Assembly: GCA_018897155.1 (NCBI GenBank) | Contig: JAHILE010000040.1 | Coordinates: 1 to 64,000, forward strand | Direction: 5' to 3' | DNA: 64,000 nucleotides | From: Nanoarchaeota archaeon | GTDB lineage: Archaea > EX4484-52 > LFW-46 | In this document: positions 1-64,000 of the stretch, piece by piece | Layout of the letters: each line of letters begins with the position of its first letter | How positions within the stretch are numbered: position 1 is the first letter of the stretch | Program-made: the position numbers and the translations under genes | The notes under the pieces: model-generated | What the model saw: the letters and a program-made list of their open reading frames with translations, nothing else | What the model was told of the DNA's origin: nothing | Database searches by the model: none

Positions 1-1
1 G

Positions 2-3000
2 TCAACAGAGAACCTGTCTTTTGCATTCCTCGAGTGGGCTGGCATAAAGAACGAGACCATGCAGGGCTCAGGAATGAACTGGTACAGGAACAAGACTTTT
101 GTCCCGCGGGGCAACTACACTTTCAAAGTCTACGCAAACGACTCTGCAGGCAACTGGAACGTTACTGTGTTACGGTGGGTATATATGAACTCAACCAACA
201 TCTCTGTCCCGCACCCGTCGCTGTTGTTCACCAACATAAGCGAAACACCGGGTTACCAACATAGGACAGAAGAGCCGTGGCTTGGGTGGGAAAAGAGCGT
301 TATCAACTCCGCAATTGCATCGCTTGCGCGGAACTTTTCTGCTGAAGGATGGATTTATTACGATAGAATGTTATACCGGGCCGCTTTCGCAAGAGATTTG
401 GCACTGGCTTATCAAATAACTAAAAATGAGTCTTATGCTGAAAAAGCCAAGGAGGCTCTCTTAAACATAGGCGTGGGTTTAATATCCAACGATATCGACA
501 AATCCGATGCTTTGGAGGACTATTCCTTTGCATATGACTGGACCCAGCCATACCTTGACCCTGCAAATGACACCATCATCCGTGACAAATTGGCCAACCT
601 GACAGATGTGGTCTACATGGACCTCAATGATAACGGCACATACCTCAATTATGTTACTTTTGCGGATTACCACGGCAAAGCATATCCTTCTGTCGGCATT
701 GCATCCCTCGCACTCTATGACTATACAAATCCGAACAGCATAACTCTCGTGTCCGGTCCCTCTGACTGGCTGAAAGTGGGGACTGATTATCTTTTCGTAG
801 ACGACAAATTGCACATCTTCAACAGGTCTGTGATGTCCTTCGGCTTTTCAGATTCAGGCAAGCATTTAAACGGCGCTTACAAAGGATATGTCGCTGAGAA
901 CTTTATGTGGTGGCTCCAAGCGTACAGCCATTTTCTCAACAGGAATGCCTTGGACGACTACCCGGTTGCCAAAAATGCATTCACATCAGAAATCTGGGAG
1001 TCTATGCCGAACCACTACCATAACAACTATATTACTGACGGCAATAGAAAAATAATATATTCTAAAGGGATAATTAACCTCCTTGACAGCGACTATAAGT
1101 CTTATGTCCTCAACCATCTGGAGATGCTTGATAATTTAAGCATATTGCCGTATTCAGGCACACTCGGATATTATGCAAACGGCTTCTATTACCTCACTTA
1201 CCAGAATTACTCCGAAATCCAGCGGAAGTATCCTTCATGGACGAGCCGCATGGATTCTGATGTTTCTAAAGCCCAATACCAGGTCTTCAGGGGCAGCTGG
1301 CTGAATGACAGCGACTGGCTGTCTTTTATCACATGGAATATTACCTCGAATAGCAACCGGGATATGGCTCATCACGACCAGTTAAGCTTCGAGTATTACA
1401 GCAGGGGCGATCTGCTTCTTGCCGATGGGGGAGAGGAGAAGCACATCTTGGACAGATATTATGGAGATTACGAAACATACCATAACGTTATTGCCATTGA
1501 GAATCCGAGGTCCCCCTTTGCTTCGTCTTCATGGGCGGACAGCACAGCAAGAGGGATTAACAAAGGCGATTCCTCGGGCCTGAAAACGCCAATTTCTATT
1601 GAGCATTTTGCCCAGACACCCTGGATAGAATTCATAGACGCAGATGTGACTATCACAGCCGTAAAAGATACATCAACATATACTCTTTCCTCCCCTATCG
1701 GCTATAGCCGGGCAATCATTTATCCAAAGGACTATTTCATCGTTATAGACCGGATGGAGAGCAGCGAAACATGGACGTATAGGAACATCTTCCGGCCGAC
1801 GAGCCTAAACATAACGCCTACAAAACAATATACGAATCTAACAGATATTGATATAAATGTCACTGCCGGCGATGTCGATGCAGTTCACATGATTACGCCG
1901 ACATCGTTTGACGGCAAATCCGCAGAACTTTTGGTAACACTAGCGAACGTCTCTGCCCCGGGCAACCTTTCAGTCTACATAAACGCTACGTATTTGGGAA
2001 CTATCCCGTTCAGCGCCAACACAAGCTACTACCTAAGAGACATACCCTCAGGGAACTTCACAAAGGGCGCAGCCAACAAGATAAACTACTCGACTACGAA
2101 TGATGTTTCGCTTGTCATTGATGAAACCCAAATTACAATAATGGGCGAGGTTAATTTAAACCTCTCCGTAGGGGATACATACTACGACTGGCTGTCCCTG
2201 CCATACAAGGATGAAACCCAAACAGGAATAAGCACGAACTCTGTGAAGTGGAACACCACAAACCCGTACGGGAACAAAGTGGAAGCGCATCTTTTCTCTT
2301 CACCTGCATCAGAAATAAGGGTGACAAAGCATGTCGGAAGAATTGCAGGTTACAATACTGACTCCGAGGTTTTCAACCCCGTCGTGTATTTCAGGACAGG
2401 CCCAACGACTACGCTATACTGCGTGAGTGTCCTGCTCTCAAGATATGGAAACGAAACCGAAAAAACACCGGCGAACCTGTCGGTCACAGGAAACGGAAAC
2501 GCAGTAAAGGTCACTTCAACTGATTACGAAGACTACATCTACTCTGGAAGCGGCAGTTCCACTTACGCAACGGCTGCGACCGACGCAGACACAGCGTTCA
2601 ACAGATACAACCTGACCTCGGGTAAGATGCAATACATCATGCTCTTGAATGCCAAATATTTCACTTACGGTTCAGATGAGTGGCTCAACTCAACGCAAAA
2701 AATATCTTCGTTCCTGATGAACATTTCCGGCACAAATCGCACGATAACCGCAGACGGCACCAACGGCACAAATGCGACAATTTACGTTGCAAACAGCTCG
2801 AACATCACAGTTAAGCGTGATGGCGTTACTCTTTCGCAGAACATCGACTGGTGGGCCATTGACCCGACTCATGTGAAGATAAAGATGACGTTCTCAAGCC
2901 CGACAACATACGACATATTCGGCGGGATTGAGTCCGACACAACGCCGCCGACAATAACTTTTGTTTCCCCGACATGGGAAAACAATGACAATAGACCAGA

Positions 3001-5923
3001 AAATTGGGAATTTGTTAACATAACTTTAAACGAGGCAGGAAATGTCTCCTTACTGGAATGGAACAACGGCACATCATACAATTACACAATGCAAGGCTCC
3101 GGAACAACAAATTTCTATCTGAATATGACCAATCAAACCGGAATGATAATGTATAGAGTATATGCAAACGACAGCGCAGGCAACATGAATATTTCTGAAA
3201 TAAGAACTGTAACTTTGAATTACTCTGTAGCACCGATAACGATCATAGGCAATGAAATGTGGGTGTCTTCCGACGGATACTCAGATTTTATTGATGATAA
3301 TGTGTCTAAGGTTGCTACTTGTTTCCAGGCACCCGTAACAAAAAACATATCTGAAATATGGGTTATAAACGGGGAATATGGGTCATCAATTAATATTACA
3401 ACGAGATTGGCGACTGCGGACGAGAACTTTGATCCCGTGGAGTATTTTGAAAATAATGTCACATGGACCACAAAAAATGGGGGATTAATGAGGAGTTGGA
3501 GAAATTTATCTGGTTTTGGTTCAGTTACTATGAATCAATCAGATAACTATTGTATTGTATCTTGGTCTAATGATCCTAATGTATCATCATCTAATTACAT
3601 ACGTCCGTTTGTGGTTAGCAATACAGGTGCAAAAGCAGCCAATATGACACCCTATAATTATTTAGACAATGAACATACGGGCAAATATACTACTTCCGCG
3701 AGATATTATGGTGGTGTTTCGTGGGTGAAGAGTACTGGTTCGGGTGGTGTTAATAGTCCGGAATCTATCTTTTTTTTATTATTCGATGATGGGACGGGGT
3801 GGGGGCAGCAATTTTCCAAAAAAACATCTTCTTTAGATATTTCTCCTTTACAAGAAAGTGGGCAGTATTTTATATTTAACAAGAGTTACACAATAACAAG
3901 GATATTTGGGGTGTTTTATGGTTCTCCAGACGCCGATTTAGATTATCGCGTAATTTATTCAAACAATACCGCAATAGATTCCGGTGTGTTTGCATCCAAT
4001 ACATCGCTATCACCAACTGCATTCCGAGCAATTAACAAGTCAGTTAATTTCACAATTCCTGCAAATACCGGTTTTAAGGTACTATTCAGTTGCAATAAGT
4101 GCACGGACACGAAGTCATGGGAAATAGGGCAACTTGATATTGCGAACCTATGTAATCTCAATGGGGCGTCGTGCAATGCCGAGAATGATGCAGTATTTGC
4201 ACCTTTGAGGAATAGAACATATAACGGCCTGGTATCCTACCGTGTTCATAATGTATCCAATGTTGTTACAAACTACTACTCTCAAGACGCATCCATTTGG
4301 TTCGAAGCAGTAGCTATTATGACCAACAACACCCTAGTTTCCTTAAACATCCCACAAAACAATCTGGCGACAAACAATGCCACAGTCACCTTCAACTGCT
4401 TCGCTTCAGCTGGTAATCCACTTGTGAACCTCACTTTATACGGCAACTTCTCAGGGACATGGCAATCAAACGGCACAGCCAATATTAGCGGAACAAGCAA
4501 TTCAAGCCAATGGTTCAATACTCTGGCAGACGGCTCATATATATGGAACTGTTTGGCTTATGACAATACATGCAACTCGTCGTTTGCGGACAGCAATTAC
4601 ACGCTGACTATAGATGCAACTCCACCTTCAACAATAACAAACCTTGCAAACCAGTCATCCGGCGACACATGGATTTACTGGAACTGGACAAACCCTGCGG
4701 CAGACTTCAGCCACGTTGAAGTCTGGCTTAACGGCACATGGAAACAAAATATTTCCCTGAATTACTACAATGCCATAGGGCTTTCTGGAAACACAGGGTA
4801 TCAGATACAGACAAGAACCGTGGACAATATTGGAAACATCAACACAACATGGGTTAATTCAACTGCAAAGACAACTTCCGACATTACTGCGCCCATAATT
4901 ACTGTCGTATTTCCTGTGAACGGCTCGGCATTGGCAGCAGGAACAATATCAACAACCGTCAATATAACCACAAATGAAAACGCAACATGCAGATATTCAA
5001 CAAACTCATCATTTGTATATGCAGACGGAACTAATTTCACCAACACCGGTGAAACAAACCATTCGTTCATTTATCCCGTATCTGCCGGAACCTATAGTTT
5101 GTATTACTTATGCAACGATATTATTGGAAATGTTAATGCAGAGGCACTACAACATACCTTTAGTATAGCTTCTGCCGTAGTGCCGCCAACTACACATTCC
5201 GGCGGCGGAAGTGGCGGTGGAGGAACGCTGACAGTTGTGGAAAATAAAACAAATTCGACTGTTGCAAATGCAACTGTTGTTGTTCCAGTAATTGTGAATA
5301 ATACTAATACAACTGTAGCACATCCTGCGCAACAAGAACTGGAAATCAAAATAAAGGCATATGAAAAAATAAACGAAGTCAGGCAAAAGATTCCTGCAGG
5401 CAATACAAAAGCAAAAGAAAAAGTTGCAGATGCTGAAATTGCTTATAAAACAGGAGATTATTCCAGTGCATATAATTTAGCAGTTGAAGCCGAAGGATTA
5501 ATTGATTCTGTTGCTCCGGAAGAAAACAAGACGAATTATGCTGTTTATGCAGTTACTTTAGCAGTGTTTGCTACTGGCGCATATGCTGCAAAGGCGGGAT
5601 TGATGAAACTGAACAAAAAGATTGTTGAAGGGCGCGCAATAGTTGAGGAAGATATAATTCCGCAGGAACTTACGTGGAAGCCGGCTGCACCTAAGGAGCC
5701 GAAAGTACAGATTCCGAAAAACTTTGAAAATGAACAGCCCGAACAGATTAAAGACGAACCCGAGCTTTCGATGCCTAAAAACGCCGAGGAGAAACCGCCA
5801 ACAAGCCAAATGTTGCAAAACGCGCCGGAGAAAAATAGCGACAAAACGGTGCATTCGCAGGATGATGAACTTGATGACATACAGCGCAGGCTTGAGGAGA
5901 TTAAGAAGAAACTGAATGAATAG
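2..5923 (+). CDS. Giant surface protein with heparinase II/III-like region, 5' truncated
   Basis: The reading frame is open to the left edge, so the true N-terminus lies outside; the first Met is at 59. About 1,970 residues are visible. Residues from about nt 290 to 1200 form a helical-repeat stretch, and a region around nt 1350-1560 (MAHHDQLSFEYYSRGD then LLADGG) resembles heparinase II/III or alginate-lyase beta-sandwich domains. Ig-like repeats ending in YANDSAGN occur at nt 60-170 and 3045-3200, and an FN3-like domain sits at nt 4620-4870. There are dozens of N-x-S/T sequons. The C-terminus has a Gly-rich linker (nt 5200-5225), one membrane helix (nt 5540-5600) and a charged tail of about 100 residues with a terminal coiled coil. 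Inferred role: a glycosylated, membrane-anchored surface protein that binds or cleaves acidic polysaccharide. The substrate is unknown. Confidence 0.8.
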   Translation, partial: STENLSFAFLEWAGIKNETMQGSGMNWYRNKTFVPRGNYTFKVYANDSAGNWNVTVLRWVYMNSTNISVPHPSLLFTNISETPGYQHRTEEPWLGWEKSVINSAIASLARNFSAEGWIYYDRMLYRAAFARDLALAYQITKNESYAEKAKEALLNIGVGLISNDIDKSDALEDYSFAYDWTQPYLDPANDTIIRDKLANLTDVVYMDLNDNGTYLNYVTFADYHGKAYPSVGIASLALYDYTNPNSITLVSGPSDWLKVGTDYLFVDDKLHIFNRSVMSFGFSDSGKHLNGAYKGYVAENFMWWLQAYSHFLNRNALDDYPVAKNAFTSEIWESMPNHYHNNYITDGNRKIIYSKGIINLLDSDYKSYVLNHLEMLDNLSILPYSGTLGYYANGFYYLTYQNYSEIQRKYPSWTSRMDSDVSKAQYQVFRGSWLNDSDWLSFITWNITSNSNRDMAHHDQLSFEYYSRGDLLLADGGEEKHILDRYYGDYETYHNVIAIENPRSPFASSSWADSTARGINKGDSSGLKTPISIEHFAQTPWIEFIDADVTITAVKDTSTYTLSSPIGYSRAIIYPKDYFIVIDRMESSETWTYRNIFRPTSLNITPTKQYTNLTDIDINVTAGDVDAVHMITPTSFDGKSAELLVTLANVSAPGNLSVYINATYLGTIPFSANTSYYLRDIPSGNFTKGAANKINYSTTNDVSLVIDETQITIMGEVNLNLSVGDTYYDWLSLPYKDETQTGISTNSVKWNTTNPYGNKVEAHLFSSPASEIRVTKHVGRIAGYNTDSEVFNPVVYFRTGPTTTLYCVSVLLSRYGNETEKTPANLSVTGNGNAVKVTSTDYEDYIYSGSGSSTYATAATDADTAFNRYNLTSGKMQYIMLLNAKYFTYGSDEWLNSTQKISSFLMNISGTNRTITADGTNGTNATIYVANSSNITVKRDGVTLSQNIDWWAIDPTHVKIKMTFSSPTTYDIFGGIESDTTPPTITFVSPTWENNDNRPENWEFVNITLNEAGNVSLLEWNNGTSYNYTMQGSGTTNFYLNMTNQTGMIMYRVYANDSAGNMNISEIRTVTLNYSVAPITIIGNEMWVSSDGYSDFIDDNVSKVATCFQAPVTKNISEIWVINGEYGSSINITTRLATADENFDPVEYFENNVTWTTKNGGLMRSWRNLSGFGSVTMNQSDNYCIVSWSNDPNVSSSNYIRPFVVSNTGAKAANMTPYNYLDNEHTGKYTTSARYYGGVSWVKSTGSGGVNSPESIFFLLFDDGTGWGQQFSKKTSSLDISPLQESGQYFIFNKSYTITRIFGVFYGSPDADLDYRVIYSNNTAIDSGVFASNTSLSPTAFRAINKSVNFTIPANTGFKVLFSCNKCTDTKSWEIGQLDIANLCNLNGASCNAENDAVFAPLRNRTYNGLVSYRVHNVSNVVTNYYSQDASIWFEAVAIMTNNTLVSLNIPQNNLATNNATVTFNCFASAGNPLVNLTLYGNFSGTWQSNGTANISGTSNSSQWFNTLADGSYIWNCLAYDNTCNSSFADSNYTLTIDATPPSTITNLANQSSGDTWIYWNWTNPAADFSHVEVWLNGTWKQNISLNYYNAIGLSGNTGYQIQTRTVDNIGNINTTWVNSTAKTTSDITAPIITVVFPVNGSALAAGTISTTVNITTNENATCRYSTNSSFVYADGTNFTNTGETNHSFIYPVSAGTYSLYYLCNDIIGNVNAEALQHTFSIASAVVPPTTHSGGGSGGGGTLTVVENKTNSTVANATVVVPVIVNNTNTTVAHPAQQELEIKIKAYEKINEVRQKIPAGNTKAKEKVADAEIAYKTGDYSSAYNLAVEAEGLIDSVAPEENKTNYAVYAVTLAVFATGAYAAKAGLMKLNKKIVEGRAIVEEDIIPQELTWKPAAPKEPKVQIPKNFENEQPEQIKDEPELSMPKNAEEKPPTSQMLQNAPEKNSDKTVHSQDDELDDIQRRLEEIKKKLNE

Positions 5924-5991
5924 ACGTTCTATCGGCAATGTGTAGGGCGCACATATATAAGGCGCGCAAAACCAGTTCTTTTGTGAGCTAT

Positions 5992-6150
5992 ATGGCTACA
6001 AACTGGCAAATGGAACGATTTATGGTGCGCCACCGCATGAAGCAAAAAATTGTGGAGCTGAGCAAAAAATATCCTGTTTCAGACATTAAACCGATGTCGC
6101 GCGTCATAGGACAGCAGCAACTATTCGATTGGAACAACACAACATATTGA
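5992..6150 (+). CDS. Possible 52-residue basic protein
   Basis: A short frame beginning MATNWQMERF, rich in Lys, Arg, Gln and Met, with no family that I recognise. The main support is position: a good TATA box (ATATATAA, 5953-5960) lies about 35 bp before the ATG, the arrangement seen for near-leaderless genes elsewhere in the window. The frame also continues upstream to 5938, but that longer version would begin before the TATA box. It could be non-coding leader DNA. Confidence 0.35.
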   Translation: MATNWQMERFMVRHRMKQKIVELSKKYPVSDIKPMSRVIGQQQLFDWNNTTY

Positions 6151-6200
6151 AAGAATAATTTTCGAAATAGAATTCACAAAATATATCGTTCAGTATCAAA

Positions 6201-6273
6201 AAGTATATATACTTAAGATTCTATATAACACAACATATGGTTGTTATGAGTGGAGCTAACCACCATATATGGT
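6201..6273. promoter_or_regulatory. Three phased palindromes and TATA box upstream of nrdR
   Basis: Three AT-centred palindromes stand in line: a 14-bp perfect one at 6201-6214, an imperfect 15-bp one around CATATG at 6230-6244, and a 12-bp perfect one (ACCATATATGGT) at 6262-6273. Their centres are about 30 bp apart, close to three DNA turns. A TATA-like CTATATAA (6221-6228) lies between the first two. NrdR proteins are known to bind tandem AT-rich palindromes spaced by about three helical turns, so these are probably NrdR operators controlling nrdR-nrdD. The exact bases differ from the bacterial consensus. Confidence 0.6.
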
Positions 6274-6332
6274 ATTTAGGCGTTTTTCACAACACTGAGC
6301 AAAAAACGTTGCTGAAAAAGAAAATTGCGTAA
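6246..6332 (+). CDS. Possible 28-residue leader peptide
   Basis: A small frame (MSGANHHIWYLGVF... ending KKKIA) whose ATG lies 18-25 bp after the TATA box at 6221-6228, and whose stop is 3 bp before an in-frame upstream Met of the nrdR frame at 6336. The third palindrome lies inside it. It could be a leader peptide or simply untranslated DNA between the operators and nrdR. No homologue is recognised. Confidence 0.2.
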   Translation: MSGANHHIWYLGVFHNTEQKTLLKKKIA

Positions 6333-6402
6333 AAAATGCCGGTGATTTTCAATGAAATTGCGCAAATCCCGCCAATATTGCCCGATTTGCTGATTTCATA
6401 TC

Positions 6403-6416
6403 CAACATATATGGTG
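6403..6416. promoter_or_regulatory. Fourth CATATATG palindrome over the nrdR start codon
   Basis: AACATATATGGT here is nearly identical to the palindrome at 6262-6273 and includes the proposed ATG of nrdR at 6411. If NrdR binds it, the protein would sit on its own start region. This is inference from similarity to the upstream sites. Confidence 0.35.
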
Positions 6417-6872
6417 ATTGATATAAAATGCCCCTTTTGCACTCATTCAGAAACAAAAGTCCTTGACTCGCGCGAATCAGAAGACAACATAAACCGGCGA
6501 AGAAGGGAATGCGAGAAATGTTCCAAAAGGTTCACTACCTACGAGCGCATCGAGCTTCCGTCACTACTTGTGATAAAAAAAGACGGAAACAGGGAGGAAT
6601 TTGATCGGGAAAAAGTCAGGCGCGGCATACTACATGCATGTGAGAAACGCCCGATAACGCACGAAGCAATAGAAAAACTCGCAAGCGAAATAGAATCAGA
6701 AATAAGGCAAAGGCATGAAGACGCCCACGAAGTAAAAAGCTCTGAAATCGGTACCGTCGTCATGAGGAAGCTAAAATCGCTTGATGAAGTCGCATACATC
6801 AGATTTGCATCAGTATATAAACGATTCACAGACGTCGAATCGTTCAAGAAAGAAATCGACAAATTGCTGTAA
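6411..6872 (+). CDS. nrdR: Transcriptional repressor NrdR
   Basis: NrdR senses nucleotides through an ATP-cone and represses ribonucleotide reductase genes. The protein begins with the zinc ribbon expected at its N-terminus (CPFC, residues 6-9, and CEKC further on), followed by an ATP-cone of about 95 residues starting VIKKDGNREEFDREKVRRGI. The start at 6411 gives 153 residues, the usual family length; the frame also has an ATG at 6336 that would add 25 residues without family support. The neighbour nrdD and the palindromes upstream agree with a self-regulated nrdR-nrdD unit. NrdR is common in bacteria and patchy in archaea, so acquisition by transfer is possible. Confidence 0.93.
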   Translation: MVIDIKCPFCTHSETKVLDSRESEDNINRRRRECEKCSKRFTTYERIELPSLLVIKKDGNREEFDREKVRRGILHACEKRPITHEAIEKLASEIESEIRQRHEDAHEVKSSEIGTVVMRKLKSLDEVAYIRFASVYKRFTDVESFKKEIDKLL

Positions 6873-6939
6873 GGATGCAAAAGAACATATTATTAAAATA
6901 TAATTTTTAATGTTAAAATTCTTTTTGGAGAGGAATATT

Positions 6940-9222
6940 ATGAGTGATGGGGATATAAGTGCGGGCAGTATTGAAAAACAGCAGACGCTTCTAAGAACCG
7001 AGCTGAAGCTTCCAAAAATAAGGACAAGCAATCAGGAACTTAGCGAGTTCACTCCAAAAAAGATTTATGATGTTTACATAAATGAAGCGGGCCTAGATCC
7101 GGAAACCGCTGAATACTACACACAGCTCATAATGGCGGACTTGAACAAGCTGTACATACAGAACAGGCTGCACGAGATATCAACAAGAATGCTTCGAGAA
7201 CTTATGTGTGCGCACGCAATACAGCAGGGCGACTTTGCCACAAGAAACAGGCTATCCGTTCTCGGGCTGCCAATAAAAGATGTGGAAAACCTGTTCTTCA
7301 GCTATAATTCTGAAAACAGTAATCATGTTCCGTCAGAAGAGTTCATCCATAAGGCAATGGCAGATGTCATAAACGAGCAGTATTCATTCTCAACGCTTTA
7401 CAACTTCAACACGCAGTGGGGAAACCCAGCCTACTCCCATATGAATGCAGACATCTACATCCATGACAGAGACTACCCGGGAAGGCCGTTCTGCTACCAG
7501 CACAGCGCGCGTTTCATATTCCGCAACGGCCTGTACATCGACGGCACAGGAAAGCATGTGAATGTCTCAAGGCCTCCAAAAAATCTTGAGGTCGCAATAA
7601 GGCAGGTGTGCGAATTCCTCGGAGCAGCAAGCAGGAACTGGAACGGCGGCCAAAGCTTTCGAAATCTTTTCTGGGAACTAGGCCCTTACCTTGAAGCTTC
7701 TGCAAAAAACAATCCAAGCACAAAAAATCTTGGCGGCGTTGAAATCCCGACATCTATTGTTCAGGCAGCTCAGATGATGCGCTATGAGCCAAATCATATC
7801 CTTGTCGGTAGAGGAAGCCAGGCGGCATTTTCATCTCTTAGCAACTTCGCAGTCCCTCCAAAATATCTTACAGAGGATTCTGATGTAGTGCTTCCGGGCG
7901 GCCAGGTAGTAAAAGGTTCTTATGCAGATTACAAAGAATATGTACTGAAATTCTGGTATGCCTATCTTTACGAATCAACGCGCGGGGATTCCAACGGCGG
8001 AATGTTCCACTGGATGAAAGATGATATAGGAATAAAACCCGAATGGTTCAGCGACCCTGAGCTTCAGCAATATGTTTTTGAGCCTTTGATGAAGTATGTT
8101 GCAAAATTCGGCGGCCCATACATCTATAATGTAAAGAATGTCAGCGACGATGAAGTAGCATGCACATCTTGCTGCTCGCTCGTGCTTCAGTCAGAAAGCC
8201 CGGATGACTTCGAGCTTGCGCGCCAGGGAACTCTTGGAATGGGTGCGCTTCAGTGCGGCTCATTCAACCTGCCAAGAATCGCGTATCTTGCAGGCGGAGA
8301 CGATGCAAAGGTATATGAAATGATTGAAAGCAGAATGAATCTTCTTGCAGAAGTGATGAAAGCAAAGAAAGAATTCATGAAAAAAATCATCGCAACAGGG
8401 GTGGCGCCATTCCTCACTCAGCCAAGGCTGCGCGGAAAAGACAACACCCCATACTTTGACATAGAAAAACAGAGCTATCTTATGAGCTTCTGCGGAATGA
8501 ACGAATTCACAAAAGCACATACAGGCTACGAACTTCATGAAAGCAAAGATGCCCACAACTATGCGATGAAGCTGCTCATGCATATGCTAAACTACTCAAA
8601 GAAATTGTCAGAAGAAACTGGCTTGAACATGGCATTCTGGAGACAACCCGGAGAAACTATGCCTGGCAAATTCGCACAGGACGACTACAAGAAATTCAAC
8701 GGAAAGGCAGTAATTCAGGGAAATCCAAAAATTGGTGCAGGATATTATTCGAACTTCACTCACGTAAATGTGAATTCGGGATTGTCAGTATTTGACAAAG
8801 TCAAAAACGAGGCGCCATTCCACGCACTTTCGCCATCAAATCTCTTGCACATATGGCTTGGCGAAACAAATCCGGATCCTGACGCTCTCTGGGATATGAC
8901 AAAAAAAATCCTTGACAAGTCGCTTACAAACTATTTTGCTTTCACGCGCGAAATAACAGTCTGCAACACCTGCAAAACATCGCATTCAGGCGTTGTTTCT
9001 CACTGCAAATGCGGCGCAGGCCCAAAAGACCTTGTGGTAAACAGCAGGATTGTGGGCTATTACAGCGCTGTCGGAACTGTAGAAGCAATACTCAACTGGA
9101 GAAAAAACCAGTCAAAAGAATCGCTCAAGGGCGCATTCTGGCAGCCGCATAAGTTCGCAGAATTCAACAACAGGACTGCAAATTATTCTGGTGCAAGGCT
9201 GAGCCAGCTTGGGGCGAACTGA
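6940..9222 (+). CDS. nrdD: Anaerobic (class III) ribonucleoside-triphosphate reductase
   Basis: Makes deoxynucleotides from ribonucleoside triphosphates using a glycyl radical. Visible signatures: the catalytic-cysteine region VACTSCCSLVLQS near nt 8155-8195, a C-terminal zinc-binding set (CNTC ... CKCG, nt 8960-9020), and the glycyl-radical segment SRIVGYYS near nt 9040-9065. The N-terminal about 120 residues may be a weak ATP-cone. ATG 6940 is preferred over 6910 because GGAGAGG at 6928-6934 is a ribosome binding site for it. The radical SAM activase NrdG, normally needed, is not in this window; none of the radical SAM genes at 46-50 kb looks like it. Confidence 0.95.
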   Translation: MSDGDISAGSIEKQQTLLRTELKLPKIRTSNQELSEFTPKKIYDVYINEAGLDPETAEYYTQLIMADLNKLYIQNRLHEISTRMLRELMCAHAIQQGDFATRNRLSVLGLPIKDVENLFFSYNSENSNHVPSEEFIHKAMADVINEQYSFSTLYNFNTQWGNPAYSHMNADIYIHDRDYPGRPFCYQHSARFIFRNGLYIDGTGKHVNVSRPPKNLEVAIRQVCEFLGAASRNWNGGQSFRNLFWELGPYLEASAKNNPSTKNLGGVEIPTSIVQAAQMMRYEPNHILVGRGSQAAFSSLSNFAVPPKYLTEDSDVVLPGGQVVKGSYADYKEYVLKFWYAYLYESTRGDSNGGMFHWMKDDIGIKPEWFSDPELQQYVFEPLMKYVAKFGGPYIYNVKNVSDDEVACTSCCSLVLQSESPDDFELARQGTLGMGALQCGSFNLPRIAYLAGGDDAKVYEMIESRMNLLAEVMKAKKEFMKKIIATGVAPFLTQPRLRGKDNTPYFDIEKQSYLMSFCGMNEFTKAHTGYELHESKDAHNYAMKLLMHMLNYSKKLSEETGLNMAFWRQPGETMPGKFAQDDYKKFNGKAVIQGNPKIGAGYYSNFTHVNVNSGLSVFDKVKNEAPFHALSPSNLLHIWLGETNPDPDALWDMTKKILDKSLTNYFAFTREITVCNTCKTSHSGVVSHCKCGAGPKDLVVNSRIVGYYSAVGTVEAILNWRKNQSKESLKGAFWQPHKFAEFNNRTANYSGARLSQLGAN

Positions 9223-9319
9223 GGATGAACAAACCTTGGAAAAATATTAATAAACTTAACGAATATTCGCGCGCTGAAAGCTGATAAAACTACGGCAGGG
9301 TTCTTTCATTGCATCAATT

Positions 9320-9341
9320 CATATAACTAAGATTTTCTTAG
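9320..9341 (+). promoter_or_regulatory. TATA box with adjoining inverted repeat upstream of the ArsM-like gene
   Basis: CATATAA at 9320-9326 is directly followed by the inverted repeat CTAAGATTTTCTTAG (9327-9341), which fills the space between TATA box and expected start of transcription, about 20 bp before the ATG at 9359. A repressor bound here would block the polymerase, the usual logic of an archaeal operator. An ArsR-type regulator is plausible from the gene content, but none is encoded nearby. Confidence 0.45.
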
Positions 9342-9358
9342 ACTAAATTGTGACCTGT

Positions 9359-10201
9359 ATGAAACAAAAACATGAAGAGATAAAAAAAGCTGTGCGCGAA
9401 GGCTACGGCAAGATTGCTAAAAATAAAATATCCTGTTGCAGCCCGATGTTTCCGTGCTGCGGAAATTCAAGCGCAAAAATTATAACTGACGTCAGTAAAA
9501 GCGTAGGATATGCGGACGATGATCTTTCTTCAGTTCCAGAAGACGCGAATCTTGGCCTTGGATGCGGAAATCCCGTTACCTTGGCGTCTTTAAAAAAGGG
9601 TGAAACAGTTCTCGACCTTGGTTCCGGCGCCGGAATTGATTGTTTTCTTGCTGCAAAAAAAGTCGGAGAAACCGGCCGCGTCATCGGCATTGACATGACG
9701 CCGGAAATGCTTGCGCGCGCAAAAGAAAACGCAAAAAAAGGCAATTACAAAAACGTGGAATTCCGGCTTGGTGAAATCGAGAACCTGCCTATAGAAGATA
9801 ATTATGTTGATGCAATCCTATCAAACTGCGTTGTAAATCTTTCTCCTGATAAAGATGGTGTTTTCAAAGAGGCATTCCGTGTTCTGAAGCCTGGCGGGCG
9901 CCTGATGGTCTCAGACATAGTTCTTCTGAAAAAGCTCCCGGAGTCCATAAAAAAATCAATAAATGCGTATATCGGGTGCCTCGCGGGGGCAACAATGAAA
10001 GAAGAATATCTGAACGCGATAAAGGCTGCTGGATTTAACGAAGTGAAAATCATAAGCGAATCGACTTATCCTGTTGAGCTTGCTGCAAGCAATCCGGCTG
10101 CAAAGGATATTATGGACTCGAATGATATTTCAGAAAAAGATTTCGCTGAAATGATAACATCCATTGTCAGCATAAGGGTTCAGGGAATAAAGACAAAATA
10201 A
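9359..10201 (+). CDS. arsM: Arsenite methyltransferase-like SAM methyltransferase
   Basis: A class I SAM-dependent methyltransferase of the ArsM type, which methylates arsenite through cysteine-bound arsenic. The N-terminus has the family's VREGYGKIA segment and clustered cysteines (SCCSPMFPCCG, residues 26-36). SAM motif I is VLDLGSGAGIDCFLAA, followed by GIDMTPEML, and a central Cys is in SNCVVNLSPDK. The length of 280 residues is normal. ATG 9359 is preferred to the GTG at 9350. A thioredoxin-like gene follows 39 bp later, and ArsM needs a thiol reductant, so the two may work together. Other small-molecule substrates cannot be excluded. Confidence 0.85.
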   Translation: MKQKHEEIKKAVREGYGKIAKNKISCCSPMFPCCGNSSAKIITDVSKSVGYADDDLSSVPEDANLGLGCGNPVTLASLKKGETVLDLGSGAGIDCFLAAKKVGETGRVIGIDMTPEMLARAKENAKKGNYKNVEFRLGEIENLPIEDNYVDAILSNCVVNLSPDKDGVFKEAFRVLKPGGRLMVSDIVLLKKLPESIKKSINAYIGCLAGATMKEEYLNAIKAAGFNEVKIISESTYPVELAASNPAAKDIMDSNDISEKDFAEMITSIVSIRVQGIKTK

Positions 10202-10240
10202 GTTATTAAATATTATGAAACAATTTTAAAGAGTGAGATT

Positions 10241-10501
10241 ATGGAACTGAAATTTTTCGAATCCCCGACTTGCCCGGATTGCCCGGCTGCAAAGAAGAAT
10301 GTAAAAGAAGTTCTGACAAAATTCAATATTCTGGATACTCTGAAATTCTTTGACATATCAACAGACGACGGAAGGATAGAATCCCTGAACTGCATGGTAA
10401 TGGGCTCACCCACACTGGTTATTGATGAAGACATCATTACAAAAGACATTCTCCTAGATGCGAGAAAATTAGAAGAAGAGATACGTGGAAGAATTAATTA
10501 A
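10241..10501 (+). CDS. Small thioredoxin/glutaredoxin-like protein
   Basis: An 86-residue thioredoxin-fold protein with the redox motif CPDC near residues 11-14 (SPTCPDCPAAKKNV) and the cis-proline in MGSPTLVID. Such mini-thioredoxins reduce protein disulfides or act as thiol donors. A TATA-like TATTAAATAT lies about 30 bp upstream of the ATG. Directly downstream of the ArsM-like gene and on the same strand, so it may supply reducing power to that enzyme (inference). Confidence 0.85.
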   Translation: MELKFFESPTCPDCPAAKKNVKEVLTKFNILDTLKFFDISTDDGRIESLNCMVMGSPTLVIDEDIITKDILLDARKLEEEIRGRIN

Positions 10502-10522
10502 ATGCTGGTCCACACCATAAAC

Positions 10523-11146
10523 TTAGAACCATGGATTATGGCCTTCCCTCATCATTGCTTCACTTATTCCTTTTTCCTTAGCAACCAAACGGCAAATAAT
10601 ATTTAGAAGTATCTGTGACTCTTTTTCAGAATCCTCACCCATATAATGGCATAAATCTTCATTATTTGCATCCGAGAATTTATTGTTGGCGGTTATAACG
10701 AAATATTTTCCGACATCACATACTTTTTTTAGAGGAGATTCTGGACTCGCACTTATTCCTAGTGACGTTAAATCTAAATCAATGCCATATTTTTCTTTAT
10801 CTTTATAAATGGTCTTTACTTTTTCTGCGATTTTTTCATTTCCAGAACCTGAAATAGATAAAAGAACGCATTTTCCTTTTTGAGAAAGAACTCTTATACC
10901 TGGAGTGAATTTATAATTTGTCTCATACACATCGCAGTACCCCATTTGAGTCAATCGAACAAACTCTGTTGATGCATTAAGGTTAGAATTGCCTTCTGCG
11001 TTTAAAATAACTACGTCCGCATTAAGAATTTCATCATATACTGCATTGAATACACCTATCTGACGTACAATATCCTGCTTCAAATTTTCTGTGCGACCCG
11101 AATATGGAGCCATCAGAGAATTCAGTTCATCTACAGACAATGCCAT
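10523..11146 (-). CDS. SIS-domain protein, divergent phosphosugar isomerase-like
   Basis: Probably a sugar-isomerase (SIS) fold protein of 207 residues. The order of features matches 6-phospho-3-hexuloisomerase: a helical start, ADVVILNAEGNSN in place of the first phosphate loop, then VLLSISGSGNEKIAEKVK (the second SIS loop), and SPESPLKKVCDVGKYFVI. Conservation is weak around the first loop (EGNSNLNA rather than GxGRSG), so the activity may have changed. Known relatives act in formaldehyde fixation or ribose-5-phosphate synthesis in archaea. It faces the thioredoxin gene tail to tail. Confidence 0.6.
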   Translation of the reverse strand: MALSVDELNSLMAPYSGRTENLKQDIVRQIGVFNAVYDEILNADVVILNAEGNSNLNASTEFVRLTQMGYCDVYETNYKFTPGIRVLSQKGKCVLLSISGSGNEKIAEKVKTIYKDKEKYGIDLDLTSLGISASPESPLKKVCDVGKYFVITANNKFSDANNEDLCHYMGEDSEKESQILLNIICRLVAKEKGISEAMMREGHNPWF

Positions 11147-11197
11147 AAAAAACGTGTAGTTAATGAACTTTAAAAATACAACATCACGTTTAAATAA

Positions 11198-12034
11198 TTA
11201 AATAGTTCTTAGAACGTTTGGGAGTTCTGTAATAATATCCGACGCAATCAGCGAATTTCCGAATTTTTTGTACGCCAAATCTCCAGCCGCGCCGTTGATA
11301 TGTGCTGCGCAAATGGCTGAATTCAAAGCGGAATTTTTCTGCGCAAGAAGCGCGCCGCAGACGCCCGCAAGCGTGTCTCCTGTTCCGCCGCAGGTCATTC
11401 CGGAATTTCCGGTTTTGTTCAAAAGCATAATCTTTCCGTCAGACGCGATATCAATTTTGCCTTTCAGCAAAACTGTAGAATCAAAATTTTCTGCAATTGA
11501 ATTTACAAGAGATTTTTGCGCGCCGAAATCTTGCGGCAATGCGCGACCAGCAAGCCTCTCAAATTCTTTGACATGCGGCGTATAGACTGCATTTTTTATC
11601 CCGCTGCCGCCTGCAATTATTGCATCGGCGTCTATCACACACGGCTTTTTGTATTCTCGAATCATTTTTTCTGCAACTTTCAAAACATCGGGTTTTTTCG
11701 TCAGGCCATTTCCGATTACCATAACATCTGTTTTTTCGCGAAGTTCACGAAATAAAGGCATTGCCGAATCATTCAAATATTCTCCTTTGCACCCCCATAC
11801 AATCAAATCAGGAGAATATGATGCAACTGTCGGCGCGATATATTCCGGCACAAGAAGATAAACCAAATCCGCACCTGTGCGCAAAGCAGAAAGCGCGACA
11901 AGCGCGGGAGAACCAAAATACTGCCTTGAGCCTCCGACAACAAGAACGCGGCCGTTCTGGCCCTTTCGTGAATCTGCTTTTCTTTTGGCAAGATTATCTG
12001 AAAGAAATTTCGCGCCGATGTATTTGTCCGCCAT
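11198..12034 (-). CDS. nnrD: ADP/ATP-dependent NAD(P)HX dehydratase
   Basis: Repairs hydrated NAD(P)H. The 278-residue protein corresponds to the C-terminal (carbohydrate-kinase-like) half of YjeF-type enzymes: GRVLVVGGSRQYFGSPALVA near the start, ALRTGADLV, a central VIDADAI, TPHVKEFERL, and the nucleotide-binding motif GMTCGGTGDTLAGV. The epimerase half is absent here. A TATA box read from the minus strand inside the palindrome GCGCTTATATAATGCGC (about 12050-12066) lies about 25 bp before the ATG, indicating a leaderless start. Confidence 0.92.
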   Translation of the reverse strand: MADKYIGAKFLSDNLAKRKADSRKGQNGRVLVVGGSRQYFGSPALVALSALRTGADLVYLLVPEYIAPTVASYSPDLIVWGCKGEYLNDSAMPLFRELREKTDVMVIGNGLTKKPDVLKVAEKMIREYKKPCVIDADAIIAGGSGIKNAVYTPHVKEFERLAGRALPQDFGAQKSLVNSIAENFDSTVLLKGKIDIASDGKIMLLNKTGNSGMTCGGTGDTLAGVCGALLAQKNSALNSAICAAHINGAAGDLAYKKFGNSLIASDIITELPNVLRTI

Positions 12035-12190
12035 ATTAATTTATTGGCAAAACGCGCTTATATAATGCGCGACTATTCAAAATACAGTTAACTATCAAGT
12101 ACTTCTTCGACATCTTCGATATATGGAAGAGATGTATGCACTAACATACAGCCTTATTGTCAGGAGATATTTTTAAAGAAAAGTACTGAA

Positions 12191-12499
12191 TTATTCCTTC
12201 AGCTCAATCTCAATATTAACGCCCTCGGGAACTTCTACTCGCATGATTTGCCTTAGTGCGCGCTCATTAATTCCAACGTCAATTACGCGCTTATGCACTC
12301 GCATTTCCCAGCGCTCGAATGTTGCTGCTCCAGAACCAGAAGGTGATTTTCGGGTCACAATTTTCAGCTTTTTTGTCGGAAGCGGCATCGGTCCTGTGAC
12401 TGATGCGCCGAATTTCTGGGCTGTGTCCTTTATTGAGTGGACCAGTTCTTCCAATTTCTTGTAGTCTGTGCTTGCGACCCGTATTCTTGCGATTTGCAT
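12191..12499 (-). CDS. rps10: Ribosomal protein uS10
   Basis: Small-subunit ribosomal protein of 102 residues. It opens with IARIRVASTDYKKLEELV and carries the family segments GPMPLPTK and a C-terminal RVEVPEGVNIEIEL. It follows the aEF1A gene on the same strand after about 100 bp, the order found in many archaea (tuf-rps10), and the two are probably co-transcribed. Confidence 0.97.
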   Translation of the reverse strand: MQIARIRVASTDYKKLEELVHSIKDTAQKFGASVTGPMPLPTKKLKIVTRKSPSGSGAATFERWEMRVHKRVIDVGINERALRQIMRVEVPEGVNIEIELKE

Positions 12500-12599
12500 A
12501 AATATCTATCCTTTTTTGTTTGTTTTCCGAACGCAATTGCCGTTGCGCGCGGACATAAAAATAAACTCCGCCTCGTTTTTGCATGGTGGCTCATATAAC

Positions 12600-13883
12600 T
12601 TATTTTCCTGCTTTCTTTGCAGGAACAACATCAATCACCATGCCTGCTGCAATTGTCATTCCCATATCCCTTATTGCGAATTTCGCAAGCTGCGGGAATT
12701 CAGACTGCTTTTCAATAACAAAAGGCTTTAGTGGCTTGCATTTGATAACTGCTGCATCTCCGGCTTTTATAAAATCCGGATGCTCTGCCTCAACAGCTCC
12801 TGTTGCAGGATTCATTTTCTTAACTATTTCAGTTATGGTACATGACACGTGTGCTGTGTGTGCGTGAAACACCGGAGTGTATCCTTTTGTTATGACTGAA
12901 GGATGCTGCAGAACAATTATCTGCGCTGTGAACTCTTCAGCAACTGTCGGAGGGTTATCTACATGACCCGCCACATCTCCTCGGTCAATATCATTTCTTG
13001 CAAGGCCACGGATATTAAATCCGATGTTGTCACCTGCCGTTGCCTGAGGAACTACCTCATGATGCATTTCAATCTGTTTTACATCACCGATTTTCCCCGA
13101 AGGCATGAAAATCAATTTGTCATTTGGCTTAAGTGTTCCTGATTCCACTCGACCAACTGGAACTGTTCCAACGCCTGTGATAGTATAAGCGTCCTGAATC
13201 GGAATTCTAAGCGGCTTGTCTATTGGTTTTGCCGGAACTTCCAATTTATCAAGTGTTTCAAGAAGTGTCGGACCTGTATACCATGACATTTTTTCAGATT
13301 TCTTTGCAACATTATCTCCAGTCCATGCAGAAAGCGGAATGTAAGGTAAGGTATCAGTCTTAAAGCCAACTGATTTCAAAAGCTTTATGATGTCTTCTTT
13401 TGTCTTGTTGTAGACTCCTTCATCAAAACCTGCATCATCCATTTTATTTATTGCAACAATGAGCTGCTTCAAACCCAGTGTCTTTATGAGAAAAACGTGT
13501 TCCTTTGTCTGCGGCATCACGCCATCCTTTGCTCCAATAACAAGGATTGCCGCATCAGCCTGTGATGCGCCAGTAATCATGTTCTTTACAAAGTCTCTGT
13601 GCCCTGGAGCGTCAATGACTGTAAAGTATCTGTTTGCGGTATCAAATCGTTGGTGCATGATATCTATTGTCACGCCGCGTTCTCGCTCTTCCTTTACAGT
13701 ATCCATTAAGAATGCGAATTTGAATGATTCTTTTTTCAATTCCTTTGCTTTCTCTTCAATTTTCTTCATTTCCTGCTCAGGAACATTTCCAGTATCCCAA
13801 AGAAGCCTGCCTACCAGTGTTGATTTACCCTGGTCAACGTGTCCAATTGTCACGATGTTCATGTGCGGTTTTGCTGATGCCAT
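12600..13883 (-). CDS. tuf: Translation elongation factor aEF1A
   Basis: GTPase that brings aminoacyl-tRNA to the ribosome. Motifs: GHVDQGKST (P-loop), DAPGHRDFV (switch II) and NKMDD (base specificity), followed by the two beta-barrel domains; 427 residues. The ATG at 13883 is chosen over the one at 13895 because GGTGATT between them serves as its ribosome binding site. TATA-like sequence TTTATAAAT lies about 55 bp upstream, inside an inverted repeat shared with the divergent histone gene region. Co-transcribed with uS10. Confidence 0.97.
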
Positions 13884-13925
13884 TTTAATCACCATTAATT
13901 ACTCTGTACGAGTTCTCTATTATTT

Positions 13926-13973
13926 ACGCACAAGATTTATAAATCTATACTAGATGCAATAATCTTGGTGCGT
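13926..13973. promoter_or_regulatory. Inverted repeat around the aEF1A promoter
   Basis: ACGCACAAGATT at 13926-13937 is mirrored by AATCTTGGTGCGT at 13961-13973 (one extra base in the right arm). The arms bracket the TATA-like TTTATAAAT used for aEF1A on the minus strand. It may be an operator or may form a cruciform or hairpin between two divergently transcribed genes. Confidence 0.4.
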
Positions 13974-14085
13974 ACTCACACGAGCAACTCATTTCCTTTA
14001 AGTCGTAAATATAAAAAGGGATTAGATTTAAACCTCGTTTTTTCACATATTTAAAACTAACTAATCAATAAACTCTTGTGATATT

Positions 14086-14652
14086 ATGGCTCAAAAACAA
14101 GCAGAAGAAATAATTTCGAGCATTAAAGATGATGCTATTGAAAGCGTTCCGGCGGCTCCTGTCGTTGATGAAGAAATATGCGATGAATCGCTTCCGTTTC
14201 CAAACGCAACGGTTGTAAGGCACATAAAGGCATATGCCCCAAACAAGATGATTTCGTCAAAAGTAAAGATAGCGCTGAATCATTTTCTTGGCGATGTTGT
14301 GAAAGTCGTTGCAAAGGATATGGGTAAAACCAGGTATTCCATGATTGAAATGGACGATTTTCAGCGCGCGACAAAACCGTACACAGTAGCCGAAGATTTG
14401 GAATTCGAAAAGCAGAGAATCGTTGCACAGCTTGAGAAAACAAAAATGGACATCGACGGATTAATCCGCGATTTCAACAGAAAATTCAAGATGCAGGAAG
14501 CAAACGAATTCCATGTTCTTGGAATAGAAAACATTCCGGTTGCAGTTTCTAAAAAAGAAGATGCAAATGCAAATACTGAAGGCGCAGAAAAGAAAGATAG
14601 TGATGATAAGAAAGAGCACCAAAAACTTGCATTCGGGAACTTGGATGTATAA
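14086..14652 (+). CDS. Long-tailed archaeal histone-fold protein
   Basis: DNA-packaging histone-fold protein, inferred. Residues about 36-105 align with the archaeal histone core: LPFPNATVVRHIKAYAPN corresponds to the start of helix 1, SSKVKIALNHFLGDVVKVVAK to the long helix 2, and TRYSMIEMDDFQRATKPY to the last loop and helix 3. Typical archaeal histones have about 67 residues; this one has 188, with an acidic N-terminal extension of about 35 and a C-terminal extension of about 85 containing a predicted helix or coiled coil (EFEKQRIVAQLEKTKMDI) and a charged tail. TATA-like CATATTTAAAA lies about 35 bp before the ATG, with GTGAT as ribosome binding site. Confidence 0.8.
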   Translation: MAQKQAEEIISSIKDDAIESVPAAPVVDEEICDESLPFPNATVVRHIKAYAPNKMISSKVKIALNHFLGDVVKVVAKDMGKTRYSMIEMDDFQRATKPYTVAEDLEFEKQRIVAQLEKTKMDIDGLIRDFNRKFKMQEANEFHVLGIENIPVAVSKKEDANANTEGAEKKDSDDKKEHQKLAFGNLDV

Positions 14653-14677
14653 AAAGTAAGTTGGAGTGGTGGATTGT

Positions 14678-15445
14678 ATGGGAATACTAAAGAAAATCGG
14701 GCTTGCACTTCTTGTACTTATTGTAATCGGGGCTATTTTTGGAGAAAAATCGGATACTTCAAAGAATACTACGCAAAGTAACGATAAACTTACGAGTACA
14801 GATATAACAACACAAACACAACAGAGCCCTTCTGAAAAAAGTATGATAAATAAAGCCATAACTGCAGTGAATAATAATATTGAGGCATCCACAATATCTT
14901 ACGAATATTTTGAATACATGAGCCAGAAAGTATTGAGAGTGGATTTAAACATCACCAATAAAGGTTCTAAAAAATTACATTTCATGCCTTTGGACCCGGA
15001 TAAACGTTCAAAAGCTGTTGACATTAATGGAGACAAATATGATATAATCCAGAGCGGTACATTGATTTATTCCAATAACGAATTTATATATCCAAAAAAT
15101 TCAATTGAAGGTTATGTCTTATTTGAAAAAACAGAAAATACACCGCAAATAGATTATATTCTTTTAGGGCTCGGTTATTATGGCGACGACTCGATAACGG
15201 ACTTCTTGAAAATAGATTTACGGAACACTTTGACTGAAAATGGAAGTTCTGCTTCAACAAGCGCGAATCCTTCGGAAAAAACATCGGGCTACACAGTAGC
15301 TGAATGTGATGCTCTTTGTGAAAAATACGCTATGAAGATTCAGGTTGATAATTGCCAAATGCAGTGTGATTACACCTTCGGCAAACCAAGTGCGCAACTC
15401 GACGAATACGTCAATGGAATAAAAAATAGTTTGAAACAAAAATAA
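14678..15445 (+). CDS. Membrane-anchored secreted protein, DUF4352-like
   Basis: An N-terminal hydrophobic helix (IGLALLVLIVIGAIF, residues 6-20) is followed by a Ser/Thr/Gln-rich linker and a beta-rich domain (VLRVDLNITNKGSKKL ... IYPKNSIEGYVLFEK) that resembles the DUF4352 / immunoglobulin-like fold of bacterial and archaeal lipoprotein-like proteins. Four cysteines cluster near the C-terminus (CDALCEKYA, CQMQC). ATG 14678 is chosen because GGAG/GGTGG upstream can pair with the ribosome; GTG 14666 is the alternative. Function unknown. Confidence 0.7.
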   Translation: MGILKKIGLALLVLIVIGAIFGEKSDTSKNTTQSNDKLTSTDITTQTQQSPSEKSMINKAITAVNNNIEASTISYEYFEYMSQKVLRVDLNITNKGSKKLHFMPLDPDKRSKAVDINGDKYDIIQSGTLIYSNNEFIYPKNSIEGYVLFEKTENTPQIDYILLGLGYYGDDSITDFLKIDLRNTLTENGSSASTSANPSEKTSGYTVAECDALCEKYAMKIQVDNCQMQCDYTFGKPSAQLDEYVNGIKNSLKQK

Positions 15446-15584
15446 GTGTCCACCCACATGCAACGACATGACCAGCGAAACCGCGATAGTAAAGCTGATG
15501 TGGATAATGGGCAATTTCGGCAAAGACACGAAAACTGTGAAAGAACTGATGCTGAAGAATTTTATCGGAGAAATACGTGCTTAG
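15435..15584 (+). pseudogene. C-terminal remnant of a GatD/asparaginase-like gene
   Basis: The frame ending at the TAG at 15582-15584 reads NDMTSETAIVKLMWIMGN, then KTVKELMLKNFIGEIRA. This matches the C-terminus of type I asparaginases and of GatD, the glutamyl-tRNA(Gln) amidotransferase subunit (pattern D-M-x-x-E-x-A-x-x-K-L-M-W ... L-M-x-x-N-x-x-G-E). Only about 45 codons remain: the frame is closed by a TGA at 15432, inside the end of the preceding gene. It is a deletion scar, not a working gene. A start at the ATG of 15468 would give a 38-residue peptide, unlikely to function. Confidence 0.65.
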
Positions 15585-15622
15585 ATAAACAAAGATATAT
15601 TCACGCGAATGCCACTAATTCT

Positions 15623-15865
15623 ATGGATGTGGTTTATACAAATCACGCAGAAGAAAGGCTCGCTGAGAGGAAAATTCCAAAAGCAGTTATTGAGGAAGCT
15701 CTCAAGAATCCTGATGCCGTTGTGGATGGCACGTTTGGAAAAAAGATCGCTCAAAAGCTTATAAGAAACAAACTTCTAAGAATAGTATATGAAGACTCGG
15801 GCGAAAAATACCTAATAATAACTGCATACTATGCAGAGCCCGAAAGATATGTTGTGGTATTATGA
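15623..15865 (+). CDS. DUF4258 family toxin-like protein
   Basis: An 80-residue protein with the DUF4258 pattern: HAEERLAERKIPKAVIEEAL near the N-terminus, a central beta strand (NKLLRIVYEDSGEKYLIITAYY) and short C-terminus. DUF4258 proteins are predicted RelE/BrnT-like toxins usually paired with DUF2283 antitoxins, exactly the next gene here, which overlaps by four bases (ATGA). The upstream frame continues to 15446, but that part overlaps the asparaginase-like scrap and lacks family similarity, so the ATG at 15623 is used. Confidence 0.8.
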   Translation: MDVVYTNHAEERLAERKIPKAVIEEALKNPDAVVDGTFGKKIAQKLIRNKLLRIVYEDSGEKYLIITAYYAEPERYVVVL

Positions 15866-16074
15866 AAATAACATATGACCCGAAAGCCGATGCAATGAAC
15901 ATACGGTTTCAGAAAGGAAAATACGAAATCAGCAAAGAGATAGCAGACGGTATAATTATAGATTACACAAAAGGGGGGAAAGTCATATCCATAGAAATTC
16001 TGGATGCTTCAAAAAGAATGCCAAAAGAAAGCATTACGGACATTATTGTCGGCCTTCCTGTGAAAGCCGCTTAA
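15862..16074 (+). CDS. DUF2283 family antitoxin-like protein
   Basis: A 70-residue protein with the DUF2283 pattern: MKITYDPKADAMNIRF, GIIIDYTKGGKVISIEILDASKR. Small beta-rich proteins of this family are the partners of DUF4258 toxins. The start codon overlaps the stop of the toxin gene (ATGA at 15862-15865), so the two are translated together. Confidence 0.85.
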   Translation: MKITYDPKADAMNIRFQKGKYEISKEIADGIIIDYTKGGKVISIEILDASKRMPKESITDIIVGLPVKAA

Positions 16075-16135
16075 GTGCGTGTTCTCAAAAGTAAAGCCAT
16101 TGCGCAAATAAATCATTTGTCATGCAATTAATATT

Positions 16136-17185
16136 ATGCCAAATAGTGCATTCGCATTAAAGTCTATTCCATCAGACTTCATAGTCGAAGAAATCACTCC
16201 TGACAGAATTGTTCTTGCGCGCAACACCAAATATTCTTTTGATGCAGAAAGTAAAGGCAAATTCCTGCACTTCATTCTCCAGAAAGAAAACCGCGATACA
16301 CATGAAGTATTGGATGAAATCGCGCGCGCTCTTCACGCTCCGCGCGAGGTTCTCTCAATCGCAGGAATGAAAGACAAATCTGCAATAACTGTGCAAATGG
16401 CTTCTGCACACAGAATCAGAAAAGAACAGCTAGAACGGCTGAAAATCCGCGGCGCGAAGTTAATTCCTTTGCAATACATCGACAAAAAAGTGTTTCTCGG
16501 CAATTTGTGGGGTAATAGGTTCACTATTACTGCGCGCGGCATCTCAAAAACACATTCAGAATTGCGCGAATTAATTCTGGCGCGCGTTAAAGATATGTCT
16601 GGCGTTTTCCCGAATTACTTCGGAGAACAGCGATTTGGCGATGACAACAGCACGCAAAAAATCGGCAAATTGATTCTGAAACGCGATTTCAAAACCGCTT
16701 CAAAAGAATGCGCGAAAAGATACCGCGAATGCGCAGCACATTTGGAAAAAAATCCTAAATATCATCTTGGCGCAATAAAGCAGTTGCCTTTGAAACTGCA
16801 AAAAATGTTCATTCATGCGGTTCAGGCAGAGATATTTAATTCGGCACTTGACGAACTTTTGAAGCAAAAAACAATAGACAAAGACGCTAATATCCCCCTT
16901 CCAGGCTACACTTTTGCGTCACGCATATTCACGTCCGAAATCGATCGATTAATCGAAGAAATAATGAAAAAAGAAGGGATTACGCCTGAAATGTTTCGCG
17001 TGAAGGACCTGCCTGAAATAGCGTCAGCCGGAGAACTGCGGCGCGCGTTTGAAGAATTCTCGGATTTTGCGATTCTCGCAACAGAAGCTGACGAACTAAA
17101 TGCCGGAAAGACAAAAGCGGTTGTGCAATTCGCGCTCAAGAAAGGATGTTATGCGACCGTGTTTTTGGATTGGGTTTTTAAATAA
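16136..17185 (+). CDS. truD: tRNA pseudouridine(13) synthase TruD
   Basis: Modifies U13 in tRNA. The catalytic motif GMKDKSAIT is at about residues 77-85 with the nucleophile D80. The later family segments NYFGEQRFG and the C-terminal LKKGCYATVFLDWVF are present. The protein has 349 residues; archaeal and bacterial TruD are usually 340-420, so the TRUD insertion domain is short but present. A separate transcription unit preceded by about 60 bp. Confidence 0.95.
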   Translation: MPNSAFALKSIPSDFIVEEITPDRIVLARNTKYSFDAESKGKFLHFILQKENRDTHEVLDEIARALHAPREVLSIAGMKDKSAITVQMASAHRIRKEQLERLKIRGAKLIPLQYIDKKVFLGNLWGNRFTITARGISKTHSELRELILARVKDMSGVFPNYFGEQRFGDDNSTQKIGKLILKRDFKTASKECAKRYRECAAHLEKNPKYHLGAIKQLPLKLQKMFIHAVQAEIFNSALDELLKQKTIDKDANIPLPGYTFASRIFTSEIDRLIEEIMKKEGITPEMFRVKDLPEIASAGELRRAFEEFSDFAILATEADELNAGKTKAVVQFALKKGCYATVFLDWVFK

Positions 17186-17211
17186 CCTTGAATGGTAAAC
17201 ATAACGAATAC

Positions 17212-17532
17212 TTAAAAATCCCTCGCAGAAAGATTTACAGACACTTTAGAATAGAGCACACCAGGAACCTCACAAGAATTATATAATTTACAAGGAAGAC
17301 AATAGTCCCTTCTGCACCCACAAACTATTTGGTCGTCAGGTTTTTCTGCCTTCCCCTCAATCTTAGAAATTTCTTTTCCTTTTCCAAATGCTTCGCGTCC
17401 AGCTTTATCCATGGATAAGTAGTAGGATATAATACCCACATCTTTGTTTTTACATCCTTTCAGAAATGCGCAAGAATTAAAATCTGTCAAATCTTTATCC
17501 TCTGGTGCATACGCGTATCTTCCTGGTGGCAT
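17212..17532 (-). CDS. Small cysteine-rich protein, unknown
   Basis: A 106-residue protein with eight cysteines. Six cluster near the C-terminus in CGCRRDYCLPCKLYNSC, a spacing suited to a zinc or Fe-S site, and two are in NSCAFLKGC. No signal peptide or membrane helix is visible. A TATA-like CTTTTAAATG (minus strand, about 17552-17561) precedes the ATG by about 22-28 bp, supporting a leaderless gene. Family not recognised. Confidence 0.65.
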   Translation of the reverse strand: MPPGRYAYAPEDKDLTDFNSCAFLKGCKNKDVGIISYYLSMDKAGREAFGKGKEISKIEGKAEKPDDQIVCGCRRDYCLPCKLYNSCEVPGVLYSKVSVNLSARDF

Positions 17533-17604
17533 GGTATATGAGTAAAATCTAACATTTAAAAGCTGTATTACCCTGAGTAAACTCTCAAATAGAACTTCCC
17601 AAAA

Positions 17605-17943
17605 TCACATATCTGCAAGTTTCATTATCGTCTCAGCAATATCCCCATTCGCTTCTTCAAGCGCTTTCTTTGCTTTCTCGCGCGACACTCCTGCTTTCTC
17701 TGCAACAATGGCGATGTCGTCTTCAGTTATCTCAGCTTCTGCACTGCGCTCAACAGCCTCGCCGCTCACCTGAAAGCTCGCGTTGCCGGCCATAATCACT
17801 TTCTGCACGCTCGGGTTTGATATGACGAGCTCGCTGCCTGAATTCAGGCGGATAATCACTTCAGAAGCGTCAATATCTTCGCTTTTAATGCCCATCTGGC
17901 GCATTGCCTTTTCCATCTGCTTTGGATTGATTCCCGGGAACAT
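17605..17943 (-). CDS. nac: Nascent polypeptide-associated complex protein
   Basis: Archaeal NAC homologue that binds nascent chains at the ribosome. 112 residues: MFPGINPKQMEKAMRQMGIKSEDIDA, a NAC beta-barrel (VIIRLNSGSELVISNPSVQKVIMAG) and a C-terminal UBA domain (DIAIVAEKAGVSREKAKKALEEANGDIAETIMKL). The start at 17943 is the canonical MFPG; longer frames upstream overlap the divergent gene. Only 34 bp separates it from the start of the divergent TctA-like gene. Confidence 0.95.
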   Translation of the reverse strand: MFPGINPKQMEKAMRQMGIKSEDIDASEVIIRLNSGSELVISNPSVQKVIMAGNASFQVSGEAVERSAEAEITEDDIAIVAEKAGVSREKAKKALEEANGDIAETIMKLADM

Positions 17944-17977
17944 AAAGGATAAAATAGTTCTGCAAAATAATAAAGCT

Positions 17978-19189
17978 ATGCTTGCGGAGCTTGTGTTCAC
18001 GCTTGTCGGTGTTGTATTTGGAATAATTACCGGGCTCATCCCCGGAATGCACATAAACACAATTGCCGCAATACTTGTTGGAGCATTCTACAAATACGAA
18101 TTTCCCGGGCTGCCTCTGGTATATTTTGTAATCGGGCTCTCGGTTGCAAATTCTTTCTCGGGCTTTATCCCGTCGATTTTTCTTGGAGCGCCTGATGAAT
18201 CAACAGTGCTTTCAGTTGCACCGGGGCATCGTATGCTTAAGCGCGGCAAAGGATATGAGGCACTCGCACTTACTGTTCTTGGCGGCGGCGGAGGATTTAT
18301 CGCCCTCATCATTCTGCTGCCAATACTAGCATACACAATTCCTGCAATTTACGCGGTCCTGCGCCAGTACATGCAGTATGTCCTCATCATTGTTGCGGCG
18401 TTTCTTATTCATAAAGAGAATCGCGTTCTTTGGGCGCTATTCTTGTTTGCGCTATCCTCTATATTCGGCATTGTGTCAATGAATGCGAATATCAACAGCT
18501 CGTTTTTGCTTCTGCCTATGCTCTCAGGTCTTTTCGGTTTGAGCACGCTTGCAGTAAGCTATTTTTCAGATTCAAGAATACCTGCGCAGAGGACAAAATT
18601 CCGAATAAGGTATAAGAAATACATTCCTGCAATCTTTCTCGGTCTCGCTTCAGGCATTATTGCAGGCCTTCTTCCTGGGGTCGGAACATCGCAATCAGCC
18701 ATAATCGCACAAGAGACCGGCAAAGCAAAGGGCAAGCGAAAGTTCATGGCAGTTCTTGGCTCGATTTCTGTGACAGACACCATGCTTTCAATTATAGCGA
18801 TTTACCTGATAGGCAATCCGCGTTCAGGAGGCGCCATAGCAATACAGGATTTTCTTGGCGGCAAAATGGCATTTAATGACGTTGTCTTGTTCACGGCTGC
18901 AGGACTGCTTTCCATGATAATTGCAGCTTATTTCACGCTAAGGATTGGGCGTGTGTTTGGAACGCTTGTTTCACATGTGAACTACAGGCATGTGGCGTGC
19001 CTGACAGCAGCGTTTCTTTTGTGGGTAATTTACGCATTCAGCGGCGCTGTTGGCATCCTGATTGCGCTAACTGGCACTGCAATAGGCATCATCCCTCATC
19101 TTGTCGGCGTGAAGAAATCGCTTCTTTTGGGATGCTTGATAACGCCCACTGTGCTTTATTTTCTCGGGATAAGCATTTACTTCATATGA
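17978..19189 (+). CDS. TctA-family (COG1784-type) membrane protein
   Basis: A 404-residue integral membrane protein with about ten helices. The family signature is duplicated: FGIITGLIPGMHINTIAA near the start and SGIIAGLLPGVGTSQSAI in the second half, the two re-entrant GLxPG loops of TctA/DUF112 proteins. Bacterial TctA is the large membrane subunit of tripartite tricarboxylate transporters; the archaeal stand-alone type has no TctB/TctC partners here and its substrate is unknown. ATG 17978 removes a leading stretch that overlaps the NAC gene. Confidence 0.85.
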   Translation: MLAELVFTLVGVVFGIITGLIPGMHINTIAAILVGAFYKYEFPGLPLVYFVIGLSVANSFSGFIPSIFLGAPDESTVLSVAPGHRMLKRGKGYEALALTVLGGGGGFIALIILLPILAYTIPAIYAVLRQYMQYVLIIVAAFLIHKENRVLWALFLFALSSIFGIVSMNANINSSFLLLPMLSGLFGLSTLAVSYFSDSRIPAQRTKFRIRYKKYIPAIFLGLASGIIAGLLPGVGTSQSAIIAQETGKAKGKRKFMAVLGSISVTDTMLSIIAIYLIGNPRSGGAIAIQDFLGGKMAFNDVVLFTAAGLLSMIIAAYFTLRIGRVFGTLVSHVNYRHVACLTAAFLLWVIYAFSGAVGILIALTGTAIGIIPHLVGVKKSLLLGCLITPTVLYFLGISIYFI

Positions 19190-19412
19190 TAACCCTCTGG
19201 CTTCACATGAATGTTCGTATATGGTCGTGCGTATTCACGACCCCCTCGTTTCTCTTGGAAACAAGACATCTGTCGACTAATACCGCGCACTTATGACGTA
19301 TTTTAACGAACCTGACAAAGTCTTTCACATAACCACACGTGTTCTCCACGTGAAGTCATCCTCACCCCTCTCTCACCGATGGATTTATATAGATTTAGCT
19401 ACAAATACACAT
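19190..19412 (+). other. Intergenic region with three small inverted repeats and a promoter
   Basis: No gene is visible. Three perfect short hairpins stand in a row: GTCGTG/CACGAC at 19224-19241, GTTTC/GAAAC at 19248-19262 and CACGTG/CACGTG at 19336-19352. The TATA box TTTATATAG at 19384-19392 serves the endonuclease gene starting at 19413. The first two hairpins may end transcription of the TctA-like gene; a small structured RNA is also possible. Confidence 0.4.
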
Positions 19413-20120
19413 ATGGAATACGAACTAGGGTATGTTGCCGGCGCTTTGTGCGGTGATGGATGCCTTGTCTGGAATAAGAATGCCGGAAATTATGGCATAA
19501 CTCTTGAAGTCAAAGATAAAGATATTGCAAATTATTTTTCGGAATGCCTTAAAACAGTAATTGAAAAATCTGTAAAGACGATGATTCGTAAAAGAACATA
19601 TAATCGTGCCCCTTATTTAACTTTTGTAGTCTATTTCTACGGAAAAAAAGAAATAAAAAAACTAAAAGACATCTATAATAATGTAAACTTCGGAACATTT
19701 GAATGGTTGCCTCCAAACGAAGCATATAATAATAAAGCATTCAGGCAAGGATTTCTCCGCGCATTTTTCGATTGTGAAGGCACCGTAAGAATAAGATTCA
19801 GAAAAAGAACATCAACGAGATTCGAAAAAATTCGCAACATACGAACACAATCCGCCAATAAAAACGGGCTTTTCGAAATCAAAAAACTGTTAATTTTAGA
19901 GAACATACCCTCAATAATATATTCTTCTGGAAAATATCATACGCTCGACATTGAAGGAAAACAACGTCTTGAATCTTTTTTTAAAAATATTGGTTTTGCC
20001 TCTAAAGTAAAACAAGAAAAACTTGAACTTGCGGCACGTTTCTTAACGCCGGAAGAAAAAATCAAAGGATATGATGCAGAAGAGCCGCTACAAGAATCGC
20101 CTGATGAAATTCGGCATTAG
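19413..20120 (+). CDS. Free-standing LAGLIDADG homing endonuclease
   Basis: A 235-residue protein with both LAGLIDADG helices: LGYVAGALCGDGCLV at residues 5-19 and FLRAFFDCEGTV at about residues 115-126. The acidic residues needed for metal binding (D in CGDG, D and E in DCEG) are present. No intein splicing blocks surround it and no intron is visible, so it is a stand-alone gene. The start at 19413 lies 21-29 bp after a TATA box, and the upstream frame extension is not family-like. Likely a mobile gene that invaded the gap between the TctA-like and hydrolase genes. Confidence 0.88.
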   Translation: MEYELGYVAGALCGDGCLVWNKNAGNYGITLEVKDKDIANYFSECLKTVIEKSVKTMIRKRTYNRAPYLTFVVYFYGKKEIKKLKDIYNNVNFGTFEWLPPNEAYNNKAFRQGFLRAFFDCEGTVRIRFRKRTSTRFEKIRNIRTQSANKNGLFEIKKLLILENIPSIIYSSGKYHTLDIEGKQRLESFFKNIGFASKVKQEKLELAARFLTPEEKIKGYDAEEPLQESPDEIRH

Positions 20121-20218
20121 TCGAATAGATTCAAACTTATGTGCATTCACGTAGAAGGACATGAATAAAACGCAAAAAAATGTAATAATATATACTTCAA
20201 ATGTACATCAATGAACAT

Positions 20219-20854
20219 ATGGTCTTAAGCAGAATTCGTTTAAAAAACAGCGCCTTGCTCGTCATCGATGTCATCAACTCCTGCTGTAGCTCCAAATGCG
20301 AAAGCAGAGAGCCAAAAATTACATTCAAGAAAATCAGAAAAATGGTTCCGGAATTGGTCGCATTTATCAAAAAGTACAAAGAGTGCTCAGAAAACCCTGT
20401 TATCTATATCAATTGCACGCAATGGGATAAAGAGCATTTAGCCGCGAATATTAGTGAATTATACAAAGACCCGAATTGCCGCTATTATTCTAAAGATAAA
20501 ACAGGATTCCGCAATACGTTTTATAAGGTGAAACCGGATAGCTGCGACATCATCGTTACAAAGAATGGCTATGATGCGTTTACAAATCCAGAATTAGATA
20601 GACTTTTGAAAAAGAGGCAAATAAGATACTTAATAGTGGCAGGTGTGTTCGGGGATGGGTGCGTGCACTCAACTATTCAAAGCGGTTTTTCCAAGGGATA
20701 TAATTTCATAATCCTCAAAGACCTGATTGAGACAACCGACGTTAAAATACGGCAAAACTTGCAGAAACTGCTTAAAAGTTATACTTGGCCAGTAATGTTT
20801 GGGAAAACTATTAGTTCTGAAGAATTTCTAAATAGAAGTAGTAATCACTCATAA
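20219..20854 (+). CDS. Isochorismatase-fold cysteine hydrolase
   Basis: Isochorismatase/nicotinamidase superfamily, 211 residues. The catalytic triad is visible: Asp in ALLVIDVINSC, Lys in VTKNGYDAFTN, Cys in GVFGDGCVHSTIQSGFSKGY. The alternative start at 20201 lies only about 7 bp from the TATA-like AATATATA (20187-20194), whereas 20219 has the spacing of a leaderless start. Nicotinamidase metal ligands (DxHxxxH) are not obvious, so a specific substrate is not assigned. Confidence 0.85.
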   Translation: MVLSRIRLKNSALLVIDVINSCCSSKCESREPKITFKKIRKMVPELVAFIKKYKECSENPVIYINCTQWDKEHLAANISELYKDPNCRYYSKDKTGFRNTFYKVKPDSCDIIVTKNGYDAFTNPELDRLLKKRQIRYLIVAGVFGDGCVHSTIQSGFSKGYNFIILKDLIETTDVKIRQNLQKLLKSYTWPVMFGKTISSEEFLNRSSNHS

Positions 20855-20902
20855 ATGACGAAATATAGAAAGATTAATAAATACCTGAAACTAAAATAGA
20901 TT

Positions 20903-21514
20903 ATGGTTGATTTATTCGTTTACGATGGAAGCCCGATTGTCAGGGATATGCATTTGAAGAGTAACCAAAAGGATGAGGAACTCCAGAATGTATTTCGTGA
21001 GGTAATACGTTCGTTAAAGCCTAATATACCACAAGATCTATTGCTAAGAACAGTAGTAGATTATAACCGCGATAATTTCGGAGGAGTTAACAGACTATTA
21101 CTAAATTGTATGTCGAATGGTCATGACCGTATAAGCGATTCGAATTGGGGATCTATCAATGATGAGGCGAAGAAAGAACTCATAATAAAAGGATACTCTT
21201 CTAAGGATGTTATCTATGCTAAGCCAGAAATAAGAGATGGAGACCCTAAACCATATAATTGGTCAGGGGCTTCACACGGCGTAAATGTCGGTCTGCTTAT
21301 TATTGATAAAGGCGCCTACAATGAAGAATTCTATACGATTTACGCACAAAATAATGTTAATGTACGAAAAAAGGGTCTTCGGGGGATTCTTCTTTTCGAT
21401 ATGGATAAAGAGCAAACCGAACCAAGAGCTAATCTACATGTGCCGTATGTGTCATTAGAGTATGTCGGAGAGGCCATGGATAAAATCCATCGTGCAGGAT
21501 ATTTTACCAAATAG
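20903..21514 (+). CDS. Hypothetical protein, unknown family
   Basis: A soluble protein of 203 residues without signal peptide or membrane helix. It has an alternating helix-strand pattern; GASHGVNVGLLIIDKG and GLRGILLFDMDKEQ suggest beta strands in the C-terminal half. The TATA-like ATTAATAAATACC about 28 bp upstream of the ATG fits a leaderless gene. It is convergent with the PolD large subunit gene (16 bp between the ends). No function can be assigned. Confidence 0.7.
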   Translation: MVDLFVYDGSPIVRDMHLKSNQKDEELQNVFREVIRSLKPNIPQDLLLRTVVDYNRDNFGGVNRLLLNCMSNGHDRISDSNWGSINDEAKKELIIKGYSSKDVIYAKPEIRDGDPKPYNWSGASHGVNVGLLIIDKGAYNEEFYTIYAQNNVNVRKKGLRGILLFDMDKEQTEPRANLHVPYVSLEYVGEAMDKIHRAGYFTK

Positions 21515-21530
21515 TGCGTGTAAACTTCAA

Positions 21531-24500
21531 TTACTTCGCATTAAACCTTTCCAGCCCCAACTGCCTTGCTTTTTTTCCAAACAGGCTGTCAATATCTTTC
21601 TCAAGAAGCGAGAACTGCTGAAACAAATATGGCGATATCTTGTACTTTTCAATAATATGCTTTGTAGGCTCAACATATTTCCTTATCGCGCCTTCAGACA
21701 CCGAAAGCATAAGCTTTCCTCCACAGTAGCACTTCCCGATTAAAGGTACTCTGCGGTACTTTGCATTACAGGTTGCGCACCGAACTTTCTGCTCTGAAAA
21801 CGTGCGCAAATTCCCCTTTATGTCGCGAAGAAAATGCTTTGAAATAACCAACTCAGCCACAGAATCCTTATTCACGGCAACTATCTTCTCTGCAAGACCG
21901 AGTTGTGCAGTAACTTTGTCCTTCATGCTGCCAAGCTCCACATACTTTGTCTTAATCGGCGCATCATTAACGTCGGCTGTGCCATGAGTGAACTTTATAT
22001 GAAAGACCTCGGAAGTCTTTATTACATCTGCAACAAGGCGCGGCTTTTTTGTAAGTTCTGATATTGTTTTATAGTTCATGGTGTCTTCATAGAATTCAAG
22101 CGGGTATTCTGAAGAGATATCAACCCGCCATGCCTCATCATCCACTTCCTCAGGATTAAGCTTGCTTGTAAGGACGAGTGGCGCATCCATTGTCCTCCCC
22201 CCGCGCGTGTCCGGCAAAAACTTACGAGAGAAATTAAGCAATGCATCCATCAAAAGCATTATTGAGTCTTCGTCGCCATCACAGTTTCCTGCAACAATGC
22301 CCGAGCAAATAAGGTTGTGATGCATATCAACAGTTACATCGTAAACATATTTTTCCCTGTTTTCAATAAACTTCTTGCCCACTATCTTGTCAACAAACGA
22401 ATCCCCTTCAAGAACTGCTCGCGCAGTGCCTTTCTTTGTGAGCCACTGCTCCAAAAGTGCTTTGGCGCGAACTTGCTTATCTTCGACAAACCCTATTGTC
22501 TCAATATATTTTCTGGCGTCATCACCATATAATCTTATTTTATACGAATGCAAAAATTTGGGCTTTCCGTAGAATTTTAAGATTAATTCGCTTTTTATTT
22601 CGCGGTTTTCTTCATAAATTGAATGTTTGATGCCCAAAAACATCAAAATTACTGAAACAGAATCAATGAGCCACTTATTAACCGAGGTAACATTGACTTC
22701 AAGAGTGCTTTGAATGGCGCAGGAGCCATCGCCTGAAAAATATCCTCTTAAAAGTGCGGCAAGTTTTTCTTTTGGCAAAGAATAAACAAAATTTGGAACT
22801 CGTTTGCTTCGCGCGTCCTTTCCAACTTCGAGATAATTAAATAATTCATAAACAAACCGCGAGCATATAGTAACTGCATTTCCGGACGTGTTTGGCGTCA
22901 AGCCAAAAACATCCTTTATTTTCGTTTCAAGATACGCTTTCACCCGCGCCTTAGTGGCAGTTATTGAAATCTGATGCGTATTTTTTTGATTTTTCTTTGT
23001 ATATCCTTCGGCAAGATAAAAGCCCAGAATGCATAAAAAATCCTCGTTAAGAAGAATCTCGGGCTTTATAGATATAGAATCCCTTTTGCTTCCAAGAAAA
23101 TATTTTTTGTTTTCGAATAGATTCTGGCTAAAATGCTCAACAATATCAAGCGGATAAAACTTTCGATAAACATAATTAGTGAGTGTTTTATAATTCATCC
23201 CAAGATTAGCGCTGATTTGCGACAAAATTGTTCCGTTGCCAAAAATCTGCTCTTCGGTTCTTACCATAACATTTCTGTTATTAACGACATCAAGCAAATC
23301 TATTTTCTCAACATCAGATGTAATCGGGTTTTCTATTTGCCACGGTATTAGGACTTCGGTCGCATCTTCGGCGCGTATTTTTTCACCGCATTTGTTCAAT
23401 AACAGATGGTCTGGGGTAACAACTATTTTTCTTCCGCACTTAGTTTTAATCTCTAACAGGATTTGTGGAGCGGGATGTTTTGAAACATGCGTCATATCCG
23501 AAAGCTCGAATTTTTTGGTGAGTTTATTAAAAGCAAATGTTTTCAATCCAGCAATCGTTTTATATTCTGTTCCAAAAGCGTCTGTTTCAACCCCATCCGT
23601 AAGATTCGTCTCCACTAATTCGCGAATAGTTGATAATCTAAACTCTTTTCCATCATGTACAATAATTTTTTCGTTGCCAAAAAAACAATTCCTTCTTTTG
23701 CCAGCATGCCAGAATGGATGCGCATAACATACTTTTGAACGAGTAAAGCCTACAATTCTGCCCACTATGCCTGCAGATGTGTGTGGAGCAAGCCCTACAA
23801 CCAGCTGACCCACCAAATCCTCTCTTGAGTTCATATTATAATACGGCGGAAGGCTGTAAAACTTTACAAGAAGCTCGTCGATAAACCTGCTGACATTCAG
23901 CATGTAATTTACTGATGAGAACTCTTCATTGTCGGATATGACAATATCCTGTACGCTCAGCTCAAGAATCTGATTCTCATTTTCAAGCGGTCTGCCCAAA
24001 TAATCATTCACATAGCCTATGGATTTCAACTTTGCAACAGAAACGCCAAGCTCAGATGGCTTGAAGTGTGTCATTGAGATATCAGAAGCATCATATCGTG
24101 TAGTGCCGTCCTTATTCACGTAAAGCTCGTATTTTGTACGAAGAACGCCTTTTTCAAGATATTCCATGCTTCTCTCAGGGCCTGAAACTCCCCTAACGCC
24201 TTTGAATAGCTTTGGCAATTGAACAACTGAAATGTTTTTGAACGCCTCATCAAGTAGCTCTTTCAATTTAATAGTCATCTTACGATATTTTTTTGTAGGC
24301 TGGTTGCAGTGCATAGTTGCTTCAACAATGGAATTACATGACTGACAAATATTTCTCGGAGTTCCGCGCACATTGCATTTTGGGCACATAGAAAATACAT
24401 TCTCAGCACCGCATGAAGTGCATTTAAAGACCGGAAATTCTGCAGTTACTTTTCCGGAGGAATACGCCTCCATGAGATTGCGCATTTTTCCGCCTTCAAT

Positions 24501-26405
24501 GCCGCAGGGAAAAAGTATCTGAGGCTTGCCTTTCAAAAGTCGTTTTTCCGCCTTTTCTGGTCTGCCCATTCTTATGCCTATGCGCGTCAATCCCCGTTCA
24601 CGCACCCTTATTCCTGCAAGTTTTGATACTGCAGACATGGCTGATGTTTCCTGCGCAATAGATGCTAAAATATCTGCAACATTCTCTTTTGTCGGCTTTC
24701 CAAGCGAATAATATGCTCCAAGCGATTTTCCGGACAATATTACTTTTTCATCTTTTACCGTACAAGGAGTACAAAGGATTTCAAGAATCCGAAATGATTC
24801 TGCCTTTGCAAGCGCAGCACGTTCGCCTTCAGCATCATTCTCGATTGTAGCTGTTGAAAACCATTGAATGAGTTCTTTCAATTCTCCGATTGACAAATCA
24901 TGCCAAAAGAAATTGTACTCCGGATGAAGCGGTATTCCAAGCTCGCGCGCAATGTCGAAAGCCTCCGAAATCGTCGGCGGCTTTAAAGCATATTTTTCAT
25001 AAGAATACTCTGAATTCTTTTCAGAAATTGCTTTTTTCAATTCCAGCAGCCACCATTCTTTGCAATAAGCCGAGGGCATCAACATATGATTGTTTGACAC
25101 AAACTCGCCATATGGAACAACAATATCCCCTAAAGAAAGAATGGACTCAACAGATGTTTTGTGCTGTTTCACTTCCTCGCGCGTCCTTAGTTCAAGAATG
25201 GTTCCATTTCGAAGTTTTACTATCGGAGGATCTATTGTATCGCAAGGCGCACAAACAGTGGCCTTTCCAGGAAACTCTGTTGCAAGCTGAGTGCCTACTG
25301 CAATGAATTCTGTAAGCCACATCGTAGCAGGGTGCAAAGAAGTTGCTGCAAGCCCTCCTGTTCTTGAGCGGCCGTATCGTAATCTGAAACCGCCGCGTTT
25401 TGAAGGATGTGAGAATATCGGCCTTCCTGCAAGCACTTTTGAAAGATATGTGTCTTTAGGGGTATATTTTGCCGCATTCGGATTGTCTTTTAGCTCAACC
25501 TTTTTTGCAGCATGAATGCTGTTTTTCAGCTTTACAAAATCTGCAAGCCACAGCCAGTTTTTAAGATCGTATTCTTCAGGATATTTCTTCACCCTGCCAA
25601 GAACTTTCTCTGCCTTAAGCGGGATTCCGTCAAGAAGAATCAGGCACATCCCCCCACGAATTTTATTTGTTTCAACTCTTGGAAGATCCTTGCAGGTTGA
25701 GACTTCAAGCTCTTCTGTAGGGTCTCCAGTAATTTCTACAGGAACGTTTTTTATTATTGCGGTCATTTCCTCTTTTGTCGGATGATATTGCTTTGCAGTG
25801 ACGCGCGTGTAATAATCCTCGACCTCGACAAAATACCGATTTATCTCTGCTTCTGTGGGCTTGTAAGCACCTATTTTCAGCGCCTTTCTTATGAAATCCG
25901 CTGCAAGAACAGAAACTGCTGAGGCGGTTCCTCCTGCAGACCTTATCGGGCCTGCGTAATAGACTGCAAGATAATCTGTTCCGTCATCATTCTTTTTGAT
26001 AAGAACTTTTGAAATCCCCTCAAGAGGCGCAGTCACAACACCGAGTGTAAGATAGGCTACTGCAATGCGCAAACCGACCTCTGCGAATTTTTCTGCGGTT
26101 CCAAAATCTCCGTATTTTCCTATTGCAACATTCCTGCCGATAAGAAGCGCCACTCGCTCGTCATTTTTGCCGTACTTCCCCTCAAGCACCCGTATTCCTT
26201 CCTTCAACCCTGAACCAAAAAGCGTTGGAAAAAACGTAGAAACAAGGCCTTCGACTCTTGCCGCAAGGTCCTCTGCAAGAAGGATTTCAACAGTTGTCTC
26301 GGGATCTTTACCTTTTGCGCGAGCAGCTGTTGCAATAGAATATGCATTGTCAACCTCTTTTTGTATTGAGTCAAAATATTTTTGAGTCTGTGCATCAGTC
26401 TGCAT
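21531..26405 (-). CDS. polC: DNA polymerase II large subunit (PolD DP2) with intein
   Basis: Catalytic subunit of the archaeal replicative polymerase PolD. The frame of 1,624 residues includes a 468-residue intein (residues 907-1374), leaving an 1,156-residue polymerase. The active-site motif NCDGDEDSIMLLMDALLNFS is interrupted exactly after KRRN, before the catalytic CDGDED. Zinc-binding clusters are visible at CTSCG...CPKC...CQSC in the middle (nt 24300-24440) and CATCNAKY...CYCGG near the C-terminus. The N-terminus QKYFDSIQKEVDNAYSIA is typical. The small subunit DP1 is not in the window. No obvious PIP box is seen at the end (KKARQLGLERFNAK is a candidate: QLGLERF). Confidence 0.97.
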   Translation of the reverse strand: MQTDAQTQKYFDSIQKEVDNAYSIATAARAKGKDPETTVEILLAEDLAARVEGLVSTFFPTLFGSGLKEGIRVLEGKYGKNDERVALLIGRNVAIGKYGDFGTAEKFAEVGLRIAVAYLTLGVVTAPLEGISKVLIKKNDDGTDYLAVYYAGPIRSAGGTASAVSVLAADFIRKALKIGAYKPTEAEINRYFVEVEDYYTRVTAKQYHPTKEEMTAIIKNVPVEITGDPTEELEVSTCKDLPRVETNKIRGGMCLILLDGIPLKAEKVLGRVKKYPEEYDLKNWLWLADFVKLKNSIHAAKKVELKDNPNAAKYTPKDTYLSKVLAGRPIFSHPSKRGGFRLRYGRSRTGGLAATSLHPATMWLTEFIAVGTQLATEFPGKATVCAPCDTIDPPIVKLRNGTILELRTREEVKQHKTSVESILSLGDIVVPYGEFVSNNHMLMPSAYCKEWWLLELKKAISEKNSEYSYEKYALKPPTISEAFDIARELGIPLHPEYNFFWHDLSIGELKELIQWFSTATIENDAEGERAALAKAESFRILEILCTPCTVKDEKVILSGKSLGAYYSLGKPTKENVADILASIAQETSAMSAVSKLAGIRVRERGLTRIGIRMGRPEKAEKRLLKGKPQILFPCGIEGGKMRNLMEAYSSGKVTAEFPVFKCTSCGAENVFSMCPKCNVRGTPRNICQSCNSIVEATMHCNQPTKKYRKMTIKLKELLDEAFKNISVVQLPKLFKGVRGVSGPERSMEYLEKGVLRTKYELYVNKDGTTRYDASDISMTHFKPSELGVSVAKLKSIGYVNDYLGRPLENENQILELSVQDIVISDNEEFSSVNYMLNVSRFIDELLVKFYSLPPYYNMNSREDLVGQLVVGLAPHTSAGIVGRIVGFTRSKVCYAHPFWHAGKRRNCFFGNEKIIVHDGKEFRLSTIRELVETNLTDGVETDAFGTEYKTIAGLKTFAFNKLTKKFELSDMTHVSKHPAPQILLEIKTKCGRKIVVTPDHLLLNKCGEKIRAEDATEVLIPWQIENPITSDVEKIDLLDVVNNRNVMVRTEEQIFGNGTILSQISANLGMNYKTLTNYVYRKFYPLDIVEHFSQNLFENKKYFLGSKRDSISIKPEILLNEDFLCILGFYLAEGYTKKNQKNTHQISITATKARVKAYLETKIKDVFGLTPNTSGNAVTICSRFVYELFNYLEVGKDARSKRVPNFVYSLPKEKLAALLRGYFSGDGSCAIQSTLEVNVTSVNKWLIDSVSVILMFLGIKHSIYEENREIKSELILKFYGKPKFLHSYKIRLYGDDARKYIETIGFVEDKQVRAKALLEQWLTKKGTARAVLEGDSFVDKIVGKKFIENREKYVYDVTVDMHHNLICSGIVAGNCDGDEDSIMLLMDALLNFSRKFLPDTRGGRTMDAPLVLTSKLNPEEVDDEAWRVDISSEYPLEFYEDTMNYKTISELTKKPRLVADVIKTSEVFHIKFTHGTADVNDAPIKTKYVELGSMKDKVTAQLGLAEKIVAVNKDSVAELVISKHFLRDIKGNLRTFSEQKVRCATCNAKYRRVPLIGKCYCGGKLMLSVSEGAIRKYVEPTKHIIEKYKISPYLFQQFSLLEKDIDSLFGKKARQLGLERFNAK
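22284..23687 (-). mobile_element. Intein with LAGLIDADG endonuclease in PolD large subunit
   Basis: The intein starts with Cys (CFFGNEKIIVHDGKEF, splicing block A) and ends at Asn before Cys +1 of the extein (block F/G: VYDVTVDMHHNLICSG ... AGN then CDGDED). Block B is visible around TPDHLLLNKCGE. The endonuclease part holds two LAGLIDADG motifs: ILGFYLAEGYTK and LLRGYFSGDGSC. The insertion point is the one also used by Pyrococcus PolII inteins. The residue before the last Asn is Gly, where His is usual. Splicing would restore a continuous NCDGDED active site. Confidence 0.95.
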
Positions 26406-26479
26406 AAGTGTATTGTGCAGATGAGATTTTTAAAAGAAAGGCTTGTAAGGATTATTAATTAATACTCCTTAGTGATGCA

Positions 26480-27217
26480 ATGATAAATCATATTTATGAA
26501 TCCGTTGGATCTTCGTATTCTAATTCGGGCATATCATACAATCTACCCAGCTCTATCGAAAATCTGAAAAAGGAATATCATTTTAAAAAAATCGGTGCGT
26601 CGATAAATCTCCAGAAGGTGGGATCTGTTAAAATCGGATCATCTGCTAACAATCTATACGCAATATTGCTTGAATTTTCAGACACAATTCCTTTTTCAAT
26701 AACTAAAAAGGATGAAGTAACGTTGGACGCGTTTATGGATCTTAGAGGTAATGAAAACGTTATTGATGAATTAAAAAGAATATCGGAAGAAGAAATACAT
26801 CAGAAAAGAATGGAACTTCAAGATAGTCTTGAAAAAAGATTTCAAAAAGTAGGTAGTATTCATGTCTCAAAACCTGAAGAAATATTAAAAAAACATATAG
26901 ACGCTCATCTAACCGTCCCCTACTCTGTTTTAGGTGTTATAAGTGGCGTAATAATGATATATGGCGGCGAAACATTAGCTGAAAAAATACTTGGCGGTAC
27001 TCTTGCCATTGGATCCCCCACAGCCACTACTTTGCTTGGAGAGGGCATATACAGTAGTGATAAAACGGTCATTCAAGTAGCATTGAACAATAAAGCCGAT
27101 TCAGAAATAGAGTGCTTATTCAAATCCGCATACCCTGAAATGACACTATCTCTCTCGAAAAGAGAAATTGCCGCGCTTATCATTAAGGAAAGCGTTAGTG
27201 AAGGGAAAAAAATTTGA
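26480..27217 (+). CDS. Hypothetical protein with a hydrophobic hairpin
   Basis: A 245-residue protein of unknown family. Residues 1-95 look beta-rich, 95-140 a charged helix (ERISEEEIHQKRMELQDSLEKRF type), then a hydrophobic stretch at about 150-185 (YSVLGVISGVIMIYGG ... ILGGTLAIG) that may be one or two membrane helices. GTGAT just before the ATG is a ribosome binding site, and a TATA-like TTATTAATTAATA lies upstream. Divergent from polC. Confidence 0.65.
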   Translation: MINHIYESVGSSYSNSGISYNLPSSIENLKKEYHFKKIGASINLQKVGSVKIGSSANNLYAILLEFSDTIPFSITKKDEVTLDAFMDLRGNENVIDELKRISEEEIHQKRMELQDSLEKRFQKVGSIHVSKPEEILKKHIDAHLTVPYSVLGVISGVIMIYGGETLAEKILGGTLAIGSPTATTLLGEGIYSSDKTVIQVALNNKADSEIECLFKSAYPEMTLSLSKREIAALIIKESVSEGKKI

Positions 27218-27288
27218 AAACACATACCAATCCATAAAACATATAAGGGCTAAAGACGCTTTCCACGATAAAGATATCTAAAATATGA

Positions 27289-27474
27289 AGCCCTGGGCGC
27301 GAATTTCACCGGTTCTGGGCAGACATGCGACCTCAACGAAGTTGAAGTCGCTCCTTCTTTCTTTTCCACCCGGACTTGTCTATTCTTTCTTGAAAAGAAA
27401 GAAAAGAAACCATGTTTTGAACGCACGACCTTTACCTTACCAAGGTAACGCTCCACCAGCTGAGCTACCAGGGC
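27289..27474 (-). tRNA. tRNA-Thr(GGU) with a long T-loop intron
   Basis: Read on the minus strand: acceptor GCCCTGG (27474-27468), D arm GCTC...GGAGC, anticodon stem TTACC/GGTAA with loop TTGGTAA, so anticodon GGU (Thr). The T stem GTGCG (27426-27422) pairs with CGCGC (27301-27297), and the acceptor closes with CCAGGGC (27296-27290) plus U73, the usual archaeal Thr discriminator. Between the T-stem halves lie 120 nt where 7 are expected, so about 113 nt are an intron inside the T-loop (near 59/60). The intron contains an 11-bp hairpin (GCGACTTCAAC / GTTGAGGTCGC). No anticodon-loop intron; no encoded CCA. Confidence 0.85.
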
Positions 27475-27575
27475 ACTGACATAACTAGAGAATGAATCTT
27501 TTTATTAGTTTAAAAATTCACCCATAAGCCGCTGTTTAAATTATATATACTCGCGCATCGAATAGTAATGTATAT

Positions 27576-28127
27576 TTGCAATTTGGTGATTTTCTGGGGA
27601 AAAAAGATGAGGTTGAAATTAAAGGCGATGATGACTATGAAATTGTAGCTCTTTCACCCATAAGGCGTCTTGAAAAACGGCTTGAAACAATGGAAAACAC
27701 AAAGACTACAAACAATCTTGAAAAATTCATCGACAAAATGATGGACATGGTGGAACTAAACCAAAAGATCATTGAAGATATTGTCAGATCCAACCAGGCA
27801 ACGCGCGAAGATATTGGAATACTTGTGGGAAAACTTGATTCTTTGCAGGCAAAAATATCGAGCTTTGTAGAGATGGTTCAAAGCGCTGCGGAGTCAGATG
27901 TTGCCCAGACCGCTGCCGAAAGTACAACAGAAACAATAAAGCCGCTAATAGACCGCCTCGAAACAATGAGCGACCAGACAAAGGAAACAAACGCCCAGCT
28001 AGTCGAAAGCCTCGGAAACATAGAAAAGCTTCTAAGAAAACAGCCTCAATCAACACTACCTACATCGCCGTCCAGCCAGACTGCTCGTGACATTCTTGCA
28101 AGGCGAGGCATAAGACCTCAAGAATAA
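27576..28127 (+). CDS. Coiled-coil protein, unknown
   Basis: A 183-residue, mostly helical protein with heptad-like stretches at residues 30-110 and 125-160 and a short basic tail (ARDILARRGIRP). The start is TTG: the TATA box TTATATAT at about 27541-27548 lies 28-35 bp before it, the leaderless spacing used elsewhere, and no ATG is in frame nearby. Followed after 16 bp by a small membrane protein, so the two may form a complex at the membrane. It resembles accessory coiled-coil proteins of archaeal surface filaments only in general character. Confidence 0.65.
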   Translation: MQFGDFLGKKDEVEIKGDDDYEIVALSPIRRLEKRLETMENTKTTNNLEKFIDKMMDMVELNQKIIEDIVRSNQATREDIGILVGKLDSLQAKISSFVEMVQSAAESDVAQTAAESTTETIKPLIDRLETMSDQTKETNAQLVESLGNIEKLLRKQPQSTLPTSPSSQTARDILARRGIRPQE

Positions 28128-28143
28128 TTGGAGAATGAATTAA

Positions 28144-28380
28144 ATGAGATCCGATCCAAAACATATGGAGCTCGTATTAATCGCTGCAATAATAACAGTA
28201 ACCATTGTAACATTCGTGCTAATTTTAGCAGGCACTCTTTCAAATACGCCGCAAACAACTCTAATAAATGTGAGTCTGCTTATGATATTTGGCGGATTGC
28301 TGCTATTAAGCATCATAAGCCTTCAGATATATGACAAACTGATAGAAATTAATGAAACACTGAAAACGAGACATAAATGA
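28144..28380 (+). CDS. Small two-helix membrane protein
   Basis: A 78-residue protein with two hydrophobic helices (LVLIAAIITVTIVTFVLILA and SLLMIFGGLLLLSIISLQ) joined by a short polar loop, and a charged cytoplasmic C-terminus (IEINETLKTRHK). GGAG at 28130-28133 is the ribosome binding site. Same strand and close behind the coiled-coil gene, likely one operon. Function unknown. Confidence 0.7.
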   Translation: MRSDPKHMELVLIAAIITVTIVTFVLILAGTLSNTPQTTLINVSLLMIFGGLLLLSIISLQIYDKLIEINETLKTRHK

Positions 28381-28445
28381 ATTCAGAAACAGTGCCTTTT
28401 AAGATTTATTAAGTTCTAGAAAAATATAAAACTGTGCCGCACAAT

Positions 28446-28603
28446 GCAGGGGTAGCCAAGCGGTCAACGGCGGTGGACTCAAAAATATTGAGTTATAGAC
28501 CAACACAGGCAATAACTTTAGGAAATCCACTCTCTTAGTGAGTTCGAGGGTTCAAAACAGTTTTCAGATAAATGAAAAAACTGTGAAAATCCCTTCTCCT
28601 GCA
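28446..28603 (+). tRNA. tRNA-Leu(CAA) with two introns
   Basis: Acceptor GCAGGGG (28446-28452) pairs with CTCCTGC (28596-28602), A73 at 28603. Anticodon stem GTGGA/TCCAC encloses CTCAAA, giving anticodon CAA (28480-28482), followed by an intron of about 41 nt (28484-28524) at the canonical 37/38 position. A long variable arm (CTC...GAG) confirms a type II tRNA. The T stem GAGGG (28546-28550) and CCCTT (28591-28595) are separated by 40 nt instead of 7, so a second intron of about 33 nt, containing a CAGTTTT/AAAACTG stem, lies within the T-loop. No encoded CCA. Confidence 0.88.
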
Positions 28604-28718
28604 TCACATTCTTGCATATAAAATAAAGAAATTACCTAAAATTTGCGCATCTCAACCGCAGTAAAGCTGCTGGGTATTAACCCAAACTGAAAAATAAAGA
28701 CACAAAAGAGCCTAAGAA

Positions 28719-29240
28719 TTATTTCTTTATTCCGCCAAGCTCGCTTTTTAATGAATCTAATTCACTGCGAAGGTCAATAAATTCGTCAGATGCTATAGAT
28801 CCAGATATCTCAGGAACATGAAGCCCTTCAGGCGCAACAAGTTTCGATTCTATTTCTTCAATTTCTGCATCAATTTTGTCGAGCGCCACTTCCATGCGGG
28901 TAATAGCTTCAGACTTAAGCTTTTCTGCTTTTGCAAGTAAAGAAACCGTATCTGCTATGACCTTCATATCTCCTTTCGCTTCGGCAAGTTTTTTGCCGAT
29001 TGCTGCATGCTCTTCAACCTTTACAAAAAGCTCGGTATCTATAGCGGATGATGCTCGTTCCTCAGGCTTTTTATATGGATTTACAGATACATAGGACCGT
29101 GGTTTTTCTGGAATCTGTGTATTTTTAACGGGCTTAGTTTCTTCAATTGGCTTTTCATCACTAAATGATTCTGTTTCCGAATCAAGGCCGACAATTGCGC
29201 GAAGTTTCTCTATTTCCATGTCGCTTAGCTTTTCATCCAT
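28719..29240 (-). CDS. Coiled-coil protein, unknown
   Basis: A 173-residue protein: an N-terminal segment MDEKLSDMEIEKLRAIVGL, a disordered Pro/Lys/Glu-rich linker (residues 25-65), a long helix with heptad pattern (about 75-135: VEEHAAIGKKLAEAKGDMKV and onward) and a second short helix (FIDLRSELDSLKSELGG) at the end. ATG 29240 is preferred because a TATA-like sequence lies about 20-30 bp upstream; TTG 29249 is the alternative. No family is recognised. Confidence 0.7.
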   Translation of the reverse strand: MDEKLSDMEIEKLRAIVGLDSETESFSDEKPIEETKPVKNTQIPEKPRSYVSVNPYKKPEERASSAIDTELFVKVEEHAAIGKKLAEAKGDMKVIADTVSLLAKAEKLKSEAITRMEVALDKIDAEIEEIESKLVAPEGLHVPEISGSIASDEFIDLRSELDSLKSELGGIKK

Positions 29241-29362
29241 AAACGTCAATATAAATATTTATTCACGTTACTATATATCCTTTATTCGCGACAGCCCCAA
29301 AATCATCCAAACTTTTGAAACATTTTGGCTTTAAATTTTTGAAAAATAAAATTAGTTTTGAT

Positions 29363-29434
29363 GGACCTGTAGTCTAACGGATAGGACACGGCCTTGCGGA
29401 GGCTGAGATCCGGGTTCGATTCCCGGTGGGTTCG
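29363..29434 (+). tRNA. tRNA-Arg(GCG), no intron
   Basis: A complete 72-nt cloverleaf: acceptor GGACCTG with TGGGTTC plus G73, anticodon stem CGGCC/GGCTG with loop TTGCGGA (anticodon GCG, Arg), and an intact T arm CCGGG TTCGATT CCCGG. It shows that an uninterrupted T-loop also exists in this genome. CCA is not encoded. Confidence 0.93.
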
Positions 29435-29459
29435 TTTTTAATCATCATGCAAGTTGTGT

Positions 29460-30350
29460 TTATTTTGTCGTCACAATCGGCTCGTCCGCTACAATTACTG
29501 TATGCTCTGCCTGAGATATGCAGCCACCAACAACTTCTTTTAACGGAGGATATGTGTGAAGCCCCCCTAAAGAAACAAGCTCACGAAGTCCGTTTTCTCG
29601 CAGCATTCCTTTGACACAAATTATGCTTCTCGATGAAAATGGCAAACCATTCAGCTTTTTTGCAAACAATTGTATGTTCCTTGCACTATCAGAACGGGGA
29701 GAAACATCCCGGATAAAACTAAAAATCATTGCGCGCGAAGTGTCCTTAACCTCGCCGGAGCCATCTGTTGCAAAGGGTTCTATTGCGATTACATCACCTT
29801 CATTCAGAATGGCTTTTGAAGTATTCATGACATTGGGGATGCTGGGCGCTCCATGAATTATGTATTTTCCAAGATAATGCCCTGTAAGGTTTGCTATCGG
29901 AAAGAACCCTGATTTTCGTATTGTGGCCTCAATAATTCCTGAAAGTTCAAATATTTTTGCGCCAGGGCGCACGACAGAAATAGCAGCCTGGAGCGCAGAT
30001 TTTGATGCATCAACAAGATCAAGTTTCTTTTTATCGCTGCCAAGGTAAATTGTTACAGCAGTGTCTGCGATATATCCCTCAACATGCACTCCGAGGTCTA
30101 TCTTCACCATGTCGCCTTCTTGAAAAACTTTTGAATCATTGTCTATTGGAGTGTAATGCGCTGCGATTTCATTCAATGAGATATTTGCAGGAAACGCCAG
30201 TTCCCCGCCAAGTGCCGTTATTTCCGATTCTATTTTTTCTGCAGCATCAAGCAATTTTGCGCCGGAAACAATCCATTTTTTTGATTTTTCACGGACTTGG
30301 GAGGCTATTTTTCCGGCGCGCATATAACAATCAAGAGTCTGTGTATCCAT
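29460..30350 (-). CDS. map: Methionine aminopeptidase
   Basis: Removes N-terminal methionine from new proteins. All five metal ligands are in place: D85 and D96 (KIDLGVHVEGYIADTAV), H158 (NLTGHYLG), E191 (IAIEPFATDG) and E282 (SQAEHTVIV). The 296-residue length and a helical insertion between H158 and the last Glu mark the archaeal/eukaryotic type II enzyme. GTGATT before the ATG is a ribosome binding site. Divergent from the lamin-tail gene with 44 bp between the starts. Confidence 0.96.
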   Translation of the reverse strand: MDTQTLDCYMRAGKIASQVREKSKKWIVSGAKLLDAAEKIESEITALGGELAFPANISLNEIAAHYTPIDNDSKVFQEGDMVKIDLGVHVEGYIADTAVTIYLGSDKKKLDLVDASKSALQAAISVVRPGAKIFELSGIIEATIRKSGFFPIANLTGHYLGKYIIHGAPSIPNVMNTSKAILNEGDVIAIEPFATDGSGEVKDTSRAMIFSFIRDVSPRSDSARNIQLFAKKLNGLPFSSRSIICVKGMLRENGLRELVSLGGLHTYPPLKEVVGGCISQAEHTVIVADEPIVTTK

Positions 30351-30394
30351 ACAATCACTAAAGGTATATAATATTATATGACACTATAACTTTT

Positions 30395-32008
30395 ATGAGC
30401 TTTAAATTTCTGTTATTCATACTCATTCTTCTTTCTCCGATTACAAATGCCGAAATAACCATAAACGAAATAATGTACGCGCCAAACAGCAACTGGGGTG
30501 GAGAAAATAATGAGTGGATAGAATTGTTTAATAACGGCATAGAAGATGCAAGCATCGCAAACTGGACAATCGATGAAAAAACAATACCTTACGCCATCGT
30601 TCCGGCGCAAGGATATTTAATCCTTGCAAAAAACACAACAAAATTCATAGAAGTATACGGCCGATCGTCTGTCCGCGTACCGTTTACGCTTTCAAACAGT
30701 GGAAAGGCGCTGTACTTAAAAACAGCTGGCGGCTCAACAATAGATTCCTTCGAGTATACAGAATACGCCACTAGCGAGATGGCCAAAAACAACAACCGCA
30801 CACTTGAACGAAATACAACAATCTGGCTTGAAAGCGCTGGGGTTGGTGGAACTCCGGGAGAGCAAAACAGCATATCATTCAACGCGCCTCCGGTTCAAAC
30901 TCCAATGAATGAAACGAAAAACACAACAAATACAACACCATCCACAAATACTCAAGAAAATGACAGTGATATCCCGAACACGCAACAAAATCAGGAATCA
31001 GAAAATCCAATGAGCCTCGAAATACTTGTCGCGCCGGATACAATGAACTTCGGCGGATATTCCACGATTCGTGCAAAATTCAATTCAGGAAACCGAGACT
31101 TCGAAACAGTGCGCTTTGTAGCATACATCTATAAGCCGTCGTGGATTTTGCGCGACCTGAATGGCAACGGAACAACGCTGCGAAATTCGCCATATAATTC
31201 AAATGCTGCTGCAGAAGTTCGAGAAATTTCCGCAGACGAAACATATTATCTCGTACTCCCGATTTTTCTAAAATGCAACACAGAAGGATATGCTGATGCC
31301 ACCTATACAGCCCGGCTGCGCGCTTATACTTATGAAAACGACGAATGGAAGGCGCTAACAGAAAGCGACATAAATATTTTTGTCAGTGGAGAAAGCGAAT
31401 CTTGCAAAAAAGAAATTGGAAAAGAAACCTCGTGCATAAATAAAACAATTGAAAAAAACTGCACTGAAAAAACAAAAATATTGCGCGAATATGCGCTTGA
31501 AATCAACATCACTCACCCGGAAATTATTTTTGCCGGCGAAAATTTCACTACAACGGTTTTTCTAAAAAACAATGGCGAAAAATTGCGCGACATTGAAATA
31601 TACTCATACATGTACGAGCATAGCACAATAATATCAAGCGGATTTGATGGCACAAAATGGGGCAATACAAGAACTGCGAACTCGAGAAAAGTAACGCTTT
31701 CAGCAAACGATTCCATAACAATTGAACTTTTGAATCGGGCAAAAGAAAATGCAAGCACGGAAAAGTACACCTATAAGGTAGTTTTTGCTGATTTGGCGGA
31801 CGATAAAAAATCAGAGGAACGAATATCTCTGATTGAGCTTGATGCGCGCAATGCATCTGAAACTAACGGCTTAAAAAACGAAACGCTTTCAAACATGACC
31901 GAAATAGAAAATAAAATTACCGGGAATATGCTTGCGAAAAACGCAGTACCGAAAAAGCTTTCGCTTTTTGACAGAATAATATATAAAATAAAAAGCTGGC
32001 TAATTTAA
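30395..32008 (+). CDS. Secreted lamin-tail-domain protein
   Basis: A 537-residue exported protein. A signal peptide (FKFLLFILILLSPITNA) is followed by a lamin-tail domain (EITINEIMYAPNSN ... NEWIELFNN ... IVPAQGYLILAKN, residues 20-160), a Thr/Asn/Pro-rich linker, and two beta-rich domains of archaeal surface-protein type (residues 205-320 and 370-480). There are many N-x-S/T sequons. The last 15 residues (SLFDRIIYKIKSWLI) look like an amphipathic helix rather than a membrane anchor. Lamin-tail domains occur in secreted nucleases and surface proteins; no nuclease motif is visible. Confidence 0.8.
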   Translation: MSFKFLLFILILLSPITNAEITINEIMYAPNSNWGGENNEWIELFNNGIEDASIANWTIDEKTIPYAIVPAQGYLILAKNTTKFIEVYGRSSVRVPFTLSNSGKALYLKTAGGSTIDSFEYTEYATSEMAKNNNRTLERNTTIWLESAGVGGTPGEQNSISFNAPPVQTPMNETKNTTNTTPSTNTQENDSDIPNTQQNQESENPMSLEILVAPDTMNFGGYSTIRAKFNSGNRDFETVRFVAYIYKPSWILRDLNGNGTTLRNSPYNSNAAAEVREISADETYYLVLPIFLKCNTEGYADATYTARLRAYTYENDEWKALTESDINIFVSGESESCKKEIGKETSCINKTIEKNCTEKTKILREYALEINITHPEIIFAGENFTTTVFLKNNGEKLRDIEIYSYMYEHSTIISSGFDGTKWGNTRTANSRKVTLSANDSITIELLNRAKENASTEKYTYKVVFADLADDKKSEERISLIELDARNASETNGLKNETLSNMTEIENKITGNMLAKNAVPKKLSLFDRIIYKIKSWLI

Positions 32009-32038
32009 CAAATTATTAAAGTATCTCTAAAGATGATT

Positions 32039-32340
32039 ATGGCAACTCTGCAAAATTTGGAAAAAGAAATAGAAAAACTAAAGGAACGAAACATCCGTGT
32101 TGAAGCCGACAAAGCATGGGAAACAAGCTATTCGCGGCGAATGCTTCTTATGGTGTATACGTATCTTGCAGTTGGTTTTTATCTAAGCGCGACGTATCTT
32201 GCAGTTGGTTTTTATCTAAGCGCGATAAAAATCGCTAGTCCCTGGATGAATGCGATAGTCCCTACAGTCGGATTATGCTTTCAACGCTGACGATGCCGTT
32301 TTTCAAGAAATTGTGGTTAAAACACAAATACGAGAGATAA
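32039..32340 (+). pseudogene. Small membrane-protein gene with tandem duplication and frameshift
   Basis: The gene encodes a helical start (LEKEIEKLKERNIRVEADKA then WETSYSRRMLL) and membrane helices. The frame stops after VPTVGLCFQR at 32290, but one base out of phase the sequence continues MLSTLTMPFFKKLWLKHKYER to 32340, joining naturally as VPTVG-x-MLSTLTMPFFKK. One base has therefore been lost near 32268-32272. In addition the segment TYLAVGFYLSA is duplicated exactly. Small proteins of this LEKEIEKLKERN...AWETS type with a closing PFFKK segment are familiar to me from small-genome archaea. Either a pseudogene, a sequencing error or a programmed shift. Confidence 0.75.
32159..32224 (+). 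repeat. Perfect 33-bp tandem duplication
   Basis: Two identical 33-bp units (32159-32191 and 32192-32224) encode TYLAVGFYLSA twice, in frame, inside the first membrane helix of the broken gene. No other copy is seen in the window. Identity of the units points to a recent slip. Confidence 0.97.
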
Positions 32341-32503
32341 TAGCCCTTTTTAAAGATGGAAAAACAATAAGAATTATCGAGCGAGTTCAAAAACATTTGA
32401 TAAATATATACATAAAAAATATATACGTATTCTAGTGTCTTTTGGATTCCCGTATCCTCGCGCGTTCGTGCCCGGATATATGAAAACAAAAAAGGCGTAA
32501 TTA

Positions 32504-33751
32504 ATGAAATTCGAAGAATTGAACCTTAAACCCCTTATTCTGAAAAAGATTAAAGAAGAAGGGTTTTTGGAACCGACAGAAATACAAGAAAAATGCATTC
32601 CCGAAATAAAAAAAGGACGGGATGTTGTAGGCCAGGCAATGACTGGATCGGGCAAAACAGTAGCGTTCTGCATACCGATTATAGAGGCCGTATCTCCCGG
32701 AAGAGGAGTTCAGGCGCTTATTCTTACACCTACAAGAGAATTGTGCGTGCAGGTATCCGACACATTCCATAAATTCGGCCGCGAGATGAACGTACACACA
32801 ACCGCAATATATGGCGGCGTCGGGATGGAGCCGCAATATCATGCGCTGAAGCGCGCTGATGTTGTCATAGCAACTCCTGGAAGGCTGATGGACCATATGC
32901 GCAGAAATTCGATAAAATTAGCCGGTCTGAGATATCTTGTGCTTGATGAAATGGACAAAATGCTCGATATGGGTTTTGTCGATGATGTTGACACCATTGT
33001 CAGAAATATTCCGAAAAATAGGCAGACTATGCTTTTCAGCGCGACAATGCCGCAAAGCATAAATTCGCTGATTCACAAATATCTGAATTCACCGCAAATT
33101 CTGCGGGCGCAGACAAAGGTTGACAAAAGCCTCCTGAAGCAGATATATTATGTTGTCGAGCAACATGAAAAATTCTCGCTTCTTGTGCATTTATTGAAGC
33201 ACAAAACAAGCGGTTTTGCAATGGTCTTCTGCGGAACAAGGCATCAGGTTGATGCGATTACCCGGAATCTGCAGAAAAACAGCATAAATTCAATGGCAAT
33301 ACATGGCGGCCTGACTCAAAACAGGCGAATGCATGCGCTTGAATCTCTGAAAAAAGCCAGCATTGATGTTCTTGTCGCAACAGATGTTGCTGCACGAGGG
33401 CTTGACATACAGAACGTAACGCACGTTTACAATTTCGACGCCCCGAAAACTCCTGATGAATACACGCACCGCGTCGGAAGAACTGCAAGAGCTGGAAAAG
33501 CAGGCGATGCAATAACGCTTTTATCTCATCGGGATTTTGAAAATTTCGACCGAGTCCTGCGCGATAAAACCCTTGAAGTCAGAAAAGAAGAGCTGCCGAA
33601 ATTCGAGCGCATCCATTTCAAAGCGCGCGAAGATACTTTTGTAAGAAGCGGTGGACGAGATTTTCGTGGCGGAGGGCGTGAAAGCCAAGGCCCGAGAAAA
33701 AGCTTTGGCGCGCCCAAATTCCAGAAAAGAGTAAGATGGAAAGACGGATAA
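32504..33751 (+). CDS. DEAD-box RNA helicase
   Basis: ATP-dependent RNA helicase of 415 residues. Motifs in order: Q motif (LEPTEIQEKCIP), I (AMTGSGKT), Ia (PTRELCVQ), Ib (TPGRL), II (DEMD, where DEAD is usual), III (SATM), V (ATDVAARGLDI) and VI (HRVGRTARAG). The C-terminus is Gly/Arg-rich (RSGGRDFRGGGRESQGPRK), a common RNA-binding tail. The region 32341-32503 in front carries two AAATATATAC elements at about 32402-32428 that may include its TATA box. A cold-shock or ribosome-assembly role is typical for such proteins. Confidence 0.94.
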   Translation: MKFEELNLKPLILKKIKEEGFLEPTEIQEKCIPEIKKGRDVVGQAMTGSGKTVAFCIPIIEAVSPGRGVQALILTPTRELCVQVSDTFHKFGREMNVHTTAIYGGVGMEPQYHALKRADVVIATPGRLMDHMRRNSIKLAGLRYLVLDEMDKMLDMGFVDDVDTIVRNIPKNRQTMLFSATMPQSINSLIHKYLNSPQILRAQTKVDKSLLKQIYYVVEQHEKFSLLVHLLKHKTSGFAMVFCGTRHQVDAITRNLQKNSINSMAIHGGLTQNRRMHALESLKKASIDVLVATDVAARGLDIQNVTHVYNFDAPKTPDEYTHRVGRTARAGKAGDAITLLSHRDFENFDRVLRDKTLEVRKEELPKFERIHFKAREDTFVRSGGRDFRGGGRESQGPRKSFGAPKFQKRVRWKDG

Positions 33752-34663
33752 TCACCATCTATGATTCGGATTTCTTGGTATTATCAGCCATGCGATTAAA
33801 TACAATAATACGCCCGATCCGCCTGCAAACGTCAAAATAACCCATATCAGACGGATAGGAACCGGATCCACGCCCAAATATTCTGCAAGCCCGCCGCAAA
33901 CGCCGCCGATAATCCTGTCGTTGCCGGAGCGATAAAGCCTTTTTACCCCATTGCTTGGAATATGATGCAATTCCGTTTCTGCACTTCTGCGATGGGGTTT
34001 TGTAATGTACTCCTGAATAATGAGCTGCATCAAAAGAAGAAAATACCCTAAAAGCAAAAAGAACCAAAAGATTCCTACCAGATTCACTTTCACATATTGC
34101 GCGAGCACATAAATCACAGGGCTTACGATCATCCCGCCATCAACGAGCATTATGCTTGAAGCAATCCAGAAAAACACAGCTATTCCGAATGCAGCAGAAA
34201 GCGGAGAGACAAGCAGATGCCCGGTTCTACAGCATCTTGAAAAATATGTAAGAAGTGATGAAAAAATCAAAATAAGAATGAATATACCGATGTTCAAAAG
34301 AAAAAAATCATGCATCGCATAAAGTATTGCACTCCCTGTTCGTTGCGCAAGAAATTCAAGTGCCCAGATGCAGACTGCCAATCCCACGATGCCAATGATT
34401 ATTGAAAAAATGAGCTCGATAGCGCCAAAGGGGTGATAATCCCTGCCGCAGCATTCATTACTATGTTTCTCTATTCTTTCCCCGAATGCTTTGCCATGTT
34501 TTTCGAATCGTTTCCCAAACTCTTCGCCGCGTTCACCTAATTTTTTTCCAAGAGCTTCAGCCTCTTCGCCGAAATGCTTTACCTGCTTCTCGAATTTCTT
34601 TTTGCGGGATTCGCGCGACATGGCTGCTTTTTGTTTTGCCTTGCGCGGCTTCTTTTTTGGCAT
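33752..34663 (-). CDS. PspC-domain membrane protein
   Basis: A 303-residue protein with a basic N-terminus, an amphipathic coiled coil (residues 20-70: GEEAEALGKKLGERGEEFGK and onward), about four membrane helices, and a C-terminal PspC domain (KRLYRSGNDRIIGGVCGGLAEYLG, then a helix VRLIWVILTF-like and LLYLIAWLIIP). PspC domains act in membrane-stress sensing in bacteria; archaeal versions are common but uncharacterised. Ends one base after the helicase stop (convergent). Confidence 0.85.
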   Translation of the reverse strand: MPKKKPRKAKQKAAMSRESRKKKFEKQVKHFGEEAEALGKKLGERGEEFGKRFEKHGKAFGERIEKHSNECCGRDYHPFGAIELIFSIIIGIVGLAVCIWALEFLAQRTGSAILYAMHDFFLLNIGIFILILIFSSLLTYFSRCCRTGHLLVSPLSAAFGIAVFFWIASSIMLVDGGMIVSPVIYVLAQYVKVNLVGIFWFFLLLGYFLLLMQLIIQEYITKPHRRSAETELHHIPSNGVKRLYRSGNDRIIGGVCGGLAEYLGVDPVPIRLIWVILTFAGGSGVLLYLIAWLIIPRNPNHRW

Positions 34664-34793
34664 ATGGTTTATTTTGCGCGCGGGAACTTATATAGAAAAA
34701 TCATATAAAATGTTCGGCAGGAGACGACACTATTAAAACATTTGCAATTCTGACGAATTAATGAATTAATAAATATCTCATCCATAGATGATT

Positions 34794-35669
34794 ATGGGGA
34801 TTTTAGAAAAAATCAAAGAGATCTGGAAAAATATAGGCACATCTAAAAAATCTGTAAGGATATTGGATTTGATAACAATAGTGAGTTTTATTTTGATTTT
34901 CTACGGATTTAATGAAAGCAAAAAATCAGAGGAAAACATAATCAATAATGTTAATTCATCAACATCAACAATTACTTTAGGGCAGAAAGAGATTAAAGAA
35001 CTAATGCTTACCGATAAGATATCCGACTGGAATGTAAATAGTTGTCCCGACATCGTCGATAATCTTAAAACAAAATTTCCGGAATTAACTTGTTTATCTC
35101 CGATAAAGACGGAATATTGCGCATCCCAGCCCACCATTGAAAATAGTACCCTTCTTATCGATGGTTGTGATATAGCATATAAAAAAATAGATCTTCCGGA
35201 TTCGGGATATGCGATTAGGATTCGCTTCAAATCATCATGGAACGCAAATATCGACTCAATACATTATCTATTTGATAATATTGGCGGGGATAATCCTGAG
35301 AGGAACAGAATCTCACTATATGTTCAAAATGGTTATTTGAAGTATTCTATTCTTAATGAATACGGAACTGAAGAACATATGATGAAACTGAAGTTAGAAA
35401 ATAACTCTGCATGGAACGAAAAGGAGTTTAATACCATTGAAATTGGATGGGTTAAAGATCAAAACCGAATGTTTTTAGAAGTAAATGGAAATGAATACAA
35501 TAAGGTAGTTGGAAATATTAGCCTAAATACATCAAATTCTATTATGTTCCTAGGTTCTGCTATTTTTGGAAACTATCAAGCAGATGGGTATTTCGATTAC
35601 TGGTTTGTGAGAAAGTACATTTATCCAGAACCGACAGTTTCAATAGGTGCAGAGCAAAGAATATCGTAA
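34794..35669 (+). CDS. Membrane-anchored LamG/concanavalin-like protein
   Basis: A 291-residue protein with a cytoplasmic N-terminus, one membrane helix (ILDLITIVSFILIFYGF) and a large external domain. The outer part (residues about 125-285) has the beta-sandwich pattern of LamG/DUF2341-type lectin-like domains, ending in the characteristic FDYWFVRKYIYPEPTVSIG. Three to four Cys in the linker may form disulfides. ATG 34794 follows GATGATT, the same context as at 32039; 34788 is the alternative. Likely binds surface glycans or proteins. Confidence 0.75.
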   Translation: MGILEKIKEIWKNIGTSKKSVRILDLITIVSFILIFYGFNESKKSEENIINNVNSSTSTITLGQKEIKELMLTDKISDWNVNSCPDIVDNLKTKFPELTCLSPIKTEYCASQPTIENSTLLIDGCDIAYKKIDLPDSGYAIRIRFKSSWNANIDSIHYLFDNIGGDNPERNRISLYVQNGYLKYSILNEYGTEEHMMKLKLENNSAWNEKEFNTIEIGWVKDQNRMFLEVNGNEYNKVVGNISLNTSNSIMFLGSAIFGNYQADGYFDYWFVRKYIYPEPTVSIGAEQRIS

Positions 35670-35776
35670 ATCTACAGAATTATTATTGCCCGCGAACATC
35701 AATGTAATAATAACGTCGTTATTGTTTTGACAGCTTGTATCTAACTGTCATACACACACCAACTTATTTCGCCCCC

Positions 35777-35812
35777 CCCCCAACTTCCCATCCCCTCCTG
35801 CTTTGCGCGCCC
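35777..35812 (-). pseudogene. Degenerate duplicate of the PolB C-terminal PIP-box tail
   Basis: Read on the minus strand, these 36 bp encode GRAKQEGMGSWGG, against GRAKQKGLGSWGKK at the end of PolB (37542-37580). About 31 of 35 bases match. The segment keeps the PCNA-binding pattern Q-x-x-L/M-x-x-W but has no gene in front of it: the MNT gene ends immediately upstream in another frame. It continues into a run of ten C (35772-35781). It looks like the leftover end of a second polB-like gene or of a local duplication. Confidence 0.7.
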
Positions 35813-35816
35813 ACCT

Positions 35817-36407
35817 TCAAACCAGCCGTATGCCGTCGCGCTTTACCTGCTCCACTACGCCGCCTGTGGTTTTTTCAAATTCAATTTCTGTGAAAAAATG
35901 CGGCTGTATCTCGCGCCCGAATCTAATCTCTGCGCGCTCGCCTATTTTTTCAAGCAGTATTCTTTCTTTTGCCGAAAGCTCCTTTTCAGTAATTATCGCC
36001 ATATCCACATCAGAATCCGCCCTGTACGAGCTTTTTACAATCGAGCCGAACACATATATTGCGGATATCTCGACGGAATCCGTTGCCTGCCGCACATACT
36101 CCCTAAGAATCATTGCGATTTTCGGGCTCATGTTGTTCAGGTCTTTTCGCTCGCTCTGGATTATTTCAGCGGCCATGCGCGCGTATTTATTTGCCATATT
36201 CATGCGGTAATATGTTTTATTTCCTGATTTTTCATAATCAACTATGCTGTTATGAAGAAGGATTTCCATCGACCGGAAAATGGCGTTTCCGCCAAGCTTT
36301 GTTATTTCTTTTATCTCTTCTTTTGTAACGCCCTGTCCCGGAGCTTGCGCAAGAACAACTAGCGCGCGCCACACCGCCTTTGACCCGAAAACAATATCAA
36401 CCAGCAT
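35817..36407 (-). CDS. MNT-type nucleotidyltransferase with winged helix
   Basis: A 196-residue protein with an N-terminal winged-helix half (VTKEEIKEITKLGGNAIFRS, YEKSGNKTYYRMN) and a C-terminal minimal nucleotidyltransferase: YVFGSIVKSSYRADSDVDM contains the GS...DxD motif. It overlaps the HEPN gene by 11 bp. HEPN-MNT pairs are known type VII toxin-antitoxin systems in which the MNT protein neutralises the HEPN ribonuclease by AMP or oligo-AMP transfer. The winged helix may add self-regulation. Confidence 0.85.
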   Translation of the reverse strand: MLVDIVFGSKAVWRALVVLAQAPGQGVTKEEIKEITKLGGNAIFRSMEILLHNSIVDYEKSGNKTYYRMNMANKYARMAAEIIQSERKDLNNMSPKIAMILREYVRQATDSVEISAIYVFGSIVKSSYRADSDVDMAIITEKELSAKERILLEKIGERAEIRFGREIQPHFFTEIEFEKTTGGVVEQVKRDGIRLV

Positions 36408-36882
36408 TGAGCAGCCCCTCCATGATTTTTATGAACGGCTCTGCGATATTTGCAATGAACCAAAGCGCTTTCTTTGAATAATCGATATTTTTAGACGATG
36501 TCTGCTCGGAATAATATTGCGCTTTCCCGCGCTCCTTTTTTCCAGTTATGAGCAGATACGGCACCGAATCGGGTTCAACGCCGGCTATTTCATCCTCTGC
36601 TTTTTCAAGAAGTTTTATGACTTTTTCTTTCTCCTCTTTTTGCTCAAAAACATTTTTCAGTTCATCAATAGTTTGCCTGTGGGTTTCGGATCCGGAAATC
36701 TTGAGGTTATGAATATTTCCAAGATAAAGCTTTGCAATATCATGCATCGCATAGTAACTGCAAATTATCGCCCAGCGCGGATGTTCTTTAATAATTTTTT
36801 CTGCCAGCCGAAAATCATCCTTATACGCAAATTCATGAAACTCAAGCCATATCTTTCGCTCAACTTCTGTAAGATTTGTCAT
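36397..36882 (-). CDS. HEPN-domain protein, partner of the MNT gene
   Basis: A 161-residue helical protein. The core CSYYAMHDIAKLYLG matches the HEPN helix that usually reads SYYAxFHAAxALL. The classical RNase motif R-x4-6-H is not clear: RWAIICSYYAMH places R and H 10 residues apart, so activity on RNA is uncertain. It is the first gene of the pair and overlaps the MNT gene. A direct repeat lies 115-170 bp upstream. Confidence 0.75.
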   Translation of the reverse strand: MTNLTEVERKIWLEFHEFAYKDDFRLAEKIIKEHPRWAIICSYYAMHDIAKLYLGNIHNLKISGSETHRQTIDELKNVFEQKEEKEKVIKLLEKAEDEIAGVEPDSVPYLLITGKKERGKAQYYSEQTSSKNIDYSKKALWFIANIAEPFIKIMEGLLNAG

Positions 36883-36911
36883 TTTTAATCATTCCTCCAT
36901 TACAATGGATT

Positions 36912-36940
36912 AAAATCATCTCGCTTTGCTCGAAGCTTTT
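36912..36940 (+). repeat. Dispersed hairpin-rich repeat, copy 1
   Basis: 29 bp (AAAATCATCTCGCTTTGCTC followed by GAAGCTTTT) that match 23 of 29 bases at 60970-60998 and, more weakly, 41017-41044. All copies lie between genes and next to AAGCTT-containing inverted repeats. Probably a decayed extragenic palindromic element. Confidence 0.5.
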
Positions 36941-36996
36941 AAACCTTCGTTCAAAAAGCTTGAAATTGGCCTTTATGCCATGCAATTTCATGAGTA

Positions 36997-37051
36997 TATC
37001 ACTTTTATGATATTATATTCGCTTATTTATATAGTTTATCACTTTTATGAT
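36997..37051 (+). repeat. Two 15-bp direct repeats upstream of the HEPN/MNT pair
   Basis: TATCACTTTTATGAT occurs at 36997-37011 and again at 37037-37051, 40 bp apart, in the otherwise empty 213-bp gap before the HEPN gene. The spacing of about four helical turns suits a regulatory site, possibly for the winged-helix MNT protein. Confidence 0.5.
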
Positions 37052-37095
37052 GAATTTGCATCACTTTTTGTGCAGACGTGCGTTCCAATAATCGC

Positions 37096-37539
37096 TTATA
37101 TTTCTTTTCGCAGTATAATAATTTCGCCGATATTTTTATCGCGCTTTTTTTCAATCTCCTTATAGCCGAGCTTTTTGTAAAACTTGTCTGCGGTTATACT
37201 TGACGGCAGCTCGACAAAGGAATATCCTCTGTTCTTAACTATTTTTTCGGCATGTGCCATCAGTCTTGTGCCGATTCCAATTCCATGAAAGGTTGGATTG
37301 ACAAAAAGATTAAAGACGTGGTTATTTTCTATGCCGACAATCCCGAAAATTTTCGCGTTTTCCGCTGCTACAAAGATTGCTCTTTTTTTAGAAGCATCAA
37401 TTAATCTTTTTGGAGAATACTCATCACACAGATATTGAATTGCTGATGGGGGATAATCTTTGCTGTTGACTTCAACCAACGCTTTTCTGATAAGATTTGA
37501 AACTTTTCGCGCGTCTTCTTTTTTGAATTTCCTAATCAT
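37096..37539 (-). CDS. GNAT-family N-acetyltransferase
   Basis: A 147-residue acetyltransferase. The acetyl-CoA binding region is VNPTFHGIGIGTRLMAHAEK (with G-x-G-x-G/A pattern), preceded by the strands VAAENAKIFGIVGIENNH and followed by FYKKLGYKEIEKKRD. Its ATG overlaps the PolB stop codon (TGATG), so it is translated in one operon with PolB. The substrate is unknown. Confidence 0.88.
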   Translation of the reverse strand: MIRKFKKEDARKVSNLIRKALVEVNSKDYPPSAIQYLCDEYSPKRLIDASKKRAIFVAAENAKIFGIVGIENNHVFNLFVNPTFHGIGIGTRLMAHAEKIVKNRGYSFVELPSSITADKFYKKLGYKEIEKKRDKNIGEIIILRKEI

Positions 37540-40082
37540 CACTTCTTCCCCCAGCTTCCAAGCCCCTTCTGCTTTGCGCGCCCGAGTAAATCGTCTTCTG
37601 TCACGCCGAAAATGTGCAAGACGCGCAATGCTGCAGGCACAATCTGGTTGTTGATGTAATACTCCGGGTCGTAATTCTTTGCGTATTCAGTCAATTCCGC
37701 GCGATCGCTGATAGAACCGCTTCCTTTTGTAATGACGTATTCGATTGTCTCGCCGACCCGAATTTCTTTGCCGCGCGCGTTTGCCTTCTCAACCGCTGCA
37801 ACATGCGGGCCGCGCTGGACATAATGCTTGAGTTGCCGCGTAAGCTGCGTATAGACGCGCAACTCAGTCAAAGGCACTTTCTCAAGCTTTACTTCCTGCA
37901 CGATTTTTTTAACATACTCGACAGCTTCTTTCTGCCGTTTATTCAGAACCAAGTCAAGCACTTTTTCTTGAGTATCTTTTGCAAGCCTTGACCAGTCCCT
38001 GCGCACTTTTTCAAATCCGCGAATTGTGATATTGCCGTCTTTGTCTATCAGAGCATATCGCTTTTTCGCCCCACCCTCGCCGGCTTTCTTTGAAACAAAA
38101 ATTCCGCGCACATAAATTCCCTGCAAATCAAGCTCCATTATTCCAGGAAGTGTTGCATTCACTTTCTGCAAAAAATTATGCGCCTCAACTTCTGTATTTT
38201 TGTCGATGCGCAAAAATAAAGAATCCGTATCGCCATATAGCGCTTCAAAACCCTGCTCCTCTGCCATTGCAATGACATTCTGTATATAGTTTCTGCCGAA
38301 TGCAGTGACTGCTGACGCACATTCCCTATTATACCATCGCGAGCCGGCAAAGCCAAGATACCCGTACATTGCGTTGCTGACTGTCTTTACCGCGAACTGG
38401 CGCGCATTCAGTTCGGCATAATCGCGGCTTTTCTTATCATGGAATTTCATCTTTTCCTTTATGTGCTTTCTTTCCTGGAAAAGGTCTAAAAGAATTTCCG
38501 GAATAAACCCTTTTGTATTTGTACAAAAATGGCTTCTGCTTCCAGGAATTTTATTTTCCTGCCGGTCCTTACAGCACGAACAATTCAGCGTCTCAGGATC
38601 TATGTTGTGTGAGACAATTATGCTTGGATACAATCCCCGAAAGTCAAACACGGCAATATTTTCATGCATCCCTGCTTTCGGCTCTTTGACAAAGCCGCCG
38701 GCAAACTGCTCCATATCCTTTCGGTCTCCGATTTCCTCTGACGATGGCCGATTCGGCACAACCACATTCATCTGCGATGCTTTTTTTATTGCATAGCTTT
38801 CAACAAGCTGGCCGTAAGTCATTCGTGACGCATCGCTTGGCAATTGAGCAGTGAGATTTGACAGCTCAAAAATATTCGGCATTATCCGGTCTGCAAGCTT
38901 TAATGTAAGCAGTGAATCCTGCATGCAATAATCCGCAAGCTCGTGAAGCCGCGTCTTCTGTGTCCAGGCATCTTTCAGCTCATCCCAGGTGAATCCTTTT
39001 TTCCCTTCACCGACTAATTCCATTGCCACACTATCAAGGGATAGCGTTTCAGAACTCATTGCCGGGGACATCACCCGGGAGATGAAATTGAAAAGGTCTA
39101 TATGCGGCATGCCTTTAAGAGTTGCGGCCTTTATTCTTCCTTTTTTCTGAAAGGAGAGTGGATTACCGTTCCTGCCGGAAATGATTTTCTCCTTAAGGTC
39201 TTTTGCTCTGGAATCAAGCACAACAAAATCAAACCCGTCGCCATTATACGTAACTATGAAGTCGGGGTCAATAGATTTTATCTCTGAAAAAAGCGTTGAC
39301 ATAAGCTCTTTTTCTGATTTGACAAAAATTTCTTTTTCAAATCCGTTTTTCTCATAGCTTATGACCTTTGCGCGCCCGGCAGATGATGCAAAACTCGCCA
39401 TGATTATCTTCTGTTTTTTATCCTCGTCAATTGTTTCAAGATCAAATGCAACTGTCTTTAATCCATTATGAAATGATTCTGTTTTTGATGCAGAAACGTT
39501 TTTTGCTAGAATAACAATATCTGCAGAATATCCAAAACGTTCTGCATTTTCCTTCTGCAATACCTCTGTTCCTTCTGCACAAACCCATGTAAGTGGCGCT
39601 ATTTTTTTGTCAAGAAAATACCGCTTGTAAAAGGATATATCATATTCGCGCACTTCTGCTATTTTTTTTGACACTATCGGATTAGTTTTTACAATAGATT
39701 TCAGATGCGGTATGTGTGCGGGAATGTTTGCAAAAACTTTCAAGATATGGCGCTTGTCAAGACCAACAGTTTTCTCAGAAACATCAACAGATTTTACAGA
39801 AATGTCCCCGCCAGAAACAGCAGTTTCATCGCCGCCATTTGCGGTTTCATCAAACACTCTTTCAGGAGTTCCTTTCACAATTATTTTTTCAATAGCTGAT
39901 TTCAACAAAAGCAAATCCTCGGTCGTTAGCCCCGGCCTTGGCACAACATAAAAATAAGGATAGAATGAGTTGTCAAGAACTATTGCAGACTTTCCTTCAT
40001 GCGTCCTTCCGTAAAGCCTGACATGCGGCTTTCCATCTAGCACAACATAATCTGCGTCGATTACGAAAATATCAAATACCAT
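37539..40082 (-). CDS. polB: DNA polymerase family B
   Basis: Replicative or repair polymerase of 847 residues with 3'-5' exonuclease. Exonuclease motifs: FDLETI (Exo I), YNGDGFDF (Exo II), YCMQDSLLT (Exo III). Polymerase motifs: DFRGLYPSII, KTVSNAMYGYLG and YGDTDSLFL. The C-terminus KQKGLGSWGKK is a PCNA-interacting (PIP) sequence. The start at 40082 (MVFDIFVIDADYV) is canonical; the frame extends to 40211 but overlaps the GGGP synthase gene. No intein. The GNAT gene follows with overlapping codons. Confidence 0.97.
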   Translation of the reverse strand: MVFDIFVIDADYVVLDGKPHVRLYGRTHEGKSAIVLDNSFYPYFYVVPRPGLTTEDLLLLKSAIEKIIVKGTPERVFDETANGGDETAVSGGDISVKSVDVSEKTVGLDKRHILKVFANIPAHIPHLKSIVKTNPIVSKKIAEVREYDISFYKRYFLDKKIAPLTWVCAEGTEVLQKENAERFGYSADIVILAKNVSASKTESFHNGLKTVAFDLETIDEDKKQKIIMASFASSAGRAKVISYEKNGFEKEIFVKSEKELMSTLFSEIKSIDPDFIVTYNGDGFDFVVLDSRAKDLKEKIISGRNGNPLSFQKKGRIKAATLKGMPHIDLFNFISRVMSPAMSSETLSLDSVAMELVGEGKKGFTWDELKDAWTQKTRLHELADYCMQDSLLTLKLADRIMPNIFELSNLTAQLPSDASRMTYGQLVESYAIKKASQMNVVVPNRPSSEEIGDRKDMEQFAGGFVKEPKAGMHENIAVFDFRGLYPSIIVSHNIDPETLNCSCCKDRQENKIPGSRSHFCTNTKGFIPEILLDLFQERKHIKEKMKFHDKKSRDYAELNARQFAVKTVSNAMYGYLGFAGSRWYNRECASAVTAFGRNYIQNVIAMAEEQGFEALYGDTDSLFLRIDKNTEVEAHNFLQKVNATLPGIMELDLQGIYVRGIFVSKKAGEGGAKKRYALIDKDGNITIRGFEKVRRDWSRLAKDTQEKVLDLVLNKRQKEAVEYVKKIVQEVKLEKVPLTELRVYTQLTRQLKHYVQRGPHVAAVEKANARGKEIRVGETIEYVITKGSGSISDRAELTEYAKNYDPEYYINNQIVPAALRVLHIFGVTEDDLLGRAKQKGLGSWGKK

Positions 40083-40117
40083 ACATATATTTGCACTCAA
40101 AGAATTAAATGCCTGAT

Positions 40118-40894
40118 TCATTCTTTTTCGCCATGTATTGCCTTTGCAAATTCCATTGTTCTTGCAAGCGGATCTGCCGCATCCTCTATTTTTGTCCCAA
40201 TGTGAATGCAATCGGCACCGACCTCAATCAACGCCTTTGCCTGTTCTGGTGTTTTGACGCCACCAGCAATCACTATTACAAGATCCGTCGCCTTTCGTAT
40301 TGCGGTCACAACCTCAAGCGGAACATGAACCGAGGCACCTGAACCTGATTCCAGAATCACAAAACGCATACCCATGCACTCTGCTGCCAAAGCATATGCA
40401 ACAGCCACATCCGGCTTGTCGCGCGGAATAAGGTTTGCCTCACTCACCCAGCCGACGGTCTGGCCAGGCTCAAATATCAGGTATGCTGTCGGAATCGCCT
40501 CTACATTATGCTTTCTGATGAATGGCGCACCCACGGCCTGCACTCCGGAAATCCAGTACGGATTCTCCGAATTCAAAACAGTCATAAAATATATCGAATC
40601 GGCATGCTTTGTAAGCGCTGTCGCATTACCTGTAAAAAGATGAAGCGGCAAAGAACAAGTTTCCTTTATTCCCTTTCCGCAGAGATCTATCAGCGCCTCG
40701 GTTCCCATAGACCCCCCAAGCATTAGTATATCCGCTCCGCCTTTTTGAAGCATCTTGGCAAGTTCAACTGTTTTTTCGGGCGCGTATTTGCCGGGATCAA
40801 GAAGACCCATGAACACTCCCCTGCCTTTGGCGCGTATGTCTCTGATATGCTGCTCAACGCTGCCTTTAAAAGTATGTGATTTATTGCCATTCAT
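40118..40894 (-). CDS. Geranylgeranylglyceryl phosphate synthase
   Basis: Makes the first ether bond of archaeal membrane lipids from sn-glycerol-1-phosphate and GGPP. A TIM barrel of 258 residues: FMGLLDPGKYAPEKTVELAK at the first strand, LMLGGSMG, YFMTVLNSENPYW, AYLIFEPGQTVGWV, VILESGSGA, and the phosphate-binding end VIAGGVKTPEQAKAL...GADCIHIGT. Divergent upstream region of about 200 bp holds inverted repeats. Directly in front of polB on the same strand (35 bp). Confidence 0.93.
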   Translation of the reverse strand: MNGNKSHTFKGSVEQHIRDIRAKGRGVFMGLLDPGKYAPEKTVELAKMLQKGGADILMLGGSMGTEALIDLCGKGIKETCSLPLHLFTGNATALTKHADSIYFMTVLNSENPYWISGVQAVGAPFIRKHNVEAIPTAYLIFEPGQTVGWVSEANLIPRDKPDVAVAYALAAECMGMRFVILESGSGASVHVPLEVVTAIRKATDLVIVIAGGVKTPEQAKALIEVGADCIHIGTKIEDAADPLARTMEFAKAIHGEKE

Positions 40895-41016
40895 AAGTTT
40901 TTGTTGTAGCCGAAGGTTTAAAAACGCAAAGATTCAATATTTTGTATGCGAAACTTGGCATTGATTATGCCAAGCTTTTCATTTTGAGGCCGTAGAGCCC
41001 TCAAAAGCTTGACACG

Positions 41017-41044
41017 AAGTCCTCTCGTTTTCCCTTGAGGCTTT
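41017..41044 (+). repeat. Dispersed hairpin-rich repeat, weak copy
   Basis: AAGTCCTCTCGTTTTCCCTT followed by GAGGCTTT resembles the repeat at 36912-36940. Just upstream, TTTTGAGG and CCTCAAAA (about 40983-41006) form a hairpin flanked by AAGCTT sites. The whole gap 40895-41099 contains no gene. Confidence 0.35.
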
Positions 41045-41099
41045 ACAATCATCAAATTGTAAATGGCATGATTTTTTCGATATGTATGGTGGCTCAAAA

Positions 41100-42038
41100 A
41101 TGAAAATTCTGATAACCGGAGGCGCGGGTTTCCTTGGAAGGCGGATTGCAAAAGAGGCAAAAAGGCGCGGCGCAGATGTTGCTGTTTTTACCCGAAATTC
41201 CGATAAAGAGCTTGAATCTCTTGGCATAAAGATAATTGCCGGAGATATCATGAGCCGCGAACAATTAAAGCGCGCGTTTGCCGGCTATGATGTCGTATAC
41301 CACCTTGCTGCAGAAATTGATGAATCATCTAAGGATTTGTGGAACATTAATGTTGAAGGCACGCGAAACGTGGTCCGGGCATGCAAAGCGTCCGGAATAA
41401 AGCGGCTGATTTTCGCATCATCTATTGGCGTTCTTGGAGGATCGCAGGTGCAGCTTACAGAAGATTCGCCTCATGCTCCTGAAACCGCATACGAAAAAAC
41501 AAAAGCTGCTGCGGAAAAACTAGTTGTTGCTTCCGGAATTCCATACACTATTGTACGCATGCCGCCGATTGTCGGCCCAAACAAGACGTGGCAAAAAATA
41601 TTTGATGCTGCAAAAAAAGAATATCCAATTATCGGCTCCGGAGAAAATTACTGGGCTCTAGTATATATCGATGATGCTATTGAAGCGCTTCTCAAAATGC
41701 TTCGCCAGATAGCAAAAAACCAGGTATACAATATTGCGGAAGCAGAACCTCATAAATACAACGAAGTCTATTTCACAATCACGCGCGTACTTGTTTGCCC
41801 TGCGCCCGAGAAGCACATGCCCGTATGGATTGCAATAATTGGGGCTTTTTTCTACGAATTAAAATGCAAACTCGCGCATAAAAAACCAAGCGTCACACTA
41901 ATGATGGCAAGCATCAAGCGGCTTACAAGCAACCGCATCGTTAGCATAGAAAAGGCTAAGCGCGACCTTGATTATTCGCCGAAATACACGCTTAAGGATG
42001 CGATGAGTAAAACTGCGGAAGGGCTGGAAAAAATATAA
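41100..42038 (+). CDS. NAD-dependent epimerase/dehydratase
   Basis: An extended short-chain dehydrogenase of 312 residues. N-terminal Rossmann motif LITGGAGFLGRRIA (GxxGxxG), DVVYHLAAEID, the catalytic YEKTK (YxxxK) with upstream Ser in FASSIGV, and the C-terminal substrate domain ending YSPKYTLKDAM. Likely a nucleotide-sugar epimerase or dehydratase for surface glycans, in keeping with the many sequon-rich surface proteins; 3-beta-HSD-like activity cannot be excluded. ATG 41100 is chosen because of GGTGG at 41087-41091. Confidence 0.85.
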   Translation: MKILITGGAGFLGRRIAKEAKRRGADVAVFTRNSDKELESLGIKIIAGDIMSREQLKRAFAGYDVVYHLAAEIDESSKDLWNINVEGTRNVVRACKASGIKRLIFASSIGVLGGSQVQLTEDSPHAPETAYEKTKAAAEKLVVASGIPYTIVRMPPIVGPNKTWQKIFDAAKKEYPIIGSGENYWALVYIDDAIEALLKMLRQIAKNQVYNIAEAEPHKYNEVYFTITRVLVCPAPEKHMPVWIAIIGAFFYELKCKLAHKKPSVTLMMASIKRLTSNRIVSIEKAKRDLDYSPKYTLKDAMSKTAEGLEKI

Positions 42039-42063
42039 GAAGCAAAATAAATCTCCAAAAAGA

Positions 42064-43398
42064 TTATTGGCATAAATAATCGCTGCCACGCAATTCTTGC
42101 ATGTTCAAAATTGCCTTTGAAATATGTTCCTGAGTGCCGATGTCGGGTCGGTGATATATTGCTCCTCGGACTCCTGAAAAACCGGCCTCTGCATTTTTTT
42201 CTGCCGCACCAAGATTGTCTCCCACACCCAAAAATCCAAATGCCCTTGATTTTGTCAGATATAAGTTTTCGCCGCTTTCATAGACATTTGCATAAATTAA
42301 TTGCGAATTGCCGGGCTTCTGGATGATTATAGCCCGATCAACAACTGGGTTTCCCGGATATCCTTCGGGAACGCCATATTTGAAAACAGTTGCCTGTTTT
42401 TTGAATTTTACGTTTTCTTTATTGAGCTTTCCATTCACAATCGCATTGAAAACATCAAGAATATCATTTTTAAGAAGCGGAAGAACATTGATAATTTCGG
42501 AATCTCCGCCGCGGGCATTGAATTCGATGACTGAAATCCCTTTTGCAGCGGCCATGAACTGACCGTATAGAATCCCCTGATACGGAATGCTTGTTTCTTT
42601 CTTTATCGCACCGGCAGTATCAGCCATTATTTTTTTGGCACCATCATAATCCGCTTGCGTCATGAACGGCAAAATGTCTTTTGAATCATTATATGAACCC
42701 ATGCCGCCGGTGTTCGGGCCTTTTTCCCGGGCACGCTTCTCATCCTGAACCGCAGGCCCAAAAGCAAGAGTATCCCCGTCGACAAATGCCTGAAGAGTAA
42801 ATTCCTCGCCGCGCAGCCTTTCTTCAATCACCAGATCAGATTTTTTCAAAACTTCCGCGGCATACTTTTTTGCGCCGCCAATATCAAAATGATCCGGAAA
42901 AAGGCGAACGCCTTTGCCGCCTGTCAAGCCTGCCGGTTTTATGACCGGGTCAATATCCTGCGAAATCAATTCATCGATGTACGCTCCAACATCAAATGCG
43001 GTGTTTTCATTTTTTCTGAAAATGCAATACTGCGGATTTCCCGGAATGTGGTGCTTCTCCATTATGGATTCTCTGGCCCATGGCTTGTTTGTTTCAATCT
43101 GCGCAGCAAGCTTTTTCGGCCCCACTGTCGGAATGCCTGCATCCCAAAGCAAATCAGATATGCTTGCTGCAAGCGAAGTTTCGCCGCCAATGACTGCAAG
43201 CTCAATTTTTTTCTTCTCTGCATAATCAACAATTCCGCAATCATCTTCAGAAATAATCTTAAAGCCTTTGCATAATTTCGAAATGCCCGGATTCCTTTTG
43301 CTCATCGCTGCATAAAGTTCCGGTTCATTATAACTGCTAGAAATCACTTTGGCAAATTCGTGCTCCCGCCCTCCGCTTCCAACCAGGAGAACTTTCAT
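42064..43398 (-). CDS. purD: Phosphoribosylamine-glycine ligase
   Basis: Second step of purine synthesis. ATP-grasp enzyme of 444 residues: MKVLLVGSGGREHEFA at the N-terminus, VIKPAGLTGGKGV (ATP loop), EERLRGEEFTLQAFVDG, and GPNTGGMGSY, EFNARGGDSE near the metal site. ATG 43398 has GGTGAT six bases upstream. No other purine gene is in the window. The last gene of a possible Nop5-fibrillarin-purD run (15 bp gap). Confidence 0.95.
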   Translation of the reverse strand: MKVLLVGSGGREHEFAKVISSSYNEPELYAAMSKRNPGISKLCKGFKIISEDDCGIVDYAEKKKIELAVIGGETSLAASISDLLWDAGIPTVGPKKLAAQIETNKPWARESIMEKHHIPGNPQYCIFRKNENTAFDVGAYIDELISQDIDPVIKPAGLTGGKGVRLFPDHFDIGGAKKYAAEVLKKSDLVIEERLRGEEFTLQAFVDGDTLAFGPAVQDEKRAREKGPNTGGMGSYNDSKDILPFMTQADYDGAKKIMADTAGAIKKETSIPYQGILYGQFMAAAKGISVIEFNARGGDSEIINVLPLLKNDILDVFNAIVNGKLNKENVKFKKQATVFKYGVPEGYPGNPVVDRAIIIQKPGNSQLIYANVYESGENLYLTKSRAFGFLGVGDNLGAAEKNAEAGFSGVRGAIYHRPDIGTQEHISKAILNMQELRGSDYLCQ

Positions 43399-43413
43399 GC
43401 ATATCACCTCAGA

Positions 43414-44052
43414 TCATTTCATCTTCCCAACCATAAAGCAATGGTCCTTTTCAAGAGGATCAAGTTCTATCTGTTCAAGAATATTAAACATCTTTGAAAG
43501 CTTCGCGCGCTCTTCTGCATAAATCTGCTGCGGCTTTTTTGCGACATTTATGCTTCGCGCCTTTACTGCAATCATCATCCAGCCCTGCGGCTTAAGGAAG
43601 ACTTTTGCATTGCGCATAATGATTTCAGACTGGTCCGGCTGGGCAACGTCGCAGTAAACCAGATCGACTTTCTCAACAATCTGCGCGTAATTCTCAGGCA
43701 TCCTTGCATCATCAAGAATCGGCGCGATATTTTTCCTCTGCCTTGCAAGCGGAATTAAATCGCGCATAGAGCGGCCTGAAAATTCTACGGCATAAATTAT
43801 TCCGTTGCGCTCAACAATGTCAGAAATATGACTCGGCGTTGTTCCTGTGCTTGCGCCAAGATAAAGTATCTTCATTCCTTTTTTTATCGGAAAGTTCTTC
43901 AGGCCCTTGACAAGCGCCGCCCCGAGCTTTGAGCTAGTGGGGTCCCAGACGCGCCATTCCTCCTTTCCCTTTCGCATAATGCGCTCTCCGTAGACTTTTT
44001 TTCCGTTCACAAGATTTTTTGTCGCATAGTCGCGCCCGAATTTTTGCATCAT
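43414..44052 (-). CDS. flpA: Fibrillarin, box C/D rRNA 2'-O-methyltransferase
   Basis: Catalytic subunit of C/D guide RNPs. SAM-binding motif ILYLGASTGTTPSHISDIV, then YAVEFSGRSMRDLIPLA, catalytic KAR in VKARSINVAKKPQQIY, and EQIELDPLEKDHCFMVG. 212 residues, full length. It follows Nop5 by four bases in the standard archaeal nop5-flpA operon. Confidence 0.97.
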   Translation of the reverse strand: MMQKFGRDYATKNLVNGKKVYGERIMRKGKEEWRVWDPTSSKLGAALVKGLKNFPIKKGMKILYLGASTGTTPSHISDIVERNGIIYAVEFSGRSMRDLIPLARQRKNIAPILDDARMPENYAQIVEKVDLVYCDVAQPDQSEIIMRNAKVFLKPQGWMMIAVKARSINVAKKPQQIYAEERAKLSKMFNILEQIELDPLEKDHCFMVGKMK

Positions 44053-44056
44053 AAAA

Positions 44057-45097
44057 TCATTTCCCTCGCTTCATTTTCGAAAGTTCTGCATCAAGCTCTC
44101 TTTTGTATTCCGCACCCACTGGCTTGCCTTTGTAAAAATCAACTTTTATCGCCATCGACAGCTTTGATGCAAGAAGGCGCGCCATTTTCCCTTTCCTCTC
44201 AAACGGCGCCTGCTGAACATAATTTGTCTGGAACAGTATGCCGTATTTCGGCGACTTTCCGCCGGTTACGAGATGGCGGAACAGCGCTTTTTCCGCGCCA
44301 AGAATCTGAATTGTAGATGACGGGAATTTGGCAAGCTTAACAAGCGAGCCGGCAATAGCCAGGAGCCTTGCCGCAATCACGCTTCCAATAATAGCCGTTG
44401 TATTCGGCATGATTTCTTTTAATCGCGACTCGACATATCCCTCTATTGATTTTCTCTGTGCATACATTGCCTGAAGCGACTTCGCAAGGCTTTGCATCTG
44501 CAGAAGGTCTTTCTTTTCTATATCCGCGCCTATAGTCTCTGAAACATCAATTCCTTTGACATCTTTGCGGTAAAGCTCATCAGCAACATAACTTACCATT
44601 TGCTCGCTGTCCTGCATCTTTTCAAGAAGCTCAGGAAAGTAATATCCATACCACTCGCGCAGGCGTATTGAAAGCAGATTAGTGGTTTTATCCAGCTCGT
44701 CAATCGCATTCACTGCCTGTATGACCAGCTTGTCGTTTGAGAAGTCCGAAACCATCTTTTTTGCGGATAATTCGAGCGCAATAGAAGAAACAAATTCGAA
44801 AAGCATATCCCTTGACGCGATTCCGCTTTTTGATGCTATTGTTTCAAGGTTCCTGCGCAGGTATTCGCCGGCAGGATTCGGAAATTCGTGCTCATATCCT
44901 TCCTTTCTCTGCTCAAAAACGATTTTATCTGCCGCAATTTGCGAAAGAAGCTTTTTTTCGGCGTCGGTTACCGCGTATTCTGAGCATGCGTGCATGCTTT
45001 CAGCGGCTTTTGCGCGGTCAAAAAGGACGTGCCCAATCTCCTTGCCAGATGCATCAACTACAAATACGCCAAGCGCGCAATACGAAACAAAAATCAT
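44057..45097 (-). CDS. nop5: Nop5, C/D RNP scaffold protein
   Basis: Scaffold joining fibrillarin and L7Ae-bound guide RNA. The 346-residue protein has the N-terminal fibrillarin-binding domain, a coiled coil (residues 110-240) and the NOP domain: MPNTTAIIGSVIAARLLAIA, GSLVKLAKFPSSTIQILGAE, KYGILFQTNYVQQAP and GKMARLLASKLSMAIKVD. The start ATG 45097 lies about 30 bp after a TATA-like TTATATATGG on the minus strand; GTG 45106 is the alternative. Upstream of flpA with overlapping translation context. Confidence 0.96.
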   Translation of the reverse strand: MIFVSYCALGVFVVDASGKEIGHVLFDRAKAAESMHACSEYAVTDAEKKLLSQIAADKIVFEQRKEGYEHEFPNPAGEYLRRNLETIASKSGIASRDMLFEFVSSIALELSAKKMVSDFSNDKLVIQAVNAIDELDKTTNLLSIRLREWYGYYFPELLEKMQDSEQMVSYVADELYRKDVKGIDVSETIGADIEKKDLLQMQSLAKSLQAMYAQRKSIEGYVESRLKEIMPNTTAIIGSVIAARLLAIAGSLVKLAKFPSSTIQILGAEKALFRHLVTGGKSPKYGILFQTNYVQQAPFERKGKMARLLASKLSMAIKVDFYKGKPVGAEYKRELDAELSKMKRGK

Positions 45098-45233
45098 GAA
45101 AACCACAATACCTTAATACACTCCATATATAACTATTTTCAAGTTTTTAATGCAGTGCCTAAAAACTATCACACACCATTAGTGCTTTAAATAGCTTTAA
45201 AAATGTATTAGTCAATAAATATGAGAGATACTT

Positions 45234-45425
45234 ATGGGAAGAATCAAGCAAAAATTCATAAAAAACAGGGCCTTTGAGCTTGTCTGCGAACACGAGAAAT
45301 TCACCACGGATTTCAAAAAGAACAAGGAAATCCTGCCTGAATTCGCGGATGTAAAGAACAAAAAAACAAAGAACAAGCTCGTGGGTTACATAACTAGGCT
45401 TGAAAAACAGAAAAAAAGGTATTGA
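45234..45425 (+). CDS. rps17e: Ribosomal protein eS17
   Basis: A 63-residue basic protein: MGRIKQKFIKNRAFELVCEH, FTTDFKKNKEILPEFADV, NKLVGYITRLEKQKK. This is the archaeal/eukaryotic eS17 pattern and length. It has its own TATA-like sequence (GCTTTAAATAGC, about 45182-45193). Confidence 0.95.
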   Translation: MGRIKQKFIKNRAFELVCEHEKFTTDFKKNKEILPEFADVKNKKTKNKLVGYITRLEKQKKRY

Positions 45426-45503
45426 TTCTTGTCAGTGGCATAAGCGCCATACCGCACAGATTAAAGTATTTAACTTTTGAAGGGTAAAATAATCTGTGAA
45501 TTG

Positions 45504-46142
45504 ATGATACCTGAAGAATCCAAAAATCTGGTTCTTGACGAAAGCGCAAAAACAGTAAAAATCACGCTGAATCCGCGGCTTTATCCGCAGACTGTTGTGA
45601 TGCGCGCAGCCTACCGTTTCACCGATGATTTCGACGTTATTGTTGACGGAGATCCTCTGTCAAGCATATTCGTAACGCTAAAGGTCAAGGCAGAAGATGT
45701 GGAAAGCACAACGCGTAAAGATTTGGAACAGCTTGAAAATGCTTTTTTCTCCGAGCTCATCCATGCAAATGTCGAAGAGACTCAGTCGCGCAGGTATGCT
45801 GATACAAGAAACGCGCTGATAGGGGCTGCGCTGAGGAACTTAATGGTCCAGGCAACACCGGAAAAGATTGAGAATATCGGAAAAAAACAAAAAACAACTG
45901 ACGAAGAAAGTGCTTTTGATAAAATTTACAAATACATGCCAAAACAGAATTGTGGAAAATGCGGCGCAGATTGTGAAAAAACCGCAAAAAAAATACTTAC
46001 AGGTGCTGCGAATCCAAATACATGTTTTCATCTGAAAAGGGCAGAATTTTCTGTGGTGCGAGAAGGGCTTGAAAATGCGCTTATTGCGCTAAAAAACAAT
46101 AATGATTGCTATGAGCTTAATAAGAAAGACGAAAAATGCTGA
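45504..46142 (+). CDS. HxsD-like protein fused to a 4Fe-4S-type cysteine motif
   Basis: First gene of the radical SAM/RiPP cluster. Residues about 10-115 match the HxsD pattern of bacterial His-Xaa-Ser systems: a beta start, YPQTVVMRAAYRFTDDFDV, IFVTLKVK, ENAFFSELIHANVEETQSRR and DTRNALIGAALRNLM. In Hxs loci this small protein is essential but of unknown role. After a linker comes IYKYMPKQNCGKCGADC ... NPNTC (about residues 144-175), which resembles the 4Fe-4S domain of corrinoid Fe-S proteins (C-x2-C-x3-C then a distant C). ATG 45504 is used; TTG 45477 would add 9 residues. A TATA-like TATTTAAC lies at 45467-45474. Overlaps the next gene. Confidence 0.75.
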   Translation: MIPEESKNLVLDESAKTVKITLNPRLYPQTVVMRAAYRFTDDFDVIVDGDPLSSIFVTLKVKAEDVESTTRKDLEQLENAFFSELIHANVEETQSRRYADTRNALIGAALRNLMVQATPEKIENIGKKQKTTDEESAFDKIYKYMPKQNCGKCGADCEKTAKKILTGAANPNTCFHLKRAEFSVVREGLENALIALKNNNDCYELNKKDEKC

Positions 46143-47067
46143 TTCCATTCTGGCAAATGGTGCCTGTCAAACCGCAGAGCATGGCAAAACAGATTATATT
46201 CTTATAGGCATCAACAGAATTTGCGATAATGACTGCCTATTCTGCACAGATAACGAAAGCCATCCGGAATTAAACACAGATGCTAATGGCGTTATCAAAA
46301 GAATCGATTCACTAAATATTAAAAAATACCGCACAATAATACTCTCTGGCGGAGAGCCTGCAGAACAAGAAGGAATATCGGGAATAATATCACACTTAAC
46401 TAGAGAGGGTCATACGGTTCAGATAATCACAAACGCAAGAAAATTTTCAGATAATATATTTTCAAAAAATGTTGCGGATTCTGGCCTGAAAACCGCAATT
46501 ACTGAAATACATTCTTCGATTCCCGAGGTACATGACTACATCACGCAAAGGCCCGGAAGCTTCAACGAAACCGTACTCGGAATAAGAAATCTAATTAATC
46601 TGAATGTAAACGTGCAAATAAAAATCATACTGAACCGCATAAATTACAAGACTTTGCCGCAGATTATAAAATATATTTGCAGGACATTCCCGGAATCAAA
46701 AATCAATATCACAACAACAAACATTAGTGGAAACGCACTAAAAAATAAGGAATTACTCGCGGTCCGATTCTCTGAGGCTGCTGAGTACATAGAAAAAGGA
46801 ATAAATGTTGCAAACCGATTTAATGCGCGAGTTTCTATCTCATGTTTGCCGCTTTGCGTGCTTCGTCCGCAGTATCGCACGTACATATTATCGAATGTAC
46901 AATACCAGTATCTTGATGTTGGAAGCGATAAGATGCACACGCCAAAAAGGCACTTTGCACCATCATGCGAACGCTGTATTGATTCATGCAGATGCATGGG
47001 ATTTTGGCGCAGCTACCTGGACTTATTCGGAGAAAGCGAAATACCCCCCATATTTGCGAAAGATTAG
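46102..47067 (+). CDS. HxsC-like radical SAM enzyme 1
   Basis: A 321-residue radical SAM protein. The Fe-S motif is C-DND-C-LF-C in INRICDNDCLFCTD; SGGEPAEQEG is the SAM-binding GGE motif. The C-terminus has an extra cysteine group CERCIDSCRCMGFW, a short SPASM/Twitch-like site. It is paralogous to the gene at 47508 (shared ALKNKELLAVRFSEA.. / ALKNKDMLGIRISDT.. and a PLC/PPC-IL segment), and both resemble HxsC maturases. ATG 46111 is an alternative start. It overlaps the HxsD-like gene by about 40 bp. Confidence 0.85.
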   Translation: MIAMSLIRKTKNADSILANGACQTAEHGKTDYILIGINRICDNDCLFCTDNESHPELNTDANGVIKRIDSLNIKKYRTIILSGGEPAEQEGISGIISHLTREGHTVQIITNARKFSDNIFSKNVADSGLKTAITEIHSSIPEVHDYITQRPGSFNETVLGIRNLINLNVNVQIKIILNRINYKTLPQIIKYICRTFPESKINITTTNISGNALKNKELLAVRFSEAAEYIEKGINVANRFNARVSISCLPLCVLRPQYRTYILSNVQYQYLDVGSDKMHTPKRHFAPSCERCIDSCRCMGFWRSYLDLFGESEIPPIFAKD

Positions 47068-47077
47068 CAAACGCGTT

Positions 47078-47141
47078 TTTATAATTTGGCTGACAATTTA
47101 GTATATGCCCAGTAGATGCGTTAGCGTATGTAATAAGGTGC
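47078..47141 (+). promoter_or_regulatory. Promoter and ribosome binding site of the RiPP precursor
   Basis: TTTTTATAAT at 47077-47086 is a good TATA box, and GGTG at about 47137-47140 precedes the ATG at 47146. The 78-bp gap is the only sizeable space within the cluster, so the precursor can be made at higher level than the enzymes, as is usual for RiPP precursors. Confidence 0.6.
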
Positions 47142-47145
47142 TTCA

Positions 47146-47496
47146 ATGAGTTTAAAGGAAAAACTGGAAAGAATAAAAAACCAGAACATAAAAAAAGCGT
47201 TTGAACTCCCGGAAAATGAAAAAACCGGAGTTGTAAACGGGCTCCTGATTCTTGGCGCGGCCATCGGAGCGCTAATAAGCCAGCAGCAAACCGCACATAG
47301 CACTCCGACGCCGACAAGCTGCGCAGATACATTAAACGACAAAGTAACGGAAACAGAAATACCTGCAAATAATCTGGATTTGGGTTTTGTTGAAAACTCC
47401 TGGCAGGACCACTGTTGGTGGGATCATTGCTGGTGGGATCATTGGGACCATTGGGATCATTGGGATTTTACATTGTTTGCAAATGGTGGTAATTAG
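47146..47496 (+). CDS. RiPP precursor peptide with DH[CW]W/HWD repeats
   Basis: A 116-residue protein placed between radical SAM genes. Residues 1-28 are a charged leader-like helix, 29-45 a hydrophobic stretch (VVNGLLILGAAIGALIS), 46-85 a Thr/Pro/Asn-rich linker, and residues 86-107 the repeat core: WQDHC, WWDHC, WWDHWDHWDHWDF. The tail is TLFANGGN. HxsA precursors of bacterial Hxs systems also have hydrophobic segments and C-terminal His-rich triplet repeats, but of type His-Xaa-Ser. Here each unit offers His, Trp and Asp, two also Cys. Predicted substrate of the flanking enzymes; the product is unknown (inference). Confidence 0.8.
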   Translation: MSLKEKLERIKNQNIKKAFELPENEKTGVVNGLLILGAAIGALISQQQTAHSTPTPTSCADTLNDKVTETEIPANNLDLGFVENSWQDHCWWDHCWWDHWDHWDHWDFTLFANGGN

Positions 47497-47507
47497 GTGA
47501 CGCACGT

Positions 47508-48404
47508 ATGACGAATAGATTATACTGTGCATTTAGCTACGAGTGCAACAACAATTGCCTGCATTGCGCAGCTGATTCGGAAAAACAAAGAAATCTTTCA
47601 CTGTCTATTGAAGATATTGAACGGCTGCTTAAAAAAATAGACGAAATGAAAGACGTTGAAGTGGAACTTTCCGGAGGCGAGCCGACGCTAAAGCCAGAAT
47701 TATATTATTTCCTTGCGCGCCTGACTGAAAGCCATCCGGAAATAAAGCACGTACTGCTTACAAACGGGCGCACATTTTCAAATCCCAACAACGCCGCAAA
47801 ACTGAGTGAATATAATCCATACAGCATTTTTGTGCCGCTTCATGCTGACACGCGAGAACTTCACGACAAAATTTCCGGCGCAAAAAACAGTTTTGATGAA
47901 ACAATGCTCGGCTTAAAAAATATGTATGAGTATCGCCTTCCGGTAAATATAAAAACAGTTGTCAATAAGCTGAATTATCAGCGCATGCCGAATCTCGTTG
48001 AAATGGTTGCGCAGACACTTCCAGAATGCAAATGGATTACGCTGAATGGCCTAGAACTTTCCGGAAGGGCGCTAAAAAACAAAGATATGCTTGGAATAAG
48101 AATAAGCGACACCAAAACACATATAGAGAAAGCCATAGACATGGCAAATAAATACGGACTTAGAATCGCCACTTACTCCATCCCGCCTTGCATCTTAAGC
48201 AAAGATTATTGGAAATATGTCGGAAGAAAGCGGCGCAACGTCATAATTACAAAAACGCCGACAACAGACATGAAACGCGTTGAATTAACGTACGGAACCG
48301 TGCCTGAGTGCAAAGAATGCCGCTTTTTTAACGGCTGTACGGGTGCGTGGTATAGTTACTTTGAGGTTTATGGAAAAGACGAACTGAAACCGGTGATAAA
48401 ATGA
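47508..48404 (+). CDS. HxsC-like radical SAM enzyme 2
   Basis: A 298-residue radical SAM protein with CNNNCLHC (residues 13-20), GGEPTLKPE, and C-terminal cysteines in CKECRFFNGCTG. Clearly related to the enzyme encoded at 46102, suggesting duplication around the precursor gene. HxsC proteins modify His-Xaa-Ser repeat precursors by an undetermined reaction. It starts 11 bp after the precursor stop and overlaps the HxsB-like gene by four bases (ATGA), so the genes are translationally coupled. Confidence 0.88.
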   Translation: MTNRLYCAFSYECNNNCLHCAADSEKQRNLSLSIEDIERLLKKIDEMKDVEVELSGGEPTLKPELYYFLARLTESHPEIKHVLLTNGRTFSNPNNAAKLSEYNPYSIFVPLHADTRELHDKISGAKNSFDETMLGLKNMYEYRLPVNIKTVVNKLNYQRMPNLVEMVAQTLPECKWITLNGLELSGRALKNKDMLGIRISDTKTHIEKAIDMANKYGLRIATYSIPPCILSKDYWKYVGRKRRNVIITKTPTTDMKRVELTYGTVPECKECRFFNGCTGAWYSYFEVYGKDELKPVIK

Positions 48405-49801
48405 CTGAAAATAAATCCGATGCTATGTGCAGCACGGTTTGTGCGCCAAACGAATATTTTACAAAAAAACTATCAACTGGAAAGTATCTTGTGACTACGC
48501 GGCACAGACAGTATGCATTTCTTGACGCCAAGGAATATGACTTGCTTTATAGAGAACAATTTCAAGAAAATAAAGAGCTTTTTGAAAAACTGGAAAAAAC
48601 AGGCATCATATTCACTGAAAAAAACATTAAAAAAATAGTGGGCTCGTTTGAGAAACAATACATATTTCTTTTCTTTCCAAAATCGTTCCGAATTAATTTG
48701 TCAAATGAGTGCAATCTCATGTGCAGTTACTGCCTGTCAAATGCGACCCCCACCCAGCACGAAACAATGTCAGACGAATTAGTGGATGCAACAATCAAAT
48801 TCATGCTTTCTGCGCCCGGAAAAAAGTTTTATATGGAATTTCAGGGAGGCGAACCGCTTGTAAAATTCAATGAAATAAAAAAATTCGTAGCGAAAATAAA
48901 ACTTGCTGCTGAGGTGGGAAAAAAAGAAATAGAAAAAATAGTTATTGTAACAAATATGACTCTCATGACTGAAGAAATAGCAGAATATCTGCTCGAAAAC
49001 AACATAGGGTTATGCTCTTCCCTTGATGGGCCTGAAGAGCTTCACGATATCCATCGCAAGTTTGGCGGCGGCGGCGGAACTTACAAAACAGTTACAAAAT
49101 GGCTTTCGTACTTTCGGGAGCGAGGTAAGACAATAAATACGCTGCCCACAATAACTGCACACAGCATAAAATTTGGCGCGCGAAAAATAATTGACGAATA
49201 TCTCAAACAGGGATGCATTCGAATCCCCATTAGGGCAGTAATTCCGGTTGGGCGGGCAAAACAAAATGACAACCACACATATTCTGCAGAAGAGTTCATT
49301 GCGTTTTGGAAAGATGCTGTCGAATACCTGGTGGAAATAACGCTGAATGGCAACCCCGTATTTGACCCTAACACGCAAGCAATGCTAAGAAACATAATGG
49401 ATGGCCCGGTATCCTATATGTGCATGCGAAAACCATGCGGAGGTGCAATATCGCACATGTCGATATCCTGTGACGGAACAATCATGCCTTGCGACCTTTC
49501 AAAAACACTGCCTGAAATGGCTATCGGAAACGTGCGCGAAAGCCATATTGATGTTGCTCTAAGGACAATTAACATGAATGCGCGAACTTCTGATTTCCAA
49601 CCGCTCTGCAACACCTGCGCGTTCGGGCCGTACTGCGGAAACTGCTACACCAGAACGCGTGCCGTTTTTTCCGATGAAACCCCGAGAACTCCGCGCGACT
49701 TTGAATGTAAAGTAAACAAGGCAATGTTTACATATCTTTTTGAAAAAATGCAGGACGCAAAATACGTAAAAGTTTTCCGCATTTGGATAAATGGCAGGTG
49801 A
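48401..49801 (+). CDS. HxsB-like SPASM radical SAM enzyme
   Basis: A 466-residue radical SAM/SPASM protein. Residues 15-100 form a leader-recognition-like part (KYLVTTRHRQYAFLDAKEYD and LLEKLEKTGII-type text typical of HxsB), then CNLMCSYC, FYMEFQGGEPLVKF, VTNMTLMT, SSLDGPEELHD. The C-terminal SPASM region has CGGAISHMSISCDGTIMPCD and CNTCAFGPYCGNCY, enough cysteines for two auxiliary Fe-S clusters. This domain order matches the HxsB maturase. It overlaps HxsC-like 2 at ATGA and is followed by a membrane-protein gene with coupled translation. Confidence 0.9.
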   Translation: MTENKSDAMCSTVCAPNEYFTKKLSTGKYLVTTRHRQYAFLDAKEYDLLYREQFQENKELFEKLEKTGIIFTEKNIKKIVGSFEKQYIFLFFPKSFRINLSNECNLMCSYCLSNATPTQHETMSDELVDATIKFMLSAPGKKFYMEFQGGEPLVKFNEIKKFVAKIKLAAEVGKKEIEKIVIVTNMTLMTEEIAEYLLENNIGLCSSLDGPEELHDIHRKFGGGGGTYKTVTKWLSYFRERGKTINTLPTITAHSIKFGARKIIDEYLKQGCIRIPIRAVIPVGRAKQNDNHTYSAEEFIAFWKDAVEYLVEITLNGNPVFDPNTQAMLRNIMDGPVSYMCMRKPCGGAISHMSISCDGTIMPCDLSKTLPEMAIGNVRESHIDVALRTINMNARTSDFQPLCNTCAFGPYCGNCYTRTRAVFSDETPRTPRDFECKVNKAMFTYLFEKMQDAKYVKVFRIWINGR

Positions 49802-49805
49802 TTAA

Positions 49806-50654
49806 TTGTATTCGCTCATATTAAAGGCAGCAATAGTTGCAGCAATCTTGAAAGCGACAAACGCGTTTAAATGGCGCGCAGTTATTGTATATTTCTTGCT
49901 GTCAGTTTTTATGATATACTTCTCCGGCGCACAATATGCTCCGGAAAGAATCCTAGTATACACATTTGAATTTTTTGCAGCATATGTCGCAATCGGCATC
50001 ATTAAGTACCGCATAAATCGCGCAAAAACAAAAACCCCCGTATACGGAGGAGTTACTCTTTCGCTGAATTCGCTTCTGTTAATGTTTTCAATGGGCTACA
50101 TGTTTGCGCTTAGTGAAATAAATAAATATGCTTCGTTTTTTGTTACAATGCTTCTTTTTTTTATTCTCAATAAAAACGCTTACCGAAAAAAAATGATTTT
50201 GTTTTGGAAGGCCGTATTTATGTTGTCAATAATTCATTCGCTAATAATTTCCGGCGGCAGAACGCTAATAACCCCGACGTATTTTGTTGCGACATACGCG
50301 GTAATAACACATCTTTTTTTCGCTGCAAAAGATGCGTTCAGTTATGCACATTCGCCTGAAGAATTAACCGAGGGTATGATGCCGGCAGAAAGTATTGTTC
50401 AAGACAATAAAAAATATATTTTCGGAAGCACGCTGTTCCCGAGTGCGTTTGGGCTTATTAGATATGTCGCAGGCGACATTCTGCTGAAAAGACGTGTTGT
50501 GGCTTCATTTTTTGTTCCGCTAACAAAGAAAAACATTCTTGAGATAAGAAAAATCGCAAAGGAACATAAACGTCCTTTTTTTCTTGTGCAAAAAGAAATA
50601 GACTTTTTGCCATTCATTGTTTTGGGCGCAATTGTTGCACTTTTAACAATGTAG
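49806..50654 (+). CDS. Polytopic membrane protein with prepilin-peptidase-like C-terminus
   Basis: A 282-residue protein with about six membrane helices and a cytoplasmic region. The start is TTG with a perfect GGTGAT ribosome binding site five bases away, directly after the HxsB-like stop, so it belongs to the RiPP operon. The segment SPEELTEGMMPAESIVQDN ... LTKKNILEIRKIAKEHKRPFF ... IDFLPFIVLGAIVALL resembles the C-terminal part of archaeal A24 (FlaK/EppA-type) prepilin peptidases. The two catalytic aspartates (one in a GxGD-type loop) are not seen: SGGRTLITP stands there. It could be an inactive relative, a transporter or a divergent processing protease. Confidence 0.6.
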   Translation: MYSLILKAAIVAAILKATNAFKWRAVIVYFLLSVFMIYFSGAQYAPERILVYTFEFFAAYVAIGIIKYRINRAKTKTPVYGGVTLSLNSLLLMFSMGYMFALSEINKYASFFVTMLLFFILNKNAYRKKMILFWKAVFMLSIIHSLIISGGRTLITPTYFVATYAVITHLFFAAKDAFSYAHSPEELTEGMMPAESIVQDNKKYIFGSTLFPSAFGLIRYVAGDILLKRRVVASFFVPLTKKNILEIRKIAKEHKRPFFLVQKEIDFLPFIVLGAIVALLTM

Positions 50655-50682
50655 CTTTTTATCGCGTTGCCAAAAATCGATT

Positions 50683-52776
50683 CTATGCAGCAATACAACA
50701 CACCTTACTTAAAAGAGGCATATCAACACAGCCATCACTACATGCCTCCATACCCGGTGGACAGCCGCCCATAAACTCAAATACAAGGTCACATGTTGGT
50801 GGTGGTGGCAATCCTACTTTGCAGCAGATTTTAGTTATTTCCTGGCAATCTGAAATAGTTATTTTAGGAACTTCATTTTCTCCTTCCAGACACGCACCCA
50901 AAAAATAGCACGTTCCGCCGTTATCGGCGCACGTTAATCCAGCTGGTGCGTCTTTGCAGCAAAGTTCACCTGCATCACAAGTTCCTGAAGCGACGATCTT
51001 GCCAACAGGACATCCCGCTCCTGCTTCACATGTCTGGCCTGCTGTATTTTCACATGTGTATAATAGCGGCGAGGGCACTTCAATTGGAGGTACTGTTTGA
51101 GGCCCAAAAGCACCGCCGCTTTGCGTAGAACAAACATGGCCGAAATCATCGCATGCATTGTCATCCACTATATCTATTTCGACAAAAAAGGTAAACTGGT
51201 ACGGCACCCATTTCTTTTCAACGCTGTCAAAAACATTATATTTTTCATCGATAATCGTCACATTTATTGGAACGTTTTTTAAAACATATCTACTGTCATA
51301 ATGCATGTAACAAGTATTTGAAGTATCACAACCGCCAGTACAACCAGATGTTGATGAGCATTTGCCCGTATTCACAGCCAATCCGCTTTTGTATCTATAA
51401 TATTCCAAATTTTGGCCGCTGCACCATTCGTTTTCATCGGCGGATGGTTGAGAATTTATGGGGCATATTTGAAAATCTGGTGCAATGCTAAGTTTCAATT
51501 TTATATCCGCCCCCACATTATCAAACTGATTTGATATATCACCGGCGATAATATCCAAGCCGCTGTTAAGGACAATCCGAAAATCAACTGCAGTATATTG
51601 TGGCGTAGGGTCTGAAGGGCATCCGTTCGCATAACTCAATCTTCCAGAATTGCATCCAAGTGTGTTTGATGGTATTTGATGATCTACCAACGTATTAAGT
51701 TGATTATACCATCTCGGCTTCACCCACGCCTCATAATTATCAACAAAAAACTTCGCGACCCCGTACATTCTCCAGTACCTGATTTGAGCGTCTTCTTCTA
51801 CAAGGTTCCAGTTTTTCAGATTGGCGTCTGCGCTCAAGGAGCTTATTTTGTCGGGCCCATAAGCACTTCCTCTCAAAAAGCCTTCGCCGTTATTGAGCGT
51901 CTCGTAAACGCCTTTCCCTGCCGGCACAAAAAAAGCATTTAACGGTTCTATCTCAAAGCGTTGTAATTTGAGTTTTTGTCGGTAGCTTTCTATACTTGCG
52001 TTAAGTGCTGCATTAAGATTATTCACAACATCTTTGTCATATATTGAAACCGCCATAACACGAATATGCGCAACATCAACGGCAGAGCCAGTAAATATGA
52101 GTGTAATATCCTCAACAGAATTTTGCACAATGCTGTTTCCAATTGGAAGGATTGTCGTGCCTGAGGTTGTGATTGTTGTAACACCATTACAATTTGCATT
52201 CTGGCAAATCTGGACATCAACAGATTCTTCTTTCAGCATAATCACATTAAACATTATGTTCAGCTGATAGTCTCCTCGCACAACATCCTTCATAGTCTCG
52301 ACATACTCCGCGGCGGAAACTACTGTGTATGTCTTGGCATCTGTTCCAAGCTTAAAATTGGCATCAATATAAGACAAATACGGCATTCGTTTTCGTATTG
52401 TGCTCTCGGAAGTTCCAACTGTCTTGCATCGGGAAACCGCAAAATTCAGAACGCCGTCGGTAATGTCCATTTTCGGCACAGGATCATTTCCAGGATCTCC
52501 ATCAGTAGCTGCAGTAATTACTGCCGCGCTTACTCCGCCATGCACTCCAAGCTCCTTTGCAGTATTCATGAGCCCAAAAAAAAGCGCGGTTTTTTCAAAC
52601 GACTGCTTTATTCCGTGAAGCGCAAGATTAGCATCAGATATTGCGTCAGCACTTCTTGAAGATGTGCCCTGCGCAGCAGAAAATCTAAAAAGATCATATA
52701 ATAAGGCACTGCCCAAAGCAATAACTAAAAAGAAGACCCCGAACAAAACAAAATGCCTTGACAATGCTTTTTTCAT
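50683..52776 (-). CDS. Large membrane-anchored cysteine-rich pilus-type protein
   Basis: Last gene of the minus-strand pilin-like operon, 697 residues. One N-terminal membrane helix (HFVLFGVFFLVIALGSALLY) is followed by a helical segment and a long external region. The last 250 residues hold many cysteines in pairs (CSSTSGCTGGCD, CDAGELCCKD, ICCKVG, KVCCIAA), likely disulfides. It could be a pilus tip or adhesin, comparable to large minor pilins. Its stop lies 28 bp from the convergent RiPP operon end. Confidence 0.65.
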   Translation of the reverse strand: MKKALSRHFVLFGVFFLVIALGSALLYDLFRFSAAQGTSSRSADAISDANLALHGIKQSFEKTALFFGLMNTAKELGVHGGVSAAVITAATDGDPGNDPVPKMDITDGVLNFAVSRCKTVGTSESTIRKRMPYLSYIDANFKLGTDAKTYTVVSAAEYVETMKDVVRGDYQLNIMFNVIMLKEESVDVQICQNANCNGVTTITTSGTTILPIGNSIVQNSVEDITLIFTGSAVDVAHIRVMAVSIYDKDVVNNLNAALNASIESYRQKLKLQRFEIEPLNAFFVPAGKGVYETLNNGEGFLRGSAYGPDKISSLSADANLKNWNLVEEDAQIRYWRMYGVAKFFVDNYEAWVKPRWYNQLNTLVDHQIPSNTLGCNSGRLSYANGCPSDPTPQYTAVDFRIVLNSGLDIIAGDISNQFDNVGADIKLKLSIAPDFQICPINSQPSADENEWCSGQNLEYYRYKSGLAVNTGKCSSTSGCTGGCDTSNTCYMHYDSRYVLKNVPINVTIIDEKYNVFDSVEKKWVPYQFTFFVEIDIVDDNACDDFGHVCSTQSGGAFGPQTVPPIEVPSPLLYTCENTAGQTCEAGAGCPVGKIVASGTCDAGELCCKDAPAGLTCADNGGTCYFLGACLEGENEVPKITISDCQEITKICCKVGLPPPPTCDLVFEFMGGCPPGMEACSDGCVDMPLLSKVCCIAA

Positions 52777-52780
52777 AAAA

Positions 52781-53299
52781 TCATCCCCTTGTTTTCAATA
52801 CCACTTTGGCAACGTCGCCGTTTGGAAGAGCGATGTACTCAAAGGACAAAACATTGAAACCGGTAGGGCCCATACTGGGCATTCCATAACATCCCGAAAC
52901 CCCGAGAAGTGGTGGGCAGAGTACGGAATGTTCTACATAAAAATCATATGTTGTAATAGATAGTTCCATTAACCACCCAAAACAATCCACAGGTTTCACA
53001 GAGTCTGTTTTCCCTCCGTACTCTATTTGAACCACGTCGCCTAAAAAGCTGTTTGTTTTCCCTTCGCCAATACCTATTGCTAACACATCCCTTAAAGGCA
53101 GTTTTGTATTCGGTGCGCAATCCGTGCTTTCAAGTATGCTGTGAAGCGCATATTGTGTAGTTTTGCTCTTATCATCATATAATAGTGACGTTACTTTCAG
53201 ATAAGCCACAATTGCTATTATCACTATGAATATCAGCATTATAACCAAAAGCCATGGCGCAAGAGGCTCAGTCTGTCCGCACCTTTTTTTGTTATTCAT
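52781..53299 (-). CDS. Single-helix membrane protein of the pilin-like operon
   Basis: 172 residues: a polar N-terminus (MNNKKRCGQTEPLAP), a membrane helix (WLLVIMLIFIVIIAIVAYLK) and an outer beta-rich domain with five cysteines. ATG 53299 follows GATGATT, a good ribosome binding site; ATG 53326, which overlaps the preceding gene, is the alternative. Four bases separate it from the next gene. Specific function unknown. Confidence 0.65.
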   Translation of the reverse strand: MNNKKRCGQTEPLAPWLLVIMLIFIVIIAIVAYLKVTSLLYDDKSKTTQYALHSILESTDCAPNTKLPLRDVLAIGIGEGKTNSFLGDVVQIEYGGKTDSVKPVDCFGWLMELSITTYDFYVEHSVLCPPLLGVSGCYGMPSMGPTGFNVLSFEYIALPNGDVAKVVLKTRG

Positions 53300-53312
53300 A
53301 TAATCATCTAAC

Positions 53313-54020
53313 TTAGCTACAGGCATCATCAAACCCCACTGTTTGAAGCGATTTATCACATATTTTTGAACAAAAACATTTTGTATAAGGGCATTGAATG
53401 TCGCAAAGGCATAGCGGATATCCATCTGCGTAAAAATCAGTTCCTGAATCCGCGTCCAATATTACTTTTATTGATGCAAGAGCCATTTTATCATCGCTAT
53501 TTACGACGCCGGAAAATCTTAAAAAATTTCCATCACTGCCGTAATTATAAGGGGATGGCATAAGCGTTTCGAACCCGAGCGGCCCTCCAACAGTCGAATA
53601 TAAAAAAAAACCGCGATCCGAAATGCAACGTTTAGTTATTCCGCGAGCATGCGTATTATATGCATAATCAATATTGTTGTTGTTCTGAAAATACCACGTA
53701 TCGGTCCCGCTTTTGACTTCAATATAATACAGAGAGCCGGGCAGGTCCAGCGGTTCCGATGTTCCGGCGCAAACAATGCTATTGTTGTACTTGTCGAGAG
53801 CAGTCTTGTTAAATACAAATTTTTCTGTTGATCCTTTTACGTCATTCAAATTTATGCACGGAGCTGACAAAAGCTTTTCTGAAAGCGCTATTGAAGATCC
53901 GCGAGTTTCTATATCTCCTATAACCGTCTTTGCCCATACAAATATTACAATAAGCGCAACTGCGCAAGCAGTGCCTATGATGACGTAAATTGCAGACATT
54001 AAATTATCAACAAATTCCAT
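53313..54020 (-). CDS. Pilin-like membrane-anchored protein
   Basis: 235 residues with an N-terminal membrane helix (SAIYVIIGTACAVALIVIFVW), a beta-rich outer domain and a cysteine-rich end (CLCDIQCPYTKCFCSKICD). The helix position matches neighbours in the operon. No known domain is recognised. Confidence 0.65.
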   Translation of the reverse strand: MEFVDNLMSAIYVIIGTACAVALIVIFVWAKTVIGDIETRGSSIALSEKLLSAPCINLNDVKGSTEKFVFNKTALDKYNNSIVCAGTSEPLDLPGSLYYIEVKSGTDTWYFQNNNNIDYAYNTHARGITKRCISDRGFFLYSTVGGPLGFETLMPSPYNYGSDGNFLRFSGVVNSDDKMALASIKVILDADSGTDFYADGYPLCLCDIQCPYTKCFCSKICDKSLQTVGFDDACS

Positions 54021-54029
54021 TATATCCCT

Positions 54030-54497
54030 CTAGCAAAAAGATTCTTGAAATACTGCATTGCAGCAGGCAGTACCTTGGACACAAACTTCGACAAACGGCC
54101 GGCATGAATCAGCCGGATCTTTTTTCTTAATAACGCAAAATGCACGGGCTTCAATTGGCGTAATTATCTGCTTTAGCTCCGCTGTGTAGTGGCTCATTTT
54201 AAGCTTCGGCGTTAATGCTTCAATAGTGATGGCATCGCCGGAGTACTGAACTTGTATTGAATCTTCATCAATTTCCACAGTATAATTTTCATCATTCGGC
54301 AGTTTATATATCGCAATGCCGTTTTCAGCCACAGATATTTGGACGATGGTGTTTCTTAGCCCCATTATGGCAAGCTCTGTTTCGCCCCGCTTGTCTGCAA
54401 AAACATTGGCTGTTGTGGAAAGGGCAAATACCAATATGACAACCACTATAAGAAGCGCTCCGATACCGTTTATAACATTTCCAACAATGCCTTTCAA
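54030..54497 (-). CDS. Pilin-like membrane-anchored protein
   Basis: 155 residues. The N-terminus MKGIVGNVINGIGALLIVVV is the short Lys-Gly start plus hydrophobic helix seen in archaeal type IV pilin-like proteins. A globular beta-rich region and cysteines near the end (CRPFVEVCVQGTACC) follow. In a tight operon with neighbours on both sides (4-9 bp). Confidence 0.65.
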   Translation of the reverse strand: MKGIVGNVINGIGALLIVVVILVFALSTTANVFADKRGETELAIMGLRNTIVQISVAENGIAIYKLPNDENYTVEIDEDSIQVQYSGDAITIEALTPKLKMSHYTAELKQIITPIEARAFCVIKKKDPADSCRPFVEVCVQGTACCNAVFQESFC

Positions 54498-54501
54498 AAA
54501 A

Positions 54502-54711
54502 TCACCAAAAGCTCAAAAGACCGGCGCATGCAGACCAGTCCCATCTCAGGCAATCCAAAATTTTTGCCGTTCTTTCAGCAACAGGAATTGCCGGACCCAT
54601 TGCTGCGCTGATAAAGTAAAAAACAATCACTAAAAGTATTATAAATATAAGCAGCTGCCGGATACCGTCTATAGAAAATACAAACGCGCCCTTCCGCCTT
54701 GAAAAAATCAT
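54502..54711 (-). CDS. Small pilin-like protein
   Basis: 69 residues: SRRKGAFVFSIDGIRQLLIF is a class III signal-like segment (R-R-K-G before the hydrophobic helix), then a short outer part with two cysteines. Such sequences are cut by prepilin peptidase before the helix. Too short for a globular head; may be a minor subunit. Confidence 0.6.
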   Translation of the reverse strand: MIFSRRKGAFVFSIDGIRQLLIFIILLVIVFYFISAAMGPAIPVAERTAKILDCLRWDWSACAGLLSFW

Positions 54712-54749
54712 ACTATTATATTATATCAAAGGCTATTAATATAAGTTCT

Positions 54750-54971
54750 CTATAGCAGCCAGCAGAGCGGCAGGCACTTGACAAGGCCATTCTCAGGAAT
54801 ACATTTGCCGCAGTCTGAAAGAGACTTGAACATGCCTGTTGATTTTGTCAAAAAGCCGGAATTCGTATTTACAAAAAACAAAATTACTAAAACCGCCATA
54901 ATCAGGCCCAGAATTATGATTATGGTTGTTGAATTCACCTCTACCTGGCCTTTAGGTGATTTTGAGTTCAT
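54750..54971 (-). CDS. Small pilin-like protein
   Basis: 73 residues: NSKSPKGQVEVNSTTIIIIL includes K-G-Q, the classic archaeal prepilin cleavage context, followed by the hydrophobic helix GLIMAVLVILFFVN. A short tail has four cysteines (CGKC, C, C). Probably a minor pilin. Confidence 0.65.
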   Translation of the reverse strand: MNSKSPKGQVEVNSTTIIIILGLIMAVLVILFFVNTNSGFLTKSTGMFKSLSDCGKCIPENGLVKCLPLCWLL

Positions 54972-54989
54972 AGAAGTCCTCGATTGCGT

Positions 54990-56945
54990 TCAGGCTTTTG
55001 GCTGACATACCGCTAAGACATTATTCCAGATACATGCAGAACATTTCGGGCAATTTGTCTTGGTATTGTATGTCGGAGTTCCGCACAGATCGCCGCATTT
55101 GCTTACACAGGTTTCTAAAACCCATTTACATAGGCTTGAACAAACATCACAATATGTCTGGCTAGTGCCCGCATATTCCGCACAATTATATCCGCAGGAA
55201 AAGAACGCCACGCTCTTTGACCATGTAACCGGAGTTGCCAAATTATCTGCGCTTGCAGATGTTGCTAATGTGGCGCTGACCGATGTTTCAAGCAGAGGCA
55301 CTGTCGGCGAATCCTCTTTAAGGAGAACAAATGAGTAATTCCTTGACGCACTTACCGGAATATTTATATTATCGCCGCCCAAAAGAGCCAAATCCTTTGC
55401 CCCTAACTTTGCGCTAATATGATCGCTAACTTTTATCGCTGCCATGGTACCCGTATTTTTTACAGTGACGTTAACAATGCGATCACTGACGAGGTCTTCA
55501 TAAATTCTTGAAACACCGATTTTTTTGTCTTGAATATATACATTCGTTATCTCAAGCTTTGGCGCTTTGCAGCTTCCATCTGCGCATCCTGTTAAGCAGG
55601 AATCATCTGCCTTAGTAGTATATTTACAGCCCGTCACAGTATCAGAATATCCAGAATCGCTCGGGCCTGAAAGGACATAATCACCGTCACATCCACCAGT
55701 TTGCGATGAACACGACCAGGTAAAATCTTTTTCAATATAATTTATTATGTATGGCTTCGTATCAAATGTTTTTATGCAAAGAACGTTTTTGCCATCCCCT
55801 TGGCGCTCAACACGCAGCGTATTTTTTCCATCATTAAAGCCGCCAACTCCGACCTTAGGCAGATCAAACAGAATTTCTTTAGGATTTGCGGGATTAATTT
55901 TCTTCCCTGCAATAACTTCCACAGTATTCAGCTTAACCACAACATGCGCGGGATTCCAAATATCGCTTTCAAATATCGCGCCCATTTGCTTTCCAGGCCC
56001 AAACGGCAGATCTGCGTCAAAAGTGACTGCCGGGCAAGTCCATGAAAAACTAACATCACGATCTGCTGTTTCAATTCCGCGTTTTACGTGAATTTTCAAA
56101 GTATACCCGCCATTATACAAAGCTGCCACAGGCACTCTAAAACTATAAGACGCCATATTTTCGATGCAAGCAACAAGAGGACCTAGATTGCATTTTTGTT
56201 CAACCCCTCCTTTCCGTAATATAACTGTTAGACCGTCCACGGGGTTTTCAAGTGGTCCCATACCCACTTTAATTTTAACATATACTTGTTCTCCTGCTTT
56301 TACTGAAGATATTTTAATGTCACAATTCACATCTGAACAAAGAATAACGCGATTTACGCCCGTTTCTTCTTCCGCTTCTTCTTCATCTTCCTGAATTGGT
56401 TTCGCGCCTTTGTCAACCAACATCGTAATCGGCTTTGACGGGTAATTATCTGCGCTGACAGTTAGCGTCACATACCCCTGCTGAATGTTTGTGGTGCTTA
56501 TTGTACCTTGATAAACTCCAGGAGTTGTGGTTTCATCGAACGCGTCCGTTATGTATGGCCCTGTTATTGTTCCGCCGGTAATCGGAGCGCCATTATATGT
56601 CAGTGCGATGTTTATTATATTCTCCCCCTCGCCTAGTTTCTCCGGATAAGTTGCTTCAATTGTCTTTGCCAGATGATCTAAAAATTCCCTGCAGGTCTGA
56701 TCATTCATCTGCGGGTCTTTTACCGTCAAACATGCGGCGCCTGTCGGATTATCATTGCACACTTTTGTGCAATAATCTATTTTTGAAGAATTGCTTCCAA
56801 GTGAGGGATCTGTGCCTTTTATTATTTCTTCCGTTCCTGTTGCTCGCCCGTTTAGGATAATATAAATAATTGCAGAAATTGCCAAGAGCACGATTATGTA
56901 AATCACCATATTCATTGAAACTTCAAACGTGCCTTTGCGTTTCAT
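54990..56945 (-). CDS. Large pilin-like surface protein
   Basis: 651 residues. N-terminus MKRKGTFEVSMNMVIYIIVL is a class III signal-like start with K-R-K-G before the helix. The outer part contains Ig-like beta domains (NIALTYNGAPITGGTITGPY; VKAGEQVYVKIKVGM; VNVTVKNTGTMAAIKVSDHI) and a C-terminal stretch with more than twelve cysteines (CGYNC, CDVCSSLC, CVSKCGDLCG, CPKCSAC). Could be the main adhesive subunit of the filament. ATG 56945 is favoured by GGTG upstream; GTG 56951 is the alternative. Confidence 0.7.
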   Translation of the reverse strand: MKRKGTFEVSMNMVIYIIVLLAISAIIYIILNGRATGTEEIIKGTDPSLGSNSSKIDYCTKVCNDNPTGAACLTVKDPQMNDQTCREFLDHLAKTIEATYPEKLGEGENIINIALTYNGAPITGGTITGPYITDAFDETTTPGVYQGTISTTNIQQGYVTLTVSADNYPSKPITMLVDKGAKPIQEDEEEAEEETGVNRVILCSDVNCDIKISSVKAGEQVYVKIKVGMGPLENPVDGLTVILRKGGVEQKCNLGPLVACIENMASYSFRVPVAALYNGGYTLKIHVKRGIETADRDVSFSWTCPAVTFDADLPFGPGKQMGAIFESDIWNPAHVVVKLNTVEVIAGKKINPANPKEILFDLPKVGVGGFNDGKNTLRVERQGDGKNVLCIKTFDTKPYIINYIEKDFTWSCSSQTGGCDGDYVLSGPSDSGYSDTVTGCKYTTKADDSCLTGCADGSCKAPKLEITNVYIQDKKIGVSRIYEDLVSDRIVNVTVKNTGTMAAIKVSDHISAKLGAKDLALLGGDNINIPVSASRNYSFVLLKEDSPTVPLLETSVSATLATSASADNLATPVTWSKSVAFFSCGYNCAEYAGTSQTYCDVCSSLCKWVLETCVSKCGDLCGTPTYNTKTNCPKCSACIWNNVLAVCQPKA

Positions 56946-56955
56946 AAACACACCA

Positions 56956-57228
56956 TCAACATACCGTCATAATCCCTTTAGTTACGCAGTCGCCTCCAAA
57001 ATCGTCCCAAACACAGCCGTCTCCATAAATCTGCTTGCAAGTGTTGCATCTTTCCTGGCATATCTGGGCTTGAATCACATTGTTCGCATTATCTGAAGTG
57101 GCTTGATTTCTTTCATCTGCCTTATTTGTAGAACTGCTGAAAACCAGAAGGATTACCACGGCAACTGCCAGCGCAATCACTATTGCAATAATAATCCACA
57201 TAGCCTGGCTTGTTCCTTTTTTAAACAT
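56956..57228 (-). CDS. Small pilin-like protein
   Basis: 90 residues: FKKGTSQAMWIIIAIVIALA is a K-K-G start plus helix, followed by a short helical region and six cysteines (CQERCNTCKQIYGDGC, C, C). Fits a minor pilin of the same operon; ATG is only a base after the preceding stop. Confidence 0.65.
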   Translation of the reverse strand: MFKKGTSQAMWIIIAIVIALAVAVVILLVFSSSTNKADERNQATSDNANNVIQAQICQERCNTCKQIYGDGCVWDDFGGDCVTKGIMTVC

Positions 57229-57229
57229 G

Positions 57230-57379
57230 TCATACCCCCGGAATATGGATGGTTTTCAAAACCATTATAATTGACCTGTCGCGCATAAAAAATAACATAT
57301 ACACCAACACAAGAAGCACAATCAAAGCAAGAACCCATTTTATAATGGTTTCTATAGGCATGCTGAAACCCTTTTTCAT
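57230..57379 (-). CDS. Small pilin-like protein, first gene of the minus operon
   Basis: 49 residues: MKKGFSMPIETIIKWVLALI, a K-K-G start plus helix and a short basic tail. ATG 57379 is chosen because the symmetric TATA element at 57397-57412 has its centre 25 bp away, the leaderless spacing; a longer frame to 57418 would include the promoter. Confidence 0.65.
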   Translation of the reverse strand: MKKGFSMPIETIIKWVLALIVLLVLVYMLFFMRDRSIIMVLKTIHIPGV

Positions 57380-57396
57380 AATTAATTTATGTGCGA

Positions 57397-57412
57397 GCTT
57401 ATTTAAATAAGC
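57397..57412. promoter_or_regulatory. Symmetric TATA element shared by two divergent operons
   Basis: GCTTATTTAAATAAGC is a perfect 16-bp palindrome whose middle, TTATTTAAATAA, reads as a TATA box in both directions. Its centre (57404.5) is 25 bp from the ATG at 57429 on the plus strand and 25 bp from the ATG at 57379 on the minus strand. Both first genes encode pilin-like proteins, so one element would drive the two halves of the cluster equally. Confidence 0.7.
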
Positions 57413-57428
57413 ATTCACAATAATTTAT

Positions 57429-57539
57429 ATGCGAAAGGGAATTGAGACCGAACGGCTCACAAATGTTGGAATTGCCATTGCATTGGTTTCGCTGGTACTT
57501 ATTTTTGCATACACTTTGATGAAAAAACATCTTGGGTGA
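57429..57539 (+). CDS. 36-residue pilin-like protein
   Basis: MRKGIETERLTNVGIAIALV: an R-K-G start and hydrophobic helix (IAIALVSLVLIFAYTL) with a short basic end. Leaderless start 25 bp from the shared TATA element. It ends five bases before the next gene. Counterpart of the small gene at 57230-57379. Confidence 0.6.
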   Translation: MRKGIETERLTNVGIAIALVSLVLIFAYTLMKKHLG

Positions 57540-57543
57540 TTGA

Positions 57544-57696
57544 ATTCGAAGTAAAGGGCTTTCAGATATTTTCAAGACGCTAGTATTCGTAATACTTGCA
57601 CTGATAGTCTTTGTTATTGTTTTATATCTGAGCGGAAATCTTGGAAATATGATGAGTGATGGATCAAAAAGTTTAATAGAGGGGCTGCCCGGATGA
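57544..57696 (+). CDS. 50-residue pilin-like protein with probable ATT start
   Basis: The frame reads (M)RSKGLSDIFKTLVFVILALI and on through a single membrane helix to GLPG. It has no ATG, GTG or TTG at its head; the frame is closed by TGA at 57541 overlap region, and the first codon that gives the family-like R-S-K-G start is ATT at 57544, preceded by GGGTGATTGA, a good ribosome binding site. The stop overlaps the next ATG (ATGA at 57693), showing translational coupling. The start codon assignment is inference. Confidence 0.55.
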   Translation: MRSKGLSDIFKTLVFVILALIVFVIVLYLSGNLGNMMSDGSKSLIEGLPG

Positions 57697-57899
57697 AAAA
57701 GCATTTAATAAAAGGAAGTATTGATTGGGGAATGATTATAAAAATAATACTTGCATTGATTGTATTCGTGGTTTTTTTCACAATCATGACACAAACCCAA
57801 ACAGGATCCAAGGATAGCGCGTGTGGTGGTTTGCTGGAATCCTTTAAAGCATACGTTTATGAGCCGCTGGGAATACCTCCCCCGACAAAATTGTGTTAA
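57693..57899 (+). CDS. 68-residue pilin-like protein
   Basis: MKKHLIKGSIDWGMIIKIIL: a K-G context before a hydrophobic helix (IIKIILALIVFVVFFTIM), then a short outer part with two cysteines. Coupled to the preceding gene through ATGA. Last of the plus-strand pilin-like genes before CDC48. Confidence 0.65.
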   Translation: MKKHLIKGSIDWGMIIKIILALIVFVVFFTIMTQTQTGSKDSACGGLLESFKAYVYEPLGIPPPTKLC

Positions 57900-57939
57900 T
57901 ACTTGAAGTCTATAAAAATCTTCTTCAACAATTATTCGC

Positions 57940-60192
57940 ATGCCTGAAAATAATAAAGAAATCACACTGCGCGTCGCAGAACTGCCGTCAAGCCAGCAGT
58001 CAGATATCGGGATAGGTATTGCAAGAATGGACTTGCGCAGGATGGCTGAACTCGGCGTAAGAGAAGGTGAAGTCATAGAAATTGAAGGCTCTCGCAAAAC
58101 AGGCGCCATTGCTTACAGGCCATATCCTTCTGATTCTGGCCTTGACATAATCCGTATGGACCCTTACCTTCGAAAAAACGCAGGGACTTCAGCTGGAGAA
58201 AAAGTGACGGTAAAAAAAGGAGAGTACAAAGAAGCAAAAAAAGCAGTCATCTGTCCTGCGGAAAATGTTTCTCTTGTTCCTGTGCCTCAATTAAATGACC
58301 GCGTCAAGCTCCGCTTAATCGGGCGCGTCCTTACAAGGGGGGATATTATTTCTTTAGTCACGCGAAAAATGCAGCTGCCCGGCTCAACCGCAGAAGTTGC
58401 AGTTGACATTCCGCTTCCTTTTGAAACAAAATTTGTGATTGCGAATACAGAGCCCAAAGGAGGTATTGTAAAAATAACCGAAATTACAGAAATCGAAGTA
58501 CTTTCAAAAGCAGTTGAAGTAAAGGATGAAGCAGAAGTGCCTTCAACAAGCTATGAAGATGTCGGAGGATTAAAAGAGGAGCTGAAAAAAGTCAGGGAAA
58601 TGATAGAGCATCCGCTCAAGCATCCGGAAATATTTGAGCGCGTCGGCGTAAGCCCTCCAAAAGGCATACTCCTGTACGGCCCACCCGGAACCGGAAAAAC
58701 GTTGCTTGCGCGCGCAATCGCAAGCGAATGCGGCGTAAATTTCATATCTCTTGTAGGCTCTGAACTTGTGGAAAAATTTCTCGGCGATACTGAAAAAAAG
58801 ATACGCGACCTGTTCGATCAGGCTGCAGAAAAGGCACCAACAATAATATTTGTTGATGAAATCGATGCAATAGCGCCAAAGCGCGGCGAAGTCAACAACT
58901 ACGACCGCTTCGTCACTCAGCTTCTTGCATGCATGGACGGCATGGAAGACCGCGGACAGGTTGTAGTAATTGCCGCAACAAATCAGATATCTGCCATAGA
59001 TCCTGCCCTGCGAAGGCCCGGGCGTTTTGACCGCGAAATAGAAATCGGAGTCCCTAACAAAGACGGCAGAAAAGAAATTCTGCAGATCCATACAAGAAAT
59101 ATGCCGCTTGCAAAAAATGTTGATGTTGAAAAAATAGCAAATATAACCCATGGTTATGTTGGGGCTGATTTATCTGCGCTTGTCAGGGAGGCTGCCATGG
59201 CCGCGCTTAGAAAAAAGGTTTTCCCGAAAATAGATGCAAGCCAAAAAGAAATAGATATGAAAGTTCTTGACGCGCTGGATGTTGACATGGCTGATTTTGA
59301 AGACGCTTTAAAAATTGTAGAGCCAAGCGCAATGCGCGAGGTGTCTATAGACATTCCAAACGTTTCTTGGAATGATGTGGGCGGCCTTGACAAAATCAAG
59401 CAATATTTGAATGAAATGGTGGAGTGGCCGCTGAAGCATCCGGAAGCATTTACAAAAATGGGAATAACACCTCCAAAAGGCATACTTCTTTACGGACTGC
59501 CCGGAACCGGAAAAACATTAATTGCAAAGGCCGTTGCGCATGAAGGCGGCCTAAATTTCATATCTGTCAAAGGCCCGGAGTTGCACTCGAAATGGGTAAA
59601 TGAATCAGAAAAACATATACGAGATCTTTTCAAACGTGCAAAGCAGGTGGCCCCAGTCATTATTTTCTTTGATGAAATCGACGCCCTCGCCCCAAGAAGA
59701 GATGCGCATGGAAATGAAATGTTTAACAAGCCGGTTGCACAGCTCTTGACAGAACTTGATGGTCTTGAGGGATTAAAAGGTGTCATAGTTATTGGTGCAA
59801 CAAACCGGCCGGACATGCTTGATCCTGCACTTTTGCGCCCGGGAAGATTTGACAGGCATGTCGAAGTGCCTCTTCCTGACAAAGCTTCAAGAAAGAAAAT
59901 ATTTGAAGTCCATCTTAAAGGCGTACCTATTGACAAATCTGTTAAGACAGATGCACTTGTTGCAAAAACAGACGGTTTTGTCGGTGCAGACATCGAAGCC
60001 CTTTGTAGGGAAGCCGCAATTGTCGCCCTTCGCGAGGACATAAACGCAAAAGCAGTTACTGAAAAGCACTTTAAAGAAGCTCTATCTGTTATGAAACCAT
60101 CAACTACAAAAGAAGATGCTGAAAAGTTCAAAAAACGCGTTGAAAAAACATCAAAGATAAAAGCTCCAGAAGACATAGCATACTTAGGGTAG
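57940..60192 (+). CDS. CDC48/VAT AAA+ ATPase
   Basis: Hexameric unfoldase that feeds proteins to the proteasome, 750 residues. N domain (1-190), D1 with GPPGTGKT (about residue 247) and IIFVDEIDAIAP, D2 with GLPGTGKT (about residue 519) and IIFFDEIDALAP; arginine-finger segments RRPGRFDRE and LRPGRFDRH. Differences from the common pattern: the D2 P-loop has Leu for the first Pro, and the D1/D2 segments usually reading K(Y/W)VGESE are KFLGDTE and KWVNESE. The C-terminus AYLG lacks an HbYX proteasome-docking motif. A 40-bp gap separates it from the pilin-like genes. Confidence 0.95.
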   Translation: MPENNKEITLRVAELPSSQQSDIGIGIARMDLRRMAELGVREGEVIEIEGSRKTGAIAYRPYPSDSGLDIIRMDPYLRKNAGTSAGEKVTVKKGEYKEAKKAVICPAENVSLVPVPQLNDRVKLRLIGRVLTRGDIISLVTRKMQLPGSTAEVAVDIPLPFETKFVIANTEPKGGIVKITEITEIEVLSKAVEVKDEAEVPSTSYEDVGGLKEELKKVREMIEHPLKHPEIFERVGVSPPKGILLYGPPGTGKTLLARAIASECGVNFISLVGSELVEKFLGDTEKKIRDLFDQAAEKAPTIIFVDEIDAIAPKRGEVNNYDRFVTQLLACMDGMEDRGQVVVIAATNQISAIDPALRRPGRFDREIEIGVPNKDGRKEILQIHTRNMPLAKNVDVEKIANITHGYVGADLSALVREAAMAALRKKVFPKIDASQKEIDMKVLDALDVDMADFEDALKIVEPSAMREVSIDIPNVSWNDVGGLDKIKQYLNEMVEWPLKHPEAFTKMGITPPKGILLYGLPGTGKTLIAKAVAHEGGLNFISVKGPELHSKWVNESEKHIRDLFKRAKQVAPVIIFFDEIDALAPRRDAHGNEMFNKPVAQLLTELDGLEGLKGVIVIGATNRPDMLDPALLRPGRFDRHVEVPLPDKASRKKIFEVHLKGVPIDKSVKTDALVAKTDGFVGADIEALCREAAIVALREDINAKAVTEKHFKEALSVMKPSTTKEDAEKFKKRVEKTSKIKAPEDIAYLG

Positions 60193-60198
60193 TTTCCG

Positions 60199-60627
60199 AT
60201 GGAATTAAAAAGCAGCCATATTGCGCTTGCCGGAGTAATTATTCGATTTGGAGATCAGTTAATTATTACGCCATCGCATTTCTTAGTGGCCGCATCAAAA
60301 GACAAATGGCTTGTTTGGTCAAACAACCTTACAGCCAACATATCCACAACCATTATTATGGTCGCGCTCTTCGCGATGCTATGTATTAACAATAAGACAA
60401 AGATAGCTGGCGCAATACTGAGCATTCTTTTTGGCACCTGGTTCATAACAAGCGGCCTTGTTGGTGTCGGCCTTAGTGCAGTTCTTTTTTTGCTGGCATA
60501 TCCGATGCAATTCACATTCACGTTTACGCCAGCAATCCTTTTTATTGTGGCTGGCTGGCGATATTTGAATAATGAAAACGCAGAAACTACAAAAAAGATT
60601 GCGGAATTAAAGTCAAAAATCTTCTAA
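60199..60627 (+). CDS. Four-helix membrane protein, unknown
   Basis: 142 residues with hydrophobic segments near 35-55, 63-80, 84-102 and 105-122 (IIMVALFAMLCI; LSILFGTWFITSGLVGVGLSAV; FTFTPAILFIVAGW) and a short charged tail. It starts six bases after the CDC48 stop, so it is probably co-transcribed, but no functional link is evident. Confidence 0.7.
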   Translation: MELKSSHIALAGVIIRFGDQLIITPSHFLVAASKDKWLVWSNNLTANISTTIIMVALFAMLCINNKTKIAGAILSILFGTWFITSGLVGVGLSAVLFLLAYPMQFTFTFTPAILFIVAGWRYLNNENAETTKKIAELKSKIF

Positions 60628-60660
60628 AAAGCATAAATACTTTGGAGGTTCATAAACAGT

Positions 60661-60930
60661 ATGGCAGAATACCCGAACATTACGGAAACGAATTACTTTA
60701 CAAATCGTGCGCTTGAGAATGAAAGTGGTGAAAAAAACGGCAAAATCATTATGTGGCGCGTTAAAGGCAAAGAAAAATTTCATTATGCTCTTAAATGCCC
60801 GTATTGTGGCGAAACAACAGAACGTGATGAACTTTTTGAAAAAAAACCATATAGGCCGTGGTGCGACAAATGCGGTAAGAAAGTAATGGTTGAGAAGATT
60901 AAGGCAAAAAAGGAGAAACATAAAAAATAA
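60661..60930 (+). CDS. Small zinc-ribbon protein
   Basis: 89 residues with one zinc ribbon: CPYC (about residues 44-47) and CDKC (about 67-70), and a very basic tail (KIKAKKEKHKK). GGAGGT lies about 15 bp before the ATG. Likely a nucleic-acid-binding or ribosome-associated protein; family not recognised. Confidence 0.75.
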   Translation: MAEYPNITETNYFTNRALENESGEKNGKIIMWRVKGKEKFHYALKCPYCGETTERDELFEKKPYRPWCDKCGKKVMVEKIKAKKEKHKK

Positions 60931-60969
60931 TATTTGGCTATTAAAGGTTTATTTTTCAAGCTTTGCTTG

Positions 60970-60998
60970 AAAATCGTCTCACTACGTTCGAAGCTTTC
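60970..60998 (+). repeat. Dispersed hairpin-rich repeat, copy 2
   Basis: AAAATCGTCTCACTACGTTC followed by GAAGCTTTC; 23 of 29 bases match 36912-36940. It follows a perfect 9-bp hairpin (TTTTCAAGC/GCTTGAAAA, 60953-60973) and precedes two more (GAAGC/GCTTC, about 60990-61006; GAAATCG/CGATTTC, 61021-61043). The group sits between the zinc-ribbon gene and tRNA-Thr. Confidence 0.5.
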
Positions 60999-61079
60999 CA
61001 TGCTTCGCCTGTAAAAGATAGAAATCGCGAATTGAGCGATTTCTTTATAAATTTTTTTCAATACTATATTGAGAGTTAG

Positions 61080-61257
61080 GCCTCGGTAGCTCAGCTCGGT
61101 GGAGCGCGTGACTTGTACGTTAATACAAACGCGAGACTCGTACGCTCGTGATATGTCTTCAAAGCAAAGATATCACGCGGTCGAGGGTTCAAAAACAGGA
61201 TTTTGTTTAAAGTGGATAACATCTCAGCATTTCCTGTGGAACTTCCCTCCCGAGGCT
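61080..61257 (+). tRNA. tRNA-Thr(UGU) with two introns
   Basis: Acceptor GCCTCGG (61080-61086) pairs perfectly with CCGAGGC (61250-61256), U73 at 61257. Anticodon stem CGTGA/TCACG with CTTGTA gives anticodon UGU (61114-61116); an intron of about 54 nt (61118-61171) sits at the canonical 37/38 site. The T stem GAGGG (61183-61187) and CCCTC (61245-61249) are separated by 57 nt instead of 7, so about 50 nt form a T-loop intron with an ACAGG/CCTGT stem. A TATA box TTTATAAA lies about 30 bp upstream. CCA is not encoded. Confidence 0.88.
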
Positions 61258-61281
61258 TAAACTATTTTTTAAGCTTTTTTT
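61255..61281 (+). terminator. Hairpin plus T-run after tRNA-Thr
   Basis: GCTTAAA (61255-61261) pairs with TTTAAGC (61268-61274), followed by seven T. The stem begins within the tRNA 3' end. T-runs alone end transcription in archaea, so the hairpin may be incidental. Confidence 0.55.
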
Positions 61282-61568
61282 GTAATTGTAAAGCACATTT
61301 GAATAATAAAATTACTTGAAAACCTGAAGAATTTACTTAATTTTTCATTATTTTTTATAAAATCGTGGGCAGAATACCCACAAATTTATTTGTGGGATGA
61401 ATGCCGTGCCTCTTTTCAGTTTTTGTGCGAGAGGCAGAAACAGTAAAAACATTTAATAGAGTTTTCTGTTCATTCTGGCTCATTAGAGCAATTGGGACTA
61501 AGTATCAAGGGGACAATTTTAATTCGTAGGGGAGGGAGCGACCTGTTTTGTTCTTTTACAAAAGCAAA
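61282..61568 (+). other. Non-coding gap with strong hairpins, possible structured RNA
   Basis: No gene is visible in these 287 bp. TATA-like TTTATAAAA (about 61353-61361) is followed by a 9-bp perfect hairpin CCCACAAAT/ATTTGTGGG (61377-61396), which competes with TGGG/CCCA just upstream, and GCCTCT/AGAGGC (61408-61435), then AGAAACAGT. A guide RNA is conceivable but no complete C/D or H/ACA box set can be shown. From here to the right edge base composition becomes more AT-rich. Confidence 0.35.
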
Positions 61569-63749
61569 TTATAGTTTTAAGAATTTCCAGTCCGATAAGT
61601 TATTCTCATCATAATTGTATCTTTCATTATCGTTATATCTACAACTCTCATCTTTAAAGATAATAATCCCGCCAAATAGCTTTTTATTATGCTTTTGATT
61701 TTGTGTTTTAATGTATTTGCTTAGTGCTTCTGCTTTTTCTTTAGCGACTTTTGCGGTTATTCCACTTTTAGTATCAAAAATACCTATTCTTCCATCATCA
61801 AGCATAATTACAAAATCAACATAAAATCCTCTTTCCACACCTGCATCGTCTTTATATTTTACTGCAAGGTATTTTTTATCTGATTCTCCGTTTTTGAACC
61901 ACCATTTAACAGAATTTTTTGGATTTTCAAGTAGTTTTATGAAATCTTTTTCTGGCACACTTTCGGCAGAAATAAAATAAGGTTTCATAATTGCTTTTTT
62001 ATGTGGCAATTCTTTGTATTTGCTGTTATAAGTTATTAGTTTGGGAACATTCCAGACAAGATGCTCTGTTTCTCTTTGTTCTGGCAATCCTCCAACAATC
62101 TTGAGTTTGTATTCCTCTTTTGCTTCATTAATGCAATCAGTAAATAACTGATTATTTTCTTCTCCTAAAATTATCTTTTGAGCAAAAGTTTCATCTTCGA
62201 TTTTTATTACTTTTTCAAAAAACTTATAGAGTGCTGTTCTTATTCTTCCTTGTGAATCAGCAGGAGCAAAAGGAGTACAGCTTCCTCTTACAAATAAGTC
62301 AAATCTATGTTGTAATTCAACAGCACTTAACTTAAATTGCATTTCTCCTTTATGTTCTACTGTTTGAACTTTATCTAAAACCAATATTTTTCCATCAACC
62401 ATTATTTTAGTTACGAGAGATTTTGGCTTTAGATTTATTTTCTTTGCAAGTTCGCTTTTTTGTGCAATTTCTAAGAATAATTTTGTAAATTCTCCAGAAA
62501 GTCTTGTCTTTTCTCTTTGTCTTATGAGATAGATTGAATTAAGATCAATATTGCTATATAATTCTTCTCTTCTTTTTGCTTCGTAAATTGTGATATAATC
62601 TTTAGCGACTTCTTCAGTTATGTTAATGTCAGCAAGATTTGTGAATACATAACCTTTATTCAATTCTTCAGTTTCATAATGCTTAAACTCTGGCATTCTC
62701 ATTATTCTGCCTACTGTCTGAATGGTAAAGTCCATACTTTGCATATCTCTGAACATTACCAGAATGTATGCTCTTGGACAATCCCAACCTAATGCTATAG
62801 CTTGTTTGAAAATAAGAACTTGAACATCGTTATCAGGCATTTCAATATTCTCAAGGTTGGTTTTTTCTTCTGATAAATAAATCCCTAATTTTCCGTTTTC
62901 TGTTGTTATTTTGAATTTATCTCTTAAAATTCCCGTAATCTGTTCTTGCCTGTCAATAACTCCTGTCTTTTTATCAGGAAGCTGAATTAAAATTAATGGA
63001 TTGATATCGGATTTTTCTTTTTCTAATAGTTTAAGCATTTCCTGTCTTTTCTTTAAAGCACATTCAATAACTAATTCATCAGGAGATTTGTCAGAAACTT
63101 TTCCTTTGTCTAATTCTGGATTTATGGCAATTTCTTTCTTTATCATTCCCTCTTTTCTTACATCTTCAAATTCTACAAGAACATTATAAAAAGAATGAAT
63201 GTGCGGAGTAGCTGAAACTTCCAAAATTACATCGGGATCAATATCATTTATTAAATTTCTTGAAGTTTCTGTTTTAGCAGTAAAGTGACTTTCGTCTATA
63301 ATTAAAACTATTTTTGTGCCGTCTTCTTTCGTGTTTTCAATAATTTTAGATAAATTTCTTTCCTGTTCATTTTCTCTAATATAAACATTATCTGTTTTGT
63401 TTATGCTTTCCCAATTCAAGAACAAAATTTCATCTGGCTCAATTTTATTACCTACTAAATCTTCAAAAAATTTACACTCTATCGCTCTTGTCGTAGAATA
63501 ATATTTATCTAATTTTTCTTTACTTTGTGTATGTAATTGTCTTGGAGCTGTCCAAATAAAAGCGATTTGCTTTCCATCGTCTCTTCTATCAACAAGTCTT
63601 TTAATAAATTCGGCCACCATTAAAGTTTTACCAGAGCCTGTCGGAGATTTAAAAACTAAAGTTTCTCTTGAATCTCGATTTAGTAATTCGTTAATCTGTT
63701 CTTTTAGTTTTAAAATTGCTTTCTCTTGATAATCTTTAATTTCAATCAT
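61569..63749 (-). CDS. res: Type III restriction enzyme, Res subunit
   Basis: ATP-dependent helicase-nuclease of a type III restriction system, 726 residues. Superfamily 2 motifs: SPTGSGKT (residues 34-41), VLIIDESHF (Walker B), EVSATPH (motif III), QAIALGWDCPRA and TVGRIMRMPE (motifs V and VI). The C-terminal nuclease has a PD-(D/E)xK-like core: YVDFVIMLDDGRIGIFDTKSG. It starts within the end of the methyltransferase gene (8-bp overlap), the usual mod-res order. Codon use is more AT-rich than the neighbouring genes, suggesting transfer. Confidence 0.92.
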   Translation of the reverse strand: MIEIKDYQEKAILKLKEQINELLNRDSRETLVFKSPTGSGKTLMVAEFIKRLVDRRDDGKQIAFIWTAPRQLHTQSKEKLDKYYSTTRAIECKFFEDLVGNKIEPDEILFLNWESINKTDNVYIRENEQERNLSKIIENTKEDGTKIVLIIDESHFTAKTETSRNLINDIDPDVILEVSATPHIHSFYNVLVEFEDVRKEGMIKKEIAINPELDKGKVSDKSPDELVIECALKKRQEMLKLLEKEKSDINPLILIQLPDKKTGVIDRQEQITGILRDKFKITTENGKLGIYLSEEKTNLENIEMPDNDVQVLIFKQAIALGWDCPRAYILVMFRDMQSMDFTIQTVGRIMRMPEFKHYETEELNKGYVFTNLADINITEEVAKDYITIYEAKRREELYSNIDLNSIYLIRQREKTRLSGEFTKLFLEIAQKSELAKKINLKPKSLVTKIMVDGKILVLDKVQTVEHKGEMQFKLSAVELQHRFDLFVRGSCTPFAPADSQGRIRTALYKFFEKVIKIEDETFAQKIILGEENNQLFTDCINEAKEEYKLKIVGGLPEQRETEHLVWNVPKLITYNSKYKELPHKKAIMKPYFISAESVPEKDFIKLLENPKNSVKWWFKNGESDKKYLAVKYKDDAGVERGFYVDFVIMLDDGRIGIFDTKSGITAKVAKEKAEALSKYIKTQNQKHNKKLFGGIIIFKDESCRYNDNERYNYDENNLSDWKFLKL

Positions 63750-64000
63750 TCTTGAAAACCTTCCTATAAACTTTTAAGATTGTTTCTGGAATAGGACATA
63801 AAGTAACTTTGTTTTTAATGGTTTTAAATTCCTTTGTCGGCACAGAATCATCATGCGAGAATACATATACATGGATTTTTCCGTTTATTTTTTCTGCTTC
63901 TTTGACAAATTCATCAATATACTCGTCATCAAATACTATTCCTAAATGCAGTTTATCATTTTTGAAAATCTTGAATTTCTTTGTGTCTTTGACTTTTTCA
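63742..64000 (-). CDS. mod: Type III DNA methyltransferase (Mod), C-terminal end, partial
   Basis: The frame is open to the right edge and ends with TGA at 63742-63744. The 85 visible residues (HLGIVFDDEYIDEFVKEAEK, KIHVYVFSHDDSVPT, KNKVTLCPIPETILKVYRKV) resemble the end of type III adenine methyltransferases. The overlap with res and gene order support this. The catalytic part lies outside the window. Confidence 0.75.
   Translation of the reverse strand, partial: EKVKDTKKFKIFKNDKLHLGIVFDDEYIDEFVKEAEKINGKIHVYVFSHDDSVPTKEFKTIKNKVTLCPIPETILKVYRKVFKND

Follow-up and report, generated by a model that had tools for sequence, protein, structure and literature searches.

A candidate tryptophan-repeat branch of the Hxs peptide-maturation system in a DPANN archaeal lineage

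Introduction

What is modified by a set of His-Xaa-Ser (Hxs) maturation enzymes when the peptide encoded among them carries no His-Xaa-Ser repeats in its core, and has Trp repeats instead? The question is raised by a locus within a 64,000-nucleotide stretch of archaeal DNA (the window). To our knowledge, it has yet to be established what reaction Hxs enzymes carry out. Archaea of this kind (DPANN) are thought to be attached to other cells. We examined the locus by profile, phylogenetic and structure-model comparison, and conclude, with a probability of about 0.7, that it belongs to a separate branch within the Hxs peptide-maturation system, one that is marked by Trp repeats and in which Trp is the modified residue.

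Results

Six tightly packed open reading frames occupy positions 45477–50654 on the plus strand: an HxsD-like protein, two HxsC-like enzymes, an HxsB-like enzyme, a membrane protein and a 116-residue peptide ending in repeats, all as described by the initial annotation. The four enzymes were scored against NCBIfam using the NCBI curated equivalog cut-offs; the top match of each was the HxsD, HxsC, HxsC and HxsB family, respectively, at a score below the cut-off in every case. The HxsD-like protein (45477/45504–46142, plus strand) matched TIGR03976 with an E value of 5.8e-10 (39.4 bits; cut-off 50). Its start codon is uncertain, either TTG at 45477 or ATG at 45504. The radical SAM enzymes HxsC-a (46102–47067, plus strand; the second HxsC copy) and HxsC-b (47508–48404, plus strand; the primary HxsC) gave 137 and 175 bits with TIGR03977 (cut-off 268), and the HxsB-like enzyme (48401–49801, plus strand), with Pfam Radical_SAM and SPASM domains, gave 280 bits with TIGR03978 (cut-off 370). 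The profile check suggested at the outset thus placed the radical SAM genes best with HxsC and HxsB and in no unrelated family. HxsC-b and HxsC-a are fused, in that order, in four relatives (L052–L055), and therefore probably act together; HxsC-b clusters with the N-terminal half of each fused protein (SH-aLRT 98), HxsC-a with the C-terminal half (SH-aLRT 99).

The precursor of 116 residues (47146–47496, plus strand) begins with a charged N-terminus, continues with EKTG and a hydrophobic leader that resembles those of HxsA and contains an AxA-like site, and ends in the core. A TATA-like sequence read 60 bases upstream (47077–47086, plus strand) is a possible promoter of its own. We regard the precursor as a real gene because homologues occur in 13 further genomes, because dN/dS among near relatives is about 0.1–0.34, and because, among the 751 stop-to-stop segments that the window contains, a single one has the motif W-x-x-W-x-x-W-x-x-W. 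The precursor family was aligned with 11 members. When the leader profile was compared with His-Xaa-Ser (HxsA) leaders, hhalign gave a score of 30.6, whereas none of 100 shuffled controls exceeded 14.7; no HxsA family match for the precursor was obtained in NCBIfam. By its leader, as judged from this profile comparison, the precursor is a distant relative of HxsA.

The core repeat, WQDHCWWDHCWWDHWDHWDHWD (residues 86–107; 47401–47466, plus strand), was characterised by spacing and composition statistics over the Trp-type family. Trp makes up 117 of 448 core residues, and successive Trp residues are spaced by 3 (45 times) or 2 (28 times). Where the residue at i+2 of a Trp is not itself Trp, it is Asn or Asp in 57 of 88 cases against a background of 28%, and in the first unit it is Asn, Asp or Glu in all 14 cores. 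Four loci contain W-x-W tracts, with Trp at i+2, and the three-residue rule is therefore not universal; a strict three-residue register for all cores was rejected on these grounds. The window core, WDHCWWDHCWWDHWDH, has many His and Cys residues, but neither is conserved family-wide, whereas Trp and Asn/Asp are; the G004 core has 13 Trp, one His and no Cys. The earlier proposal of an archaeal Hxs-like system with a switched repeat holds as regards the Hxs enzymes, the HxsA-like leader and a repeat that is not His-Xaa-Ser, whereas its wording of the repeat as HWD/DHxW fits the window species only. The constant of the family is Trp, and the repeat, on these alignments, is better described as Trp-Xaa-(Asn/Asp).

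Relatives of the locus were found by HxsB profile search, which was needed for this purpose; scanning named genomes with the HxsC-b protein by itself returned no matches. The G022 loci were left out of the comparison because two contigs of that genome correspond to loci of G003 and are apparently contaminants of the bin. Precursor homologues adjoin the same enzymes, in the same position, in 13 other genomes of one DPANN phylum, so that the conserved precursor-like gene anticipated near homologous clusters is present; gene order is kept across the Trp-type loci, and a search of about 830 genomes from other lineages returned no Trp-type precursor. The HxsB proteins of all Trp-type loci form one clade (SH-aLRT 96), consistent with just one change away from His-Xaa-Ser, and this clade is nested with the His-Xaa-Ser lineage L070 (SH-aLRT 99). 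Canonical His-Xaa-Ser systems are also present in the same phylum, and the switch is therefore limited to one branch and does not extend to archaea at large.

The last gene of the run encodes MEM (49806–50654, plus strand), a protein with seven transmembrane segments, for which a 12-homologue alignment and an AF2 model (pLDDT 83.5) were prepared. Its affinity was found by profile comparison with Hxs-linked A24 proteins, where it matched the C-terminal two-thirds of these peptidases (hhalign probability 99.5, E 1.2e-22, 234 columns, against 18 proteins); a Foldseek search with the model gave no PDB match, and comparison with the A24 protein of its own genome was not significant. Both catalytic Asp motifs (D-x-K/R..N and GD-x-K) are absent in 12 of 12 MEM proteins, the N-terminal part being missing and the GD replaced. 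Judged from these profiles, MEM is a truncated, non-catalytic relative of the A24 (prepilin-peptidase-like) proteins.

A block of genes for pilin-like proteins, all on the minus strand, follows the cassette. PIL1 (50683–52776), the convergent neighbour and first of the block, is a large membrane-anchored secreted protein, with a homologue at every Trp-type locus for which the contig extends over this position and none at the His-type loci compared. It was found in 21 of 34 genomes; by Trp precursor, it occurred in 14 of 14 genomes with one and in 6 of 19 without (Fisher p 5e-5, related genomes being treated as independent). Its low-confidence model has a long N-terminal helix and beta domains, and gave weak jelly-roll/CBM-like and other beta-domain matches with Foldseek. 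Three membrane-anchored pilin-like proteins come next: PIL2 (52781–53425), with homologues in L046, L050, L051, L054 and L061 and no informative Pfam match; PIL3 (53313–54020), an open reading frame with an N-terminal transmembrane segment and no sequence match in the other loci compared; and PIL4 (54030–54497), with homologues in L051, L054, L058 and L060–L062. The block is continued by two N-terminally anchored open reading frames, PIL5 (54990–56951) and PIL6 (56956–57228), the latter with homologues in several loci. Pilin-like surface genes flank each Trp-type locus that could be checked.

Discussion

The neighbourhood suggests that the precursor could itself be a pilin-like subunit, cut by an A24-type peptidase at a leader glycine (EEG/K or EKTG/V, the slash marking the cut) and joining the adjacent type IV-like structure, an account that is compatible with crosslinking. 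Outside the phylum, 31 of 69 Hxs loci include an intact A24-like peptidase gene, identified by motif, and PF01478 supports the assignment in the examples tested (6 of 8 above cut-off); the order of the leader (charged N-terminus, G, hydrophobic helix) is consistent with such cleavage, as are the flanking pilin-like block and the presence in the same genome of an A24 peptidase along with three pairs of T2SSF genes. Against this, MEM in the Trp-type loci is without its catalytic part, an ordinary signal-peptidase AxA site also fits the Trp-type leaders of the 11-member alignment, and a genome of the same genus has PIL1 and the pilin-like block with the cassette absent. We consider a subunit role possible but on the doubtful side. 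Among the papers searched, none linked prepilin peptidases to radical SAM RiPPs.

If HxsB instead linked Cys sulfur to nearby residues, as in ranthipeptides, the Trp residues would be structural. HxsB does score higher against PapB (145 bits) and SCIFF-type thioether maturases (103 bits) than against the cyclophane enzymes GrrM/OscB (63 bits; cut-off 310) and YhhB (66 bits; cut-off 445), falling far below both of the latter cut-offs; its best-scoring solved structure is 5wgg, ‘Radical SAM domain protein’, which we take to be the thioether enzyme CteB, and many cores have Cys inside their repeats. Cys is not constant in the repeat tract, however, being absent from the G004 core, and canonical H-x-S cores are likewise without regular Cys, which makes thioether formation improbable.

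A metal- or redox-active surface peptide, in which binding by the Trp/His/Cys repeat would be the function and the radical SAM change minor, is suggested by the His and Cys of the window core and by an extra 4Fe-4S domain at the C-terminus of the HxsD-like protein (PF04060 FeS, 24.8 bits; Pfam cut-off 23). This domain occurs in two lineages only among the relatives read, the window and L059, and the residues that are conserved across cores are Trp and Asn/Asp; we think this reading quite improbable. Least likely is a Trp-rich, membrane-active, bacteriocin-like peptide directed at neighbouring cells, with MEM providing immunity or export. Although the putatively modified peptide is small, probably secreted and encoded beside a polytopic membrane protein, and the cassette is missing from the same-genus genome as a dispensable weapon might be, MEM is related to A24 proteins and not to a known immunity or transport family; moreover, the locus is conserved over four families of the phylum and its neighbour is fixed, which is not the case for most bacteriocins.

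We favour a Trp-repeat branch of the Hxs system. The leader would be bound by HxsB, perhaps also by HxsD, and HxsB together with the HxsC-a/HxsC-b pair would modify the repeated Trp-Xaa-(Asn/Asp/His) units. The modification would most likely be a crosslink from each Trp ring to the beta-carbon two residues on, as in triceptides. Known triceptide enzymes connect Trp with C-beta of Asn, Asp or Arg at i+2; for Phe the partner is Asn or Ser, and for His it is Ala or Arg (PMC11002830). For the present system this specific bond is put forward tentatively. The hydrophobic segment of the leader may bring the peptide to the membrane, where it would be cut and then released or displayed at the surface with the adjacent pilin-like proteins. 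This surface role is proposed from the gene neighbourhood only, and the presence of PIL1 without the cassette in the same-genus genome speaks against it.

The natural switch from His to Trp, with the short repeat register kept, narrows the range of reactions open to the enzymes and favours a crosslink from ring to side chain; the Cys-free G004 core can separate thioether from carbon-carbon chemistry. The intact A24 peptidases of many canonical Hxs loci supply a concrete idea for leader removal; if the product were shown on the cell alongside the pilin-like block, these archaea would carry a modified peptide on their surface. A broader and rather unlikely extension is that Trp-Xaa-Asn/Asp replaced His-Xaa-Ser in one DPANN lineage with the short aromatic register kept, giving tandem Trp cyclophanes on a surface peptide associated with a type IV filament-like structure, and that all Hxs systems form crosslinks in tandem from aromatic residues to C-beta, the leader being removed by an A24 prepilin-type peptidase dedicated to this step.

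Among known systems, archaeal A24 prepilin peptidases with an Arc_PepC domain are related to MEM, which shares its C-terminal 230 residues with Hxs-linked A24 proteins but has neither their first helix nor either of the catalytic Asp motifs. Of the characterised radical SAM/SPASM enzymes, the ranthipeptide/SCIFF maturases (PapB, CteB) come closest to HxsB in profile score, but act on Cys, which the Trp-type core does not need. With the triceptides (three-residue cyclophane RiPPs, 3-CyFE; XncB, OscB/GrrM, MscB, HaaB, YhhB) there is partial agreement in the aromatic-X-(Asn/Asp) core, seen in 57 of 88 non-Trp cases but not in the W-x-W tracts of four loci, the acceptors being those of known Trp cyclophanes (PMC11002830); HxsB nevertheless lies outside their enzyme families and has HxsC and HxsD as partners. 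The closest resemblance is to the His-Xaa-Ser system (HxsA/HxsA3/HxsA4, HxsB, HxsC, HxsD), which has the same enzyme set and gene grouping, a homologous leader and a short-register aromatic repeat. It differs in that the repeat here is Trp-based with Asn/Asp two residues on, HxsC is paired in several Trp-type lineages and sometimes fused, all domain scores fall below the NCBI equivalog cut-offs, and the A24-like protein is truncated and non-catalytic, with a pilin-like block flanking the locus.

Organization of the gene cassette

The genome of the window (1.43 Mb in 62 contigs) belongs to a DPANN archaeon, since most of its relatives in named collections are MAGs that carry the labels Nanohal(o)archaeota, Aenigmatarchaeota or DPANN group archaeon. 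Six genes lie at 45477–50654, all on the + strand; neighbors overlap or are separated by only a few bases, other than next to the precursor. A TATA-like sequence upstream of the precursor (47077–47086) is a putative promoter of the peptide's own. The initial annotation had placed the radical SAM proteins in Hxs-like (His-Xaa-Ser) families, and the NCBIfam search agreed: HxsC, HxsC and HxsB were their top matches and HxsD that of the first gene, with all four scores below the NCBI curated cut-offs. HxsD of the window carries an additional 4Fe-4S domain; this extension (window 45940–46040; 3796–4497 in compared locus L059) was seen only in the two lineages that have HxsC-a, one of the two HxsC-like copies, as a separate gene.

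The precursor family and its leader

The 116-aa precursor matched no family in Pfam or NCBIfam. Its relatives were sought by scanning the phylum for HxsB (matches in 22 of 34 genomes) and reading the neighborhoods, and a conserved precursor, as expected at homologous clusters, adjoined the enzymes in 13 genomes besides that of the window. The precursor represents a genuine gene family that has been conserved: 11 members align end to end, from the leader motif E-[KR]-T-G through a hydrophobic segment and an AxA-like site to an invariant Cys, after which comes the Trp core, and dN/dS among near relatives is 0.1–0.34. In the three most distant genomes (G031–G033) the leader differs; the Trp-x-x-Trp core and gene order are as elsewhere. 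A leader profile comparison of 12 Trp-type with 17 His-Xaa-Ser precursors scored 30.6 (E 2.5e-6), against a maximum of 14.7 for 100 column-shuffled control alignments. The Trp-type precursor thus has a leader of HxsA type, and its core is built on Trp, not His-Xaa-Ser, which bears out the proposal of a related archaeal system with a switched precursor repeat.

Distribution of the two repeat types

Canonical H-x-S precursors were also found within the same phylum, and they adjoin the majority of the 69 HxsB relatives that come closest outside it (archaea and bacteria), among whose loci there was no Trp-type precursor. The Trp precursor profile gave zero matches in about 830 genomes of other lineages (sets of 19, 156, 371 and 286, with slight overlap), a result that speaks for the absence of close relatives only, because the search lacked a positive control in those lineages and the G033 precursor, a divergent one, escapes the profile too. 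In a quick, unrooted tree of 78 HxsB sequences all 16 Trp-type proteins fell into a single clade (SH-aLRT 96), with L070, a bacterial H-x-S lineage, joining it (SH-aLRT 99); this topology would fit just one replacement of His-Xaa-Ser by Trp, if the root lies outside. Locus L039 encodes an HxsA-like precursor (14777–15160, − strand) mixing HSSHDSHDS and WGGW elements, possibly an intermediate repeat type. Trp-type loci common to genomes G022 and G003 (L047/L048 match L049/L050) are probably bin contamination of G022, which is otherwise H-type, of another family.

Paired HxsC proteins and possible core chemistry

At loci L052–L055 HxsC is a tandem fusion of 587–611 aa. In a tree of 50 HxsC sequences the N-terminal halves grouped with HxsC-b of the window (98) and the C-terminal halves with HxsC-a (99), which is good evidence that the two window copies would function as a pair. 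In the same families, the cores of single-HxsC loci are short or of the W-x-W kind, G031–G033 being exceptions.

Trp makes up 117 of the 448 core residues in 14 precursors, successive Trp being spaced by 3 in 45 cases and by 2 in 28. At position i+2, leaving aside the cases in which Trp recurs there, Asn/Asp is found in 57 of 88 cases versus a 28% background (p = 1e-12, an overstatement as the sequences are related); in the first unit of every core the residue at this position is Asn, Asp or Glu. In the products of known three-residue cyclophane enzymes (PMC11002830), Trp is linked to the C-beta of an i+2 residue that is Asn, Asp or Arg; for Phe the partner is Asn or Ser, and for His it is Ala or Arg. 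By analogy with the Trp linkages, the core motif would be compatible with such chemistry, and His-Xaa-Ser fits the same three-residue register; W-x-W tracts in four loci, and an HxsB nearer to thioether-forming enzymes, count against this reading. Thioethers as the general product are unlikely, because in G004 the core contains 13 Trp and zero Cys.

The membrane protein and A24 peptidases

Homologues of the cassette membrane protein, MEM, adjoin HxsB in most Trp-type loci. Its predicted structure comprises seven TM helices plus an alpha/beta domain at the C-terminus, and it matched 18 prepilin-type (A24) peptidases of canonical Hxs loci over 234 columns (probability 99.5, E 1.2e-22). MEM begins past the first catalytic helix and its second site is without Asp; the Trp branch retains just the non-catalytic A24 part. 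By motif, 31 of the 69 Hxs loci from outside the phylum contain an intact A24 gene, as do 19 of the 37 whose flanks are complete; L086, L088, L100, L073, L080, L090 and L044 are among these loci, which come from bacteria and archaea. In Clostridia the gene sits between hxsA and hxsC. PF01478 backed the assignment in 8 of 8 Hxs-linked examples, 6 of them over the cut-off, and four such proteins run against NCBIfam matched no named family. On these findings, it is a reasonable hypothesis that a dedicated A24 peptidase would be the leader protease of canonical Hxs systems.

The pilin-like neighborhood

Downstream of and convergent to the cassette lies a block of pilin-like, N-terminally anchored secreted proteins (50683–57228). 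A homologue of its member PIL1 was present at each Trp-type locus whose contig was long enough, and none was found in the flanks of H-type loci; by genome, PIL1 accompanied the Trp precursor in 14 of 14 cases and was present in 6 of the 19 genomes lacking one (33 genomes, G022 excluded). PIL1 has conserved cysteines, and several genomes of the phylum carry the block without the cassette. In G030, of the same genus, an empty site (L167 6882–10078 versus window 44057–52776) runs through NOP5 and S17e, as we take these genes to be from their sequence, directly to PIL1. The cassette is therefore a separable module beside a surface-protein block, and from this neighborhood we infer a surface role for its peptide. 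A U32-family gene, which may be an accessory modifying enzyme, was seen in Trp-type (L049, L056, L057, L175) and H-type (L037, L039) Hxs loci, with PF01136 in L057 and L039; U32 relatives include tRNA hydroxylases.

Comparison with His-Xaa-Ser systems

Under a strict test the cassette is not a canonical Hxs system, since its repeat differs and its enzymes score below the cut-offs. Its enzyme set is the same and its precursor leader is homologous, and on these two grounds the cassette is filed as an Hxs variant, probably one that works like the His-Xaa-Ser systems.
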